Origin: Siphonodentalium dalli
Lineage: Eukaryota; Mollusca; Scaphopoda; Gadilida; Siphonodentaliidae
Assembly: GCA_032622095.1 (NCBI GenBank)
Contig: CP136061.1
Span: forward strand, 135,865,587-135,929,586
Length of the DNA stretch: 64,000 nt
Direction of reading: 5' to 3'
The position numbers were made by a program, and so were the translations under genes. The notes below the pieces were generated by a model. It had not been told where the DNA came from and ran no database searches. It worked only from the letters and a program-made list of their open reading frames with translations. Positions 1 through 64,000 of the stretch are shown in pieces. The first letter of the stretch is position 1, and each line of letters opens with the position of its first letter.

Positions 1-439
1 CGTCACAGAAAGACAAATTGCAAAATACAACTTTGAACACAATGGTTGGGTCCCAAACAAAGTCAATTGCACGACATGGAACAGAAAAGAGCGTTCCGTG
101 TTTGTATATTCCTGACAAGATAGACATAAAGAACGTTTTTTTTATTCTGGGCAAAAAATTGAAAACAGCTGGAAAATGGCTGTGATCATGGAAAGTATAT
201 TTCAGAACGTATGCAGCCGGTAAATCAATAGTTCGTGTATATTTGTCAACCTATCTTATACCTCCTTCCAAATTAGGTAGCAATATTCTGGAAGCTCGAA
301 TGAGCCATGCCAGTTTAAGTAATGCGGTGAGTGGCATACATAAGGTCGCAAATCGGTTGGTTGAACATATTTATTCTGACCCACAACGTATATATACATT
401 ACACATATTATTATAGGCATAGATAGTTGTGTGGGCATA
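1..439. other. no gene; short MITE-like fragment
   Basis: No coding region recognised. Around 88-140 the sequence carries two AAAGA(G/A)CGTT-type motifs about 47 bp apart. This resembles the interior of the TTAA-flanked MITE at 53833-54175, so it may be a decayed fragment of that family. The rest is unexplained AT-rich DNA. Confidence 0.3.
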
Positions 440-1960
440 TAGGATCGGAGCACAAGTTGCGGAACTTATCAGAGCCCCTCTCCTCTGGCATTCGGCTGCT
501 AATAAATGTATTTAGAGATAGGTTCAAACATTTCTGTTTAAAGTGGCTGCTGCATGCTGTTTGAAGTGGCTATGGTCTCGCGTTAGGGGAGTAGGATAAC
601 ATTTTTTATAAGAGATACGAGAAACGGTCAGTCGAGGAAATAAATGAATGGACTGTCTCGAAAATGTGCGTGTTTAATGATTCACTGTAGTGCGGAATGC
701 CAAACAGGAGATCTTTTTCAGAGACGATGGCCAGATTAAGTTCGCCCAACCTTGCCCACATAAGTTCTCTGGAGTCTGCGTACAAAGGACAACTGAAGAC
801 AAAATGGTTTGCGTCTTCACGTGGATGACCACAACTACATGTTGGTTGAGACCAGGTGTAATTTTCACATTTGTCGAAGTTTAGATCACTGCAGTTATTT
901 CTGAGTCTACAGTGCAGTATGTTTAGTTTCCTCTGAACAGCGTTATAGTATGTTGGGGGTTTATAGTCATTTCTTGTTTGCAAAAAGTTTTATACATGTT
1001 ACTTATTACATTCACCGATCATGGACGGGATGAAACTCGATTTGAAATGGGCCGTATTCGTAAAGTAGTTTATGTATCGCAAAGGGTTTCTGGTGGGGTA
1101 TCGAGATGCTTCACTGACAGTTTGGGGTAGTAAATTTGTGAGGTAGTTTGGGACATGATTAGTTAATATTTTGTTCCAGGTATGCATTTTATGAAGGTTT
1201 CGTCTTTCGTTAAGGGGAGCCCATCCGAGTTCGAATAATACTCTCTCATCTGATACCGAACGTGTCAGGCCACTTACTATTCTACCGGCTTCAATATATA
1301 GGCGGTCGAGTTTCCGGAACTGTCATCGAGTGATGGTTGGATAGTGAAAAAACGTGTACCATCTGCATACATACGAGTAAAGGAGTGTATGGTCGTTGCC
1401 AGGCCATTTATATGTCAGGAATAAGAAGGGTCGAAGGATTATCTCTGCGGAACTCCTGCCGGAATAATGTGCTAATCAGAAAAGGAGTTACCAACTAAGA
1501 CACGTTGTGATCTGTTGGAGAGATAGCTGTTGAGCCAGTTATGGATGCACATGTTTCCGGCAACTCCGTATTGTTCCAGTTTGAATAGCACCCCCTGTGC
1601 CAGACTCTCTCAAACGCTTTGGAAATATCGCAAAATATTGCTGACTTATTTAACTTCTCATCGAGGGCCTGACACAGGGTGTGCTATATCTCAAGCAACT
1701 GGAAAGTTGTGCTATGCCATGGGACAAAGCCTGATTGATATTGGAATAGTATATTATTATTTGAGAAATGGGCGGATAAGTATTTCAGAACAATTTTCTC
1801 CATGATCTTGCTGAGGCACGGGAGTAAAGATATAGGGCGGTAGTTTTTACAGCTGGATTTATCGTTTTCTTGTGGATAGGGATAATATTTGCCTGCTTCC
1901 ACTGTGTTGGAAAAACGCAAATCGGTAGCGCAGTGTATTCATTGGACAACAAACAAGACT
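440..1960 (-). mobile_element. decayed LINE (non-LTR retrotransposon), family A relative
   Basis: Minus-strand remnant of the 3' part of a LINE related to the copies at 22808-24657 and 57297-60603. Its 3' untranslated part (about 445-520) shares the GAGCCCCTCTCC motif and surrounding text with those copies. Reading up the strand, it has the C-terminal zinc-binding region, the thumb region with a recognisable LDRLYIEAGRIVSGLTRSVS stretch, then the RT core with NYRPISLLP. Frames shift repeatedly and the RT active-site box reads YADG instead of YADD, so it cannot be active. It is clearly more diverged than the other two copies. No target duplication was found and the 5' limit is approximate. Confidence 0.8.
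606..1920 (-). pseudogene. broken ORF2 (reverse transcriptase and C-terminal domain) of a LINE
   Basis: Three open pieces on the minus strand belong to one decayed ORF2. The piece at 1684-1920 holds the N-terminal RT motif (NYRPISLLPCLSKIMEKIV, then YQSGF). The piece at 999-1187 holds the linker after the RT (NYLTNLLP). The piece at 606-983 holds the C-terminal zinc-binding motif C-x-C-x8-H-x4-C (CSCGHPREDANHFVFSC). Between them, RT motif A (DISKAFERVW) and motif B (AGVPQ) can be read only with frame changes. At the PQG position a one-base loss creates TAA at 1439-1441. Family membership rests on the same order of motifs in the minus-strand copy at 57.7-60.6 kb. Confidence 0.8.
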
Positions 1961-3784
1961 GTGTCGGCTAATTATCGCATCAAGGATGACTTTCGATCGA
2001 ATCTACACTCATACAACGAGCTGTAATATGGGCCCAAATTTACAGCTTAAAACTGTAAAAATCAACCTTTTAGCACAAAGATTCCATTCATGCTCAGCTT
2101 ACAGCCCCAAGCAGTGTTTTAACGGACAAAGCTATATAGCTGTCACTATTAATCAACATGGATTGCGACTCTGTGGCGAGATTGGGGTTGGCATATCCTG
2201 TTTACGGTATCAATTACGTACCGGTAGACTATTATACAGCCAGTGCCTACCATGCAGGCAGCTGTTAGATTTAAATTCCATCGCATGTACATCGTTAAGA
2301 ATTCAGATATAGTTTTAAACAGCCTGTTGATACGTACGGTACCATTTTCGCGCTTCGATCTTCCATACAGTTGCTTTGTTTTGTTCTCGAACATATTTGA
2401 TCAGCACTTCTCGAGATCCTGTGTGTTGTGTGGCGATCTTCACAGAATTACCATAGGTAAGTACGCTATATATCGGTTTTGATTGGCAATATATCTGTAG
2501 GCTATAGGCTATATGAAACCATTTATATGTCGTATTGTCGGTGAGTGTTACCTCAATATTTATAGTAGGGAGCATTCTTAATTGTTTTAAAAATCATGTC
2601 CGATTTGACACCAAATTAGCCAAACTTTCATATATACAGTAATGTTCAGCTTTCTGATCCAAACTATAGGAAAAATGCGGTAAAAAGTATACGGTATATA
2701 CTTGTAACCTCATCGTTTATATGGTATCTATACGTGCATCGCGAAAGTCCACAGTTCTAAGCATCATTCATGTTTATGTCGGAAACGAGTGTTATACATG
2801 TACCCGATATAAATTCGTTTGCGATTTATAGCACTGTTAAGAATTGTCGGGTTCACAGACTACGGCAGGTCTATAAACGATCATAATTGAAAACGATCTT
2901 TAATATACTGCTTTTACTAAGCGAAAGAACGGACGCTCTTTATCAGAAAGATTATATTGCATTTTTGCTGCGCTTATAAAATAAAAACGTGTCGGAACTT
3001 CTCTTTTGAAAGTCGATATATATATGCCATCAAAATCGCATATTAATATTTATTATAAATTGGACTCATGAATTGGATCTAATTATGTTCTGGTATAAAA
3101 AGAGCTGGTGGTTTTATGATGTCCGGGTCGGACGTTACATTTTTAAGACATTAATATTTTAATAAAAATTATAACTACATATATAACCTTATATAGGCCT
3201 GATTTATTTCAAACATAGGGGCTTATCGCACAGACAACCTCGCTAGGTATGTTCACAATTCACGAAGAAATATATGCAACTAGTTTAGTGATGAGAAATT
3301 ATTGAATCGGTCAGAAATACTCGGCAAATGTGCCTGTAATTTTGTTTGTTGAAATCAGCCAAGCAATTGAAACAAAACATTGAATTTGTTTCAACCGATA
3401 ATAAGTCGGAATAGAATTGCACGTTTTAGCCGTGCCATAGTCTTACGGTGTTTCGAAAAACAACGAGGGAAAATTCAACTACAACAACAACAACATAAAC
3501 AACAATTCATACAAATTTATACACATGATCAGTCAATTTCTGTGAATAGAGCAATATTTAGATCCCTAGATAATGATCGAACTATTTCTCACGGTACATA
3601 GTTCTGCCATGATGAAGTGCAACGGGAATCTATGGCCTACTAAGCCTAAATTTACTGTTCATGATTCATTGATGATTGTCAACAATCAGAATGAGAATCA
3701 CTCGGTTACCACTACCAGCTGGTTACTGTCAACATCCAGGTCAATGTGAATGTCAGTCAGCAGGTCAGTGATAATCTATACATA
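1961..3784. other. no gene recognised
   Basis: AT-rich sequence with no recognisable coding region, RNA gene or element boundary. A short CAACAA microsatellite lies at about 3478-3505. Open frames here are short and resemble nothing I know. Confidence 0.4.
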
Positions 3785-3918
3785 TTATCAGTACAGTGAA
3801 GTGATATTTGTGGTACTATCATGTTGAGTTGATGATGTTAGATTGCGGTTTCAGATGAGCTAGTTGCCACAAGTTTGATTCGGCGATCTGACCTCGACAA
3901 CGTCACGAACGTGATACA
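3785..3918. repeat. hairpin repeat, copy 1 (degenerate)
   Basis: First and most decayed of three related inverted repeats. The left arm begins CAGTACAGTGAAGTGAT and the loop region carries GAGCTAGTTGCCACAAGTTTG, like copy 3. The right arm ends near GAACGTGATAC. Pairing is recognisable only in part, so the call depends on similarity to copies 2 and 3. Confidence 0.45.
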
Positions 3919-3927
3919 TACAAATAG

Positions 3928-4090
3928 AGATTATCACTACAGTGAAGTGATCTGAGTCTCCATATCACGCCGAGTTGAGAAGGTGAGATCACGATTCAGA
4001 CGAGGCGCCGCAGGCTGCGAGTCTGATCCGTGATCTCACCTTTTCAACGAGACGTGATGTGGAGACTAGATCACTTCACTGTAGTAATAG
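3928..4090. repeat. hairpin repeat, copy 2
   Basis: Long imperfect inverted repeat with arms of about 78 bp. The left arm runs from ATCACTACAGTGAAGTGATC through GAAGGTGAGATCACG to a GCCGCAGGC turn. The right arm, ending in ACTTCACTGTAGTAATAG, is its close reverse complement. The two strands would form a stem with few mismatches. No coding capacity. Probably a non-autonomous foldback transposon, but no target duplication is visible. Confidence 0.75.
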
Positions 4091-4353
4091 TATGTTTATT
4101 ATAATTATATGACCTATTGAACTTAATTATTACAACCAACCTCTGAAATTGTATTACGAAAAAGGGGAATCTTTGAATTCAAATTTAATGAACGACAACA
4201 ATTTCAAGAAGAAGTGTCTCAATTGAAAATAGATCAGGAGCCTCGTTTTGATTCAGACACGCATGGTATGGAATCGGATCACGATACTATCATGATCCGA
4301 TTAATCGGAAAACCATCACCAAACAATGGTGGTATTTAGTGAAAATAATGACA

Positions 4354-4557
4354 GTCATATAATAATACATATTATCACAACAGTGTGTTGATCCGTGTAA
4401 TAGTATCACGTCGAGATGGAGTGGGCAGATTGCCGGTTCAAACGAGTTGCCGCAGGCACCAAGTTTGATCCGGCAATCTGCCCACCTCAACGAGACGTGA
4501 TGCGTAGACACGGATCAACTCCCTGACACTGCTGTGATAAAAGGTTTATTATATGAT
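4354..4557. repeat. hairpin repeat, copy 3
   Basis: Inverted repeat related to copy 2 by the GCCGCAGGC turn and the GATCCGGCAATCTG arm. Here the pairing extends outward through CATATAATAA-type ends and ATCACA(A/G)CAGTG, giving arms of about 90-100 bp. The outer ends give the best estimate of the family's true termini. No open frame of note. Confidence 0.75.
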
Positions 4558-4742
4558 GCCCAGTTTACAACAATAACCATATAAATTTCAGAATTTTTTT
4601 CACTTCAGCAGTTCAATTTTCTTGCCAAAGTCTAATTTTAATGGATAAATAGTTTGTCGTCGTTAATTCGGCACCTCTCAGCAATTTCCGTAGGAGTGTG
4701 ATCTGATTTTATCGGGGGAAATCTCACTCAGTGTGATCGGAC

Positions 4743-4885
4743 GATTCGGATTAGATCGTCAAACGATAATGGTATTTTGGGAAGAATAGTCATAGTCATA
4801 TAATAATAATTACTATTATTAGATGCATGTACCACCCATATCACTTTATCACGATAAAGCATTTATTATGTGACTTGTGAGATTT
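4743..4885. repeat. degenerate relative of the hairpin repeats
   Basis: The text before this site (AATGGTATTTTGGGAAG then AGTCATATAATAATAA) repeats the flank and outer end of copy 3. A GATAAAGCATTTATTATGTGAC segment at the other side is an imperfect reverse complement. It reads as a shortened fourth member of the cluster. Confidence 0.4.
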
Positions 4886-6206
4886 ACATTTCGCTGAAGA
4901 ATTCGCTTAATTATAATTTATATCCAAAAACATCCCATAGTATTTACTATTAGTAATACTAATAATAGATCATACTTCATAGCTTGCAAGGTCTGCATTT
5001 ATCATTTTATGTATAAAACATTATGACAGCGACCCCATCAGCCAGCCACATTGTCATTGATTCATTCTCATTACTCATTACTCATATTAATTATTATGTG
5101 GAATCGGCTGCAATGGCAGATGCTTCCAGTTACACATGAAGAAGCAAAATTTAAATATTGTTGGAGTCCCATGGTATATCCTAGGGGCATAAAAAGCTTC
5201 GAGTAACGGTAATCCATTTGATTTGAAATCGTCACGAAGCTTCGATTCGATATCGTTGTATTAATAATTTAAAATACCGGTTCTGGGGTTTGGTTTTCAA
5301 TCAAAATATTTGCAAAGAATGTTTCGTGCTAACCAATGTAGAATGCTATAAATCGCGGCACTTCCGGATCTTGCACAAATTTGAAGTCTAAAACGTATAG
5401 TTAATGTTGCAACACATCTCGTCCTCAACTTAGATAACATGCTATCGTCAAGGGCTGTACAGTGTTATGTAAACAAAAGCCATGTATGTAAGACAACATG
5501 CTATTTACGCGATATTTATGATTGGTATGTGGCACTATAGGCATAAAATCTTTTTATATTTCAACATTCTTTCTGGTTACTAGACACTATGGTATCACGG
5601 TTCCAACGAATGAGCATATTTTTACAGCATTCCGTAAAAACTACATATACCCATTCCTTTAAAATAAAAACTTTTTGTCGGTTGGTGATCGATGTTAATT
5701 TTTGAATGTGATTTGTTTGATCTATTATACGTTACATATTATATAGTTGAACAGTCCTTCCCATGAAATGTCATTTTGGGATAGACTTATGTCCAGTAAA
5801 CTTTCACATGCTCATAATTTAACTGTGATTGGAAGGGTTCTAAATATACCTTCAAAAAGTTCAATATTGAATCAACTAATTTATTTTGATCAGAGGGATG
5901 AGTGCGAATTTTAGCACCCGTGAATTAAAAATTGCAAGTGCATACGGGTGCGAGAGCATTCAGTAATCACTCCCGTCTCCTGGGAAGGACTGGTTGAGGT
6001 CATCTATTATATATTTAGGAACTTCTGTCTGTAAGTATGTATGTATGTATATGTTTGTTATAGACTCAAAAACTGCTTGACCAATCCCACTCAAATTTGG
6101 TATGTAGGAGCTACTTTGATCCGGGGAACAATATGGGCGGGTACACTTTTAAGTGCGACCGTGCCCTTGACCTTGTCTATATATTTTGGAACTTCTGTCT
6201 GTATGT
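4886..6206. other. no gene; weak MITE traces
   Basis: No coding region. About 5440-5590 resembles the interior of the TTAA-flanked MITE at 25294-25787 (GTTATGTAAACA, ATGCTATTTACGCGATATTT). A GTAT tetranucleotide run sits at about 6032-6050. The phrase GGAACTTCTGTCTGTA appears at about 6019 and 6189, so a dispersed repeat is duplicated here. Confidence 0.35.
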
Positions 6207-6577
6207 ACAGTAATGCTCTAATTAATCGACTCCTTAACGACAGCAGGATTATGGGTAACTTTTCAGGATTTAGTCGGAAATATGGATTGTTGCCATTCAT
6301 CGGAAAGCTTTCCGATGAATGGCAACAAGCAAGCCTTGAAATAGTGAGTCTGTCATTTGCAGAATGAGGTCCTCAGAGGGTGATTTTAGTGATGCTATCC
6401 AGCATAGCGGGCTAGCATCACCAAATTCACCCTCTGGGGACCTCATTCTGCTTACACCTCATGGGATAGCATCACCAAATTCACCCTCTGGGGACCTCAT
6501 TCTGCAAGTGACAGACTCACTATTCCAAGCCATATTTCCGACTAAATCCTGAAAAGATACCCATAATTCTGCTGTCG
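6206..6577. mobile_element. pogo/Tigger-like foldback MITE, interrupted
   Basis: The left end reads TACAGTAATGCTCTAATT and continues with GACAGCAGGATTATGGGTAA. The right end carries the reverse complement as far as the CAGC box. The same palindrome occurs uninterrupted at 61369-61559, which defines this element. Its centre, after GGCAACAAGC, is split by a second inverted repeat at 6335-6529. The outermost bases of the right end are missing. The TA plus CAGT start is typical of Tc1/mariner and pogo-type termini; that class assignment is inference. Confidence 0.75.
6335..6529. mobile_element. second foldback element nested in the first
   Basis: Inverted repeat starting CTTGAAATAGTGAGTCTGTC and ending in the near-perfect reverse complement, with arms of about 60 bp that include GAATGAGGTCC and GGTGATGCTATCC-type segments. 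The arm text ATTCACCCTCTGGGGACCTC occurs twice in direct order, so the right arm is partly duplicated. It interrupts the 6206-6577 palindrome at a point where the sibling copy at 61.4 kb is continuous. It has no coding capacity. Confidence 0.75.
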
Positions 6578-7909
6578 AATTCGGGCAAATTGGCTAGTGT
6601 AGTATATACTAAATATGATTAAAATGCGCTCATATGAGTTTAAATTCCATGTTATACCTTGGATCCATGGTATACAACACTCTCATAGAAACCCATACAA
6701 AACTCTTAATAGAGTGCAGGCCCAAATAATAGCGCAGCAGGGCATATATCTCATCTGATTTTGCGAGAATCCACACATACTTTTTCACGAGAATCCAGGG
6801 TAAATTGCGAGAATATTTACGAGAATTTAGATTTTGTTCTCGTTGAAATATAAGCCCTGAGGGGGGTGGGGGGTAATCCATTGAAAGTATAAAAGTGCAG
6901 ACCCAAATAATTATGCAGGGGGAACTCTGAGCAAAATATCAACATTACTGTGGTTAAACAAATTATTTTTATAGTAGGTCAAGTATAGGAATCAACATTG
7001 TAAATGTATGTGTCATGTGGTGTTGTTTGTATTCAATATTAAAACATAAACCTTCTGTTTCTGATAACATTGGTATTAAATGGGATAATTATTTTTTTCT
7101 GGCCTTAAAGCTTAAGACTTAATAAAATCATGATCTACCTAACATCTAACAAATTAGGTCCCAAAAGCACTGTACCAGGCAATGAATGACCATCCATGTA
7201 CTGGCACTATACTAAAACTAGGTATTACCCAGAGGCATGCTCATAAACCAGGTGGTAAATAACATCCATCCAACAATAAACATGCTTGTACAACTGCCTA
7301 TACCCATAACATATCTTGTTATAGGAAACCAAAGACAACAGTTCAGTCAAATGGGGTCATAAAACTCGATCTTAGTTGGACATACATTTATTGGTTGTAT
7401 CAGATGGCTGGGTCCCAGATGGCACACCCACTGGTAGTCTATTATGCAAATGGACTACATGTATCTTAGAGTTTTGACTTTATTGACCTGTCTAGACTTT
7501 CATCTTCGAAAAATTTGGCATTTCTGACAATGGCTCTTTCATACTCTGGACATGCATATAATATTCCTTGTTCTCATACTCATCCACTTGTATTCAAATT
7601 GTATTGTGGTATTGATAATTCTACCTGAATAGGAATTGGTAGTCATTTTAATATAGAGAATTTGCTAGAATTGTTTTCTGTATGAAAGCTCTTTTTTATT
7701 TATCCAGTGTGCATACAGATTCTGGAATTGCGGTGCTACAGTTTAGCATTTGGTTTGCAGATTATTCGAAGAAAAGGTGAGCTCTTAGTTACTACTTAGA
7801 AATCGGAGACAGGTGCTATATTGTCATTATTTCCAACCATTAATCCAAGTTCTGGATTAGCAAATTGTATCTTTGGATTGAAAATAGACTTGTAATCTAG
7901 TACCTAGCC
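6578..7909. other. no gene recognised
   Basis: AT-rich DNA upstream of the transposase. A few CGAGAAT-type short repeats lie at about 6770-6835 and a G-rich patch at 6860-6875. A CACTATACTAAAACTAGG string at 7205 was tested as a possible left end of the transposase element and not accepted. Confidence 0.35.
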
Positions 7910-8056
7910 TATAAATCCATGCCCAGCTATGAATTGCTATTCTTACTGGTACATATATTTATTTTGAAATTTCAGTTATATAATATAAATCCATGCCCAG
8001 TTATGTACTAGTACTGCTTTTCTTACCGGTACATGGATTTATTTTGAAATTTCACA
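7910..8056 (+). repeat. two-copy tandem duplication of about 72 bp
   Basis: TATAAATCCATGCCCAG begins at about 7910 and again at about 7983. Each copy runs through TCTTAC(T/C)GGTACAT to ATTTATTTTGAAATTTCA. The copies differ by substitutions and a small indel. Confidence 0.7.
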
Positions 8057-8350
8057 ATTTTTCTGGGTGAGGTGACACCAATTTAATTGGTTGGTTCATA
8101 AACCAACTAATAAAATTGCTGTGGCCTCATAGTGAATCAGAACATATTTCAAAATTGTTTTGAGTTGCACATTCGGTTGCGGGCCTTGAGGATGACTGAA
8201 AAACCGGGTTTTCCCCTCAGTCCCTAGATAGTTTTATGACCATCTTGACTTAGTATCATTGACTGTCTTGCTTCTCATATATGCTAACATATAATATATT
8301 AAACCTAGTTGATTGTTGAAGTAAATGTGAGCAATTTTTGGTTCAAATTG

Positions 8351-11203
8351 ATGCTTGAAAAATTATGTGCAAATTCAGCATGTTCCATTCAAGAAATTCC
8401 ATCTGTTAAGTCTTTATTTGCTGGAACATTGCCTCTTAAAACAAATAAAACTATCTTTCAGATGCTAGTCTGCAGTCTCTGCTCATTCCGGACCACAATT
8501 TTGAGGGCTTATGTTGATCATTTCCAAATTCATCGAAATGTGCCAAACTATTCATTTACCTGCGGATTTTCTGCGTGCAATCACAAACTCAATTCTTATG
8601 AGGGCTTCAAAAAACACATGCAGAGAGATCATTCTGAGAGAACTTCATGTTACAAAAATCTTTCTGCCAATTCTTTTGATTGTGAACTAATATGCACCGT
8701 AACTCTTTGTGAGGAAAGATTTGGAAATCTATCGTTGTTTATTACACACCTCAAGGAGCATATTGGTAAAGGAACAAAAGTTTCGTGCCCATTTTCTGGA
8801 TGCGAGCATTCCACAACTGTTTTATCAACATTTGTGTCACACATTCACCGTAGACATAGAGACTGGGGAATAAACTGTGTTTCCCGTGACTTTGTGAATG
8901 AAGGAAGTAGTTCGAACCATATTCATATTCAAAATTCTCATCAGAATTCTTCAGCATTACCAGTAATACATCAACAGGATATCTTTGAAGTTGAAGATGA
9001 ATTAGATGATACTGCCGCAGATGAAACTATCAGTGATTCAAATTATTCTGAAAACTATTTAGAGTTTCTAGCCCTTTTCTACTTGAAGCTTTCATCAAAA
9101 CTCTTAGTGCCAAGTTCAACAATAAATACTATTGTTGAGGAACTGATGACAGCTAACAAACTTAGCAGAGATTTTCTTAAGATAAATGTGAAGCAGAAAT
9201 TGGATTCACTTGAAATAACTGGAGATAAAATTGACGATATTCTACATGTCATTGAAGATTGTGATTTGTTTGAAAATCTTCACAATTCTTCAACTGGTAT
9301 TTTGCGGAGCAATCACATGCGAAACAAATACTTCATTTCTAATTTCAAATATATCCATCCTCAGTGCATTTTTCTTGGACTTAATGATCTAAATGTTAAG
9401 TGCTTCATGCAATATATCCCTGTCAACCGATCATTAGAAAATGTGTTGAGTGACTCAGTTTTACAAGAAAAGCTATTGATATTCCAAAGATCAAATTGTA
9501 AAACATATCAGGACTTTTGTGATGGACAGTTGTTCCAGGATAAATTAGCTGGTGGAGATAATGACACAGTTTGGATAATCCTCTACCAAGACTCATTTGA
9601 GGTTGTCAACCCATTGGGTTCTGCCAAAATGAAGCACAAAGTTTTAGCAGTATACATGATGATTGGTAATCTGCCTGTTTTCATGAGGTCAAAAACTGAA
9701 GTTATCCAGCTTGTTATCTTGTGTAAAGAAAAAGATTTAAAACATTTTGGACATGAAAAAATATTCAGAACACTTGTTGATGACCTGAAAAAACTTGAGA
9801 AAGACGGCTTGTTTGTGAACAATAAACATTTTAATGTAAGACTGTTATTAATGCTTGGTGACAATTTGGGAAGCCATTTTATTGGTGGTTTTACAGAAAA
9901 CTTTAGTAACGCAGAGCATCTCTGCAGATACTGTTTAATATCAAGAGCGGAATTCGAGCAAGATAACTACCGCCATATTTCATGTGAACATTATCAGATG
10001 CGAAATGCCAACAATTATCAGGAAGCTCTAAATATTATTGAAACGGAAAACAAGAAAATGCACACAGGAATTAAGTTTTGTTCAATATTCAATGAGTTGG
10101 AAAATTTTCATGTTACTGATGGATTGCCTCCATGCTTGGGTCATGACCTCTTTGAAGGAATTGTTCAGAAAGATGTCTACTTGTTTCTTGAATATTTTGT
10201 GAAGGAAAAAAAATGGTTTTCTTTCGATCATGTTAATAGAATGATGAAAAAGTTCAAGTTCAAGGGTTCTGATGCTGCTGATAGGCCTGGTGTAGTTAAT
10301 ACAAATTCTCAAAAGCTTGGAGGCCATGCAGTGCAGAACTGGGTTTTTGTTCGATTCATTCCATTTATTCTCAGTGACAAAATAAAAGACACTGAGGATG
10401 ATATTTGGCAACTATTCATCCTTCTACACAGGATTGTGTCTATGGTTTGTGCTCCATCCATCACAGTTAATCAAGTTTCTTTATTGAAGGATCTAATTGA
10501 TGAATATTTAGAAGAACGTGCTACAAAATTTCCCCTTTCTAAGCTGAGGCCAAAACATCATTACCTCAGCCATTATCCACACTTGATATTGCGTTATGGC
10601 CCACTTTTAAGAGTTTGGACACTCAGATGCGAAAGCAAACATTCATATTTCAAAAAATGTATGAGGAGTACCCAAAATTACATAAATATTCTGGAAACGT
10701 TATCAAAAAAACACCAGCTTATGCAAGCATATTTTCAAGCTGGATCACTCTACCCTGTTGAAAGTGTGTGCAATTCAGCTAGTCCAGTGATCCTCTCAGT
10801 ATTGCATCCTTCTGTAAAGGATGCATATGAGGCCAGTTCAATAAATAAGGATAACGATGTTCTATTCTCCACCAAGGCGACACACAAAGGTGTTCAATAT
10901 GGAGAAAATAAAGTGGTCATAATCAAGATGGAGGACCAATATAATTATAAAGTTGGACTTATTGAGTGCCTCTTCATAGATGACAAGACACTGTATTTTC
11001 TTTTAAAAGAGTTTGATGCTGTCCTTCTACCACAATATAACTACATCGAGATCATTGGTAACATTAACAATAGAAGACCATATATTTGTCTGTCAGTATG
11101 TGAAATTCTGGATCCTTTTCCATTAGAGGTGTATGATCGACTAGGATTATTCTATCTTATTCCCAAACATCATATGCCATGTATGAACGACTACTGCAGA
11201 TAA
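8351..11203 (+). CDS. EnSpm/CACTA-superfamily transposase with N-terminal C2H2 zinc fingers
   Basis: A single uninterrupted frame, open from 8309. The first ATG is at 8351 (951 residues). A second ATG at 8462 follows a splice-acceptor-like CTATCTTTCAG, so the start is uncertain. Counting from 8309, four C2H2 fingers occupy roughly residues 55-75, 85-108, 129-151 and 160-183. An acidic stretch (226-240) follows. The DDE-type catalytic core has YQD at D428 followed by NPLGSAKMKHK, GDN at D518 followed by a CRYC motif, and HDLFEG at E616. KHHYLSHYPHLILRYGPL and the R-x-E-x-KHS-x-FK region follow. These match animal CACTA (EnSpm) transposases, which cut and paste DNA in the nucleus. All three acidic residues are present and there are no internal stops, unlike every other element protein here. 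AATAAA lies 47 bp after the stop. No clear terminal inverted repeats were found, so it may be a domesticated gene or an element with eroded ends. Confidence 0.85.
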   Translation: MLEKLCANSACSIQEIPSVKSLFAGTLPLKTNKTIFQMLVCSLCSFRTTILRAYVDHFQIHRNVPNYSFTCGFSACNHKLNSYEGFKKHMQRDHSERTSCYKNLSANSFDCELICTVTLCEERFGNLSLFITHLKEHIGKGTKVSCPFSGCEHSTTVLSTFVSHIHRRHRDWGINCVSRDFVNEGSSSNHIHIQNSHQNSSALPVIHQQDIFEVEDELDDTAADETISDSNYSENYLEFLALFYLKLSSKLLVPSSTINTIVEELMTANKLSRDFLKINVKQKLDSLEITGDKIDDILHVIEDCDLFENLHNSSTGILRSNHMRNKYFISNFKYIHPQCIFLGLNDLNVKCFMQYIPVNRSLENVLSDSVLQEKLLIFQRSNCKTYQDFCDGQLFQDKLAGGDNDTVWIILYQDSFEVVNPLGSAKMKHKVLAVYMMIGNLPVFMRSKTEVIQLVILCKEKDLKHFGHEKIFRTLVDDLKKLEKDGLFVNNKHFNVRLLLMLGDNLGSHFIGGFTENFSNAEHLCRYCLISRAEFEQDNYRHISCEHYQMRNANNYQEALNIIETENKKMHTGIKFCSIFNELENFHVTDGLPPCLGHDLFEGIVQKDVYLFLEYFVKEKKWFSFDHVNRMMKKFKFKGSDAADRPGVVNTNSQKLGGHAVQNWVFVRFIPFILSDKIKDTEDDIWQLFILLHRIVSMVCAPSITVNQVSLLKDLIDEYLEERATKFPLSKLRPKHHYLSHYPHLILRYGPLLRVWTLRCESKHSYFKKCMRSTQNYINILETLSKKHQLMQAYFQAGSLYPVESVCNSASPVILSVLHPSVKDAYEASSINKDNDVLFSTKATHKGVQYGENKVVIIKMEDQYNYKVGLIECLFIDDKTLYFLLKEFDAVLLPQYNYIEIIGNINNRRPYICLSVCEILDPFPLEVYDRLGLFYLIPKHHMPCMNDYCR

Positions 11204-11249
11204 CAAAATCAGGTAGTGTTGCTTACTAAAATTTTGCTCATAACATCCT

Positions 11250-11255
11250 AATAAA
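11250..11255 (+). promoter_or_regulatory. candidate polyadenylation signal of the transposase
   Basis: AATAAA stands 47 bp after the TAA stop of the transposase frame, a plausible distance for 3' end formation. In AT-rich DNA this hexamer is common, so the support is positional only. Confidence 0.35.
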
Positions 11256-11309
11256 GGCTACAAAATTTATGTATGCCCAATAAGCTTATTCAGCATATGT
11301 TAGCAGTTC

Positions 11310-11665
11310 TACTCCCTAGTGTCAAGGTCAAACGCCCGAATATCACGGGATTTCGATGAAACTTGGTATGTGGGGTACCTTCGGCCGAGAGTGGCATAAG
11401 CCTATTCATTTGCCCGTGCGACGTGACATTGACCTTGAAATCGGGTCAATTCAAGGTCAAATCGCGAATTTTGATGGGATTTCGATGAAATTTTATACGT
11501 GGGGTTACTTTTGTCCACTGAGTGTTTTGGGCGGGTCGAGTCATGACCCCGACCTGACCTTGACAATGATCAATTCGAGGTCAAATCGCGTAAAACCGAG
11601 GTCAAATCGGGTAAAACCTGACCTTCAAAATGGACAATTCAAGGTCAAAGCCCAGATGAAGTCGG
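11310..11665. repeat. AAGGTCA-rich dispersed repeat
   Basis: Contains many direct and inverted TTCAAGGTCAAA and GACCTTGA motifs and the phrase GATTTCGATGAAA twice (about 11350 and 11478). The segment around 11500-11665 is similar, in inverted orientation, to 16545-16745 (TTGAATTG, GGTCAAATCGGGTAAAACC, ACTTTTGTC). It has no conserved frame; the 125-residue open frame across it is incidental. Confidence 0.6.
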
Positions 11666-11669
11666 GCCA

Positions 11670-11795
11670 CCGTCTAGTCTTATATATACAAGGCTACTTA
11701 TGGAAGACTCGTATAAATAAGAGAATGCATTAGACCAGGGTTTTCGCAAAACTTCAGGAAGCTCCAGTCATGGAAAGGTTAAGCTCTGACTTAGA
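11670..11795. repeat. partial copy of the AAGAGAATGCATT foldback MITE
   Basis: Carries GACTCGTATAAATAAGAGAA, TGCATTAGACCAGGGTTTTC and GGAAGCTCCAGTCATGGAAA followed by GGTTAA. The same text forms the right end of the foldback element at 47925-49165 and the reversed left end at 37618-37815. Only one side of the element is evident here. Confidence 0.65.
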
Positions 11796-12655
11796 GTAGA
11801 GTATTTCTAGAAGAATGGCAGTGATTATTTTCTGTGTACTTAATGTGTTTTGTAATTCTGTTTATATCATGTTGATATGTCACTTTCCAAGTTATTTCTA
11901 TTTAAAGTTTTATTCACCATAAATATATCTTATTTCCTTTTTTCAGGCTTGATGTAATTCAAGCTGGGAGGGACACTTTGGCATATCCTGGGGAGGCCAA
12001 CAATCAACCCATCACACATAAGTTTTAGTGAATTTCCATCACGGATGTCTTCATGTCTGCAGAAAGTACCTGCTTTATTATTCCGCTAATCTCTTAAGTG
12101 CAACTAATTCTCATTTGAGTAACAGCCTTCAAAATTAGCTATGGCAAAAGGCAAAGTATAAAAAGCTGTAGAAGCTGATATTTCATACAATTTTAATGTA
12201 AACCCACAGAAGAAAATGTTAATTTCTAAGGCTGGAGTAATCAATCTATATTGCGTTGACTTTATGCAGGAAACTTTTAACTGGAGGTTTTGTTTTATTT
12301 ATGTTGCATTTTAATACTCACAGTTTTAAATACATAGAGATTATTGTAAATTTAGTACATTGCAAGTGTAAACTTTATATAATTCCTCCACATTTTTTTA
12401 TTAGGTAAGCAATTTAATTGATATTTCACTGGAATACTACTGTATCTGTACTAGCAGCCATGAAATTTCATGATGGAACATTTACTGTGATAAATGAGGA
12501 AAAGGGAGGACCTGGGCTAGATCATTTGTACAGTAATAACTTATGTGGTAATTCATATGGTTTATGGGTGAATTGATGTAACTTCAGAAATTCACATCCC
12601 ATAAAAATATCTGACCTGGCTCTATGAATTAGTCAACGGAAAGACCACAAAAACC
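11796..12655. other. no gene recognised
   Basis: AT-rich sequence between the transposase and the CACTG-bounded element. A TTTTTTCAG acceptor-like string lies at 11938-11946 but no convincing exon follows. Confidence 0.35.
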
Positions 12656-13234
12656 CACTGTTCAATTGTAATACATGAATTTCAAGGTCTGGCTGCAAAA
12701 AAATTTATCGGTTAGAGCGCAAGATATTCTCGGTTCAGTTGGATATTTAAAACAGATAGAATTTTTCACGGTCTATCCGTTCTTGAATATACAACTCAAC
12801 CGTGAATATTCACAGTTCAGTTGTTTATTCAAGAATGAGTAGCCCGTGAAAAATTCACGGTTTGGCTGCAAATTGGTTACGGTCAAACTGCAAAATATTC
12901 ACGGTTGAGTTGTATATTCAAGAACGGATAGACCGTGAAAAATTCACGGTTTGGCTGCAAACTGGTTACGGTCAAACTGTAAAATATTCACGGTTCAGTT
13001 GTATATTCAAGAACGGATAGGCCGTGAAAAATCACGGTTTGGCTGTAAATGGGTTCACGGTCAAACCGTAAAATATTCACGGTTCAGTTGTATATTCAAG
13101 AACGGATAGGCCGTGAAAATTCACGGTTTGGCTGTAAATTGGTTCACGGTTTGACCGTGAAAAATTCACGGTCCAACCGGTCCCCAAATTGCCGGCATTT
13201 TTCCCGTGAAATTCACGGTTGTGTTTTAACAGTG
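12656..13234. mobile_element. candidate non-autonomous CACTG-bounded element with internal 89-bp repeats
   Basis: The left end reads CACTGTTCAATTG. The right end, read in reverse, is CACTGTTAAAACACAACCG. Both continue into TGAATTTCA followed by GG, giving imperfect terminal inverted repeats of about 31 bp. CACTR-type ends are typical of EnSpm/CACTA elements. The interior is an 89-bp unit with GAACGGATAG at about 12922, 13011 and 13100. There is also a diverged unit at about 12680, a variant at about 12830, and an inverted partial unit near 12760-12805. The flanking trinucleotides (ACC and TAT) do not match, so no target duplication supports it. Confidence 0.5.
12680..13180 (+). repeat. 89-bp minisatellite with palindromic TTCACGGT core
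   Basis: Unit landmarks repeat every 89 bp: CCGTGAAAAATTCACGGTTT, GGCTG(C/T)AAA, ACGGTCAAAC, AATATTCACGGTT and TTGTATATTCAAG. The core ACCGTGAAAAATTCACGGT is itself a near-perfect palindrome, so each unit could form a small stem. An inverted partial unit near 12760-12805 makes a larger palindrome with its neighbour. Confidence 0.85.
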
Positions 13235-14480
13235 TATGTCCAAGAGTAATCTGGACAGCAAATTGAGTCATTAACAGTCAATTGCCTATCTAATCCACTC
13301 ATGCAATTTGTTGCAACTCAGTGTGTTTTCAGCGGCTAGGCCGTATCACTATACGTTGTCAGTTTTACGGGTGGAGGACAGATCGCTCAGAGGAATAACT
13401 TCGCCGCTCAATGGCGTATAGAAACCACCTACCCCAGAAATAAACTGACAAACTTGCTTATATAGCTACACGAGTCTGGTGATCTCGTTGCGTGGATAAT
13501 AAATCCTCACTCATCGGGATTCGAACTAGCTTCGCCACAACTGGACTGCTTAAGATACGACACATACGGTATCATTTCAGATAATATAAATGCACATTTG
13601 CCCTGCATGGTTAAGTACATGTATTATATAGTTTTTCAATGGATTCACTAGATTGAAGATATACCTTCGTTTATAGAATATTTATATATATTTATCAATG
13701 CTGAATGGAGCCGTTGCTACCATGTATCCATCAACAGCCTTGGATCATGGGATGGGATGACTCGTAAGTGATCATGTATACGGGATTACTGATATCCGAG
13801 CCACGAAGCAATGATTTAAACCCCCGAGAGGCCTCTGCTTGATATGTGTGAGACTCATCGTGATAAGGTGTTCAAACGTTTCCTGAAACATTCATGGTGT
13901 GTGCCCGCGATAGAGATACGACTGAGATTGTTCGGGTTCTGGTTGAATCGATGATGCGGGGGAGGACAGGGGATAATAAATTGATGGTGGAACCGGAAAT
14001 AGGAACGCCTCACACTAGGGATAATTAATCGATTATATGAATAGAAGGAGACAGGACTGCGGCTCATGTTGATGGGTGCCCATTAGGCTCATTGGACGTC
14101 TGACACTTTACTCAAACGTGACAGAAGCTCAGTATGATATATTGACAGTTGTGGGATATTTATAAAAACACAGTGCTTTTATTTTTGTCCTGAATGCTCA
14201 ACATATTTACGGTCGGCAGTACTAAAAGGTACATGTGGTTGTATTATATCGAACATTTATTATGCTGAGGTCTAGACCAAAGACAATATGACTAAACATA
14301 CTGCTCAGAGTCATACTCAGTCTAGGTTAACTACAGACCCACATACAGATATTGGGTCTGATTACTTGCCGTAGACATTCTACTTCCCGAACTGTGAGAT
14401 TCCAAGTCAGAAGCGCCAATCAGAACTCACTGTTAGTCGCCCAAAGGTGAAATAAAAAATCGAAGCGATTAAAGTAATGC
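13235..14480. other. no gene; possible tRNA-derived SINE trace
   Basis: No coding region. On the minus strand near 13518-13528 is GTTCGAATCCC, which fits an RNA polymerase III B box (GWTCRANNC). No convincing A box was found upstream, so this could be a SINE relic or chance. Confidence 0.3.
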
Positions 14481-14833
14481 GAAACACTCCGGTAGGGTGA
14501 TCCAATAGAAATGGAGAATATTCTTACTCAAAGTTGTTCTTTTTACGAATATTAATCGAAATTGCCAACACGCACCGTCATTCTGATATAATAATTAAAT
14601 GCACTGACTCTGGGTGGCGAAATTATATGTGGTTTTTTTTGTCGCCGATTGTTGCGCCCAGAATCCAGATGTAAATATTTACAATTGAGCTTAGTTTTGA
14701 CAATGTTTTCTATTTAGTGGTACGGTCGATTTCTTTGAAATTTCGGCGATGTTAGTAGAATGCTACATTCTCCATGTTGGCATAACGCCTGAATACTAAC
14801 TTATCAGTTTCACGAACTCGAACATGTCTTTAA
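14481..14833 (+). repeat. 360-bp dispersed repeat, copy 1
   Basis: Starts GAAACACTCCGGTAGGGTGA and runs through CACCGTCATT, TTAATTAAATGCA-like text, GTCGCCGAT, GTAAATATTTACA and GGCGATGTTAGTAGAATGCT to a CATGTCTTTAA-type end. The same order of landmarks appears at 36851-37210 and 53717-54375. There is no conserved open frame. Class unknown. Confidence 0.75.
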
Positions 14834-15286
14834 CGCAACGTGATGTGGCATAATTTGGAGGATATTAACACGCTTCCAGGAAATGAAATTTCGAAGAGAA
14901 TATCGATAGACTCAATATTTATACGTGGACCTTTAGGTAACTTAATAGATCATCTGCCTAACAAAATCAACTACAGTTTTATAACGTTATTATAATGTAA
15001 TCACTCTGCCCGTCTGGGCGTCTTGATTGACAAATAAACCAAATTCTATTCTATTTTATTCTATGGCTGGTGAATGATGGTCCCCAGGAATTGCAACATG
15101 TTTGTAACTGTTAAATGCTGGCTGTGATTTGTGCAAACCCTCTATATTCACAAATCATTGTCCTCTACGCCCAGATATGTGCATTCACATTTCTGCTTTC
15201 ACAGCGCAATCGGATTTGGTTAGACATTCGACGATCCATTTGTATTTAAATATGTCGATAACTGCTTCCAATTGTCGCTAGATTTC
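14834..15286. other. no gene; LINE or SINE 3' tail
   Basis: No coding region. At about 15005-15065 the phrase CTGCCCGTCTGGGCGTCTTG leads into CAAATAAACC and three to four TTCTA units, the kind of short-repeat tail left by CR1/L2-type retroposition. The body upstream was not identified. Confidence 0.4.
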
Positions 15287-15465
15287 AGGCTTATTGGAAT
15301 GTTTAGTGCTCCTTTTGTCAGGCTGTCAAATAAAAAATGCCTACGTGTGTTAAATAATTACTCTGTTGCATGGAAACCTCGAGAGTGCGCTCAAACTCGC
15401 GTCTTTGATCCGCCACTCATAAGAAGCCCGGTTGAACAGAAATATAGATATATGTGTCTGGGGAG
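15287..15465 (+). repeat. dispersed repeat, member of a direct pair
   Basis: From ATTTCAGGCTTATTGGAATG through AAAAATGCCTACGTG and AATTACTCTGTTGCATGG to CACTCATAAGAAGCC. The same series of phrases recurs at 16030-16195. The 74-residue frame here is not maintained in the second copy, so it is not coding. Confidence 0.7.
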
Positions 15466-16029
15466 AATATATGCACCGCCCCACAGCAAATGGTAAGATT
15501 TCCCAAATGTGCCACCCTATTTGCCTCCGGTGCATCTCGTGAGCGGCGGTGTTAATGTATGAGTCATGGTGGTACTATAGTGTCGTAACGTGCGAGGTAT
15601 CAAATGAACGACGCATAATCAATGTAATTATATTTAACAGATGGCAAATACACATATACACATTTTTCGAATTTTCTTAGACGTATTATATACGAGACCC
15701 AGGTGTGACAAGCAATAGACGTTCAGGAAAGAGATTGTCTTAAGTCTATTGTGTTTTGTTTTCACACCTGGACATACAATATATTTTAAAGATACCCTGT
15801 CGTATTTGACATCATAAAACCACCATGTGCACTCATTCTATACGAGAGCATAATTAGATCGGACCCATGAGTTCATTAGGTGGTTTTGATGGCCAGATAT
15901 CGACTTTAAAATATGAAGTTTTAACAAAGTCGAGCAAAATATCCAATGACCCCCACCCCTTATAACGAGCGTCAAAACGGATCTTGGATCTTTTAAATCT
16001 GCCGAAAAATACATGCAATTCCAATGGTC

Positions 16030-16195
16030 GCAGGATTTCAGGCTTTGTGGAATGTCCTCCTTTGAGCAGGCTGTCAGAAGAAAAAATAAATGCCTGCGTG
16101 GATTATATAATTACTCTGTTGCATGGGAACGTCTAATGTGCCATCAATCTAGAGTCTTCAATCTGCCACTCACAAGAAGCCGGATTTAAATTAAA
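16030..16195 (+). repeat. dispersed repeat, second member of the direct pair
   Basis: Repeats the landmarks of 15287-15465: ATTTCAGGCTTTGTGGAATG, AATAAATGCCTGCGTGGATT, AATTACTCTGTTGCATGG and CACTCACAAGAAGCCGG. The copies differ by scattered substitutions and indels. Confidence 0.7.
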
Positions 16196-16544
16196 TATAT
16201 TACCATGGTGCCTATTCAGCCAACGCGGTTGTTATGCATATACATATTTGTATAACCCCCGCAAAGATTTTAGTAGCGTTATGCTCCTTTTTCCAAGTTA
16301 GATTTTTTTTAAACATACATCTTGTCTGAGCTTGTAATCCTTCATTTCCAGGTCAATTGCTTCGAAACTTGGCACATGTAATTACCACCACGCAACCTGC
16401 GCATCTTCGATTAAGAGATCCTTCTAGTAAGGTTATCCACCAGTTTATTTTGAAATAAATTGATCACCGGAAGTTCACATGACTTACGACAAACTCTGTA
16501 TATTTAAATATTAGTATTATCTCAATATCTGTGTCATATATAGG

Positions 16545-16870
16545 TTACTAGAAGGTGACCCGACTTCGTCCCGGCTTTTACCTTGAATTGTCTATTTTGA
16601 AGGCCAAGGTCAAGTTGGGTCACGATTTGACCCGTCCAAAACACAGTGCCCGAACAAAAGTACCCGACAAAAGTACCCGTCGAAATCCATCCGGTTTTAC
16701 CCGATTTGACCTTGAATTGACCATTTTGAAGGTCAAGGTCAGGTGGGGTAAAACACCAACACCCCAAAAATGGTGGAAATCGGCCCAGCGGATACCGGGA
16801 AATCGGCCCAGCGGATACCGAGATACCCTATGCATCAAATTTCGTCCGTAAAAATCCGTCAGTTTAACCC
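16545..16870. repeat. AAGGTCA-rich dispersed repeat, inverted copy
   Basis: TTTTACCTTGAATTG, TTTTGAAGG(C/T)CAAGGTCA and GGTTTTACCCGATTTGACC occur here in the opposite orientation to 11500-11665. CGGCCCAGCGGATACCG is a short direct duplication at about 16783 and 16803. No protein signal. Confidence 0.55.
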
Positions 16871-17339
16871 GATTTGATTTCCACTCAAGTATATAAACGC
16901 GCCTCATATACACACGCTCATTAATTATCAAGTTTCAACGTAAAGATAAATTACCATCGGTGCCCGAGATATCGCCAAGACGTCTGAAACAGTCAAATGC
17001 ATCGGCCGGTTAAGCGTTAACGTGATCTAACGTTATGACCTCTAACGACGTCATAGAAGTTACGCATTGTTTTTATCCTGATGGAAGATAGTACCACTTC
17101 TTCTTGATAATTGAGGCAGATAACTAAAACGGATACATACGCATTATATATCGTTGGAAAGAGGAAACACGAAAGATTCTCACAGTGTTATTATTACGAC
17201 TGGCATTTTATTATTCGCGCTGTTTCGAATCGATTTGTAAGCACCGAACTCAAATGAAAGTCCTGTAACACAGCGTAAAAACAGATTTGACCTCGGCACG
17301 TGACAAGTTGACCTCGGATCTGAAAAGCAATAGGCCTAT

Positions 17340-17475
17340 GTTACTCCTGGCCCGAAAATACCCCCATATACCAAGTTTCATCGAAATCGGGTCGGCCGTT
17401 TTCGAGTTCATCGATTACACACACACACACAAACAGATCTTCCAAAATATATAATAGATGATAAGTAAACTGATT
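17340..17475 (+). repeat. retroposon-like tail with CA microsatellite
   Basis: ACCAAGTTTCATCGAAATCG, GGTCGGCCGTTTTCGAGTTC then an (AC)n run and AGATCTTCCAAAATATATAA. This kind of ending is found on dispersed repeats of many invertebrates. The body could not be assigned. Confidence 0.4.
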
Positions 17476-19564
17476 GATTGATTTGTCGATTCATTGATTG
17501 ATTTGTTACATATATTGTCCCACAGTGAATTAACAGCGGCATGATGGATCCCTTCCATTCTCAAGCTACTTGTGCCATGTAATGGAGTTTTTTCTAATGT
17601 GAAGGGGCAACGGTGCCTTACATACATATTCACTAGTATGGGGAGCTTACGGTTGCTAGGAGAGAACTCATTTGCAGAACTAGTTTAATTAGTTCAACAG
17701 CGCTTGTTATTCTGTTATAATATACCCGAGAACATTCATTCTGTTTGACTTTAATTGTGAAAATTATGACAAGTGTCACGCAAAATGAGTGTTAAAATCA
17801 CGGATGAATTTCCAACATCATGGTGCAAATAGAAATACCAGTGCATCACGACTACAAAATTGGTTTGAATATAGAGAATTTAACACTGAAAGTATTTGCG
17901 GATATCACCTGTTTTCATTGCAGCAAGCGACAGGCTCATCTGGCATATCTCCTAAAATTATTTGGTTGATTAGTAGGCTTGAGACCCCACCGCAGCTCAA
18001 TTCACACCATGACCCTGATAGATGATGTAATGTGTGGATGCTAGGAGTATAAGTATAGTCAATCACTATTAGTGTACATATAAGTGTACTGTGTGGTTAT
18101 AAATTGTTCCAGGTGTATAATTATACAGGCAGCTATACATGTAAATGTCTTCTCCCGAAGGCAATTTTACGATCACTTATATTGAGTACAGATGTATAAA
18201 TGAATATTGGTATGTACACCGTATATGATTACATTAATCCATTGCTGCATTGCATGCATATTATTGTATCTGCATCTATAATATATTACAACAATATCCA
18301 GCGGGGGATGGGATATTCTGTGGTTGTATTGTATTTGTAATGGTTACAAATTTGGAAGTATTGATATTGTATTTATAATCAGGAATTCTAGGAGCCAAAT
18401 TATTGTACTTTTAATAAATACTTTGGAAATTGAAGAGTATTTAAAAATATTTTTTTATTACATATTGCCAAGGTATTTTAGATTATTTTGTAGAAAGCTG
18501 AGAAATAAACATAATTCTTACTGTAGCATCTATTTGCATGGGACTAATGAATAAACAATTAACACATTCACAAATTGTTCCATCAATCGAAACGTGTTTT
18601 GTATTGATATCTTTATCTGAAGCTGTTGGTAGACAACAGTAGATCTAACTTGAGTTTACCAGTACTGCTGTATATTTTGACTTCTTCGCATCCATTCTTG
18701 ATGCCGAGCTTGGAATATTGGAAGCTTTCCTCTTATTGTTAACATAATTGCTGATATTAGTCATGTTGATTTTGGCATATATATATTTCAATCGGGTCTG
18801 AATTCTGGAATTATTACGACTTGAAATGTCAATACCAGCAATGTAATTGATTTTGTTAATGATGTCGTGTTTATAGGATTTTGTTCCAGTCGAATTATTT
18901 CTATAGTGTTGTAAAATTTTTGCAAATGAAACACGACGGAATTGGAGACATTTTCACATAAAATCACAAATTATTATCGAGATATACTAACAACGCGTCG
19001 ACATGAATATAGAAATCGATTGGGAATTCCCAGTGTTCGGCACTAAAAATAGATCGTTCGACTCCGGCAACCCTCGGGATATTCAAATACTTAGTCGTCT
19101 GTCGCCAATATGGTGATTGCGTATGGACGAGTCAGATATCGGTAAGCTGATTGGGCGAGGGTGACGATTGACCGCTAACAGGATTTGGAATAGCGTGTAA
19201 CTTATACATGAATATGCATGGAATTTGTAATATACATTTATGTCGGCATTGGAATCAGGAAAACATTTTAATTACGGTTTTAGTATTTTTAAATACTTCA
19301 TTTCTTATTATTTTATGTAACAGCTTTTTCTGAAACACATTAAAAAGTTTAAGCGTCATCCTTATTTCCTTCAGATATTTTGGCTGATTGGATATTCTCA
19401 TAATTTTAATTACATTCTTCAGAAATGATTCTTGATATAAAATTAAAGTTATTGAACATTTGTATTTTGGTAAGAATGACACAGCGTATGGTTTGTATCT
19501 TCGAGTCACACCAATTACATTGATAGACCAATTATATTGGTGTAGTTTTATTCTAACATCCGAA
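17476..19564. other. no gene recognised
   Basis: AT-rich sequence up to the start of the family B LINE ORF1. The last few hundred bases (about 19240-19564) may be the 5' untranslated part of that LINE, but nothing in the sequence proves it. Confidence 0.35.
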
Positions 19565-19919
19565 ATGACAAGCAAAATACGGAATAGTTTCGAAATTAAA
19601 ACATCAGAGTTGGAGGATAAAATCGTAAAGTTAGAAAAAGAATGCAAGGAACTGAAGCGACATAATGGTCGACTTGCTAATCAGGTTTCTTCGTTGAAAA
19701 AGTCTATAATATGACATGAATGCCCGGCCGCTGATATTGAAGAAACTGCTACTCCAAATTCGAAACCAGGAAATGTGAAATCTAAGGAATGCAAAGAAAT
19801 CACAGGAACTGATTCTAGATGAAAGTGTGGTCGTCTCAAATAAATTCGACGCCTTATCATTTCTAAATGAAAGCTTGCAGTCGATTCCAGGAGAGTGTGA
19901 CATTGATTATTCTGATGCG
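19565..19919 (+). pseudogene. LINE family B ORF1, N-terminal part
   Basis: ATG at 19565 opens a 50-codon frame rich in Lys and Glu with heptad leucines (ELEDKIVKLEKECKELKRHN), a coiled coil typical of LINE ORF1 proteins, which bind RNA and oligomerise. A TGA at 19712-19714 breaks it. After frame changes the protein resumes at about 19818 (ELILDESVVVSNKFDALSF) and reads to DIDYSDA, where the hAT element begins. When that insertion is skipped, the frame continues directly into AKHENGTSESD at about 21251. Confidence 0.7.
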
Positions 19920-21245
19920 TAGCTCCCCCGGTCCGGCCACCCAGCCATGGCCGGACCAATAATTTTCCAATAAGTGAGTTTCAACATTATCAAAATTATA
20001 AAATATTTATTGAATTATGAACATGTCAACTACTTCTTCCCGATTTCGTCCAACAATACGCGTCTCAATTATTGCCTGTAAATTATTTAATGGTTTACGG
20101 CAGATATCATAAACGTAACGTCAAACTTGACATATTTTATGGTATTAATCAATAATTAATTGTAATTAGCGTTGTTTCCCTTTATAAGGGGAGACAAATA
20201 ATAAATAATGTTTGCTTCGTGTGTAATTTTTGAAAACATGTCTATTTAAAAAAAATTCAAAAGAAAACGCTCTGAAAGCGACCACGAAGATATTAAAGAA
20301 TCTGTTGATTCTTCCACAATTCATACCAGCGCTGCCAGTGCAGAAGATGAACATATTAACATTGCACCGAGTCTGATGCCCTTGCAAATCATGAGTCAAA
20401 TGAATTATTATAAGTCTCTGAACCAACCAACGAACTTTCCATTCCCAATGAGACAATTCGGAAAAAAGAAAGTAGTTAAGCGAAAATTTCAACCAGAGTG
20501 CATGGTTTGGTTTGTGGTCGTTTCTAAGCTACGTTGAAGCAAATGACACGGTGGTGTGTGCTACGTGCATTCAAGCTAAGGACGAGAACAAACTTAATAA
20601 TACCAAAACTGATTCTGCTTTCATGACCCGCGGTTACTATAACTGGAAAGATGCATGCATTCGTTCAAAACTCACGAACAATCGAATAGTCACAAGGAAG
20701 CAGAGGAGCTTCTTTGAAACCGATATACCTTGTTTGTTGTCATTTGAGTTTAAATATAAGTAGTAAACATTTGTTTCTTGCATTTCGTGGGGGTATGGAA
20801 ACGTATCAGATATGCGCCAATATCCAATGGAAATGGAGATGTAAACAACAAACGTCCATTTCTTAAATGGGTGTAAAATGTAATTTATAATAATTTATGT
20901 CAAATAATTTATATGACATGGTTTAAAATACCTAGAGTAGAAATACAGATAAATCCAATGTGCCCTGTTTTGGCAGGATAATCAACAATTTAAAAAACAA
21001 TTTCAGAATAAATAACACAAATATAGTTGTTTTAGTATCAGTATCTTCTTGACATCGAATAGCTCCAAAACATTGGAAAACACATCGCTTTAGGTACAGT
21101 ATTTTTTAAAATCTCCATCGACGAGAGGGGGACTCCCCCTCTCGAGCTCTCCCCGCCGCGCTGCTTCGCAGCTCGGACGATGCGTTCCGCATCGTATGTT
21201 CACTAAGGGCCTGACCAATATTTTAAGGCTTCCGCCGGCCCTGAT
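19920..21245 (+). mobile_element. hAT element with TTF-type zinc finger, inserted in LINE ORF1
   Basis: Bounded on the right by CTTCCGCCGGCCCTG (reversed: CAGGGCCGGCGGAAG, a hAT-like end). On the left are TAGCTCCCCCGGTCCGGCC and GGCCGGACCAATA, an imperfect counterpart. The flanks GATTATTCTGATGCG (left) and GATTATTGCG (right) overlap in sequence, consistent with a decayed target duplication. The LINE ORF1 frame resumes after it. It contains the TTF zinc-finger fragment at 20240-20763 and nothing recognisable of the catalytic domain, so it is a deleted copy. The exact ends are uncertain by several bases. Confidence 0.6.
20240..20763 (+). pseudogene. hAT transposase N-terminal fragment, TTF-type zinc finger
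   Basis: The plus strand encodes NFPFPMRQFGKKKVVKRKFQ at about 20431-20490. After a frameshift near 20500 comes WSFLSYVEANDTVVCATC, then DSAFMTRGYYNWKDACIR. The order FPFP-x-R-x-FGK, W-x-x-Y-x(E)A-D-x-V-C-x-x-C and G-x-x-NWKDA is the TTF zinc finger seen at the N-terminus of many hAT transposases and ZMYM1-like proteins, a DNA-binding domain. The dimerisation and DDE regions are absent. The 83-residue open frame at 20512-20763 is this finger alone, not a separate gene. Confidence 0.75.
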
Positions 21246-22119
21246 TATTGCGAAGCATGAAAATGGTACATCGGAATCAGACAATTACAGCCACAAGAAC
21301 CTGACTAAAACGTCTTCACTCCAAACACCAATTCATCTCATCCTTGGTGATTCTGTTTTAAGACAGCTCGATCCAAATATGATGGCGTTAATAGGTGAGC
21401 GTGCGGAGATAGTGTTCCAACCAGGTCAGAGGATTGCCGGATTAATGAGATGGCTGGACGATGACAATACTGTAAAGTTCAATAATGTACATAAAGTTAC
21501 TGTACATATTGGTATCAACAGTTGTCGCTATGGTATTCAGACGTCGAGAGAGGAAATTTCGGATATGATAGGGAAACTTCGAGAAAAATTACCTGCAGCA
21601 AAGATAAGTTATTCTTCAATTCTCCCTACGCTGCATTCGGACCGCATCGATTAATTGGTTCTTGAAACAAATAACCTTATTCGTGAGGTGTGTCAAAATA
21701 ATGGGTGTAATTTTATTGACAACTCGCCTGGATTTGTGAATTTGAACACATCTGAGATCGACAGAGACTTGTATTCGGGAGTCAGGGTCTTAGATAAGAA
21801 CATTAAATATACGAAGAATACTCCACAACCAGGACAATTTCAAAGTAAATTCCAACAAGATAATAGATGGTACAACCGACAGAATTTCTCACAGAATCAT
21901 TACAGAGGAGACGCTCACAGCGGGAGAGTTGTACAGGACCAGAAATTTGGAGCATCTTACGCCGGTCCGTTTAAGCCGCGACAGCCAAGCGTTTTAAATC
22001 CCAATGTGACACAGAATAAGAGTGCACGTACTGACTCTTCTCTGAGAGATGACTTGAGGGTATTCAGCATTGAACTTTTGAAATTTTCAGTAGCAATCAG
22101 TAGAACAGTCAATGCTTAG
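21246..22119 (+). pseudogene. LINE family B ORF1, SGNH-hydrolase domain and tail
   Basis: After AKHENGTSESD the frame reaches LILGDSVLRQLDP (GDS block of SGNH/GDSL hydrolases), then VTVHIGINSCRYG (block III, Gly-x-Asn). It continues with KLPAAKISYSSILPTLHSDR, a TAA at 21652-21654, NCNFIDNSPGF-like text and finally DRDLYSGVRVLDKNIKYT. In active family members the last block is Asp-x-x-His; here the His position reads Arg. The C-terminal 90 residues are Gln/Asn-rich and basic. Such domains occur in ORF1 of CR1-type LINEs, where a lipid or membrane ester is the suspected substrate. The internal stop and the changed histidine make this a relic. ORF2 begins about 230 bp downstream. Confidence 0.75.
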
Positions 22120-22345
22120 AAATTGGGATACAATTTAGTTCATATTCATGTGTATATATGTTATTTAATGTGTGTCATATATGTTAAAGCTGAAATCACA
22201 CGAACAATTTAAATATCCCATGATCGTTAACAGGTCTCTGGTAAATTCACGAAAATGAAAATTGTATATTAGTTATAGATTTGAGTATCGAAAGACTCCG
22301 CTCTATCTCCGATGGCCGCGGAATACTTATATTTATATAATTCTG

Positions 22346-22807
22346 ATGTTTAAAGTTCTCAATTCAGACACACACAGCGTGTGCTATTCATCGTGGAATG
22401 CACAGGGTCTTGTTAATAAAGTAAAAGATCTTGAATTCACTGCCCTTTTAAATCTTTTTGACTTTATTACAAAAATTGAAGCGTGGAACAACGATGCCGC
22501 ATTGATACAATTGCCTAACTATAGATGTATAGAACTATGTCGCGATACAAACAAGAATGCAAGAGGCGGCGTAGCCTTCCATTGTCGCTTGAAATATGAA
22601 AAGTTCATAAAACGTACTGAATACATTAACGATGTGGCTTTATCAATAGAATTCGATGGTATGATGTTCAATATTGACGAGAATATTTTATTTATATCCG
22701 TTTACATTCCACCAGAAAATTCTAGTTATTGGAAAACAAATGATAAGAAAGAACTTGTTTTCACTAACATTGAAGAGTATATCGCTAGTTTGGTGCCTAA
22801 TCAGTTA
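22346..22807 (+). pseudogene. LINE family B ORF2, endonuclease N-terminal half
   Basis: ATG at 22346. The frame carries SSWNAQGLVNKVKDLEF (Asn at 22397-22399, a catalytic residue of APE-type endonucleases). It continues with a Glu-Ala-Trp motif, ARGGVAFHCRLKYEKFIKRT and ILFISVYIPPENSSYW, all standard for the nicking endonuclease of LINEs. It ends at VPNQL, where the family A LINE is inserted. The next residues of the domain (FIMGCDFNARTG) lie at 24667 after the insertion. The protein would nick target DNA to prime reverse transcription. Confidence 0.8.
22799..22807 (+). repeat. target-site duplication, left copy
   Basis: AATCAGTTA here matches AATCAGTTA at 24658-24666 on the other side of the family A LINE. 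Removing one copy and the element joins the endonuclease frame exactly. Confidence 0.85.
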
Positions 22808-24657
22808 CATCTCATCAACTCATAGATCTATATAATCACCTGAGCCAATCTCTCGACAATGGCTTATATACGTGTTCTACTTTCTGTGATATATCGAAGG
22901 CATTCGAGAGAGTTTGGCACAGAGGATTGGTACATAAACTGTCTAGTTATGGCGTGCGAGGGAAACCATTGAAATGGATAGAAAATTATCTAAGAAACCG
23001 CCAGCAGCGCGTATTAGTAAACGACAGCTTTTCTGATTATGAGATCATTCCAGCGGGCGTCCCTCAAGGCTAAATTTTAGGACCTTTTCTATTTTTAGTT
23101 TACATAAATGACCTACCTGACAACATCAGTTCCGTGACCAGAATGTACGCCGACGATACCTGTCTTACAAATAGCCACCACGATCTGAATGAGTTAGCAC
23201 GGATTATGAATATGGACCTTGAAACCATAGCAACATGGTCAAAAAATTGGCTGGTCAGCTTTAATCCTTCAAAAACAATGGGCATGTCATATTCATTGAT
23301 TGGCACCTCTGGTGATATCCCTAATTTAACTTTTAATAGTGACACAATATCATTTGTTGAGACACACAAACACCTTGGTCTTGAGCTCCAATCAAATATG
23401 TCGTGGAACAATCATATAAATGCAACAATAAAGAGAGTAGCATCCCGCTTAGCACAACTTAGAAAATTTAAATTCCAACTCGACAGGAAGACATTAGAAA
23501 ATATATATAAAACATATATACTGCCTCTATAGGATTACTCGGATGTAGTCTGGGCATGCGCGCCAAAATATCAATTGGATAAACTTGACCGATTACACAT
23601 TGATGCAGCCAGAATTGTCAGCGGCCTCACGCGTTCAGTATCAGATACAGACATTATGACAGAAGTCGGCTGGCCCTCGCTAAGAAAAAGGCGCGAACTT
23701 CATAAATTACAAACTATGTATAACATTGTAAATCAGAGGGCCCCTACTTACCTCACTAAAATAATACCACCCAGGATAGCCGATATATCCGAGTATGAAT
23801 TCAGAAACCCCGAAAAATTTTACACATACTTCAGCATTACCGAGCACTACAAAAAGTCATTTTTTCCCTCAACAATAAAAGCGTGGAACGACATGCCTTC
23901 CGCAATAACAGAAGCTCCGACGATTTTCGATTTTAAAGATTATCTTATAATAATTGATCCCACCGCTAGACCTCCAATATATTTCTATACAGGTCGTAGG
24001 AAATATAATGTATTGCACGCCAGACTAAGAAACTATTGTAGTGATCTTCAGTCTGACAAATTTCAGAATTATATTGCAGGAAGCCCACGTTGTACGTGTG
24101 GCAACCAGTGTGAAGATGCCTATCACTACTTCTTTATGTGTCCCCACTACCAGTCAGAACGAACTGAGATGTTTCATATGCTACACAGAGAAGGAATTAA
24201 ATTAACGCACATGAACAATCTACTTGCTGGCCTCCCGAATGCTCATAACAAACAAAATGTGAAATTGTTCAAAATAGTGCAGCATTTTATCGCGGAGACT
24301 AAACGTTTCTAGTTAAATTTCAAGATAAGAAATTAGTTTATCAATTATCACATGTTTTCCTTTTCCTTTCGCCTCACCATAGAATGCAACTCGGCGTTGG
24401 CACCCCCCCCCCCCCCCCACCAATCACTCTCACTGACTCACTCTCATCCTTCCTCAATGAATTGTTACAATCTGCCATCATCACCTTTCTCATTCACCAC
24501 GTGCAGCTGTAAATAAGTTACTTATTGTGCCATTTTGTTAAACAAATTGTTTGTATCAATGTATACCGGAGAGGGGCTCATTAAGTTTTGTAACTTGTGC
24601 CCCAATCCATTTTGTATTATACTACAAATAAAATATGTTTAAAAAAAAATCAAAAAA
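22808..24657 (+). mobile_element. family A LINE, 5'-truncated insertion
   Basis: An 1850-bp piece that begins abruptly inside the RT domain (CATCTCATCAACTCATAG, matching the reverse strand near 59165 of the longer copy). It ends in CAAATAAAATATGTTT and an A-rich tail. It is flanked by the 9-bp duplication AATCAGTTA and sits in the endonuclease of the family B LINE. Its 3' region includes a poly-C run at about 24402-24419, mirrored by a poly-G run at about 57545-57562 in the minus-strand copy. The protein is nearly identical to that copy: two differences over the 132 residues from MTRMYADD. Confidence 0.9.
22820..24312 (+). pseudogene. family A LINE ORF2 fragment: RT, thumb and C-terminal zinc motif
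   Basis: Motif A (STFCDISKAFERVWHRG) and motif B (IIPAGVPQG) read in one frame, then TAA at 23071-23073, then ILGPF and MTRMYADDTC with the catalytic YADD at about 23143-23154. A second stop at 23530 (TAG) interrupts ILPL-DYSDVVWACAP. The frame then runs from 23575 through LDRLHIDAARIVSGLTRSVS to the C-terminal zinc-binding motif CTCGNQCEDAYHYFFMC and a stop at 24312. The product would be a reverse transcriptase for target-primed insertion. With no endonuclease and two stops, this copy is inactive. Confidence 0.85.
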
Positions 24658-24666
24658 AATCAGTTA
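24658..24666 (+). repeat. target-site duplication, right copy
   Basis: AATCAGTTA, the partner of 22799-22807, directly after the A-rich tail of the family A LINE. Confidence 0.85.
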
Positions 24667-27600
24667 TTTATTATGGGATGTGATTTCAATGCACGCACAG
24701 GTGAACGACCGGACTATGTTGCGCAGGACGATGATTCTCATGTCACACTTTCTGAAAACTATATTTTAGATACAGTTAGAGATAGATTAAGCTTACCTAA
24801 ACATTGTAACGGTTTTTGGAAAGCTCCTATCGATGTGCCAATCGACCGGAATGCGAATATTGAATGGAAGGAAATTTGGTGATTTGCTTGGAAATTTCAC
24901 GAGTTACCATTACAATGGAACTAGCGTCGTTGATTACATACTTATTAAAGAGCGCTATTTGTCTGATATAAGCTATTTTTGTGTCAAATCACCAACAGAA
25001 TATTCAGATAATTGCCAGCTGGCAATACACATAAAATTCAGTAAAAATTGTCCAACTAAAAAGCGACTAAAATATAAGTATAACGTGTGTTCAACACAGA
25101 TGAAACGGTACAAAGAAAGTAGCGATTCAAGAGCAAAGAAAGCTGTTTTTCAACCGCACGTGCTAAGTAAACTTATGAAGTTCCAAATGTCATCGTACGG
25201 GCTAGATCACACAGATACGGAAATGGCGATTCGAGATTTAAATGAAATACTCCAGTTAATAAATAATGCATCAACAAAAGTATTTTCCCTTAAAGGCACG
25301 TGCGGCCTTAATTGTCGAAAATATTCATATTTGTTCCAAACACCGTAAACAGAAAAACAGTAAAACGCATACAGTTCCGTGCATATATACCATGACCATC
25401 GCGTAAACAGCATGTTATCATAAAGACCTACTATATTTTACCTAAGCAAGAGCCTGATTGTGTTACAGAAGACAGCACAATGCTACTGGCTAATCACACA
25501 CAAATGGCATAAACGCTCTTTATTAGTTCCATATCAGGTATTCACCAACAAAGAACGCTCTTTATGATTACCATCATAATATAAACAAACACAAGAAAAG
25601 TAACGTTTTACGCCATTGTTTACATAACAATGGTCAAACATATGACCATAACATACTGTTTATGCGATATTTCTTATTTGTATACGGACAAAGTCTATCT
25701 ACATTTTGATGTTCTTTCTGTTTGTGGCGGTTTTTGACGGGTGGAGATATTTTCACAGGATACCCAGCGCCAAGGCCAACCGTGTCTTTAATAAACATAG
25801 GTGCAGACGGAAACGACTATGGTTTGATGATGAATGCAAAAAGCTTAAAAAAGAAATGGTAAATGTCATTGAGGAATTGAAAAGAAAACCACATGATAGA
25901 TCTCTGACATTTAAATTTTTCACAGCAAAAAAAGCATATAAACGGGAGACAAAAAGAAAATCTCGCATTTTTCACCAAAATATTGTTGAAGAGCTATCAA
26001 ATCTCGAAACTAGTGACCCCTCGAAATATTGGAGAATCGTGAATAATATGCGACCGAAGAAGGAAAACTCTAATAATTTAGACCCGGGTGAAACAATCGA
26101 TGTTTTCGATAAACTGCTATGTCCACAAATCGAATCAATTGAAAAGCAATTAAAATCCATGAAACAAAGTACCATTGTGACAAATTTCAACAATGATGAT
26201 ATAACTAAAGGCGAAATATTAGATAACCTGTATCAACTTAAAAATAACAAAGCTAGTGGACAGTTAACATTTCAAATGAAATATACAAATCAGTCATTCC
26301 ATTTATGTTGGACGAGGTCACACAATTGTTCAACACAGTTTTGCACTCAGGTCATTACCCTCTATGCTGGAGCGAGTCAATAATCAAAACCCTATATAAT
26401 AAGGGCAATAGACATGACCCTAACAATTATATACCTATTGCTTTAAGTAGTAATTTTGGTAAGTTATTCAACAAAGTTATAAACACACGAATAAACTCTT
26501 ATCTGGAAGCAAATGACTTAATTAGTGACAAGCAATTCGAATTTAGGAAAAATCGGAGTACAATTGATAGCGCTTTTATATTGCGAACTATCGTTAATAG
26601 GTATAAAGAAGAAAAAACCTATATATAATATGCAGCTTTTGTTGATTTTCATAAAGCATTTGATTCAGTTAATAGATCGTTGTTATTCGAAAAATTGCAA
26701 CGTGTAGGAATTAATGGTCATATATATGACGCGTTATCTTCTCTTTACAAATCAAGCTACTATTCTGTTAAACCAACGGCGGGAATTGGTCCCCCTATAT
26801 TGTCTATAATTACAATAGGTGTCCGTCAAGGCTATTCTCTATCCCCTACGTTGTTCAAGATTTTCATTAATGATATAGCTGATAGTTTTGACGAAACCTG
26901 TGAACCCGTACACGTTCATGATCATAACCTCAATCATTTACATTTACTTTACTGAATCACCGACAGGTTTACAATCGGGAATTAAGAAGTTAGAGCAATA
27001 CGCGCTTGATAATGGACTATCTGTTAATGTAAGCAAAACAACATGTATGATCTTTCGCTCAAGGAAAACAAAACATGGTCATGTATTTAATATTGATGAT
27101 ATGCCAATAGAAGTAGTGGATGAATATAAATATTTAGGACTAATTTTCACATCTAATGGAAAAATGAAAAAATACAGGATAATCTGAGCGCAAAAGCATC
27201 AAAAGCCATGTTCTTTTTAAAAAATTTAACAAAAACAACACCGGTGCTACCTATCGCCATTAAATTCAAATTATTTGATAACTAATTAAGCCTATTTTAT
27301 TGTATGGATGTTAGATATGGTCCACTGACCTTAATTTGCCGTTCAAAGATACCATACCATGTGAACAAACACATCTAAAGTTTTGTTAGCGGGCTCTATG
27401 TTTGAATAGAAAGGCCTCAAATCACGCTTCTAGAGCAGAGTTAGGCCGTTTCCCTATCGCGAATGATGCCATTTTACAACTCGTCAGGTACATGCTAAAA
27501 CTATCAAAAGTAGATGACCATAATATCTTATCCGCATGCTACAAAGAATCTCTGAATTGTAAATTACCTTTAACATGGCTCACCCAATTGTCGCGTTATA

Positions 27601-28019
27601 ACATTGTAATCAATAACGCAGGCCAACTATCAGGGCAGCGTGAACAGATGCTGACTAAGACATTGAAATCAGAACACATGGAAGTGTTTCGCAATGATAT
27701 ATTCAATGACGATAGACCGACAGGGAAAAATAAACTACGAACCTATAGGATATTTAAAGATGAATACAAATTTGAGCCATATGTCATTCACACACGATCA
27801 CAAATTGCTCGCGAAATATTTTCTAGATTGCGCGTGAGCAACCACATATTGGCAATAGAAAAAGGGAGGCATAGACAACCAGTAATACCATTAGAAAATC
27901 GGCTGTGTTCCATGTGTGACAAACAATGTGTCGAATCTGAAATGCATTTTATCATTGAATGTAACGCATACGATGATTTAAGATCTAATTTATTCACGAT
28001 AGTGAATTCAATAATTTGA
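24667..28019 (+). pseudogene. LINE family B ORF2, rest of endonuclease, RT and C-terminal domain
   Basis: Continues the endonuclease with FIMGCDFNARTGERPDY, a frameshift near 24880, GTSVVDYILIKERYLSD, and SDNCQLAIHI where active enzymes have Ser-Asp-His. A TTAA MITE splits the next part; FSL joins NKHRCRRKRLWFDDECKK across it. RT motifs follow: NNYIPIALSSNFGKL, FEFRKNRSTIDSAF, motif A FVDFHKAFDSVN (about 26638-26675) and motif B GVRQGYSLSP (26819-26848). The YADD box is destroyed around 26900-26950, before ESPTGLQSGIKKLEQYALDN. The C-terminal part has ELGRFPIANDAI and a zinc-binding motif RLCSMCDKQCVESEMHFIIE followed by C. Several stops and frameshifts show it is long dead. Confidence 0.85.
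25294..25787. mobile_element. TTAA-flanked MITE, copy 1
   Basis: Flanked by TTAA at 25290-25293 and 25788-25791. The terminal inverted repeats are AGGCACGTGCGGCCTTAA (left) and, reversed, AGACACGGTTGGCCTTGG (right). Length 494 bp, no coding capacity. It interrupts the family B LINE between FSL and NKHR, and the frame is restored when the element and one TTAA are skipped. TTAA duplication is the hallmark of piggyBac-type transposition; naming the mobilising family is inference. A shorter copy in the opposite orientation lies at 53833-54175. Confidence 0.85.
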
Positions 28020-28276
28020 ATGACGCAGATAAATTTGCACTGATTATGAGAAATGATAATATTAAATTAATTAACAAGGTTTGCAACATAGTCCGGCTGT
28101 TCTTCCTTCGGCGGAATAATAAAACTTGAAGAAATTGTTGAGGGAATGTTGATAAGAACTGTGTTTGTTATAATATTTTTGTTATGTATTGCTTATTTAT
28201 GTATATGATATTCATCAGTAACTTGCAACTGCCCATTGAGGTGTTTTGCAATAAATTCTTGTATCTTGTATCGTGT

Positions 28277-30112
28277 ACCATAGACCGCTGGTGATTATAT
28301 ATATGAGCTCGTTGCCTATATAAAAAAAAGTGACTTGTGACTGTAAAGTATGATTCTGGTGTGGTGTATTTATCTATCGTCTACACTAATACATTTCTAG
28401 ATCAAGAGAGTTGAGAAACAGTTCTGGAATTTAAATCATTCAGTTAACAAGTATCGATTTGAGTCCAAAGTCCAAATTCACCGTGTGAAACTTTCTACTC
28501 ACGTTTCTGGCCATATGTGAAACTACCAAAATACGTCGATCGGATCTGACATTACTACTGGTACATCTTGGTGCCCGGCAATTGAGAGATTTTAAACCAC
28601 CTGGCGGTTGGAAGCCACAAATTATATGCTTGCGTTTGTGACAAAGTTTTGTCATGTCGGTCAGGCTATGTGCAACAGAAGGCTCATACAAGTCATAGAA
28701 TTGAGAAAATCGGAACTTTAGCATGGGAAAGTAACGATCGTTCCTAGTTATCCTATATCTGTTATTGTAAAGATAAAGATCGTTTGTTTTGCTTCTCTGC
28801 GAAAAATCTGGAAAAGTTTTAAGACTTTGGCAAATGTTTTCAGAGTGATAAACCCTGTAGGATCTGTGCACTGTCGACCTATTTATCCCTTTCAAATTGC
28901 GTAGACCTAAATTACAGGTAAAAATTAGCAGTTTAACATATGGTCCATCCATGAGATTAACGCAATCCATGATATTTACGCAGGATCACACACAGAGGAT
29001 TGTAAATCGATTCGTCCATTTTGGAAAGTTTGTCAATTGCTAATACTGAGGTAGGTGGTTATATGTGCATTGGAATGCATGATATCGGGGTAAAATCAAT
29101 AGTTTGCGCTCTTTCGTTGTCAATAAAACTGACACTGTGGTATAGCTTATAGCGAATAAAATCAAATCAGAAGCGATTGAATATTACAACCTACAGTCCC
29201 AATGGAAATTCCCCATTATCGTAAACTGTTGCTGGTGTAATTTGTCAAAACATCAATATGAATGGCATGATATTGTGGGCGTTGTTACGACTTATCATGC
29301 TTTATTAATGCCTATTAGAGCTTGGGAATCAACAATGGACATTGTTGGCTCTCTTTAAGTGATGGGTATTGGAAAACACTCCTGGTAGTCGGCTCGCGAG
29401 AGCGGATCGATTGAGTTCGAAGCCCATTGGGGAGCCCACTCTGGGGATAAAGCCGCTGGGATATTATAACGGGCGTGGATATAGAGAAAGCCTTGTGCGA
29501 TAATCTGTCTCCTAGACGGAGTAATTAGCGATATCGTTATGGATAACTCCAAGTCAGATGAGAACAGCTCCTCATCGGAAGTTATACCTCAGACAAACTA
29601 ATTTGGTCATCAGTCAATCCCAAATAATCAATAGCTAATAGTCAGAAGAGATATGTTTCACGACTGGTCCGCCAACGACTGACGCCGGACCAAGATGAGC
29701 GATGGAGTCATCACATGATATGGCGACTTACACATTTCCAGGATCATATGCATGGATCAATTGCAGCAATTTACTTATAAAACCAAATATGTCCAGATAA
29801 ATGTCTTTCAATATTTATATGTTTAGTCGTAAAAATCGACTATATCTAAAATTTAACTACAATTCTATCACATTTTGATTCTGGCGTTTGACTTCACACG
29901 TCTAACCAATATAATATCAACTAAGCGAGTCAATATTGATTCCGACCTGTCTATATACATACTAACGAAGATGATTTGATTCAAAAGACATCGCTTTTAT
30001 CTCGCAGATGTTGTTTATATCTTGTGAGCATATATATTTAGTGAGCATCCATCCGACTTTTCTCCAACACTAAATATTTAATAATGTTACTGAAAAGGTA
30101 GTAAGACAGAGC
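28277..30112. other. no clear gene; ORF and SINE-like trace noted
   Basis: Between the LINE 3' end and the 42-bp minisatellite. Holds a 176-codon minus-strand open frame at 28440-28970 (listed separately). Near 29418 is a B-box-like GTTCGAAGCC following CTGGTAGTCGGCTCGCG, which could be a tRNA-derived SINE head. Otherwise nothing recognised. Confidence 0.3.
28440..28970 (-). CDS. unidentified open reading frame, 176 codons
   Basis: Starts with a true ATG (MDCVNLMDGPYVKLLIFTCN) and runs without stops to FGLKSILVN. I recognise no domain. It is rich in Arg, Ser and Asn, with seven Cys and no signal peptide or clear membrane segment. In AT-rich DNA, roughly this length is expected by chance about once in several windows of this size, so it is only mildly unusual. 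It lies just beyond the 3' end of the family B LINE and has no repeat partner in the window. It may be an exon, a piece of an unknown element, or chance. Confidence 0.2.
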   Translation of the reverse strand: MDCVNLMDGPYVKLLIFTCNLGLRNLKGINRSTVHRSYRVYHSENICQSLKTFPDFSQRSKTNDLYLYNNRYRITRNDRYFPMLKFRFSQFYDLYEPSVAHSLTDMTKLCHKRKHIICGFQPPGGLKSLNCRAPRCTSSNVRSDRRILVVSHMARNVSRKFHTVNLDFGLKSILVN

Positions 30113-30893
30113 GTTCACGGTTATACTGTTCCTGGTAAGGTAGAAATAAAAAGTGTTCACGGTTATAATGTTCCTGATAAGGTAGAAATAAAACGTGTTC
30201 ACGGTTATAATGTTCCTGATAAGGTAGAAATAAAAAGTTTTCACGGTTATAATGTTCCTGATAAGGTAGAAATAAAAAGTGTTCACGGTTATAATGTTTC
30301 CGATAAGGTAGAAATAACGGGTGTTCACGGTTATAGTGTTCCTGATAAGGTAGAAATAACGAGTGTTCACTGTTATAATGTTCCTGATAAGGTATAAATA
30401 AAAAGTGTTCACGGTTATAATGTTCCTGATAAGGTAGAAATGAAAAATGTTCACGGTTATACTGTTCCTGATAAGGTAGAAATAAAAAGTGTTCACGGTT
30501 ATAATGTTCCTGATAAGGTAGAAATAAAAAGTGTTCACGGTTATAATGTTCCTGATAAGGTAGAAATAAAAAGTGTTCACGGTTATAATGTTCCTGATAA
30601 TGTAGAAATAAAAAGTGTTCACGGTTATAATGTTCCTGATAAGGTAGAAATAAAAAGTGTTCACGGTTATAATGTTCCTGATAAGGTAGAAATAAAAAGT
30701 GTTCACGGTTATAATGTTCCTGATAAGGTAGAAATAAAAAGTGTTCACGGTTATAATGTTCCTGATAAGGTAGAAATAAAAATGTTCACGGTTATAATGT
30801 TCCTGATAAGGTAGAAATAAAAAGTGTTCACGGTTCCTGATAAGGTAGAAATAAAAAGTGTTCACGGTTATAATATTCCTGATAAGTAGAAAT
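30113..30893 (+). repeat. 42-bp minisatellite, about 18 units
   Basis: The unit begins GTTCACGGTTATAATGTTCC and continues TGATAAGGTAGAAATAAAAA then GT. Starts at 30113, 30155 and 30197 fix the period at 42 bp. Most units match at nearly every base; a few have small deletions near 30781 and 30830. Because 42 is divisible by three and the unit lacks stops in two frames, long repetitive open frames exist on both strands (SVHGYNVPDKVEIK on plus, NTFYFYLIRNIITV on minus). I see no promoter or other reason to call either a gene. Confidence 0.95.
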
Positions 30894-32910
30894 AACGAGC
30901 ATTTATCTTACTTCTGTGCACAGCATGAGCAAAATAATATATTTAGAAAACATAGGCACTGAAGAGCTGGACAACCCAAATATGCTAGGCATATCTTGTA
31001 GAGACGCTGATTGTTACGCAAATAAAACCCAGGCATGCTCGGGTCTATATTATGCTGAACTGGACGTGATTTTAATGTTGTCGCTTGGTTCAATAATTTG
31101 ATATAATCATGGTTGGCATAAATTTGACAAGTTAGTTAGGCGGAAATTTCAGTCGCAAATGTCTCTTATTGAGACTGTTTTGTGGTGATGTTGTTGCCGC
31201 GATAGTGTCATGTGTTTATTAAACGAGACCTTGCACAACCTGGGTATCAAAATACCAGTTTCAGCGAACCTGGGTAACAAAGTACCTGTTTTTGCAATCC
31301 CGCGTAACTTACTACCCAGAACCACCGCATAACGACCAATTCAGCCTACGTTATATAAGAGCGACCTTCCGATACGTCATTGTCATGAAGGGAAACATAA
31401 CAGGTTGCCTGAGATGTTTCCATTTTGTACGTATTCCAACAAATCACATGTTAATTAAACGGGCGTACACACACGCAATCGGCTCTAATACATTTCACAT
31501 CATTCAATTTACCGCTCGAGAGCAAATATTCGTTACGGTGTTTGTACTTCCCACGGTTCGGAGTATCGATTCCTCCTTTTTAATCTCTCCATCAATTCCC
31601 GATGGCATACAGTTGCCACTTTCGTGACGGAGGGCGGAGATACCATGGTACCATAACATGCCTTAATAGGTGGATTGGTATTGGCAACAAAAATTGACAT
31701 GGTATCAACGACTGACACAGATAGATCGTTGTATCAGATTATAGATTCAATAATATTAACTCGACGCATTGTTCTTCGTTTTGTAGTGAAGGCGAGTGAC
31801 TGGTAATAACTTGATATTCGATCATACATGCATTCGATCGTCAACGTCGTGTGGTTAGGGAAAGCTATTCTTTATTATTTTCTAACTTGCTTCGCCCGAA
31901 CGAACATAACAGATTTACTGAATAACAACTACTAATGATAATTGATATGTATTAATTAATGAAAAACGACTCAGGTTGGACTGTGCTGGCCTATACCATG
32001 GTGTACATGTATGTACATGGAAAGTACAACGAACAAAAAATATTACAGTAGTTATCGTATTGGTCACAAAACAGAACTATACAAAACATGCGTTTAGTTA
32101 AGACAGGAAAAAGACGCGCCTGGTCAGTTTTATCCTCTCCACAAATCCATCACTCATAACGTTGTCAACGTTGTATAACGGTTTGTACAATGAAACTATA
32201 ATTTAATTCGCATATCAAACTTGGTCTCAAATAGGCCAACATTCCAATGGAGTACTTTTGCGGGGGGGCGGTGCGATTATGCGTACTTATACGCAGGATC
32301 GACTCTCATACTCAGCTCATCCATGTTTCCGTTTCTTCGAGCAGCGGGAGATAATAGGCTAATCTAACATAACCTAACATGACAGTAACCGGATATAAGG
32401 TATTTATCCCTTGGTCGAAGAGAAAACATCACTTATTGTAAATCAATATCGGTCTCTGACATTCGGTTCTCTTGACGAAACAATCAGAGATAGATATCAA
32501 ACTACATGGCGCCAACTGGTCAATAAATAGATAATACGACACAAGTGTGTGGACTTGTTATCTTAACGTTATTGCCCGAGCCTGTTGTGACGCGATGGCA
32601 AACGAGAACCGAAGGTTCGGGCTTTACATAGATGCATGACAAATGAGTGCAACAATAACGTTAACGTGTTTACTGAATGTTATTGTTCCACACTGTTAGA
32701 AATATGCCAGCATGCAGTCAGCGGTGTCATACCGTGCAACATCGATGCCAACTTTTTATTGTTAACATACTTGCTGTAGTAAGTAACTGGCAGACTGTAC
32801 CAGTAACAGTCAGACCGTGGTATTTTTTAAGGTCCAACACCCTTCAATTAACATAAAAACCGTATAACTAACAATAATCTGACCAATGTTTTTTTGTTCA
32901 CGGGTCAACA
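30894..32910. other. no gene recognised
   Basis: Contains a short near-duplication of ACCTGGGTA(T/A)CAAA(A/G)TACC near 31238-31285 and a G-run at about 32260-32268. No coding signal or element boundary identified. Confidence 0.35.
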
Positions 32911-33465
32911 CCAATTTTTTTCTCAATTTGCTAATTTATCGTATAATTAGTCAAGTTCGCATGGTGACAATATGATTTCCCGATAGGCATTACGATCATA
33001 GTTTTGATGAAACTTAAAACATCAATGCATAAAGTGATAGAAAATCATTATGAAACTTTGAAGTTTGAAGCTCTAGGATCAAACTTGTTATCCGCCCCGT
33101 GGAGTTTAATCCGCATTAAATGCTGCGCACGCATGGTGCGCTCACCTGTCCCTGACTAAAAATTATAGCTGTAAATAAAAAACGATAACAACTGAACAGT
33201 TCACCATTTAGTGTTTGAATTATATGTTAGTTTAACATATAATTAAAACACCAATTTTTTTCTCAATTTGCTAATTTATCGTATAATTAGTCAAGTTCTC
33301 AAGGTGACAATATGATTTCCCGATAGGCATTACGATCATAGTTTTGATGAAACTTAAAACATCAATGCATAAAGTGATAGAAAATCATTATGAAACTTTG
33401 AACAGTTCACCATTTAGTGTTTGAATTATATGTTATTAACATATAATTAAAACACTAAGTGGGTG
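32911..33465 (+). repeat. 340-bp direct duplication with internal deletion
   Basis: A block of about 150 bp starting CCAATTTTTTTCTCAATTTG and ending TCATTATGAAACTTTGA occurs at about 32911-33062 and 33251-33401. A second block, ACAGTTCACCATTTAGTGTT through ATATAATTAAAACAC, follows each. In the first copy a stretch of about 130 bp separates the two blocks; in the second copy it is missing. Within the second block TATATGTTAGTTTAACATAT is a palindrome. Confidence 0.85.
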
Positions 33466-33529
33466 AGCTTTTAAGTTACGAGTAATACCAATTCGACAAT
33501 TCTAAAACATACGAACCGCCGGGCATCCC

Positions 33530-33852
33530 CTTTTAAGACATAAAGGAACAAAGCTATCACAGTTAAAACTCAAATTTATGTACATGTAAAAGTAATGCAT
33601 GGCATACTTTTTGTTAACATGCATGGCGTGAAATTGTCCGGTTTATGGCAAGTTCCGAATGTTTGTTTACATGTTTCTGTACCGTTTTTTGGCTTTTATT
33701 TACATAACACAGCGTACGAATTTGACAATTACATACTATTTACGATTGGTATAAGAACACCGTATGTCTATATTTTTATTCTTTATGTGTATGGCGAAAT
33801 TAACGGACTAATTTTTTAAACAGCAATACCATCGCGAAGGCCATCCGTATCT
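33530..33852. mobile_element. decayed TTAA-flanked MITE
   Basis: The right end GAAGGCCATCCGTATCTTTAA parallels GCCAAGGCCAACCGTGTCTTTAA of copy 1, followed by similar GGTGCAGG text. The interior shares CATACTATTTACGATTGGTA-like phrases. A left end near 33530 (TTTTAAGACATAAAGG) is plausible but weak. No coding content; the 74-residue frame inside is incidental. Confidence 0.4.
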
Positions 33853-34239
33853 TTAACGGGTGCAGGCGTACATCACGACAATATCAGTAACAGTCACAGC
33901 TAGTTGGGATTGAAACATTCAAGACAATAGCAGACCCCGTAATAACTGTGCCATGACTTGGCGACAACGTTCTCCTATAGTCACAAATTTTTCGAGAAAT
34001 CTGATCACATAATGCATCAAGCTGTGTATATCACGTCTCTATCAACATATACATAGTTTGATAGTAACATTCTAACCAATATAAGACTATGTAAACTGGC
34101 ATAACTACTGTGCGATAATCTGGCGAATGGCGACAATGTTCTTATATCTACACGTTTCGATGAAAATTGATGAATTTGATGCATCGGTCCGTGCAATTGT
34201 AATAGTTGTACTGGTAAGTTGGAATTGTATTTGTGATCA

Positions 34240-34290
34240 TCCATTGTTGTTGTTGTTGACTTGTTGTTGTTGTTGTTGTTGTTGTTGACA
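34240..34290 (+). repeat. (GTT)n microsatellite
   Basis: TTGTTGTTGTTGACTTG followed by about nine GTT units. On the minus strand it encodes an Asn run inside an open frame, which is not evidence of a gene. Confidence 0.9.
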
Positions 34291-34777
34291 TCGAAACTCT
34301 TGTGAATTACTCTGGTGCGTTTATCTTTTTGTGTAAATGTATGTGCTTTAAACAATCAGAACACTGTCAACTAGATTGAACAGATCAAGTTAGAAAAAAC
34401 TGACAACAATGTCAACAGTCAACATTCTAATAGCTACGATGTTGCTGTTGATATTGTTGTCACTAGTGGTTGACACCAAAGCTCTTAATTGTGAATTACT
34501 CTGGTGTGTGTATCCTCTTATGTAAGAACATGTATATGTGTGTTTCTACAGTCAAAGTTTCAACATCAACACTCGAGTCGAATAAAGTCATGTCCGAGCC
34601 GATTGCTCGAATATGCCGCCTCGAATACACCCAAGCTGCGATTTTGTAGTGAAAACATATAAATTATTAAGCCATCGGCCCGCTTGCGCTGACTTACAAC
34701 TTGTCTTGTTCAGATAGAAACCGAAGTGAGAGAGTCTTAACATTATTTCACCACTGTATATGTCGCATGTTCCTAAA

Positions 34778-35041
34778 AACAATTGTTTACAGCGAACGAC
34801 CCCAAACGAGAAACGACAATTCTTTAATGATAAATGTAATGGATTGCGGAATAAAGTAATTAATTACTGGACTCAAGCCGCCGGAAAGCACTGTATGAAC
34901 ATGCCGGATAATACAGCCGGAATGCTTTGCACTGAATACAAACACTTAATAGAAAATCGGCAAATATCAGCACAGTCAGATTTAGTCACACTGTATGGAG
35001 TCACTGCCGTATACAAGTTGGTCATACCGTTGATGGCATGA
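34778..35041 (+). pseudogene. possible LINE ORF2 fragment (endonuclease-RT linker)
   Basis: The frame reads TPNEKRQFFNDKCNGLRNKV followed by INYWTQ and, later, TEYKHLIENRQ. The pattern Arg-x-Phe-Phe-x-Asp-x-Cys-x-x-Leu-Arg resembles the linker of the family B ORF2 (RLWFDDECKKLKKE). Nothing before or after is recognisable as endonuclease or RT, so the assignment rests on this one motif. Confidence 0.3.
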
Positions 35042-36850
35042 ACTTGGAATCACGCACAATTTTAACACAAACAATTTTCACGGCGCATAAAACAACGGTG
35101 ATTCACCTCACAATTGACGAAACGACATGGGACCGTCAGATTACTGCGTCCGATGTCATCAAACCGACAGTATTTTCTAACAGTGTATGTTTATTGCACA
35201 CTATGTAGCTTGAATTATAATGAAATGTAGGTCGATATTGTTAATATAATTGAACAAACTTGTGATTAATTGAGAATATACCTCGTAAGACATTTGATGT
35301 CGTCAATGCCATAATCGGTTTGTCCAATGAAAGTTAAATGTTTATATTGGACGTTTTGAAATCTTCTGTATATGTTATTGTATTTCGCAAATGTTTGATC
35401 TGGCTGTTGTTTCCCATACAAGTAGTCACGCTCCTTGTAAACATGGATAGCCCACCCGCTTTGGGCATACCGCAAATTAACCACTCTGACACTACCACGT
35501 TTGATATACATGTGTCAACTGATATGATCCTCTCTCTGATCGTGTTCTCCTTCGTGCAATACTGTCGTTACTGCAGATGCCATGGGTACTTCGGTGTTGG
35601 ACGTGGGCTTGTTCGGGTATCATATGCAATTCAGCTAGCATTTGCATATGACACCATTTGATAATAATTTAACTGATCTATCAGGGAAGGACAGCATATG
35701 GGTAATATCCATTCTCTATTGTACTTGTCCTTCTCGTCGTTATTAATCGGAATAATGTTCACTCAGTTGTAAACTAGCGCGGCATACCTGCATGGCAGAG
35801 AAGAAAATAGTGCACGAATTCAGATAGGAAACACAATTACACGGTGATGATATGCAGAAGCAGTCAACGATAGTATTTCCAACGTTAATAGTTAATAGCT
35901 ATAAAAAATAAATGTAGTAAAACAGCTTTAGTGCAAGTTAAACGACCAAGTTCGTACTAAACAACCACGATGTACATAATTATATTTCATTTTTGAAGAA
36001 ATATAACATTTCATTGTCTTCTGTTATATTTATTTCAGGAGTCGAGAAGGGCACTTTGTGGCCCGTTGTCCCTCTTGTTGGCAGACATGAGGGACAGCTG
36101 TTCCCTATCCGTCCGGTATGCCTGCATGGCGACGAGACCAGATTTGTTGGACCCCATGCTACCAAAAGCAGCCATGCATATAGTACCACTGACGTATTGA
36201 CCAATGAATGAATAGTGGCTCGTTGGAATTGGTCGGCCACCAATTATAAGAGCGCCCGAGCAGTTTTCTGACTGTCGACAGCAATTTGTTAGATCAGATG
36301 GCATATCCATTCGGAATGTGAAATTGGTTATCGATATTTCTGTTGGAATATAACCAAAACATTCAACACTGCTCTGAATACGCACGTGCCTCTAGCAATT
36401 TGGTGACCAAATATTTATGGAAATTGTTTTTCTGCGCGTTAATGGGACTCATTTATTATCGCAGGTCTCTCGAATATTATATAAAGGTCTCTGGGCCGCA
36501 TGCACGCGACTGTATCTAAAAGCAAATAGCCAATAATGACGGGCGCGGTAATCAGTATTTTAACCCTTTGTGTACTAAATACTCATTGATGAGTAGTTAT
36601 CCCTCAGGGAATAGATAATCAGTTCAATATGTCGTCTGTTATTATCTGTACTTTCTATTATATGCCGTCTGCTTATATTTCCTGAACATCCCTCCCGATC
36701 CCTCCGACCATTCCTATTATATACTTTTAAAACTGAATTGGAGAATCCATTTAGCATAGAAAGCGTTAATGTAGTGCAAATAAGTTCAGCAGTAACAGTC
36801 TAGGTATATATTCAACAATTGAATGTTTACAATACATCTTCAAATTAAAG

Positions 36851-37210
36851 TGTGAAACACTCCAGCAGGGTGATCAAATATAAATGGAGACTATTCTTGT
36901 TCAAAGTAGTAATTTCTACAAATATTATATATCCAAATTGACAACACACACCGTCATTTTTATATATTAATTAAATGCAGTGACTCGAGATGGCAAAATA
37001 GTTTATCGCCGATAGATGCGTCCCGAATCGAGTATTACATATTTACATTTGAGCGTAGTTCAGACAACGTTTTCTATGGAGTGGTACGGTCGATTTGCTT
37101 CAGATTTTACGGTGATGTTAGTAGAATGCTACATTCCTCCAGTTGGCATAGCGCCTGGATAATAACTGATCAGTTTCACGCACCCGAACAAATCCATAAT
37201 ATGTCTTTAA
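36851..37210 (+). repeat. 360-bp dispersed repeat, copy 2
   Basis: Parallels 14481-14833: GAAACACTCCAGCAGGGTGA, CACACCGTCATTTTTATA, TTAATTAAATGCAGTGACTC, GCCGATAGATGCGTCCCGAA, GGTGATGTTAGTAGAATGCT and ATATGTCTTTAA. This copy keeps the TTAATTAA site that is occupied by a MITE in copy 3. Confidence 0.75.
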
Positions 37211-37617
37211 TGGATTGATTAAAATGGTAGAACATTCATTGCAGACATTCGCTTATTTCATGGAAAAGTATGATATTAAAAATTTTTTTTTATTTCAGAA
37301 TAGACCAATGAGTGTACTAGACAAACCATATAAACTTTTAGTTTTCTTGATGGCCACCATGCACGTGGAAGAAATTCAACTGAGTTCAGTTTAGTATAGT
37401 TTTCAGAAATATTTCAGCTCAAGAATATGTCATATTATTTTGACTCAGGAAATATCATCTTAAATGGACATATGGCGTTATATATACCAAAGTAAATCAT
37501 TTATAGAATAATTTGTCCTCACATGGGCGGAACACGATTATTTTGTGGCCAAAACAAGGTGCATTCGTTGAAAATTGAGGTCCGTGATACTAAGCTCGTC
37601 TATATAACTCGCATGCG

Positions 37618-37815
37618 CGTTAACCCTTCCATGACTGGAGCTTCCTGAAATTTTGCGAGAACCCCTGTGCTAATAGGGCGCCTCGCATATATAAGAGAAT
37701 GCATTGGCCTAACAATAATTACCTTGACCTTGTAAGCAAGTGTATTCTCTTATATATGTGCGAGGCTCCCTTTGTGAGACTCGCATATCTGAGATAATGC
37801 ACTGGCGAATGATTT
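37618..37815. mobile_element. AAGAGAATGCATT foldback MITE
   Basis: From TTAACCCTTCCATGACTGGA and GCTTCCTGAAATTTTGCGAG through GCCTCGCATATATAAGAGAA with TGCATTGGCC, then the reverse complement GTATTCTCTTATATATGTGC and again CTCGCATATCTGAGATAATG. It is a set of alternating inverted copies of CTCGCATATATAAGAGAATG. The fuller form is at 47925-49165 and a partial one at 11670-11795. No coding content. Confidence 0.65.
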
Positions 37816-38204
37816 GTAATGCTGCACCGGCGTCACTCCCGTCGATAAATGGTTAAAGATCCAGGGTCCGATTTAACATCAAATATGATAAATTTTCCTA
37901 AGTCAATTCTCAGCTTACTGTGCCAGAGAGAAAAATACTTGAAATCAACATCATCGTAAGACGCTCTTTATTATCCACTGCTTTTGGGCGACCTTTATTG
38001 AAATTTTGCTAGGCTGCATAACAATACTGCATACACCCTTCAGTAAGCCCATCCCTGAGAATAAGCAGTCTATGTTTTGCTCCCAAACAAATCATGTGGT
38101 GGTCCTCGAAGATAAGCCCACCCCAATTGTTTTAACTTAGAGGGCGGGTATATATTGAGAAAAATTCATGCACACAAATATATAGCACTACTCCAGCTAA
38201 CTTG

Positions 38205-38332
38205 TATCGCCTCTCTATACAAGCAAAACAATACTGAATTGACCTGACCCGCCTCTCTATACCAGCAAAACAATACTGAATTGACCTGAATATCGCATCT
38301 CTACAGCAGCAAAACAATACTGTCATGGCCTG
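38205..38332 (-). repeat. 44-bp satellite, inverted outlier block
   Basis: About three units of the satellite at 39959-43050 in reverse orientation (GCCTCTCTATACCAGCAAAA, CAATACTGAATTGACCTGA), including one unit of the shortened GACCCGCC variant. It lies about 1.6 kb from the main array. Confidence 0.85.
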
Positions 38333-38334
38333 AA

Positions 38335-39958
38335 AACTCATTAATACTACCTGCCGCATGGTGTTTCACAAATTGCTGTATTAAAATATATAAGATGATC
38401 TTTGTGTCTTTAATACTTTAAATATGTATCTAACAAAATAAAACACAAAACAAATTATTTTCATGAAATAAAACAGTATTCATCATGATTCATATAAAAC
38501 TCGACAGTAGATTAGCACGCACTATGCATGCAAACAGACTTTTCACCTGTGGTTCTCAGAAATTCAATAAATATCATCGCAAAGCTACCTTTGAAGGGGA
38601 AAGGGGATATGTGATATACGCTTCCTCGAGTAAACAAAAACTAGAAAATAACAATTTGAGAAAATTAACCATAATTTCTTAATAGCATCGCTTTGTCCAG
38701 GTATATGTAAAATATTGCGATTTTGTAGTTATTTCCATTATTAATAACTTTCGAATAACGAGATTTCGCATATCCAAAACCACGTAAACATTGCTGCTAT
38801 GCTGTATACAGTGGCATTTGCTATTCTGAAAATCCTTTTTAGACTAAAATATTTGAACTTACTACACGATTAGCGACGTTTGTTGACAAATCATTGTAAC
38901 AGTTTTGTTTACATAACAATAGTTTTAACACGCGAAATTTCAATATTGTAGTTTTATCAAAATGAATATAACAACAAAGTACATCTATTACTCAATGTTC
39001 TTTTTGGTGGTGATGATTTTACAAACTTTACTATGTTTACACATTTACCAACTGCGAGTGCCTTGTGTCCCTTTAAGAGGCAATCGAGATGCAAGCCTTA
39101 TGTCTTTTGCACTTCATGTGGGAATGTACGTCGGCCATTGCTTTGGTGTTTTCTGGGCCAATGCAAACATTATCCCCCAGGGGAATACTCTCGTATTGAT
39201 CACGAAGCTGCGGCGGCAATTGATTCGTATGTGGCGTACACATTCCATATATTTTCCTGTTATGATTTTGTAACAAAGAATATATAGTGTATATTGACCC
39301 GTCTCTCTGTCATTTTGAAAAAAACCCAATATGAGAATCGCTTGGCGGACAAAGTATCTCACGTAGTTAGTAGTGTGGCGCTCCAGAGATTGGTGGTTCT
39401 AATACTTCCACAAATGCAAGCAATATGTCTGCATTTATGTTTTATTTTTTGCAGCGGATCGTATCAGATGTTTCCAATTAAAATGGCTGTTAAATTAAAT
39501 TAAATTGAATTCAAGCATGCATTGCGCGACGTCGGGTTCTAACAGTTGAACGGTTGTGTGTTACAGTCGAGAGGTTTCGCTAACTCACGACTATAGCAGG
39601 TACGATTCTACAGTTTAGTCACAACGTCACCAATTAACGTTGTATACGCACATTATAACTTTAACCGTGCAGCCCTATAGCCACAAATTTCACTGCATAC
39701 GTCGTCGTTGTCGTAATTTTTCCGAAACGAATTATTAGAGAGGTTTCGCAAACTCACGGATAGATTTACGACTATACGTTTAGATATTCGTATCCGTAAA
39801 ATTTACGTAGGCTAAAAAATTCGTTTCGCAAAATGTAATGACTACGATTAGGTTATTGTTTTGTGCTTTAGTATTAACATATCGATCGAGATTGTGCTGA
39901 CAGGCAAATAAGTTGAGCACTAATATCGACCTAATGATTGCAGATATTCTTTTAGTAG
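38335..39958. other. no gene recognised
   Basis: Sequence between the inverted satellite block and the main array. The right part (39560-39840) repeats GAGAGGTTTCGC(T/A)AACTCACG twice and has TTACGACTATACG phrases also seen at 43187-43200 on the far side of the array, so the array may sit within an older repeat. No coding signal. Confidence 0.35.
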
Positions 39959-42900
39959 GGCGATATTCAGGTCAATTCGGTATTGTTTTGCTGGTATAGA
40001 GAGGCGATATTCAGGTCAATACAGTATTGTTTTGCTGGTATAGCGAGGCGATATTCAGGTCAATCAATTCAGTATTGTTTTTGCTGGTATTGAGAGGCGA
40101 TATTCAGGTCAATTCAGTATAGTTTTGCCGGTATAGAGAGGCGATATTCAGGTCAACTCAGTATTGTTTTGCTGGTATTGAGAGGCGATATTCAGGTCAA
40201 TTGAGTATAGTTTTGCCGGTATAGAGAGGCGATATTCAGGTCAATACAGTATTGTTTTGCTGGTATAGGGAGGCGATATTCAGGTCTATTCAGTATTGTT
40301 TTGCTGGTATAGCGAGGCGATATTCAGGTCAATTCAGTATTGTTTTGCTGGTATAGGGAGGCGATATTCAGGTCAATACAGTATTGTTTTGCTGGTGTGG
40401 AGAGGCGATATCCATGCCATTACATTATTGTTTTGCTGGTATAGAGGCGATATTCAGGTCAATTCAGTATGTTTTGCTGGTATAGAGAGGCGATATTCAG
40501 GTCAACTCAGTATTGTTTTGCTGGTATAGAGAGGCGGGTCAGGTCAATTCAGTATTGTTTTGCTTGTATAGAAAGGCGATATTCAGGTCAATTCAGTATT
40601 GTGTTACTGGTATAGAAAGGCGATATTCAGGTAAATTCAGTATTGTTTTGCTGGTATAGAAAGGCGATATTCAGGTCAATACAGTATTGTGTTGCTGGTA
40701 TAGAGAGGCGATATTCACGTCAATACAGTATTGTTTTGCTGGTATAGAGAGGCGATATTCAGGTCAATTCAGTATTGTTTTGCTGGTATAGAGATGCGAT
40801 AGTCAGGTCAATTCTGTATTGTTTTGATGGTACAGAGAGGCGATATTCAGGTCAATACAGTATTGTTTTTCTGGTATAGAGAGGCGGGTCAGGTCAATTC
40901 AGTATTGTTTTGCTGGTATAGAGAGGCGATATTCAGGTCAATTCAGTATTGTTTTGCTGGTATAGAGCCGATATTCAGGTCAATACAGTATTGTTTTGCT
41001 GGTATAGCGAGGCGATATTCAGGTCAATACAGTATTTTTTTACTGGTATAGAGAGGCGATATTCAGGTCAATTCGGTATTGTTTTGCTGGTATAGAGAGG
41101 CGATATTCAGGTCAATTCAGTATTGTTTTGCTGGTATAGAGCCGATATTCAGGTCAATACAGTATTGTTTTGCTGGTATAGCGAGGCGATATTCAGGTCA
41201 ATACAGTATTTTTTTACTGGTATAGAGAGGCGATATTCAGGTCAATTCAGTATGTTTTGCTGGTATAGAGAGGCGATATTCAGGTCAACTCAGTATTGTT
41301 TTGCTGGTATAGAGAGGCGGGTCAGGTCAATTCAGTATTGTTTTGCTTGTATAGAAAGGCGATATTCAGGTCAATTCAGTATTGTTTTGCTGGTATAGAA
41401 AGGCGATATTCAGGTCAATACAGTATTGTGTTGCTGGTATAGAGAGGCGATATTCAGGTCAATACAGTATTGTTTTTCTGGTATAGAGAGGCGGGTCAGG
41501 TCAATTCAGTATTGTTTTGCTGGTATAGAGCCGATATTCAGGTCAATACAGTATTGTTTTGCTGGTATAGCGAGGCGATATTCAGGTTAATTCAGTATTG
41601 TTTTGCTGGTATAGAGAGGCGATATTCAGGTCAATTCAGTATTGTTTTGCTGGTATAGAGAGGATATATTCAGGTCAATTCAGTATTGTTTTGCTGGTAT
41701 AGAGGCGATATTCAGGTCAATACAGTATTGTTTTGCTGGTATAGAGAGGATATATTCAGGTCAATACAGTATTGTTTTGCTGGTATAGAGAGGCGATATT
41801 CAGGTCAATTCAGTATTGTTTTTCTGGTATAGAGAGGCGGGTCAGGTCAATTCAGTATTGTTTTGCTGGTATAGAGCCGATATTCAGGTCAATACAGTAT
41901 TGTTTTGCTGGTGTAGAGAGGCGATATTCAGGTCAATTCAGTATTGTTTTGCTGGTATAGAGAGGCGGGTCAGGTCAATTCAGTATTGTTCTGCTGGTAT
42001 ATAGAGGCGATATTCAGGTCAATACAGTATTGTTTTGCTGGTATAGCGAGGCGATATTCGGACCATTACAGTATTGTTTTGCTGGTATAGAGAGGCGATA
42101 TTCAGGTCAATAGAGTATTGTTTTGCTGGTATAGAGAGGCGGGTCAGGTCAATTCAGTATTGTTCTGCTGGTATATAGAGGCGATATTCAGGTCAATACA
42201 GTATTGTTTTGCTGGTATAGCGAGGCGATATTCAGACCATTACAGTATTGTTTTGCTGGTATAGAGAGGATATATTCAGGTCAATACAGTATTGTTTTGC
42301 TGGTATAGCGAGGCGATATTCAGGTCAATTCAGTATTGTTTTGCTGGTATAGTGATGCGATATTCAGACCATTACAGTATTGTTTTGCTGGTGTAGAGAG
42401 GCGATATTCAGGTCAATTCAGTATTGTTTTGCTTGTATAGAGAGGCGATACTCAGGTCAATTCAGTATTGTTTTGCTGGTGTATAGAGGCGATATTCGGG
42501 TCAATTCAGTATTGTTTTGCTGGTATAGAGAGGCGATACTCAGGTCAATTCAGTATTGTTTTGCTTGTATAGAGAGGCGATACTCAGGTCAATTCAGTAT
42601 TGTTTTGCTGGTGTATAGAGGCGATATTCGGGTCAATTCAGTATTGTTTTGCTGGTATAGAGAGGCGGGTCAGGTCAATTCAGTATTGTTTTGCTGGTAT
42701 AGAGGCGATATTCAGGTCAATACAGTATTGTTTTGCTGGTATAGCGAGGCGATATTCGGACCATTACAGTATTGTTTTGCTGGTATAGAGAGGCGATATT
42801 CAGGTCAATAGAGTATTGTATTGCTGGTATAGAGAGGATATATTCAGGTCAATACAGTATTGTTTTGCTGGTATAGAGGCGATATTCAGGCCATGACAGT

Positions 42901-43050
42901 ATTGTTTTGCTGGTATAGAGGCGATATTCAGGTCAATTCAGTATAGTTTTGCTGGTATAGAGAGGATATATTCAGGTCAATACAGTATTGTTTTGCTGGT
43001 ATAGAGGCGATATTCAGGTCAATACAGTATTGTATTGATGGTATAGAGAA
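39959..43050 (+). repeat. 44-bp satellite array, about 70 units
   Basis: The monomer is GCGATATTCAGGTCAATTCA followed by GTATTGTTTTGCTGGTATAG and AGAG. Units vary at a few set sites: AATTC or AATAC, AGAGAGG or AGCGAGG, a shortened GGCGGGTCAGGTC form, a TAGAGCCGATATT form and an AGGATATATTC form. Mixed blocks of these variants recur in the same order (for example at about 40866, 41466 and 41820), indicating higher-order repeats. Open frames of 62-143 codons across it arise from the repeat and are not genes. Confidence 0.95.
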
Positions 43051-44833
43051 CATGCAGACTTTGGGGTACAGTTGTCTCAAGCCTGGTAAATGGTAGCTGC
43101 ATGATACAACAAAACAAATTGACCAAGTGTCTATTTTTGAACGGATTTTTGGGTACACACCGAAACCCTCGCACGGTTAGGACATTACGACTATACGGTT
43201 AGAAAATACGTATAATTTGATGACGTATTACCCTAACCGTGGCCCTAAACGTATCCGTTGCCCTATCCATTGTTATACCGTTGGATTGTCCTGATAAACA
43301 TTCACCGGCTAACGTATGTTCTATATAATCAGTATAATACGGAATAGGAACATGTTAGTTGATAACATAATCGCGACGTAACCAGGCAGAATAAAACACG
43401 TGGATTTTTCCGATCTCCACTTCGATTTCTTTTGTAATATCAAGTCAATAATTGTCGATGTGTATATCCGCGAAGAGAGGGGGCAAATAGTTTACCTGTG
43501 ATCAACGTAAAATTACCTTCGATTACCATCCCCTGTTGGTTTTATTTAGTGATATATACACATACGAGCGATGTGGGCATTAATATTTGGGTCGACATGG
43601 ACACCGGTCATACCAGGTAGTGATATACTGTGTCGGAGGGGAAATTCGGCTACATGTGTCCCTCTCGCGAAAACTCTGCTACTTCTCTGATAATATTGTG
43701 AAGAAAAACATCGTATTGTTGATTCACGAGTTCGTATGCCATATATAGCGCGACGGACGCATGCAATATACATTTATAGACAAGTGTCTCGGAATGCATG
43801 GTGAGATGAAGCCACTGTTATTTACAAAATGTTGTGGAAAATTAAAGAGCGTTCTGTGTTAGAATTTCCTGGTGTGGGTTAACAAAGAGCGTTAATATCC
43901 CTTGTGTGTAAAGTTCAATACAGCTTATAAACGTTAACGATCAGTCTAATCTATTCGGATGATAAAATTGTGTGCAGGTTTCCTTTTACAACTATTTTCT
44001 TACGCCAGAGAATAATCTCAGTTTATAAACACGTACAAAAGTTGTACAGTTTCAAACTGATCTAAATGCGTGTTTGTATAACATGCGAAAGAGCTAAAAA
44101 AAAATGTCAAACAGATGCATGGTGCAAACTTTTGAGATTTATCCTGAGAGATTGTAGATAATCAGAAATACTCTTACATACCTGTCGCTGTATCACAATG
44201 TAGAAATGTTTTCCCACAGATGTGTTGCAAAGTTTAAACTGGTTCTAAAACGCGGTCTATGGAATACCGTAGCCATTCAGTACTTTGTGCAGACGCTGAT
44301 TCCAGTAAAGAAAACACGACCCAAATGAGCAGCATATTCTCTCCGTATAAGGGAGATTATCCGAGCGCTGGTCGGTGCACTGAAAATCGATACCTACAAT
44401 GGATAAAACTATTACTTCAAAGTCCTTCCCGTAGTACTATCCGACCTATGTCTTGTCTCTCTCGTGCATGGAAGCCACGACCGTTTTGTATGGTGAAAAC
44501 TCCCAGTCGATGCTAAGTATTCGTAGTCGCATTCTCAATTAATGTTGACGACAGATAATCATTGTATTTACGGAATCCATTTTCAAAAGAATTGCTGAAT
44601 CGACCCAAAAGTAGAGTATCGCTTTAAATGCTATGGAGATGTCAATGGTCGTCATGACGACCCTAGTAAACATTGTTTTCAATGGAGTTAACGAGAGTAT
44701 AAACGTTTTCATTACATCGTAATTGTTGTGTGGACCTACAATAAAGTCACACACCTTATTCGTCTTACGCGGTACTAATTTTCGCTGAGATTTGAATTCG
44801 TACACTTTAAAGTACGGAAGATGGGGTAGCACG
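43051..44833. other. no gene; weak MITE trace
   Basis: About 43840-43925 contains two AAAGAGCGTT motifs spaced about 43 bp apart, as in the TTAA MITE at 53833-54175, and is probably a fragment of it. Otherwise no recognisable gene. Confidence 0.35.
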
Positions 44834-44935
44834 GATCATAAGGACAGAAAATGTATTTTGTGCAGCAAAATTCAAATTGGAGATGAATTTCATTACCGTT
44901 TAGAATGCGAAGAATTCATGAAAGATCTCATCTAA
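44834..44935 (+). pseudogene. LINE ORF2 C-terminal zinc motif, isolated fragment
   Basis: The frame DHKDRKCILCSKIQIGDEFH followed by YRLECEEFMKDLI ends at TAA 44933-44935. C-x2-C-x8-H-x4-C with the surrounding Arg-x-Cys and Glu-Cys-x-x-Phe pattern is the C-terminal zinc-binding motif of LINE ORF2 proteins, as at 27900-27985 and 51920-51960. Only this tail is readable here; the RT is not found upstream. It is most similar to the minus-strand relic at 50413-52130 (GD-x-x-H-x-x-L-x-C). Confidence 0.6.
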
Positions 44936-45075
44936 TTCCAATCAGACATGCTGTACGGGCTGATATAGAAATAACGAGTGAAGCTCTGAACTCAGACACA
45001 CCCTTCATATGATTTTTATGCTTTTTTATCAGGACTTTATTCAGTGAAGTAGACAAGATTCGCAACACGAATGCC

Positions 45076-45785
45076 GGATTCGTCATCTCCGGTTTAAACC
45101 TGGTCTACGTAAACCCCTAGGTTTAAACCGCCATTTGACAGATAAATCCGTGGTTTAAACTCGCGACCGTAGGTCTAAGTGACGCATTCGTCACATCTTG
45201 CGACCGCCGGGTTCCACCGACAGATAAAATCGATAATTACAGCAGCGAGCATATTTTGATTGGAAATGTATAAACGAGAATCACATACCTGTAACATGTG
45301 TGGGAATTATTTTTTTGTCAATTGCGATATTTAATGTGTTTTATAACCTTAAACCGGTAACTAAACCATATAATTCGACAGACCAGCTAAACCCGGTTCA
45401 GGGGGCCAGACCTGAGATGAAGAATCCGTCTTTTCTGAATGCGGTTTACGTGTGCGGCGCTGTACATACTATCGATTGGTGGCGTGTCCATATAGTGAGA
45501 GTGTCGGCTTGCAGCTATATGATAGTATCATGTCACAATTGATTCATTCTCACACGAGCGTGCATGTGCTTGTTGGCGCTAATTGTGGGCGTGACAACAA
45601 TAATTCTACTGGCCTGCTTGTGGTCCGCTTGGTAGTTGGGTAGTTTGATTGCATGCTCATCTCATTGACTCTCCTAACCACTGAGCGACCAAAAACGCCC
45701 ACTTAGACCCTGTTTGGCTGGACCATCAATGTAGGTTTAAACCAGGTTTAAACTCGAAGGTATTTAAACTGGATTTGACGAATCC
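45076..45785. mobile_element. candidate terminal-inverted-repeat element rich in GTTTAAAC
   Basis: Left end GGATTCGTCATCTCCGGTTT; right end, reversed, GGATTCGTCAAATCCAGTTT. Both continue with AAA and further GGTTTAAACC motifs, which are palindromic and occur several times near each end. The length is 710 bp. The interior has short open frames with no recognised product. No matching flanking duplication was found, so the element call rests on the inverted ends. Confidence 0.5.
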
Positions 45786-47924
45786 TACCATAACGTCTTT
45801 TGTGCTGCTGTTGTTAGTATCTCACATCCATCACGTCGTATAACATGCATGATTATGGATATCTTTATTGTCCACTATTAGTGAAGAGTTCTACAACATA
45901 TACACAGGTTCACAATCATTTATACAAGGTGTACACCACAACGAAGTAGTCAACAGATTAACATATTTTACACAAAACCGATGACAATTATAAGCATTTA
46001 GTTTTATATAGACACTCACACATACGAACACATATGTACATATAGTGCCACAGGAAGGCCGACGGAGATATTACGAGCGAGAAAGAGTGAGAGAGGGGTG
46101 CCATTGGCAGATATATCAACATGGACAGGTATATAGGCGCGCATACAACAATCCGTGTATGTATGCATACATGCAGATACACAGAGATAAAGACGACAGA
46201 CAAACATGCTGACACACAGTCAGACACGCATACACACGACACATGCGTTCAGACAGACAGAGAAGACAGGCACACAGAATGACAGACAGTAGATCAGTAG
46301 GATAGACACATATTGACGGCCATGCAAAACAATATAATGTGCAGATAACGACGCCTTGTCAGTCAGTAATGTAGCATGCGTAAGGCTAAGTCATTGTCTG
46401 ATGCTGGTGGTTATATGCTGGAATGAAGACCAATTGAATGGGAAGAGTCGACTTTCCATACATAAAAAAAATCACCTGGTTCACTGAGAGGGTACATGTT
46501 CACGTATGTTGGACATTTGGTCATGTTCAAAGGTCATATTTCTCGGTTATCGACAGGCGGACATCTCATTGGTGACTTGCACACATGACACCAAAGGGAG
46601 CGAGCAGTCTGAACAAGCGTGAATAATGACACTAAACGTAATGACATTCCTCATCTACGACAAGAGGAACTGACAGCATCATGGTAGTATTGAATCATGT
46701 GTGACCGTGCTACTTTATATACCAAAACAGTATATGCCTTTATTACATGCTACACATGTATACTAACTAAGTTATTAAACCTAACTCACTAATATACATT
46801 TTATAGCCGCATTGTAATCATTTCATTGCGCGTACTTGGTTCATTCCATTTCGCGCTATTCCGTTCTTTACACTTCCCGTCCCCAGCCGCATTACCTGTT
46901 CTGCATTTCGCTATTTCATATTCTTAACTTAGCCCAATCTCTTACCCGCTTAAGTCTACTCTGTCTATGTTAGCGCCCAATATTAGATCTAACTGTCTGA
47001 TACTAAGTTCTCTTAGCCAATCACCGGTAAGATTATTTGCCGCCTTTTGTCAGTTCATAATTATCGTTCGATGCGACAACATCGTTCCGTCGTGACACAC
47101 TCAGTGTAAGCGTACATTCTTCTATGCCTGAAGAATGTTACAGTTAATAAGTTTAAGAAGTAATACTACGTTATGACATCTGACCTATGCTTTCCAAAGG
47201 ATGGTATGTAATATTTGTTACGTTTTTACCCATTATTATATCTGTATTTTAATACTATTGTCTTCGTTTTGGATGTTTAGAACTACATCACATTTGCAAT
47301 ATATATTTGCGCAATAGTTTAGTGAAGTTGGAAATCGCACACTGCGTTCATAATCACCCTTTTATACTAGCATGTAGGTTTTATTTCTAACTGTTCGTCA
47401 CAGTTAGGATTGTGTCAAAATAGTTGTTTATATCGACAATAGGGAAGTTGGTTTATTGACACAATCACATTTCATATATTTATTAATATCCATACTGGAT
47501 ATTTATTCTGCAGCAACTACAACCTATGTATTTGTTCACCAGGGTCCTTTTTCTCGATTGATGATTGATGCTCGATGTGATGTTGTGGTGTTGCTGTCAA
47601 GCTGTATAGATGTGTTGTGATGTCATCCATGTGTGATGCTTGTTGGATGTGTTCCGTTTGGTATAGAATGAATATTCAATAAATGCATGATGAAGACTTT
47701 TAAAGGTAGGCGTAGTGTTTCTATAGACCCTGCCAGATGTTAAGACTCAGAGCCCATAAATGTTTGTGATAGCGACATGGTTCACTTAAGACCCACCCCT
47801 GTGCTCTACCACAATGTGTCTACTCATTACACTGAGTGCACGGTGTCTCCGAGCCTTGGTGTGTCACCTCTGGGGTTACTTGCATAACTAAGCTGTCCTT
47901 CACATGCGTCTTTAACCCTTTCGT
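45786..47924. other. no gene recognised
   Basis: Contains an ACAGACAG-type low-complexity stretch at about 46185-46290, whose minus-strand frames are Cys- and Val-rich by composition. No domain, RNA gene or element end was recognised. Confidence 0.35.
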
Positions 47925-48100
47925 GACAGGAGCTGCGCTGGCGCAACATTGAAGACACTATGCCAGTGCATTCTCTTATATATGCGAGTCTCTCATGGGG
48001 AGCCTCGCATATGTAAGAGAATGTACTGGCTTACAAGATCAAGGTAAATATTGTTAGGCCAATGCATTCTCTTATATATGCGAGGCGCCCTATGTGCGAC

Positions 48101-49071
48101 TAGGGCTGCACGGTAATGAAAAGAATATATCGAATACATTATATTTTAAGATATCGCGGTATGACTAAATACCGAATAAATCATCCAAGGCAGAATATCG
48201 GAGTATTTTCTCAACGTAGAGTTATCCTTCGTAGCTACGAACGAAAACTGTACGTTGCTATCGAATCGCCAAATAGGACATAGTTTCGTATTTTGAAAGA
48301 ATTAACAACACATATTAATATTTACTGTATAATTTTATTTAATTAACATTGACATCAACTACATAATTATATAACAACATCATACCACCAAGAATACATT
48401 TCACTTTTACATATTACTTTGGCTGGCTTAAGGCATAATCGTTTAGCCGCGGCAATGTGCCATGACTTGCTGAATAGTCTATCCGATGGTACACTTGTGG
48501 CACACACGCACAAATATTTCGTTGAGAAACTAGAATAAGAAAGTTTTATTGTTCATTTTCCACCACATCAATGTGTTTGAGTCTTCGGCAATCGTCGGAG
48601 TCGATGCATACTTGCCTATCTCACCCTGAATGCCTTCAGTGCGTTTAACCTTAGAATCACTAGAAGCGAACAGACTATAGCCAGTGTTTTCTTTCTCTTC
48701 GGCATTGGGACATCAGTATCGACACTGTTCCGGTCAGATGTTGCACAGCTGATGTTTGTTGTGTGACTCTTCTTCTTCCCTTAATCGTGTAGTAACTGCA
48801 ATATAATCGTCATCATTTAGGTACCTCTTTTCGCTAAATCAGCTGTTTGGTGTCGTCATCGTCATATTTGTCTGTCATGTATGATTTAATGCCACATTGA
48901 TTTCCAATAATAAATACGACAATTTTACTATTTCAAAATCTTTATTCGATACATTGAAATGGAAACCGACGTTCTCGATATATCGAATAATCCAAAAATC
49001 AATTCGGTTTCTATTGGTATTTAAAACGATATCGAATAAACGGTATATTATCGAAATATCGTGCAGCCCTA
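48101..49071 (-). mobile_element. deleted hAT element
   Basis: Starts TAGGGCTGCACGGTAATGAA and ends in the reverse complement of TAGGGCTGCACGATATTTCG, ends of a kind typical of hAT elements. It is flanked by an 8- to 10-bp duplication (TATGTGCGAC and TATGGGCGAC, one mismatch). Length 971 bp. The minus strand retains pieces of a hAT transposase C-terminus (separate entry) but no DDE core, so it is a non-autonomous derivative that still shows its ancestry. Confidence 0.85.
48400..48600 (-). pseudogene. hAT transposase C-terminal dimerisation domain (hATC) relic
   Basis: The minus strand reads EDSNTLMWWKMNNKTFLF, a stop, then after a one-base shift YLCVCATSVPSDRLFSKS, WHIAAAKRLCLKPAKVICKS. The order WW-x-x-N, A-T-S-V-P-S-(E/D)-R-x-F-S and A-K-R-x-x-L-x-P is the hATC dimerisation domain, which forms the transposase dimer. 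A stop and a frameshift separate the pieces and nothing upstream is readable. It lies inside the hAT element at 48101-49071, in agreement with its terminal repeats. Confidence 0.8.
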
Positions 49072-49165
49072 TATGGGCGACTCGTATATATAAGAGAATG
49101 CATTGGCACAGGGTTTTCGCAAAAAATCAGGAAGCTTCAGTCATTAAAGGGTTAGATTATTTTTC

Positions 49166-50412
49166 TGTACTCTCATAACAGTTTTAAGATTTCTGAATTG
49201 AGTATACTACCTCCGAACAAACGATGTTCATTCAAACATGGAAGCACTATCGAGTTCACATTAGCTCACGGCATCGGTATACTAATATGCAGAATATACA
49301 TGTCAACTAGGCTCCTGGTTATTGAGGTAATGCGTAATATATAATATAAGAGGGAAATTACTTATTTTGAGGTGTTTGTGAAATGTTTTGTTCTGTATCA
49401 ACAAAACGATGTTATTGAGATCAGATTGAGCTCATCTAGATACCACGGTCTGTCGCGGGGAATTGTTTGTAGGGCCATTTTAACTGTAAGCTCTTTTACT
49501 AGTCTATGTAGTATACATGTAGCTAAATGAAAGACACATGCATATCTGACAGGCACGGCTGTCCACACATGAACGGCTATTGAAAATAATGAATACGAAT
49601 TACTAGCTATGACACGGGCTATTAATGAGGTTTTTCATTCACCACACCAGAAATTAAAGACTCTAAATGCGGACCAAAAATCTAATAAACGGATTAAATA
49701 CACGCCCGATTCTGCGCAATACATTTAGTCTACATTCCAAACTGAGACATGTCTCATACTTCATCAGCAAAATTAGCTGTTATATTGCATTGTATTCCCG
49801 CCATAAAATCCTCAAGAGTGGCAGAGCTATTGTTCATACCTAAACATCGAAAGCAATTAACGCGGTCATAAAAGTTATTTACTGCAACAATGAGACATCC
49901 GCGAATACCCGATATGTCTTGTGTTGTGAGATACGGCCTGATCAGCCTTACTACAATTCCTAAAATAACTCGCATTGCGTGAAACCCCTGAAATGTGTTG
50001 TCCTGCCATATATCCCCATCGCCCATCGCCCTATTGTTACAGCCAGATCAGTGAAGCAGTAAACACCCATATGGCGTAATAAAATGAGCATACACGTGAT
50101 CGCACCAATTCAAAAACTTAAATTCAATGTATTTCTCTTATCATCAATTGAAGATATTACAGAGTGCAATGTATAGTTAAAATTCAAATTGTACAGTGTA
50201 TAATTGAGGGGCTATTCAATGCGTCATTGGACATGTGTTATTAGTGATTTTGAGCTTACATGGTGCTATCATAGAGCGGAGCTATAGCCATAAACTATTA
50301 TATTGGTGTTGGGGGTCCTTCTTTTAAAGTTTTTGGTACATGTGTAAACAACAAGTATATTATTTCGGTATATTCTTGAAGGGGGTTTATTTGTTTGTCC
50401 GAAAATGTAGCA
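49166..50412. other. no gene recognised
   Basis: No coding signal. The 90-codon minus-strand frame at 49754-50026 has no recognisable domain and no repeat partner. Confidence 0.35.
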
Positions 50413-50569
50413 TCAAGAGTTCCGGAATATATCGATGACCTTTTTTATAAAGATTGAGAGATTCTTGGTAATGTTTTTGTTGCGACTATTGAATAGTGCT
50501 GCTAGCTTGTTAGCTTTGTTCTCCGGTAATAGTTTGGTATCAGGTATTGTACGCAGGGATGTGGCTAGA

Positions 50570-50614
50570 GGGGGGGGGGGTGTGGGGGGGGGGACCCCCC
50601 CCCCCCCCCCCCCC
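50570..50614. repeat. poly-G tract directly followed by poly-C tract
   Basis: G runs (GAGGGGGGGGGG, then TGTGGGGGGGG) are followed without a gap of note by about 22 C residues. The two could pair into a long G:C hairpin or fold as quadruplex and i-motif. Such tracts are prone to sequencing and assembly error. Confidence 0.9.
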
Positions 50615-51544
50615 CAGCAGAGAGCTATATTTTCAATAGTTGGAAATTTCATACCTGCCACAACGAAATTTCACACCAACAATAGGTTGAAAATTTTCTT
50701 GTAGTTTGATTATATAAAACAATTTATTGGGGGAATTTATTGTTTTTCGACCAATATTTGCATATGTTCCTATTTTTTGTCAAATATTTTGACAGAAATG
50801 GTCATCAGTTGGAAATTTTCCAACCTTAGGGGGGTGACAGGTTGGAAATTTCCAACACTTGGAAAGCTTGTGTCCTGGTCTCTCCCCCGTGGCCAGTCAA
50901 ACACTTCTAGTTAATTTAAGAAAACAGAATTGTCATACAATTGGTCAACATTGTCATTGGAATTGTCATCAGTTGGAAAATTTCCAACCTAAGTGGGGGT
51001 GTAGGGTTTGAAATTTCGAACAGTAGGAAGGCTTGAGGCTAGTCTAGATGTTAGGATTTTGCGATTTTCTTGTTCAGATTTCAAAATTTTCGCACACCGG
51101 GCCGAACCATGGTCGGCCCGGTGTGTCACTGCCCCATTCACATGGCCAATACAAAACTGCTAATTAGTTTAGCAAAACAATATTTCACTACATTTGGTCA
51201 AACTTGTAGACATAAATGGTCATCAGTTGAAGAATTTTCCAACCTGAGGGGGAGTATGATGTTTGAAATTTCCAACACTAGGAAAGCTTCAGTTGAGGCC
51301 AGTCTTGATGCTAGGATTTTCGATTTTCTTGTATAGTTTTCAAAATTTTCTCACACCGGGCCGAACAACCATGGTCGGCCCGGTGTTTCCTGGTCTGTTG
51401 TCGGTAGCTGTGTGCATTTGTCTGGAATTAGATCACTAGTTGTTTTTTTGGGAGTAATTTTCAGGTTAAAATATCTTAATGTTCTCATACTGGGAAAATA
51501 GAAGCATGGTTTATGAATATATAGGAAATTAGGCCTGAGCATGA

Positions 51545-51805
51545 GGTACAAGGGGGGGGGGGTGCAAATGGAAATATGCAAAAAGTTGTGTTGGTACGAT
51601 TTCGACTCAAGGGGGGGGGGGGTGCAAATGGAATTATGCAAAAAGTTGTGTCGGTGTGATTCCGACTGAAGGGGGGGGGGTGCAAATGGAATTATGCAAA
51701 AAGTTGTGTCGGTGTGATTCCGACTCAAGGGGGGGGGGGGGGTGCAAATGGAATTATGCAAAAAGTTGTGTTGGTGTGATTGCGACTCAAGGGGGGAGGT
51801 GCAGT
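51545..51805 (+). repeat. G-rich minisatellite, about 60-bp unit
   Basis: Four to five units of a G run (7-13 G) followed by TGCAAATGGAATTATGCAAA, AAGTTGTGT(C/T)GGTGTGATT and CCGACTCAA. The unit length varies with the G run. It lies in the right half of the hAT-like element. Confidence 0.9.
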
Positions 51806-52130
51806 TGGAAATTCCCAAGGTGGACACCCCCCCCCCCCAGCGGAGACCCTCTAGCCACATCCCTGATTGTACGCGTATGTCTTTGAGTTCAATACATTTA
51901 AGAATGACATGATAGTTGTCGCCTATTTCTGAGTTGCAGAGGGTACACAATCTATCCGAATATGCGTCATTAGACCACGCGCCGTATTCTATTGGGGGTT
52001 TAATGCTTCCTCGGACGAAAGAGGGGGGTGCTTTGCACCGATATTGATCTATATATACTCGTTTTACTATGAACAAGAATGTCCCCCAATTTACCACTAA
52101 ATGTAATATATTGTCTTTTGATTTAAACAA

Positions 52131-53716
52131 ATTTTAATAGTATAATAAGACACATAGACTGTGGGGTTGGAGGACAAGTTCTTGAACTGGGCCCTTCTAT
52201 AATTATCTACACTTAACATTTAGGCCAAAAATGTTTGCGATATTCCAACTTGACGTCGAAACAATCCATTAAAATGTGCAGCTATGTCCCCAAACTGACA
52301 CTCAACGGTGTCCAGAACAATAAATATATATATCATATTTCACAAATTTTGATGCATGCATGCTGACGGAAGTAAATAGACATTTATGCTACTCACGTGC
52401 ATGTTACCCGTGACATCTTGTTGGCTACATTACGTTTTATATTTCGCTTTACATTACGATATTGTTGTTGTTTGATAATCAGGTCACACACTCACATACC
52501 ACTGGCCATGCGAAAGCGGTGTAATTGGGGTTATCACTAATAACCTGGGTAGTCATTTTCAGTGAACATCTCTTCGTGTAGGCATAATTTGATTGCACAA
52601 ATCAGTTCTCACCAGTTCTAATTACGCGTTTTAATACAGACCCAAAACGTCACTTTTGTAGTGGACATTGCCACTACAGAGGTATATCTAAAGCCGTTTT
52701 ATGTTGACGTATGTATTGCCCCTGTCTCGAGCAAAGACGAACAATTCTATGCCAATAAGTTAATGTAGAGTTACGTTTCTTTACTCGTTCACCGGGATTG
52801 CCACGAGCATGTCTCATGGGCGCATTATTTATCAATCTTCCGACGACTACTACAAATAACACGCAATCTCCATGGGTAAGAGTTTCTTCCTATATGGAAC
52901 AACTGACGGTTACGTTAAAACAATATCGATAATCGTCTTCATATCTTCTTGCAGGAAATTGCACATCTGATCATAGTCGTACAATTGTGATATCAGCGTT
53001 ATAACTTATATATCACCTATCCATGATCGAGTCAAGTGTGAACAGACAGTACACAATTTTGCCAATGATCGTGAACTACACGAACAAAATACAAACATGC
53101 ATGTATGGAAAGTAAAGTTCAAACATTGTAGGGTAGGGTATAACAGTGGCATTACTGGCTATCAATTGACTGTGTACTCTTTATCACACACCTTTTCTTA
53201 CATTGTGGCTTCTCCTTGCGGAAAATCGTGGATATGGAAATATCTAAACCTATTTTAGCAGCAGAGATGTACATTGTTTATACCTTAGAAAAATGGCGTA
53301 TTTGTATTTTTGGTTCGCTATACCTGGGACTAGTATATACTAGTGTATACTAGTGTATACTAGTCCCAGGCTATACCGACCTCACCTTCACCAAATGGGA
53401 ACACAAAACGTGGAAACGCTGTCTAATAGGAATGTGATGGGGTGGAGCAACAGGGGCTTGTCGTAAAAAAAACAAGAGAAACATAATAACTGTACACGAC
53501 ACGAGACTTTTTAACAAAATTGAGTGGACTATACGGCGACAAAACCCTGAATTATCTCGAAAGGCCACGAAATACTATGCTGTTCAGAATGACACCGGGA
53601 TAATATTTTGTCATGAACATATTTAATGAACTCGTGATTATAAGCCAATACAAATGATAGACCTTGTCTTCAAACTTTTCGTTTGTAATTACATAAGCTA
53701 TTTCTTAAAGTGATCT
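52131..53716. other. no gene; one short palindrome
   Basis: No coding region recognised. A 48-bp palindrome at 53323-53370 is listed separately. Confidence 0.35.
53323..53370. repeat. 48-bp near-perfect palindrome
   Basis: CCTGGGACTAGTATA at the left pairs with TATACTAGTCCCAGG at the right, and the centre is a short repeat of TACTAGTGTA. It would form a stable stem. No partner elsewhere in the window was seen. Confidence 0.85.
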
Positions 53717-54375
53717 GAAACACTCCGGTAGAATGATCACAATAGAAATGGAGAAAATCTCGCTAAAAGTAGTTATTTTCTTCTAAAAATCTATTCAAAT
53801 TGACAACACACGACGTCAATCTTATATATTAAAGGTACGGTTGGCCTTGGCGGTGGGTATCCTGTGAAAATATCTCGTGTTTGTTTATATTATGATGGTA
53901 AACATAAAGAGCGTTCTTTGTTGGTGAATTCCTGATATGGAACTAATAAAGAGCGTTTATGCCATTTGTGTGTGATTAGCCAGTAGCATTGTGCCGTCAT
54001 CTGTAACCCAATCAGGCTCTTGCTTAGGTAAAATATAGTAGGTATTTATGATAACATGCTGTTTACGCGATGGTCGTGGTATATATGAACGAAACTGTAT
54101 GCGTTTTAATGTTTTTCTGTTTACGGTGTTTGGAACAAATATGAATATTTTCGACAATTAAGGCCTCACGTGTCTTTAATTAAATGCAAAGAATTTCGAT
54201 GGCGACATCATTTGTGTTAGTGTATCGCCGACAGCTGCGTCCCGAATGGAGATGTAAATATTTACAATTAAGCGTAGTTCAGACGACGTTTTCTACGGAG
54301 TGGTATGGTCGATCACTTTGAAAATTTCGGCGATGTTAATAGGATGCTAGAACAAGCCCATAATATGTATTTAAT
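53717..54375 (+). repeat. 360-bp dispersed repeat, copy 3, interrupted by a MITE
   Basis: GAAACACTCCGGTAGAATGA through CACACGACGTCAA, then the TTAA MITE 53833-54175. After it come ATTAAATGCAAAG, TATCGCCGACAGCTGCGTCC, GTAAATATTTACA and GGCGATGTTAATAGGATGCT. The join restores the TTAATTAAATG phrase seen in copy 2, which shows the empty site. Confidence 0.8.
53833..54175. mobile_element. TTAA-flanked MITE, copy 2
   Basis: Flanked by TTAA at 53829-53832 and 54176-54179. Ends AGGTACGGTTGGCCTTGG and, reversed, AGACACGTGAGGCCTTAATT. It is the inverse of 25294-25787 and shorter (343 bp against 494), lacking part of the interior. Two AAAGAGCGTT motifs of opposite-end origin are present. No coding capacity. 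Confidence 0.85.
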
Positions 54376-56249
54376 ACTAAACACATGTATACTAAAATAT
54401 TTAGAAAAGCTGCCGACAATAAGTTATCCTTTTGACCACTTTGTCGTCAATTGTCATGTTTGCATTTCTCATACCTAGTTCACAATTTGAGAGTGAACGA
54501 AGACCACAATATATATTTATATCATGTAAATTGTCAAATTTGAACCTGAAATCGGCTCCGAATGTTGTTGTTACTATCATGTTGTTTGGCGAACGGTTGG
54601 TGCGTCATTTGATCGTTCACTTGGTAGCACATATTTCCCAAAGCAATCCCCGTTGAAGGAGGTTAAATTTACTGTTTGCGATATACACGTCGAAGACAGG
54701 CATATCAGAAGTTAAGAACGAAAGTAAATAAGTTTTGTATCCAGTCGATTTGCCATCAAGAACTCAAAGGAAAGGCATTAACAACCCTATTGTTTGATAT
54801 CACTTGTTGGCAGCGCATGAATCATCGTGTTCAGATACACATGAGCGAGTTTACAAATATACTATACTATATACTACTATATAATTGGACTTCGACAAGT
54901 AATATGATTTTGTAATAAACTCGGCCGATTTTGAACTAAAACAGATCCAAGTCCAACTGGGCTTCCATCAAATACGATATCGTTTGAGTGTCAGGATCGA
55001 AATAGGCAAACACGTGTGACTTGTCAAACAACGTTGTATTTCATCGAACGAGTTTCAACGATCATAATTCATTCAAATTTTGCATTTTTATAAGTCATTT
55101 CACTTGAGACATATTTTCTTTACATATTATATAAAATGAATTGGGATGCAACTAACGAAGCCCCCTCCTCCCTCTGTAATAACACACATGTGATCAAGAT
55201 GACGGTATAAACGTATTTACATGGTGATAAGTTTTGAGATGATATATAATTTGTAGAGCTATATAGCTTTCCAGATATTATCAGGTTGTTTCTCGGCTGA
55301 GATGAAATTTGTGTTTAAAGAATGTCAATAATTTATGAATGTATGTTACGAATGGCGATTGCTAATCTATTATTGGTATTTGTATGTTGGAGGTAAACTA
55401 TAACGATACACATGTACTAAGATTTTATCAGAATGATATGTTTGTATGGGATGTCGGTCAATATGTGAGGTAACTGCAACGTAACAAGTGGATATGAAAA
55501 TAAAATAAATATCATTTAGGGATCGAAATGCTTAGCGATTCCACAAATGAGTTCTACAATAAATAAACCGGTTAGTAAGAAATAAGATAGGCGTCTTCAG
55601 ATCGGTTTCCACAGGAAAATGTTGGGCTGTCGGCATATAGTTGTTGGACATATGAGACACGTATGCAACAATGAAAATGCTGTATTTTACTAAAATCCAG
55701 CTTAAACTGTCGAGGGGGCTGGACGTGGGATCATCATCGTCCTCTTTATTGTCTAACAACTAAATGCCATTTTAGACAAATAATAACATATATATATATA
55801 TACAATTCATATATACAGGCACGTGTGCATCATCATGCATCATACATGTTATTAATTTTCATATGCAATTTAGATCTTTCTATACGATGCATTCAGTTTA
55901 AAAATTTAGTTTATTTTGATATAATTACATGTATATAGTATATCTGTCATGCATGTGTATATAATTAATTTATAGCAGGACATTTTGGTGGGCTGGTCAA
56001 GCACTGGGTGAGAAAGTTGGTTTTAAATTAGAAAATTGATCAGCGTCGGTCATTAATTTGGTATGTTTATTCCATTCTATCGCTTGGATAATTACTGTTT
56101 GGAGTGTTCAATATTGATGTATAGCGTGAATACAATTTAATGTATACGTCTCCCAATTATAATCTGCAACTTCTATGATATGGGGGAAGTATAGTGGAGA
56201 TATATAGAGTGCCTGCAATATATGTAGTTCATTTTAGTTTTTTTATTGA
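54376..56249. other. no gene recognised
   Basis: AT-rich. A short (TA)n run lies at about 55786-55801. Minor open frames at 54432-54656 and 55532-55759 show no domain. Confidence 0.35.
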
Positions 56250-56470
56250 GTGACGGTCATCCAACTTCCCGCAATACAGTGTTGTCAGAAGCATAACGGG
56301 TGACACCGCTGATTATCCACCCATCGCCGATATGAAGCCGGTCAAGCTTCTCTAACATGTACTTCAAAGCATTACATGTCCCAAACGGCATCTGAATAAT
56401 AAAATTAGGTAAAAATATATGTTTTGTAAATAATTTCAAATGGTTTTCTGTCGTGTTGATACGTAAATCC
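56250..56470 (-). pseudogene. short LINE family A ORF2 fragment
   Basis: The minus strand reads RKPFEIIYKTYIF, then after a frame change YYSDAVWDM and LEKLDRLHIGDGWIISGVTR followed by a GWPSL-like end. It matches the thumb region of family A ORF2 (SLENIYKTYILPLYDYSDVV, LDRLHIDAARMVSGLTRS). Nothing of the RT core or zinc tail is attached, so this is an isolated 0.2-kb remnant with several frame breaks. Confidence 0.7.
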
Positions 56471-56724
56471 GTCGGAGTCGAGATAGGCGCGAGGCAATTC
56501 TAATGACGGGCCGTTCCATTTGAGATTTTTGATTGGAGTTCCTGACCTAAATAATAAAATTGAATTTCCCACGAAACTGAGGTTTGGTTTCTCTGTTGAG
56601 GGTCGTCTAATGAGAAGGACATGCCATGCCAACTGGTTTAGTTGGATTAAAAGCTGACCAGCGAGTTTCGGGATTACACCTGTGAAAATGCGGCTATTCA
56701 GATGGCGATAATTGGGGTAGGGTT

Positions 56725-56872
56725 CTCTATTCCGAAGGTTCATTAATCCGAAGGTTAACGAACCTTCGGATAGCGAACCTTCGGAATAGCGAACATTCGG
56801 AATAGCGAACTTTCGGAAAAGAGAACCCTCTGAATAGCGAACCTTCTGAATAGCGAATCTTCGGAATAGAGA
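56725..56872. repeat. CTTCGGAATAGCGAAC minisatellite with inverted start
   Basis: About seven units of a 16- to 18-bp motif (GAACCTTCGGAATAGC with variants ACATTCGG, CTTTCGG, CTTCTG). The first two units at the left are inverted (CCGAAGGTTCATTAATCCGA), so GGTTAACGAACC forms a palindrome at the switch. Confidence 0.85.
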
Positions 56873-57277
56873 CATGTCCCCGATAATTGAGCTCAATCAG
56901 AACAGCATTATTCGTGCTTGTTCGGGTGCATTTCGTCGGGTAAACAACATACTGAACCTAAAGTCCACATTGGCAATTCATAGCATTATCAAATTTCCAA
57001 CTGTTGAAATTTATTACTGTAGTCGGGACGGGGTGGAACACCCAACCACCTGTCGCCACATTGTTGCCATCGTGTATACAGACCTTCTATATAATGTAAT
57101 GAGGAAGTGCGTGGTCACGTTAGTTGGAAATAGGTATTCGCCTATGTTATAGTTTAATTTATAGTACATCCATATACGAGAATCCAATAACACCCACACA
57201 CATTAAGACCCCACATAAAGTGTTCTAGAGTTGTGGATTTGGATTGGTTCGTGGGCTGTGGTGAAAATAATGTTACC
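56873..57277. other. no gene recognised
   Basis: No coding signal or repeat partner seen between the minisatellite and the family A LINE. Confidence 0.35.
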
Positions 57278-57296
57278 GAACATACAGGGGTTTGAT
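57278..57296. repeat. target-site duplication of the family A LINE, 3' side
   Basis: GAACATACAGGGGTTTGAT, matched by GAACATAACACAGGGGTTTG then AT at 60604-60625. The two differ by a 3-base indel. Confidence 0.8.
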
Positions 57297-60200
57297 TTTG
57301 TTTTTGTTTTTGTTTTTAAACATATTTTATTTGTAGTATAATACAAAATGGATTGGGGCACAAGTTACAAAACTTAATGAGCCCCTCTCCGGTATACATT
57401 GATACAACAATTTGTTTAACAAAATGGCACAATAAGTAACTTATTTACAGCTGCACGTGGTGAATGAGAAAGATGATGATGATGGCAGATTGTAACAAAT
57501 CATTGAGGAAGGATGAGAGTGAGTCAGTGAGAGTGATTGGTGGTGGGGGGGGGGGTGGGGGGTGCCAACGCCGAGTTGCATTTTATGCTGATGCGAAAGG
57601 AAAACATGTGATAATTGATAAACTAATTTCTTATCTTGAAATTTAACTAGAAACGTTTAGTCTCCGCGATAATATGCTGGACTATTTTGAACAATTTCAC
57701 ATTTTGTTTGTTATGAGCATTCGGGAGGCCAGCAAGTATATAGATTGTTCATGTGCGTTAATTTAATTCCTTCTCTGTGTAGCATATGAAACATCTCAGT
57801 TCGTTCTGACTGGTAGTGGGGACACATAAAGAAGTAGTGATAGGCATATTCACACTGGTTGCCGCACGTACAACGTGGGCTTCCTGCAATATAATTCTGA
57901 AATTTGTCAGACTGAAGATCACTATACAATAGTTTCTTAGTCTGGCGTGCAATACATTATATTTCCTACGACCTGTATAGAAATATATTGGAGGTCTAGC
58001 GGTGGGATCAATTATTCTAAGATAATCTTTAAAATCGAAAATCGTCGGAGCTTCTGTTATTGCGGAAGGCATGTCGTTCCACGCTTTTATTGTTGAGGGA
58101 AAAAATGACTTTTTGTAGTGCTCGGTATTGCTAAAGTATGTGTAAAAAATTTCGGGGTTTCTGAATTCATACTCGGATATATCGGCTATCCTGGGTGGTA
58201 TTATTTTAGTGAGGTAAGTAGGGGCCCTCTGATTTACAATGTTATACATAGTTTGTAATTTATGAAGTTCGCGCCTTTTTCTTAGCGGGGGCCAGCCGAC
58301 CTCTGTCATAATGTCTGTATCTGATACTGAACGCGTGAGGCCGCTGACCATTCTAGCTGCATCAATGTGTAATCGGTCAAGTTTATCCAATTGATATTTT
58401 GGCGCGCATGCCCAGACTACATCCGAGTAATCATATAGAGGCAGTATATATGTTTTATATATATTTTCTAATGACTTCCTGTCGAGTTGGAATTTAAATT
58501 TTCTAAGTTGTGATAAGCGGGATGCTACTCTCTTTATAGTTGCATTTATATGATTGTTCCACGACATATTTGATTGGAGCTCAAGACCAAGGTGTTTGTG
58601 TGTCTCAACAAATGATATTGTGTCACTATTAAAAGTTAAATTAGGGATATCACCAGAGGTGCCAATCAATGAATATGACATACCCATTGTTTTTGAGGGA
58701 TTAAAGCTGACCAGCCAATTTTTTGACCACGTTGCTATGGTTTCAAGGTCCATATTCATAATCCGTGCTAACTCATTCAGATCGTGGTGGCTATTTGTAA
58801 GACAGGTATCGTCGGCGTACATTCTGGTCACGGAACTGATGTTGTCTGGTAGGTCATTTATGTAAACTAAAAATAGAAAAGGTCCTAAAATTTAGCCTTG
58901 AGGGACGCCCGCTGGGATGATCTCATAATCAGAAAAGCTGTCATTTACTAATACGCGCTGCTGGCGGTTTCTTAGATAATTTTCTATCCATTTCAATGGT
59001 TTCCCTCGCACTCCATAACTAGACAGTTTATGTACCAATCCACTGTGCCAAACTCTCTCGAATGCCTTCGATATATCACAGAAAGTAGAGCACGTATATA
59101 AGCCATTGTCGAGAGATTGGCTCAGGTGATTATATAGATCTATGAGTTGATGAGATGTACTTTGCCCTGGCATGAAGAAACCCGATTGGCGTGAGTATAT
59201 TAGTTCATTTTCATTTAAGAACTTCCTGATCTGTTTTAAGACAACTTTTTCGAATATCTTTCCAATGCATGGTAGAAGCGAGGTGGGGCGATAGTTTTTA
59301 CTATCAGCAGGGTCGTCTTTTTTAAAGATGGGAACAACATTTGCCTTTTTCCATATAGATGGAAATTTTTTGGTATCGAATGATTTTCGGAAGAGTAAAT
59401 TTAAAGGATAAGCAATTTTTGTTAGCCGTGGCTTGAAGCATTCTCGCACTAATTCCATCGTGGCCATTGGCCTTGTTTAATTTTAGATATTTAATTGCTA
59501 AGATTATTTCGTCTTTGGTGGACTCAAAGTCGTTCATAGTATTGCTACAACGAGAATTTAAAAAAGGTAAACTGTGATTTGAGTCATGTATCGATGAATT
59601 TGAAATGAAGCTCTTGTTCAGTATGTTGGCCTTATCTAGATCATCAGTTGCGTATAGTCTTCCATTTACATTTACGGTATTTATATTGTCGCTGGAGCAG
59701 TACAGGGGCGGAATATTCGTTGTTTTCTTTTTACAAAGGAGGTAATTTATTAGTTGCCAGAAATCGCGAGGCGATGAAGATCCCTTCACGCGGTCTTCCA
59801 ATTTTTCTTCAAATTTGGATTTGGCGTACTTTTTCATATTATTTACTTTGTTTCTGGAATGCTTAAAATTTTGCCAAGTATCGGGGTTATTGTTTCTTAG
59901 AGCTTTGGTTCGTAATCTTTCACGTTTGCGAATTTCTCTTCGGATTTCTGAATTAAACCAGATTTTGTCCTTAGGTCGAACCGTAACAGATGATTGGGGG
60001 ACTGTTTCTCGCATTATTGAATTAAATTTATTTTGGAAAATTATTGTGGCTGAATCGATGTCAAGACCCGATAAGAGATCATCCCAGTTTGTGTTTCCGG
60101 GCAATTCATTGGCTCTTTCGAAATTTGCTCTGGAGTAGTTCCACACTACTCTGCGAAAAGATGTCACATTTGAGTAATCATAGGATAATGACACATATAC

Positions 60201-60603
60201 ACCCAAATGGTCAGATACTCCAGGATTTATTACATCGGCTTCTAGTACACGAAACGAATTGCTGATAATAATTGGATCTAATAGCGTACTCGATGAGCGT
60301 GATATTCTTGTAGGAGATGTTATAACATTTTTTATGTTATATCGGTCTATGATTTCTTTCAACTTAGAAGATGCATCTAGGAGATTGGAATTGTAGTCCC
60401 CCGTGATAATAATATTTTCTGATATGTCAAGTGCATCTGATATCGATGTCTCTAGGTATTCCCAGTATTTTGGATCGCAGAACTGATCTGATCTATATGA
60501 CATTCCTAGCATAATATGGCTTTTTTTTGGAAAATAATTCAAACCAAAGTATTGATGAGTCAAATTCTAGTTCATGTCTCCGCCTGTATATTATATGGGT
60601 CGC
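57297..60603 (-). mobile_element. family A LINE, longest copy, 5'-truncated
   Basis: A minus-strand copy of about 3.3 kb. Its 3' end, at the left, is a TTTTTG-repeat (A-rich on the coding strand) next to AAACATATTTTATTTGTAG. Its 5' end at about 60603 lies inside the endonuclease domain. It is flanked by a 19- to 22-bp duplication (57278-57296 and 60604-60625). It holds the endonuclease C-terminal half, the RT and the C-terminal zinc region, broken by a few frameshifts and one stop shared with the 22808-24657 copy. High similarity to that copy indicates recent activity of the family. Confidence 0.9.
57660..60595 (-). pseudogene. family A LINE ORF2: endonuclease, RT and C-terminal zinc region
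   Basis: Reading down the minus strand, HELEFDSSILWFEL and a frameshift near 60530 are followed by the endonuclease motifs GDYNSNLLD, STLLDPIIISNS and VSDHLGVYVSL. A linker IWFNSEIRREIRKRERLRTK comes next. After a second frame change near 59360, the RT runs NYRPTSLLPCIGKIFEKVVL, RQSGFFMPGQSTS, CDISKAFERVWH (motif A), AGVPQG (motif B), TAA at 58892-58894, ILGPFLFLVYINDLPDN and MYADDTC (catalytic YADD). From 58831 a 357-codon frame continues through the thumb to the C-terminal zone. A frameshift near 57925 precedes the zinc motif CTCGNQCEYAYHYFFMC. Endonuclease residues SDH and RT YADD are intact, but the N-terminus is missing. Confidence 0.88.
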
Positions 60604-60625
60604 GAACATAACACAGGGGTTTGAT

Positions 60626-60990
60626 GAAATGGGGACCCTCTCCACCCGCCGCCAACTATGGTCAAATTGTTCCAACGGTAGGAAATTTCATACCTGACAC
60701 AATATTAGTTGAAAATTTCACACCAACAACAAATTGTGCTGGTAGTCTGATTCTCCAACCAGTAATTTATGTTGAATTTGTTGCTTAAGCCAACAGTTGC
60801 ATTTCTTCCTACATTTGTTCAAAATATTGATTTGAAATTTACTCTAGGTTCCGCCCTATCTGGTAGCCAGTCAAAATTCAAGTTACAGAAACAAAAAACA
60901 AGGCACGTGAGGTGACAGGTGGGAATTGCAAAGCCAATGGGAGCGGTGGTAATTGAATTATGCGATCTTGGATGTCAGATGTTTTGAAAA
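60626..60990. mobile_element. fragment related to the 50554-51865 hAT-like element
   Basis: Shares TTGTTCCAACGGTAGGAAATTTCATACCTG-type text, TTGAAAATTTCACACCAACA and CTCTAGGTT... CCTATCTGGTAGCCAGTCAA with the interior of 50554-51865. It begins just beyond the LINE target duplication, so the LINE appears to have landed at or next to this fragment's end. No coding content. Confidence 0.5.
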
Positions 60991-61368
60991 TTCACGAATG
61001 GGGCGACTCCTTAACCCTTTCAGTGCCAAGTCCGATTTTTGTATCAACCCATATTTCCTTGATCATTTTTCAAATTTATTGATTATAATAATGTGATACA
61101 TTGATGGAAAGAGCTCTATCAAACACTGGCGACAAAGTAGCAGTGCGCTGTTTTCCTCGGATAGTATTTGTTTCATTGGTCAAGTAAGTCACTGGGCATA
61201 CCTGACATTTTCTTGCGGCAACATGTGAACCTACCATTAATGTTGACTGAATAGATGACATTTCGTAGGCAGGTTAGAAACCACAATATACTTGTTAAGA
61301 TACCGTCCGTTTACCAACGTTTATTGGACCGGTTTTAAATAAGTTCTTTGTGAGCTACAATTATAATA
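60991..61368. other. no gene recognised
   Basis: Contains one TTAACCCTTTCAGTGCCAAG phrase at about 61010, the kind of end seen on the 47.9-kb foldback MITE, but without its other landmarks. Confidence 0.35.
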
Positions 61369-61559
61369 TACAGTAATCGACCTCTCAACCACAGCAGAAT
61401 TATGGGTAACTTTTCAGGATTTAGTCGGAAATATGGCTTGTTGCATTCCCCGAGAGCTTTCCGATGAATGGCAACAAGCCATATTTCCGACTATAAATCC
61501 TGAAAAGTTACCCATAATTCTGCTGTGGTTAAGAGGTCGATTACTTAGGGCATTACTGT
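61369..61559. mobile_element. pogo/Tigger-like foldback MITE, uninterrupted copy
   Basis: A 190-bp near-perfect palindrome. The left arm runs ACAGTAAT, CGACCTCTCAACCACAGCAG, ATTATGGGTAACTTTTCAGG, TTTAGTCGGAAATATGGCTTG. The right arm is its reverse complement, ending GCATTACTGT. The left arm has lost about 11 bases just inside its end. TA precedes the left end, as in Tc1/mariner-type insertions. It is the sibling of the interrupted copy at 6206-6577. Confidence 0.8.
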
Positions 61560-62685
61560 GGGAACAAACACATGCCAGCCACGCATCCTGCTGCAGAGGA
61601 ACTTCGTTTTCATTCGTTTCATTGATTAGTCAGTTGAAATGTTGGTTGGCATCTTTCCGAATACGCGTGAAACTCTTAATGTCTAATGAAGCGACAACCA
61701 AATGTTTTACAGTTTTCGTGAGATGACTGCTTATTAGATGTCATTCGCATAATGAGCTACTACTGATAGGAATTACGAATGAGAGTCCGTTTGTGAGACA
61801 ATCGTGTAATTCTCTAATTTCTTGACACTCGCAATAAAGTGATAGGGCTGTTTGTCGTTATTAATTTGTACTTAATTATGTTGCTACCATGTCATACAGC
61901 TTAGCGCTTTGTGACAACGAGTATGTTGTTAGCAAATCGTGAAAACGTCTTACAACTCGCAGTAAAGTGATATGGTTCTGTTTCTCGTTATTTCTTTGTA
62001 CTTAACTATATTATCATGTCAAGCTTATAGCGCTTTTTGTTTAGCAATATGTTCGTGTTTTACGGTGACGAATGATTTGATTGCCACCAAAATATAGATA
62101 CCAATTCCACACGACTACATGTTTTACAATTAAAGGACACAACCTCAGGGTCAAATCCCACCGGGCCAGAGAAACGATATCGCACTTATTATTACTATGA
62201 TGTATTTGTGTGTTTTGTTGAAACCCCGACACCGTAATCGTAACTACGGAATATGACAGCAAGACAAATGACTGAATTAACACAAACAAGATGTTGTTCC
62301 ACGGGTGCTGGGATACCCCCATAGTGCAAATTGAAATATGGGCAAATCAGAAACCAAATTGTGAACAAAAATGTGATGAACGAACAAATTACTTGACAAT
62401 TCTAAAGAACGAAGGACGCAAATCGACCATTTTCAGACAAAGAGAGAGGGAAATCTCTTGAAAGGAAAATGTGAAAAACGTCAATGAACCCTCTTTTGAA
62501 AGCCCTCATGATGCCAAAACTGCATACCAAATTGCATTGAGATCCGACATAGTCCAGGAGATATTGGTCGACCTCTGCACCCCCCCAGGACTCAACTTCA
62601 CCCCACTAATTTTCTTCCTTAAGGTATCCTCTAATTTTTTTCACTTGTTAACAAGAAAAAAAAGTGGCCGCAGAGACTCCAGACA
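61560..62685. other. no gene; one two-unit duplication
   Basis: No coding region. A 128-bp direct duplication at 61827-62065 is listed separately. Confidence 0.35.
61827..62065 (+). repeat. two-copy tandem duplication, period 128 bp
   Basis: ACTCGCAATAAAGTGATAGG at 61827 recurs as ACTCGCAGTAAAGTGATATG at 61955. Both are followed by TTTGTACTTAA(T/C)TAT, CATGTCA and TAGCGCTTT. Confidence 0.75.
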
Positions 62686-63750
62686 AGATGGCGTCCATCA
62701 TGGCGGCCATTTTTTTTAAATGCACCATGTCTCTTTGATCGCCGTTATAGTAAAGATGATATCACATGCGGTCTTGTTTTCTGCTCGATTCGTTATGCTA
62801 ATATACAACTCTTACAAATTAGCCAAAAATCCGACACCAGAATCCAATATGGCGGCCAAGATGGCCGCCGAAATGTGAAAATATGCTATTTTTCTGACAT
62901 GTTACCACCTTTCGTTTGTCTCTGTGGGAAAATGTTGGCATCTTTGCGTCATGTTATACATTTATCATATAGAGGAGTCATTTTCGACCACATGGGGACC
63001 ATAATATACATTCATTGCGGGATATTTTTGTCCGATATCACGTTTTCCCAAATGCCGGTATAATAGGTCAAAGCCGAATCTACGTTAATAACGCGATGTA
63101 ATGTTTCGAATCAATGAATGTTATTGCTATTATAACAACACCCATGCATATATATGTGCAGGAGATACTCGAGCTATGATTCCTCTTATACCCGAGTTGA
63201 GGAATATTTACCCAAATCCAAGATGGCGGCCAAAATGGCCACCAGAAATAAAAAATCGCCGAAAATCGCCGATTTTAACATCAGTGAGCATTATTGTCAT
63301 GAAAACTCCACACCTACTTACTATTGTGAGTTGGGAACACCTAGGCGAAGAACTTTCCTTGTACCATATCCAAATAAAAGTACCCCAAATCCAAAATGGC
63401 GCCCACAATGGCGGACAGATTTTGAAAAATTACCGAAATTTCCTCATATTCACATCATTAGGCATTATTATCGAGACAACTCCATCCATGCGTATAGTTG
63501 AGTTGGAAATACTGAGGTGAAGTAATTACCTTACATCTCAAGCAAGAAATGGTTTTCAAAATCGAAGATGGCGGCCAAAATGGCGACCGTAATTTGAAAA
63601 TACGCCTACATTCCTTTACTTTCTTAGGATGGGCGTTATTGTTTCGCGATTTCTACCCACCATTACATGTTGATATGTATGAATTATTCATTAGGGTTTG
63701 GCAAGTGATACTCACAGTCAATATGGCGGCCAAACTGGTGGCCAGAAATT
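62686..63750 (+). repeat. diverged tandem array with ATGGCGGCC motif
   Basis: ATGGCGGCC (or ATGGCGCCC) occurs at 62700, 62849, 63223, 63395, 63568 and 63723. The spacing is 149, 374 (about two units), 172, 173 and 155 bp. Each motif is followed by AA(A/G)ATGG and then (G)AAA(T/A)... CGCCGA-like text, and each unit has a CATTATT(G/A)TCATG-type segment before the next motif. AAGATGGCGGC is the consensus site of the vertebrate YY1 factor. Short frames across the array are not conserved. Confidence 0.7.
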
Positions 63751-64000
63751 GAAAAGAAGCCGATATTATCACATACTAATTTCAACCTTTTGTCATAATA
63801 TCGATTTGTATAGACGAAACGGTACATAATATAAGCCATATATTAGTTCCAATGTAAGTCGTAGCCTTTTGAAATGATGAAAACCCACAATCGCGATGTG
63901 GCAGTTCAAAATCCATTCTCCACTAAGGGCTCATACTGGCCGTAACCGTATATAGGTGCGCCGAATAGTCATATTATGACTTCCAAGAATCAAAACAACA
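63751..64000. other. no feature recognised at window end
   Basis: Nothing identified; any continuation of the ATGGCGGCC array would lie beyond the window. Confidence 0.3.

Follow-up and report, generated by a model that had tools for sequence, protein, structure and literature searches.

How does one LINE come to lie in four pieces separated by three other mobile elements, and how much of the history of such a site can be read from the site itself? The question is raised by a locus at positions 19556-28277 of a 64,000-nucleotide stretch of the Siphonodentalium dalli genome, hereafter the window (G000:C1:135865587-135929586, from a 2.23-Gb assembly with 9 large contigs). A preliminary description had proposed that a family B LINE is broken here by a hAT element, a family A LINE (LINE A) and a TTAA MITE, in a four-layer nested stack that would reveal the order of insertion and could be undone base by base. 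Comparison with other copies in the same genome makes it almost certain that the locus is a family B LINE into which a hAT, a LINE A and a TTAA MITE inserted at three separate points. These three guests are disjoint and none interrupts another, so that the depth of nesting is two, not four.

Other family B copies are continuous at the three joins

With the family B pieces as queries, we searched the same genome and retrieved eight copies with their flanks (L025-L032), to which the window was then aligned. Each of the eight shows the same four blocks of similarity to it (19556-19923, 21249-22807, 24658-25293 and 25788-28277), with slight differences at the ends, additional breaks of their own in L029-L031, and a match to L032 that stops at 27714. 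On the B copies, these matches overlap by 8, 9 and 4 bases at the hAT, LINE A and MITE joins, respectively, as expected if each element inserted with duplication of its target site. All pieces lie on the forward strand. The first carries the coiled-coil part of ORF1, lacks the upstream part of this frame and ends in the left hAT duplication (TGCGTAGC, 19916-19923). The second runs from the right hAT duplication (TGCGAAGC, 21249-21256) through the SGNH/GDSL esterase domain of ORF1, the linker and the start of the ORF2 endonuclease to the left LINE A duplication (AATCAGTTA, 22799-22807). The third comprises the right LINE A duplication (24658-24666), the remaining endonuclease and a TTAA at 25290-25293, and the fourth the reverse transcriptase (RT), a C-terminal Cys-rich region and the 3′ UTR.

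Continuous, i.e. empty, sites were observed at all three joins: at 15 loci where the window has the hAT, at 14 where it has LINE A and at 15 where it has the MITE. Among the family B loci scanned (14-15 per join), not one has the insert of the window at the corresponding place. Note that these counts include overlapping entries (L004 is L026, L005 and L011 are L025, L016 is L027) as well as one segmental-duplicate pair (L029/L030), and that they correspond to at least seven independent copies per join, from the eight copies fetched in full and several partial ones. The empty hAT site reads GATTATTCTGATGCGAAGCATG, in which DIDYSDA leads into KHENG; the empty LINE A site reads CCTAATCAGTTAGTTATTATGG (PNQL-VIMG) and the empty MITE site TTTTCCCTTAATAAACATAGG (FSL-NKHRC). 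The continuity of the peptide across the hAT join and the exact resumption of the frame at the two other joins, both read originally from the window, are thus present in uninterrupted B copies. The alignment to other copies that had been suggested as a check returned no copy that is discontinuous at these joins or that contains the same inserts, and the central claim of one B LINE broken by three elements stands.

Recombination among repeats, gene conversion between them or their misassembly might also produce a mosaic of this kind, without transposition into one B copy. The locus is indeed rich in repeats, and segmental duplicates of B exist elsewhere, as the L029/L030 pair attests. We nevertheless consider such an origin very improbable, since every join carries the duplication typical of the inserted class (8, 9 and 4 bp) and the B pieces remain collinear and differ little in private divergence from one side to another (1.1-2.4%).

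In the L029/L030 pair, the two loci (G000:C4:186046800-186054100 and G000:C4:187667200-187674600) are 98.6% identical over 7.3 kb including their flanks. They lie ~1.6 Mb from each other in opposite orientation, have the same MITE insertion and represent a segmental (inverted) duplication. Two further B copies in opposite orientation, ~0.15 Mb apart (G000:C9:67449889-67462234, forward, and G000:C9:67284269-67295121, reverse), each contain several kb of extra DNA and are possibly another inverted duplication. As for the window, candidates for a duplicate of the whole locus were rejected: matches of the left flank were with older repeats (64-83%) and ended at ~19170-19173, and those of the right flank (68-89%) were confined to a ~180-bp stretch. 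A search of the genome by both flanks found no second copy of the entire locus.

The host is a 5′-truncated LINE of CR1/L2-like architecture

Domain content was read from the B copy L032, whose ORF1 matches Lipase_GDSL_2 (Pfam, 1.2e-8), identifying an SGNH/GDSL esterase, and whose ORF2 matches Exo_endo_phos (5.9e-10) and RVT_1 (1.5e-40). Family B thus resembles CR1/L2 LINEs in having a coiled-coil-like part followed by an SGNH/GDSL esterase in ORF1, an APE-like endonuclease and an RT in ORF2, and a 3′ tail of repeated units; this likeness is one of domain architecture. Esterase-type ORF1s (type IV ORF1, as in ZfL2-1 of zebrafish) are known from CR1/L2 elements and have also been reported in RTEX and Penelope elements (PMC3905857, PMC4120745).

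In the window, family B extends from 19556 to ~28272-28277, within its (TTGTATC)n tail. Other B copies have in common a further ~0.9 kb that precedes the first B base of the window; this missing 5′ part does not occur elsewhere in the window, where its longest matches are at most 28 bases. An ORF1 start at the ATG at 19565 was considered and rejected: other copies have ATAACAAG or ATGACAAG here, in frame, and extend ~0.9 kb upstream, and the ATG, which is absent from several B copies, is an internal codon of ORF1. The window copy has further lost 20 bp of ORF1 at ~19803 and 17 bp at ~26945, the latter deletion taking away the RT motif FADD, and it carries frameshifts elsewhere.

In LINEs, a missing 5′ part is usually caused by truncation at insertion. 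The window copy was thus probably dead on arrival and never active, a reading that makes the earlier statement that the guest families were active once the LINE was dead or dying nearly trivial. One might instead suppose that B was a full, active element killed by one of the three insertions, which do split ORF1 and ORF2. This is unlikely, as the copy is short of ~0.9 kb on its 5′ side, where ORF1 starts, which leaves it neither a complete ORF1 nor the 5′ region; the force of this argument is limited by the lack of a clean duplication around B, which would also accommodate a later deletion of the 5′ part instead of a truncated insertion. Indeed, no convincing target-site duplication flanking B was found, the best coincidences being ATAGACC and the tail-like TTGTATCTT, both away from the junctions. 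On the preferred reading, a CR1/L2-like B copy would have arrived already 5′-truncated and then decayed neutrally, while three unrelated mobile elements entered it at separate points, each by its ordinary mechanism.

Three guests of three classes

The first guest, at 19924-21248 on the forward strand, is a decayed hAT DNA transposon. Its full-length relatives L049 and L050 are ~3.8 kb long, start with CAGGGTCGGCGGAG or CAGGGCCGGCGGAG and end with CCGCCGGCCCTG, with terminal inverted repeats of the CAGGG... type (CAGGGCCGGCGG ... CCGCCGGCCCTG), of which only the 3′ end survives in the window copy: this end (CCGGCCCTG) falls at 21243 and is followed by five extra nucleotides, ATTAT, and ~14 bp of the 5′ terminus (CAGGGCCGGCGGAG in other copies) are missing. 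An internal deletion of ~2.57 kb at 20709/20710, seen in no other scored copy, has removed the part in which reading frames of L049 match DUF4371 (Pfam, 5e-15) and Dimer_Tnp_hAT (2e-7). The assignment agrees with the known features of hAT transposons, i.e. an 8-bp target duplication and, in the relatives, CAGGGCCGG termini, DUF4371 and the hAT dimerisation domain, while the internal deletion and the loss of the 5′ terminus set the window copy apart from a typical hAT. The 8-bp duplication around L050 (GCTAATAG) is exact. That of the window has one mismatch (TGCGTAGC on the left, TGCGAAGC on the right), consistent with a hAT transposase having inserted the copy into B with an 8-bp duplication, the 5′ terminus being lost afterwards.

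Because the left end is damaged and five nucleotides have been added on the right, the hAT duplication can be read in more than one way. The right flank past the terminal CCCTG is ATTATTGCGAAGC, similar to the B target ATTATTCTGATGCGAAGC minus five bases, and the element may therefore have come in with a different duplication from TGCGAAGC, such as ATTATTCT, both ends having been rearranged later. We regard this as the less likely reading, though a serious one: it calls for additional events on the left, where host bases GATGCGTAGC lie beyond the duplication and the terminus is lost, whereas the TGCGAAGC reading already yields a duplication of the canonical 8 bp, one of them mismatched. On this favoured reading too, a terminus has been lost and bases added, so that, strictly speaking, the hAT join cannot be undone base by base.

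The second guest, at 22808-24657 on the forward strand, is a 1850-bp LINE A with an A-rich 3′ end, truncated at its 5′ end within the RT region; seven other copies extend upstream of its first base, which identifies it as truncated. Its closest relative, at C6:74192013, is 99.5% identical across the whole insert. The 9-bp duplication described at this join is exact (AATCAGTTA on both sides), and with the 5′ truncation and the A-rich 3′ end it is as expected of target-primed insertion; a LINE A transcript would have been inserted by target-primed reverse transcription, with truncation of its 5′ end and a 9-bp duplication. The window also contains a second LINE A copy, on the minus strand (57301-59157), which is longer, 97% identical over the shared part, and has open reading frames reaching ~60566 with endonuclease and RT domains.

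The third guest, on the forward strand at 25290-25791 with its flanking tetranucleotides, is a MITE of 494 bp between two copies of TTAA, with imperfect terminal inverted repeats (AGGCACGTGCGGCCT / AGACACGGTTGGCCT), which would have inserted into B at a TTAA. A first look at the genome gave over 2000 candidate copies of the family, and all seven copies sampled at unrelated loci (L018-L024) have TTAA on both flanks. Like piggyBac-like TTAA MITEs it is short, non-coding and of high copy number, and the TTAA duplication and inverted ends suggest that it is piggyBac-like. A second copy in the window (53829-54179, minus strand) is internally deleted and about 94-96% identical.

Members of this MITE family have entered family B more than once. 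Two insertions are independent of that in the window: one in the duplicated L029/L030 pair, equivalent in position to 22271/22274 of the window, and one in the B copy L065, at ~27260 and in the opposite orientation. The three insertion sites in B are thus the window, the C4:186/187 Mb pair and C4:96.7 Mb, and the MITE copies at the other sites are 6-9% diverged from that of the window. Given thousands of MITE copies, chance is the default explanation for these repeated insertions; that the family repeatedly found B LINEs over a long time, which could point to a slight bias towards AT-rich LINE sequence, is unlikely.

Several other features were noted in the window. A 964-aa open frame (8309-11203, forward strand) has no Pfam match above cut-off and only a weak FOXP-CC match; by eye, it shows C2H2-finger-like Cys/His motifs near its N-terminus and is possibly a transposon gene. 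Long open frames at 30038-30907 (minus strand) and 42356-42811 (forward strand) are in-frame minisatellites with units like NIITVNTFYFYLIR and ERRYSGQFSIVLLVYRGDI, and the region from 40 to 44 kb has a strong GC skew.

Private substitutions give a partial order

The geometry of the locus places the host B before its guests and gives nothing further; of the insertion order formerly drawn from structure, this first step is supported and an order among the guests is not. For each layer we then counted the substitutions private to the window copy, using small comparison sets of 5-13 copies, which for LINE A and the MITE are the most similar copies. The values are 102/5014 or 2.03% for B (95% CI 1.66-2.47), 32/1195 or 2.68% for the hAT (1.83-3.78), 5/1850 or 0.27% for LINE A (0.09-0.63) and 1/494 or 0.20% for the MITE (0.01-1.13). 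By this measure B is far older than either LINE A or the MITE (Fisher test, p = 3e-9 and p = 0.0013, respectively); the same test separates neither B from the hAT (p = 0.18) nor LINE A from the MITE (p = 1).

Note that a guest is never older in place than its host, so that the hAT value reflects either an early arrival or mutations carried in. The hAT and the MITE being cut-and-paste elements, their private mutations may partly predate their arrival, and the values for these two are upper bounds on residence time. The mismatched duplication and the eroded end of the hAT suggest that it arrived early; an early arrival is probable, with a date that is only bounded. Overall, at least two of the inserts are recent and landed long after B.

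Nested insertions in family B and elsewhere

Nested insertions have been catalogued by the thousands, and automated methods for ordering them date from 2008-2010 (TinT, PMC3014933; REANNOTATE, PMC2672092). As in the cases handled by such methods, younger elements interrupt an older one here and the host is defragmented to infer the order; there is no difference in kind, only in the particular families and genome. Nesting is also common in this genome: among the matches listed, and with parts paired by coordinates, ~8 of the 14 B copies in which both ORF1 and ORF2 parts were found, i.e. about half, carry extra DNA inside these parts or between them. The additions include ~7 kb at C9:67.45 Mb, ~6 kb at C9:67.29 Mb and ~10 kb at C4:96.7 Mb, and the copies at C2:79.49 Mb and C4:96.7 Mb have two interruptions each. 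A ~370-bp insertion of a different sequence is present in L031 (G000:C6:76125200-76132600) at the B-equivalent position 27729/27731.

Mechanistically, the locus offers nothing new and belongs to an ordinary class of genomic scar. It is a clean worked example of an insertion history that can be read from a single site, in which empty sites of the same genome verify the host and its guests and private mutations date a partial order. For the genome itself, the 0.2-0.3% of private change in the guests indicates that LINE A and the MITE family have been mobile recently, while the B copy that received them is old.
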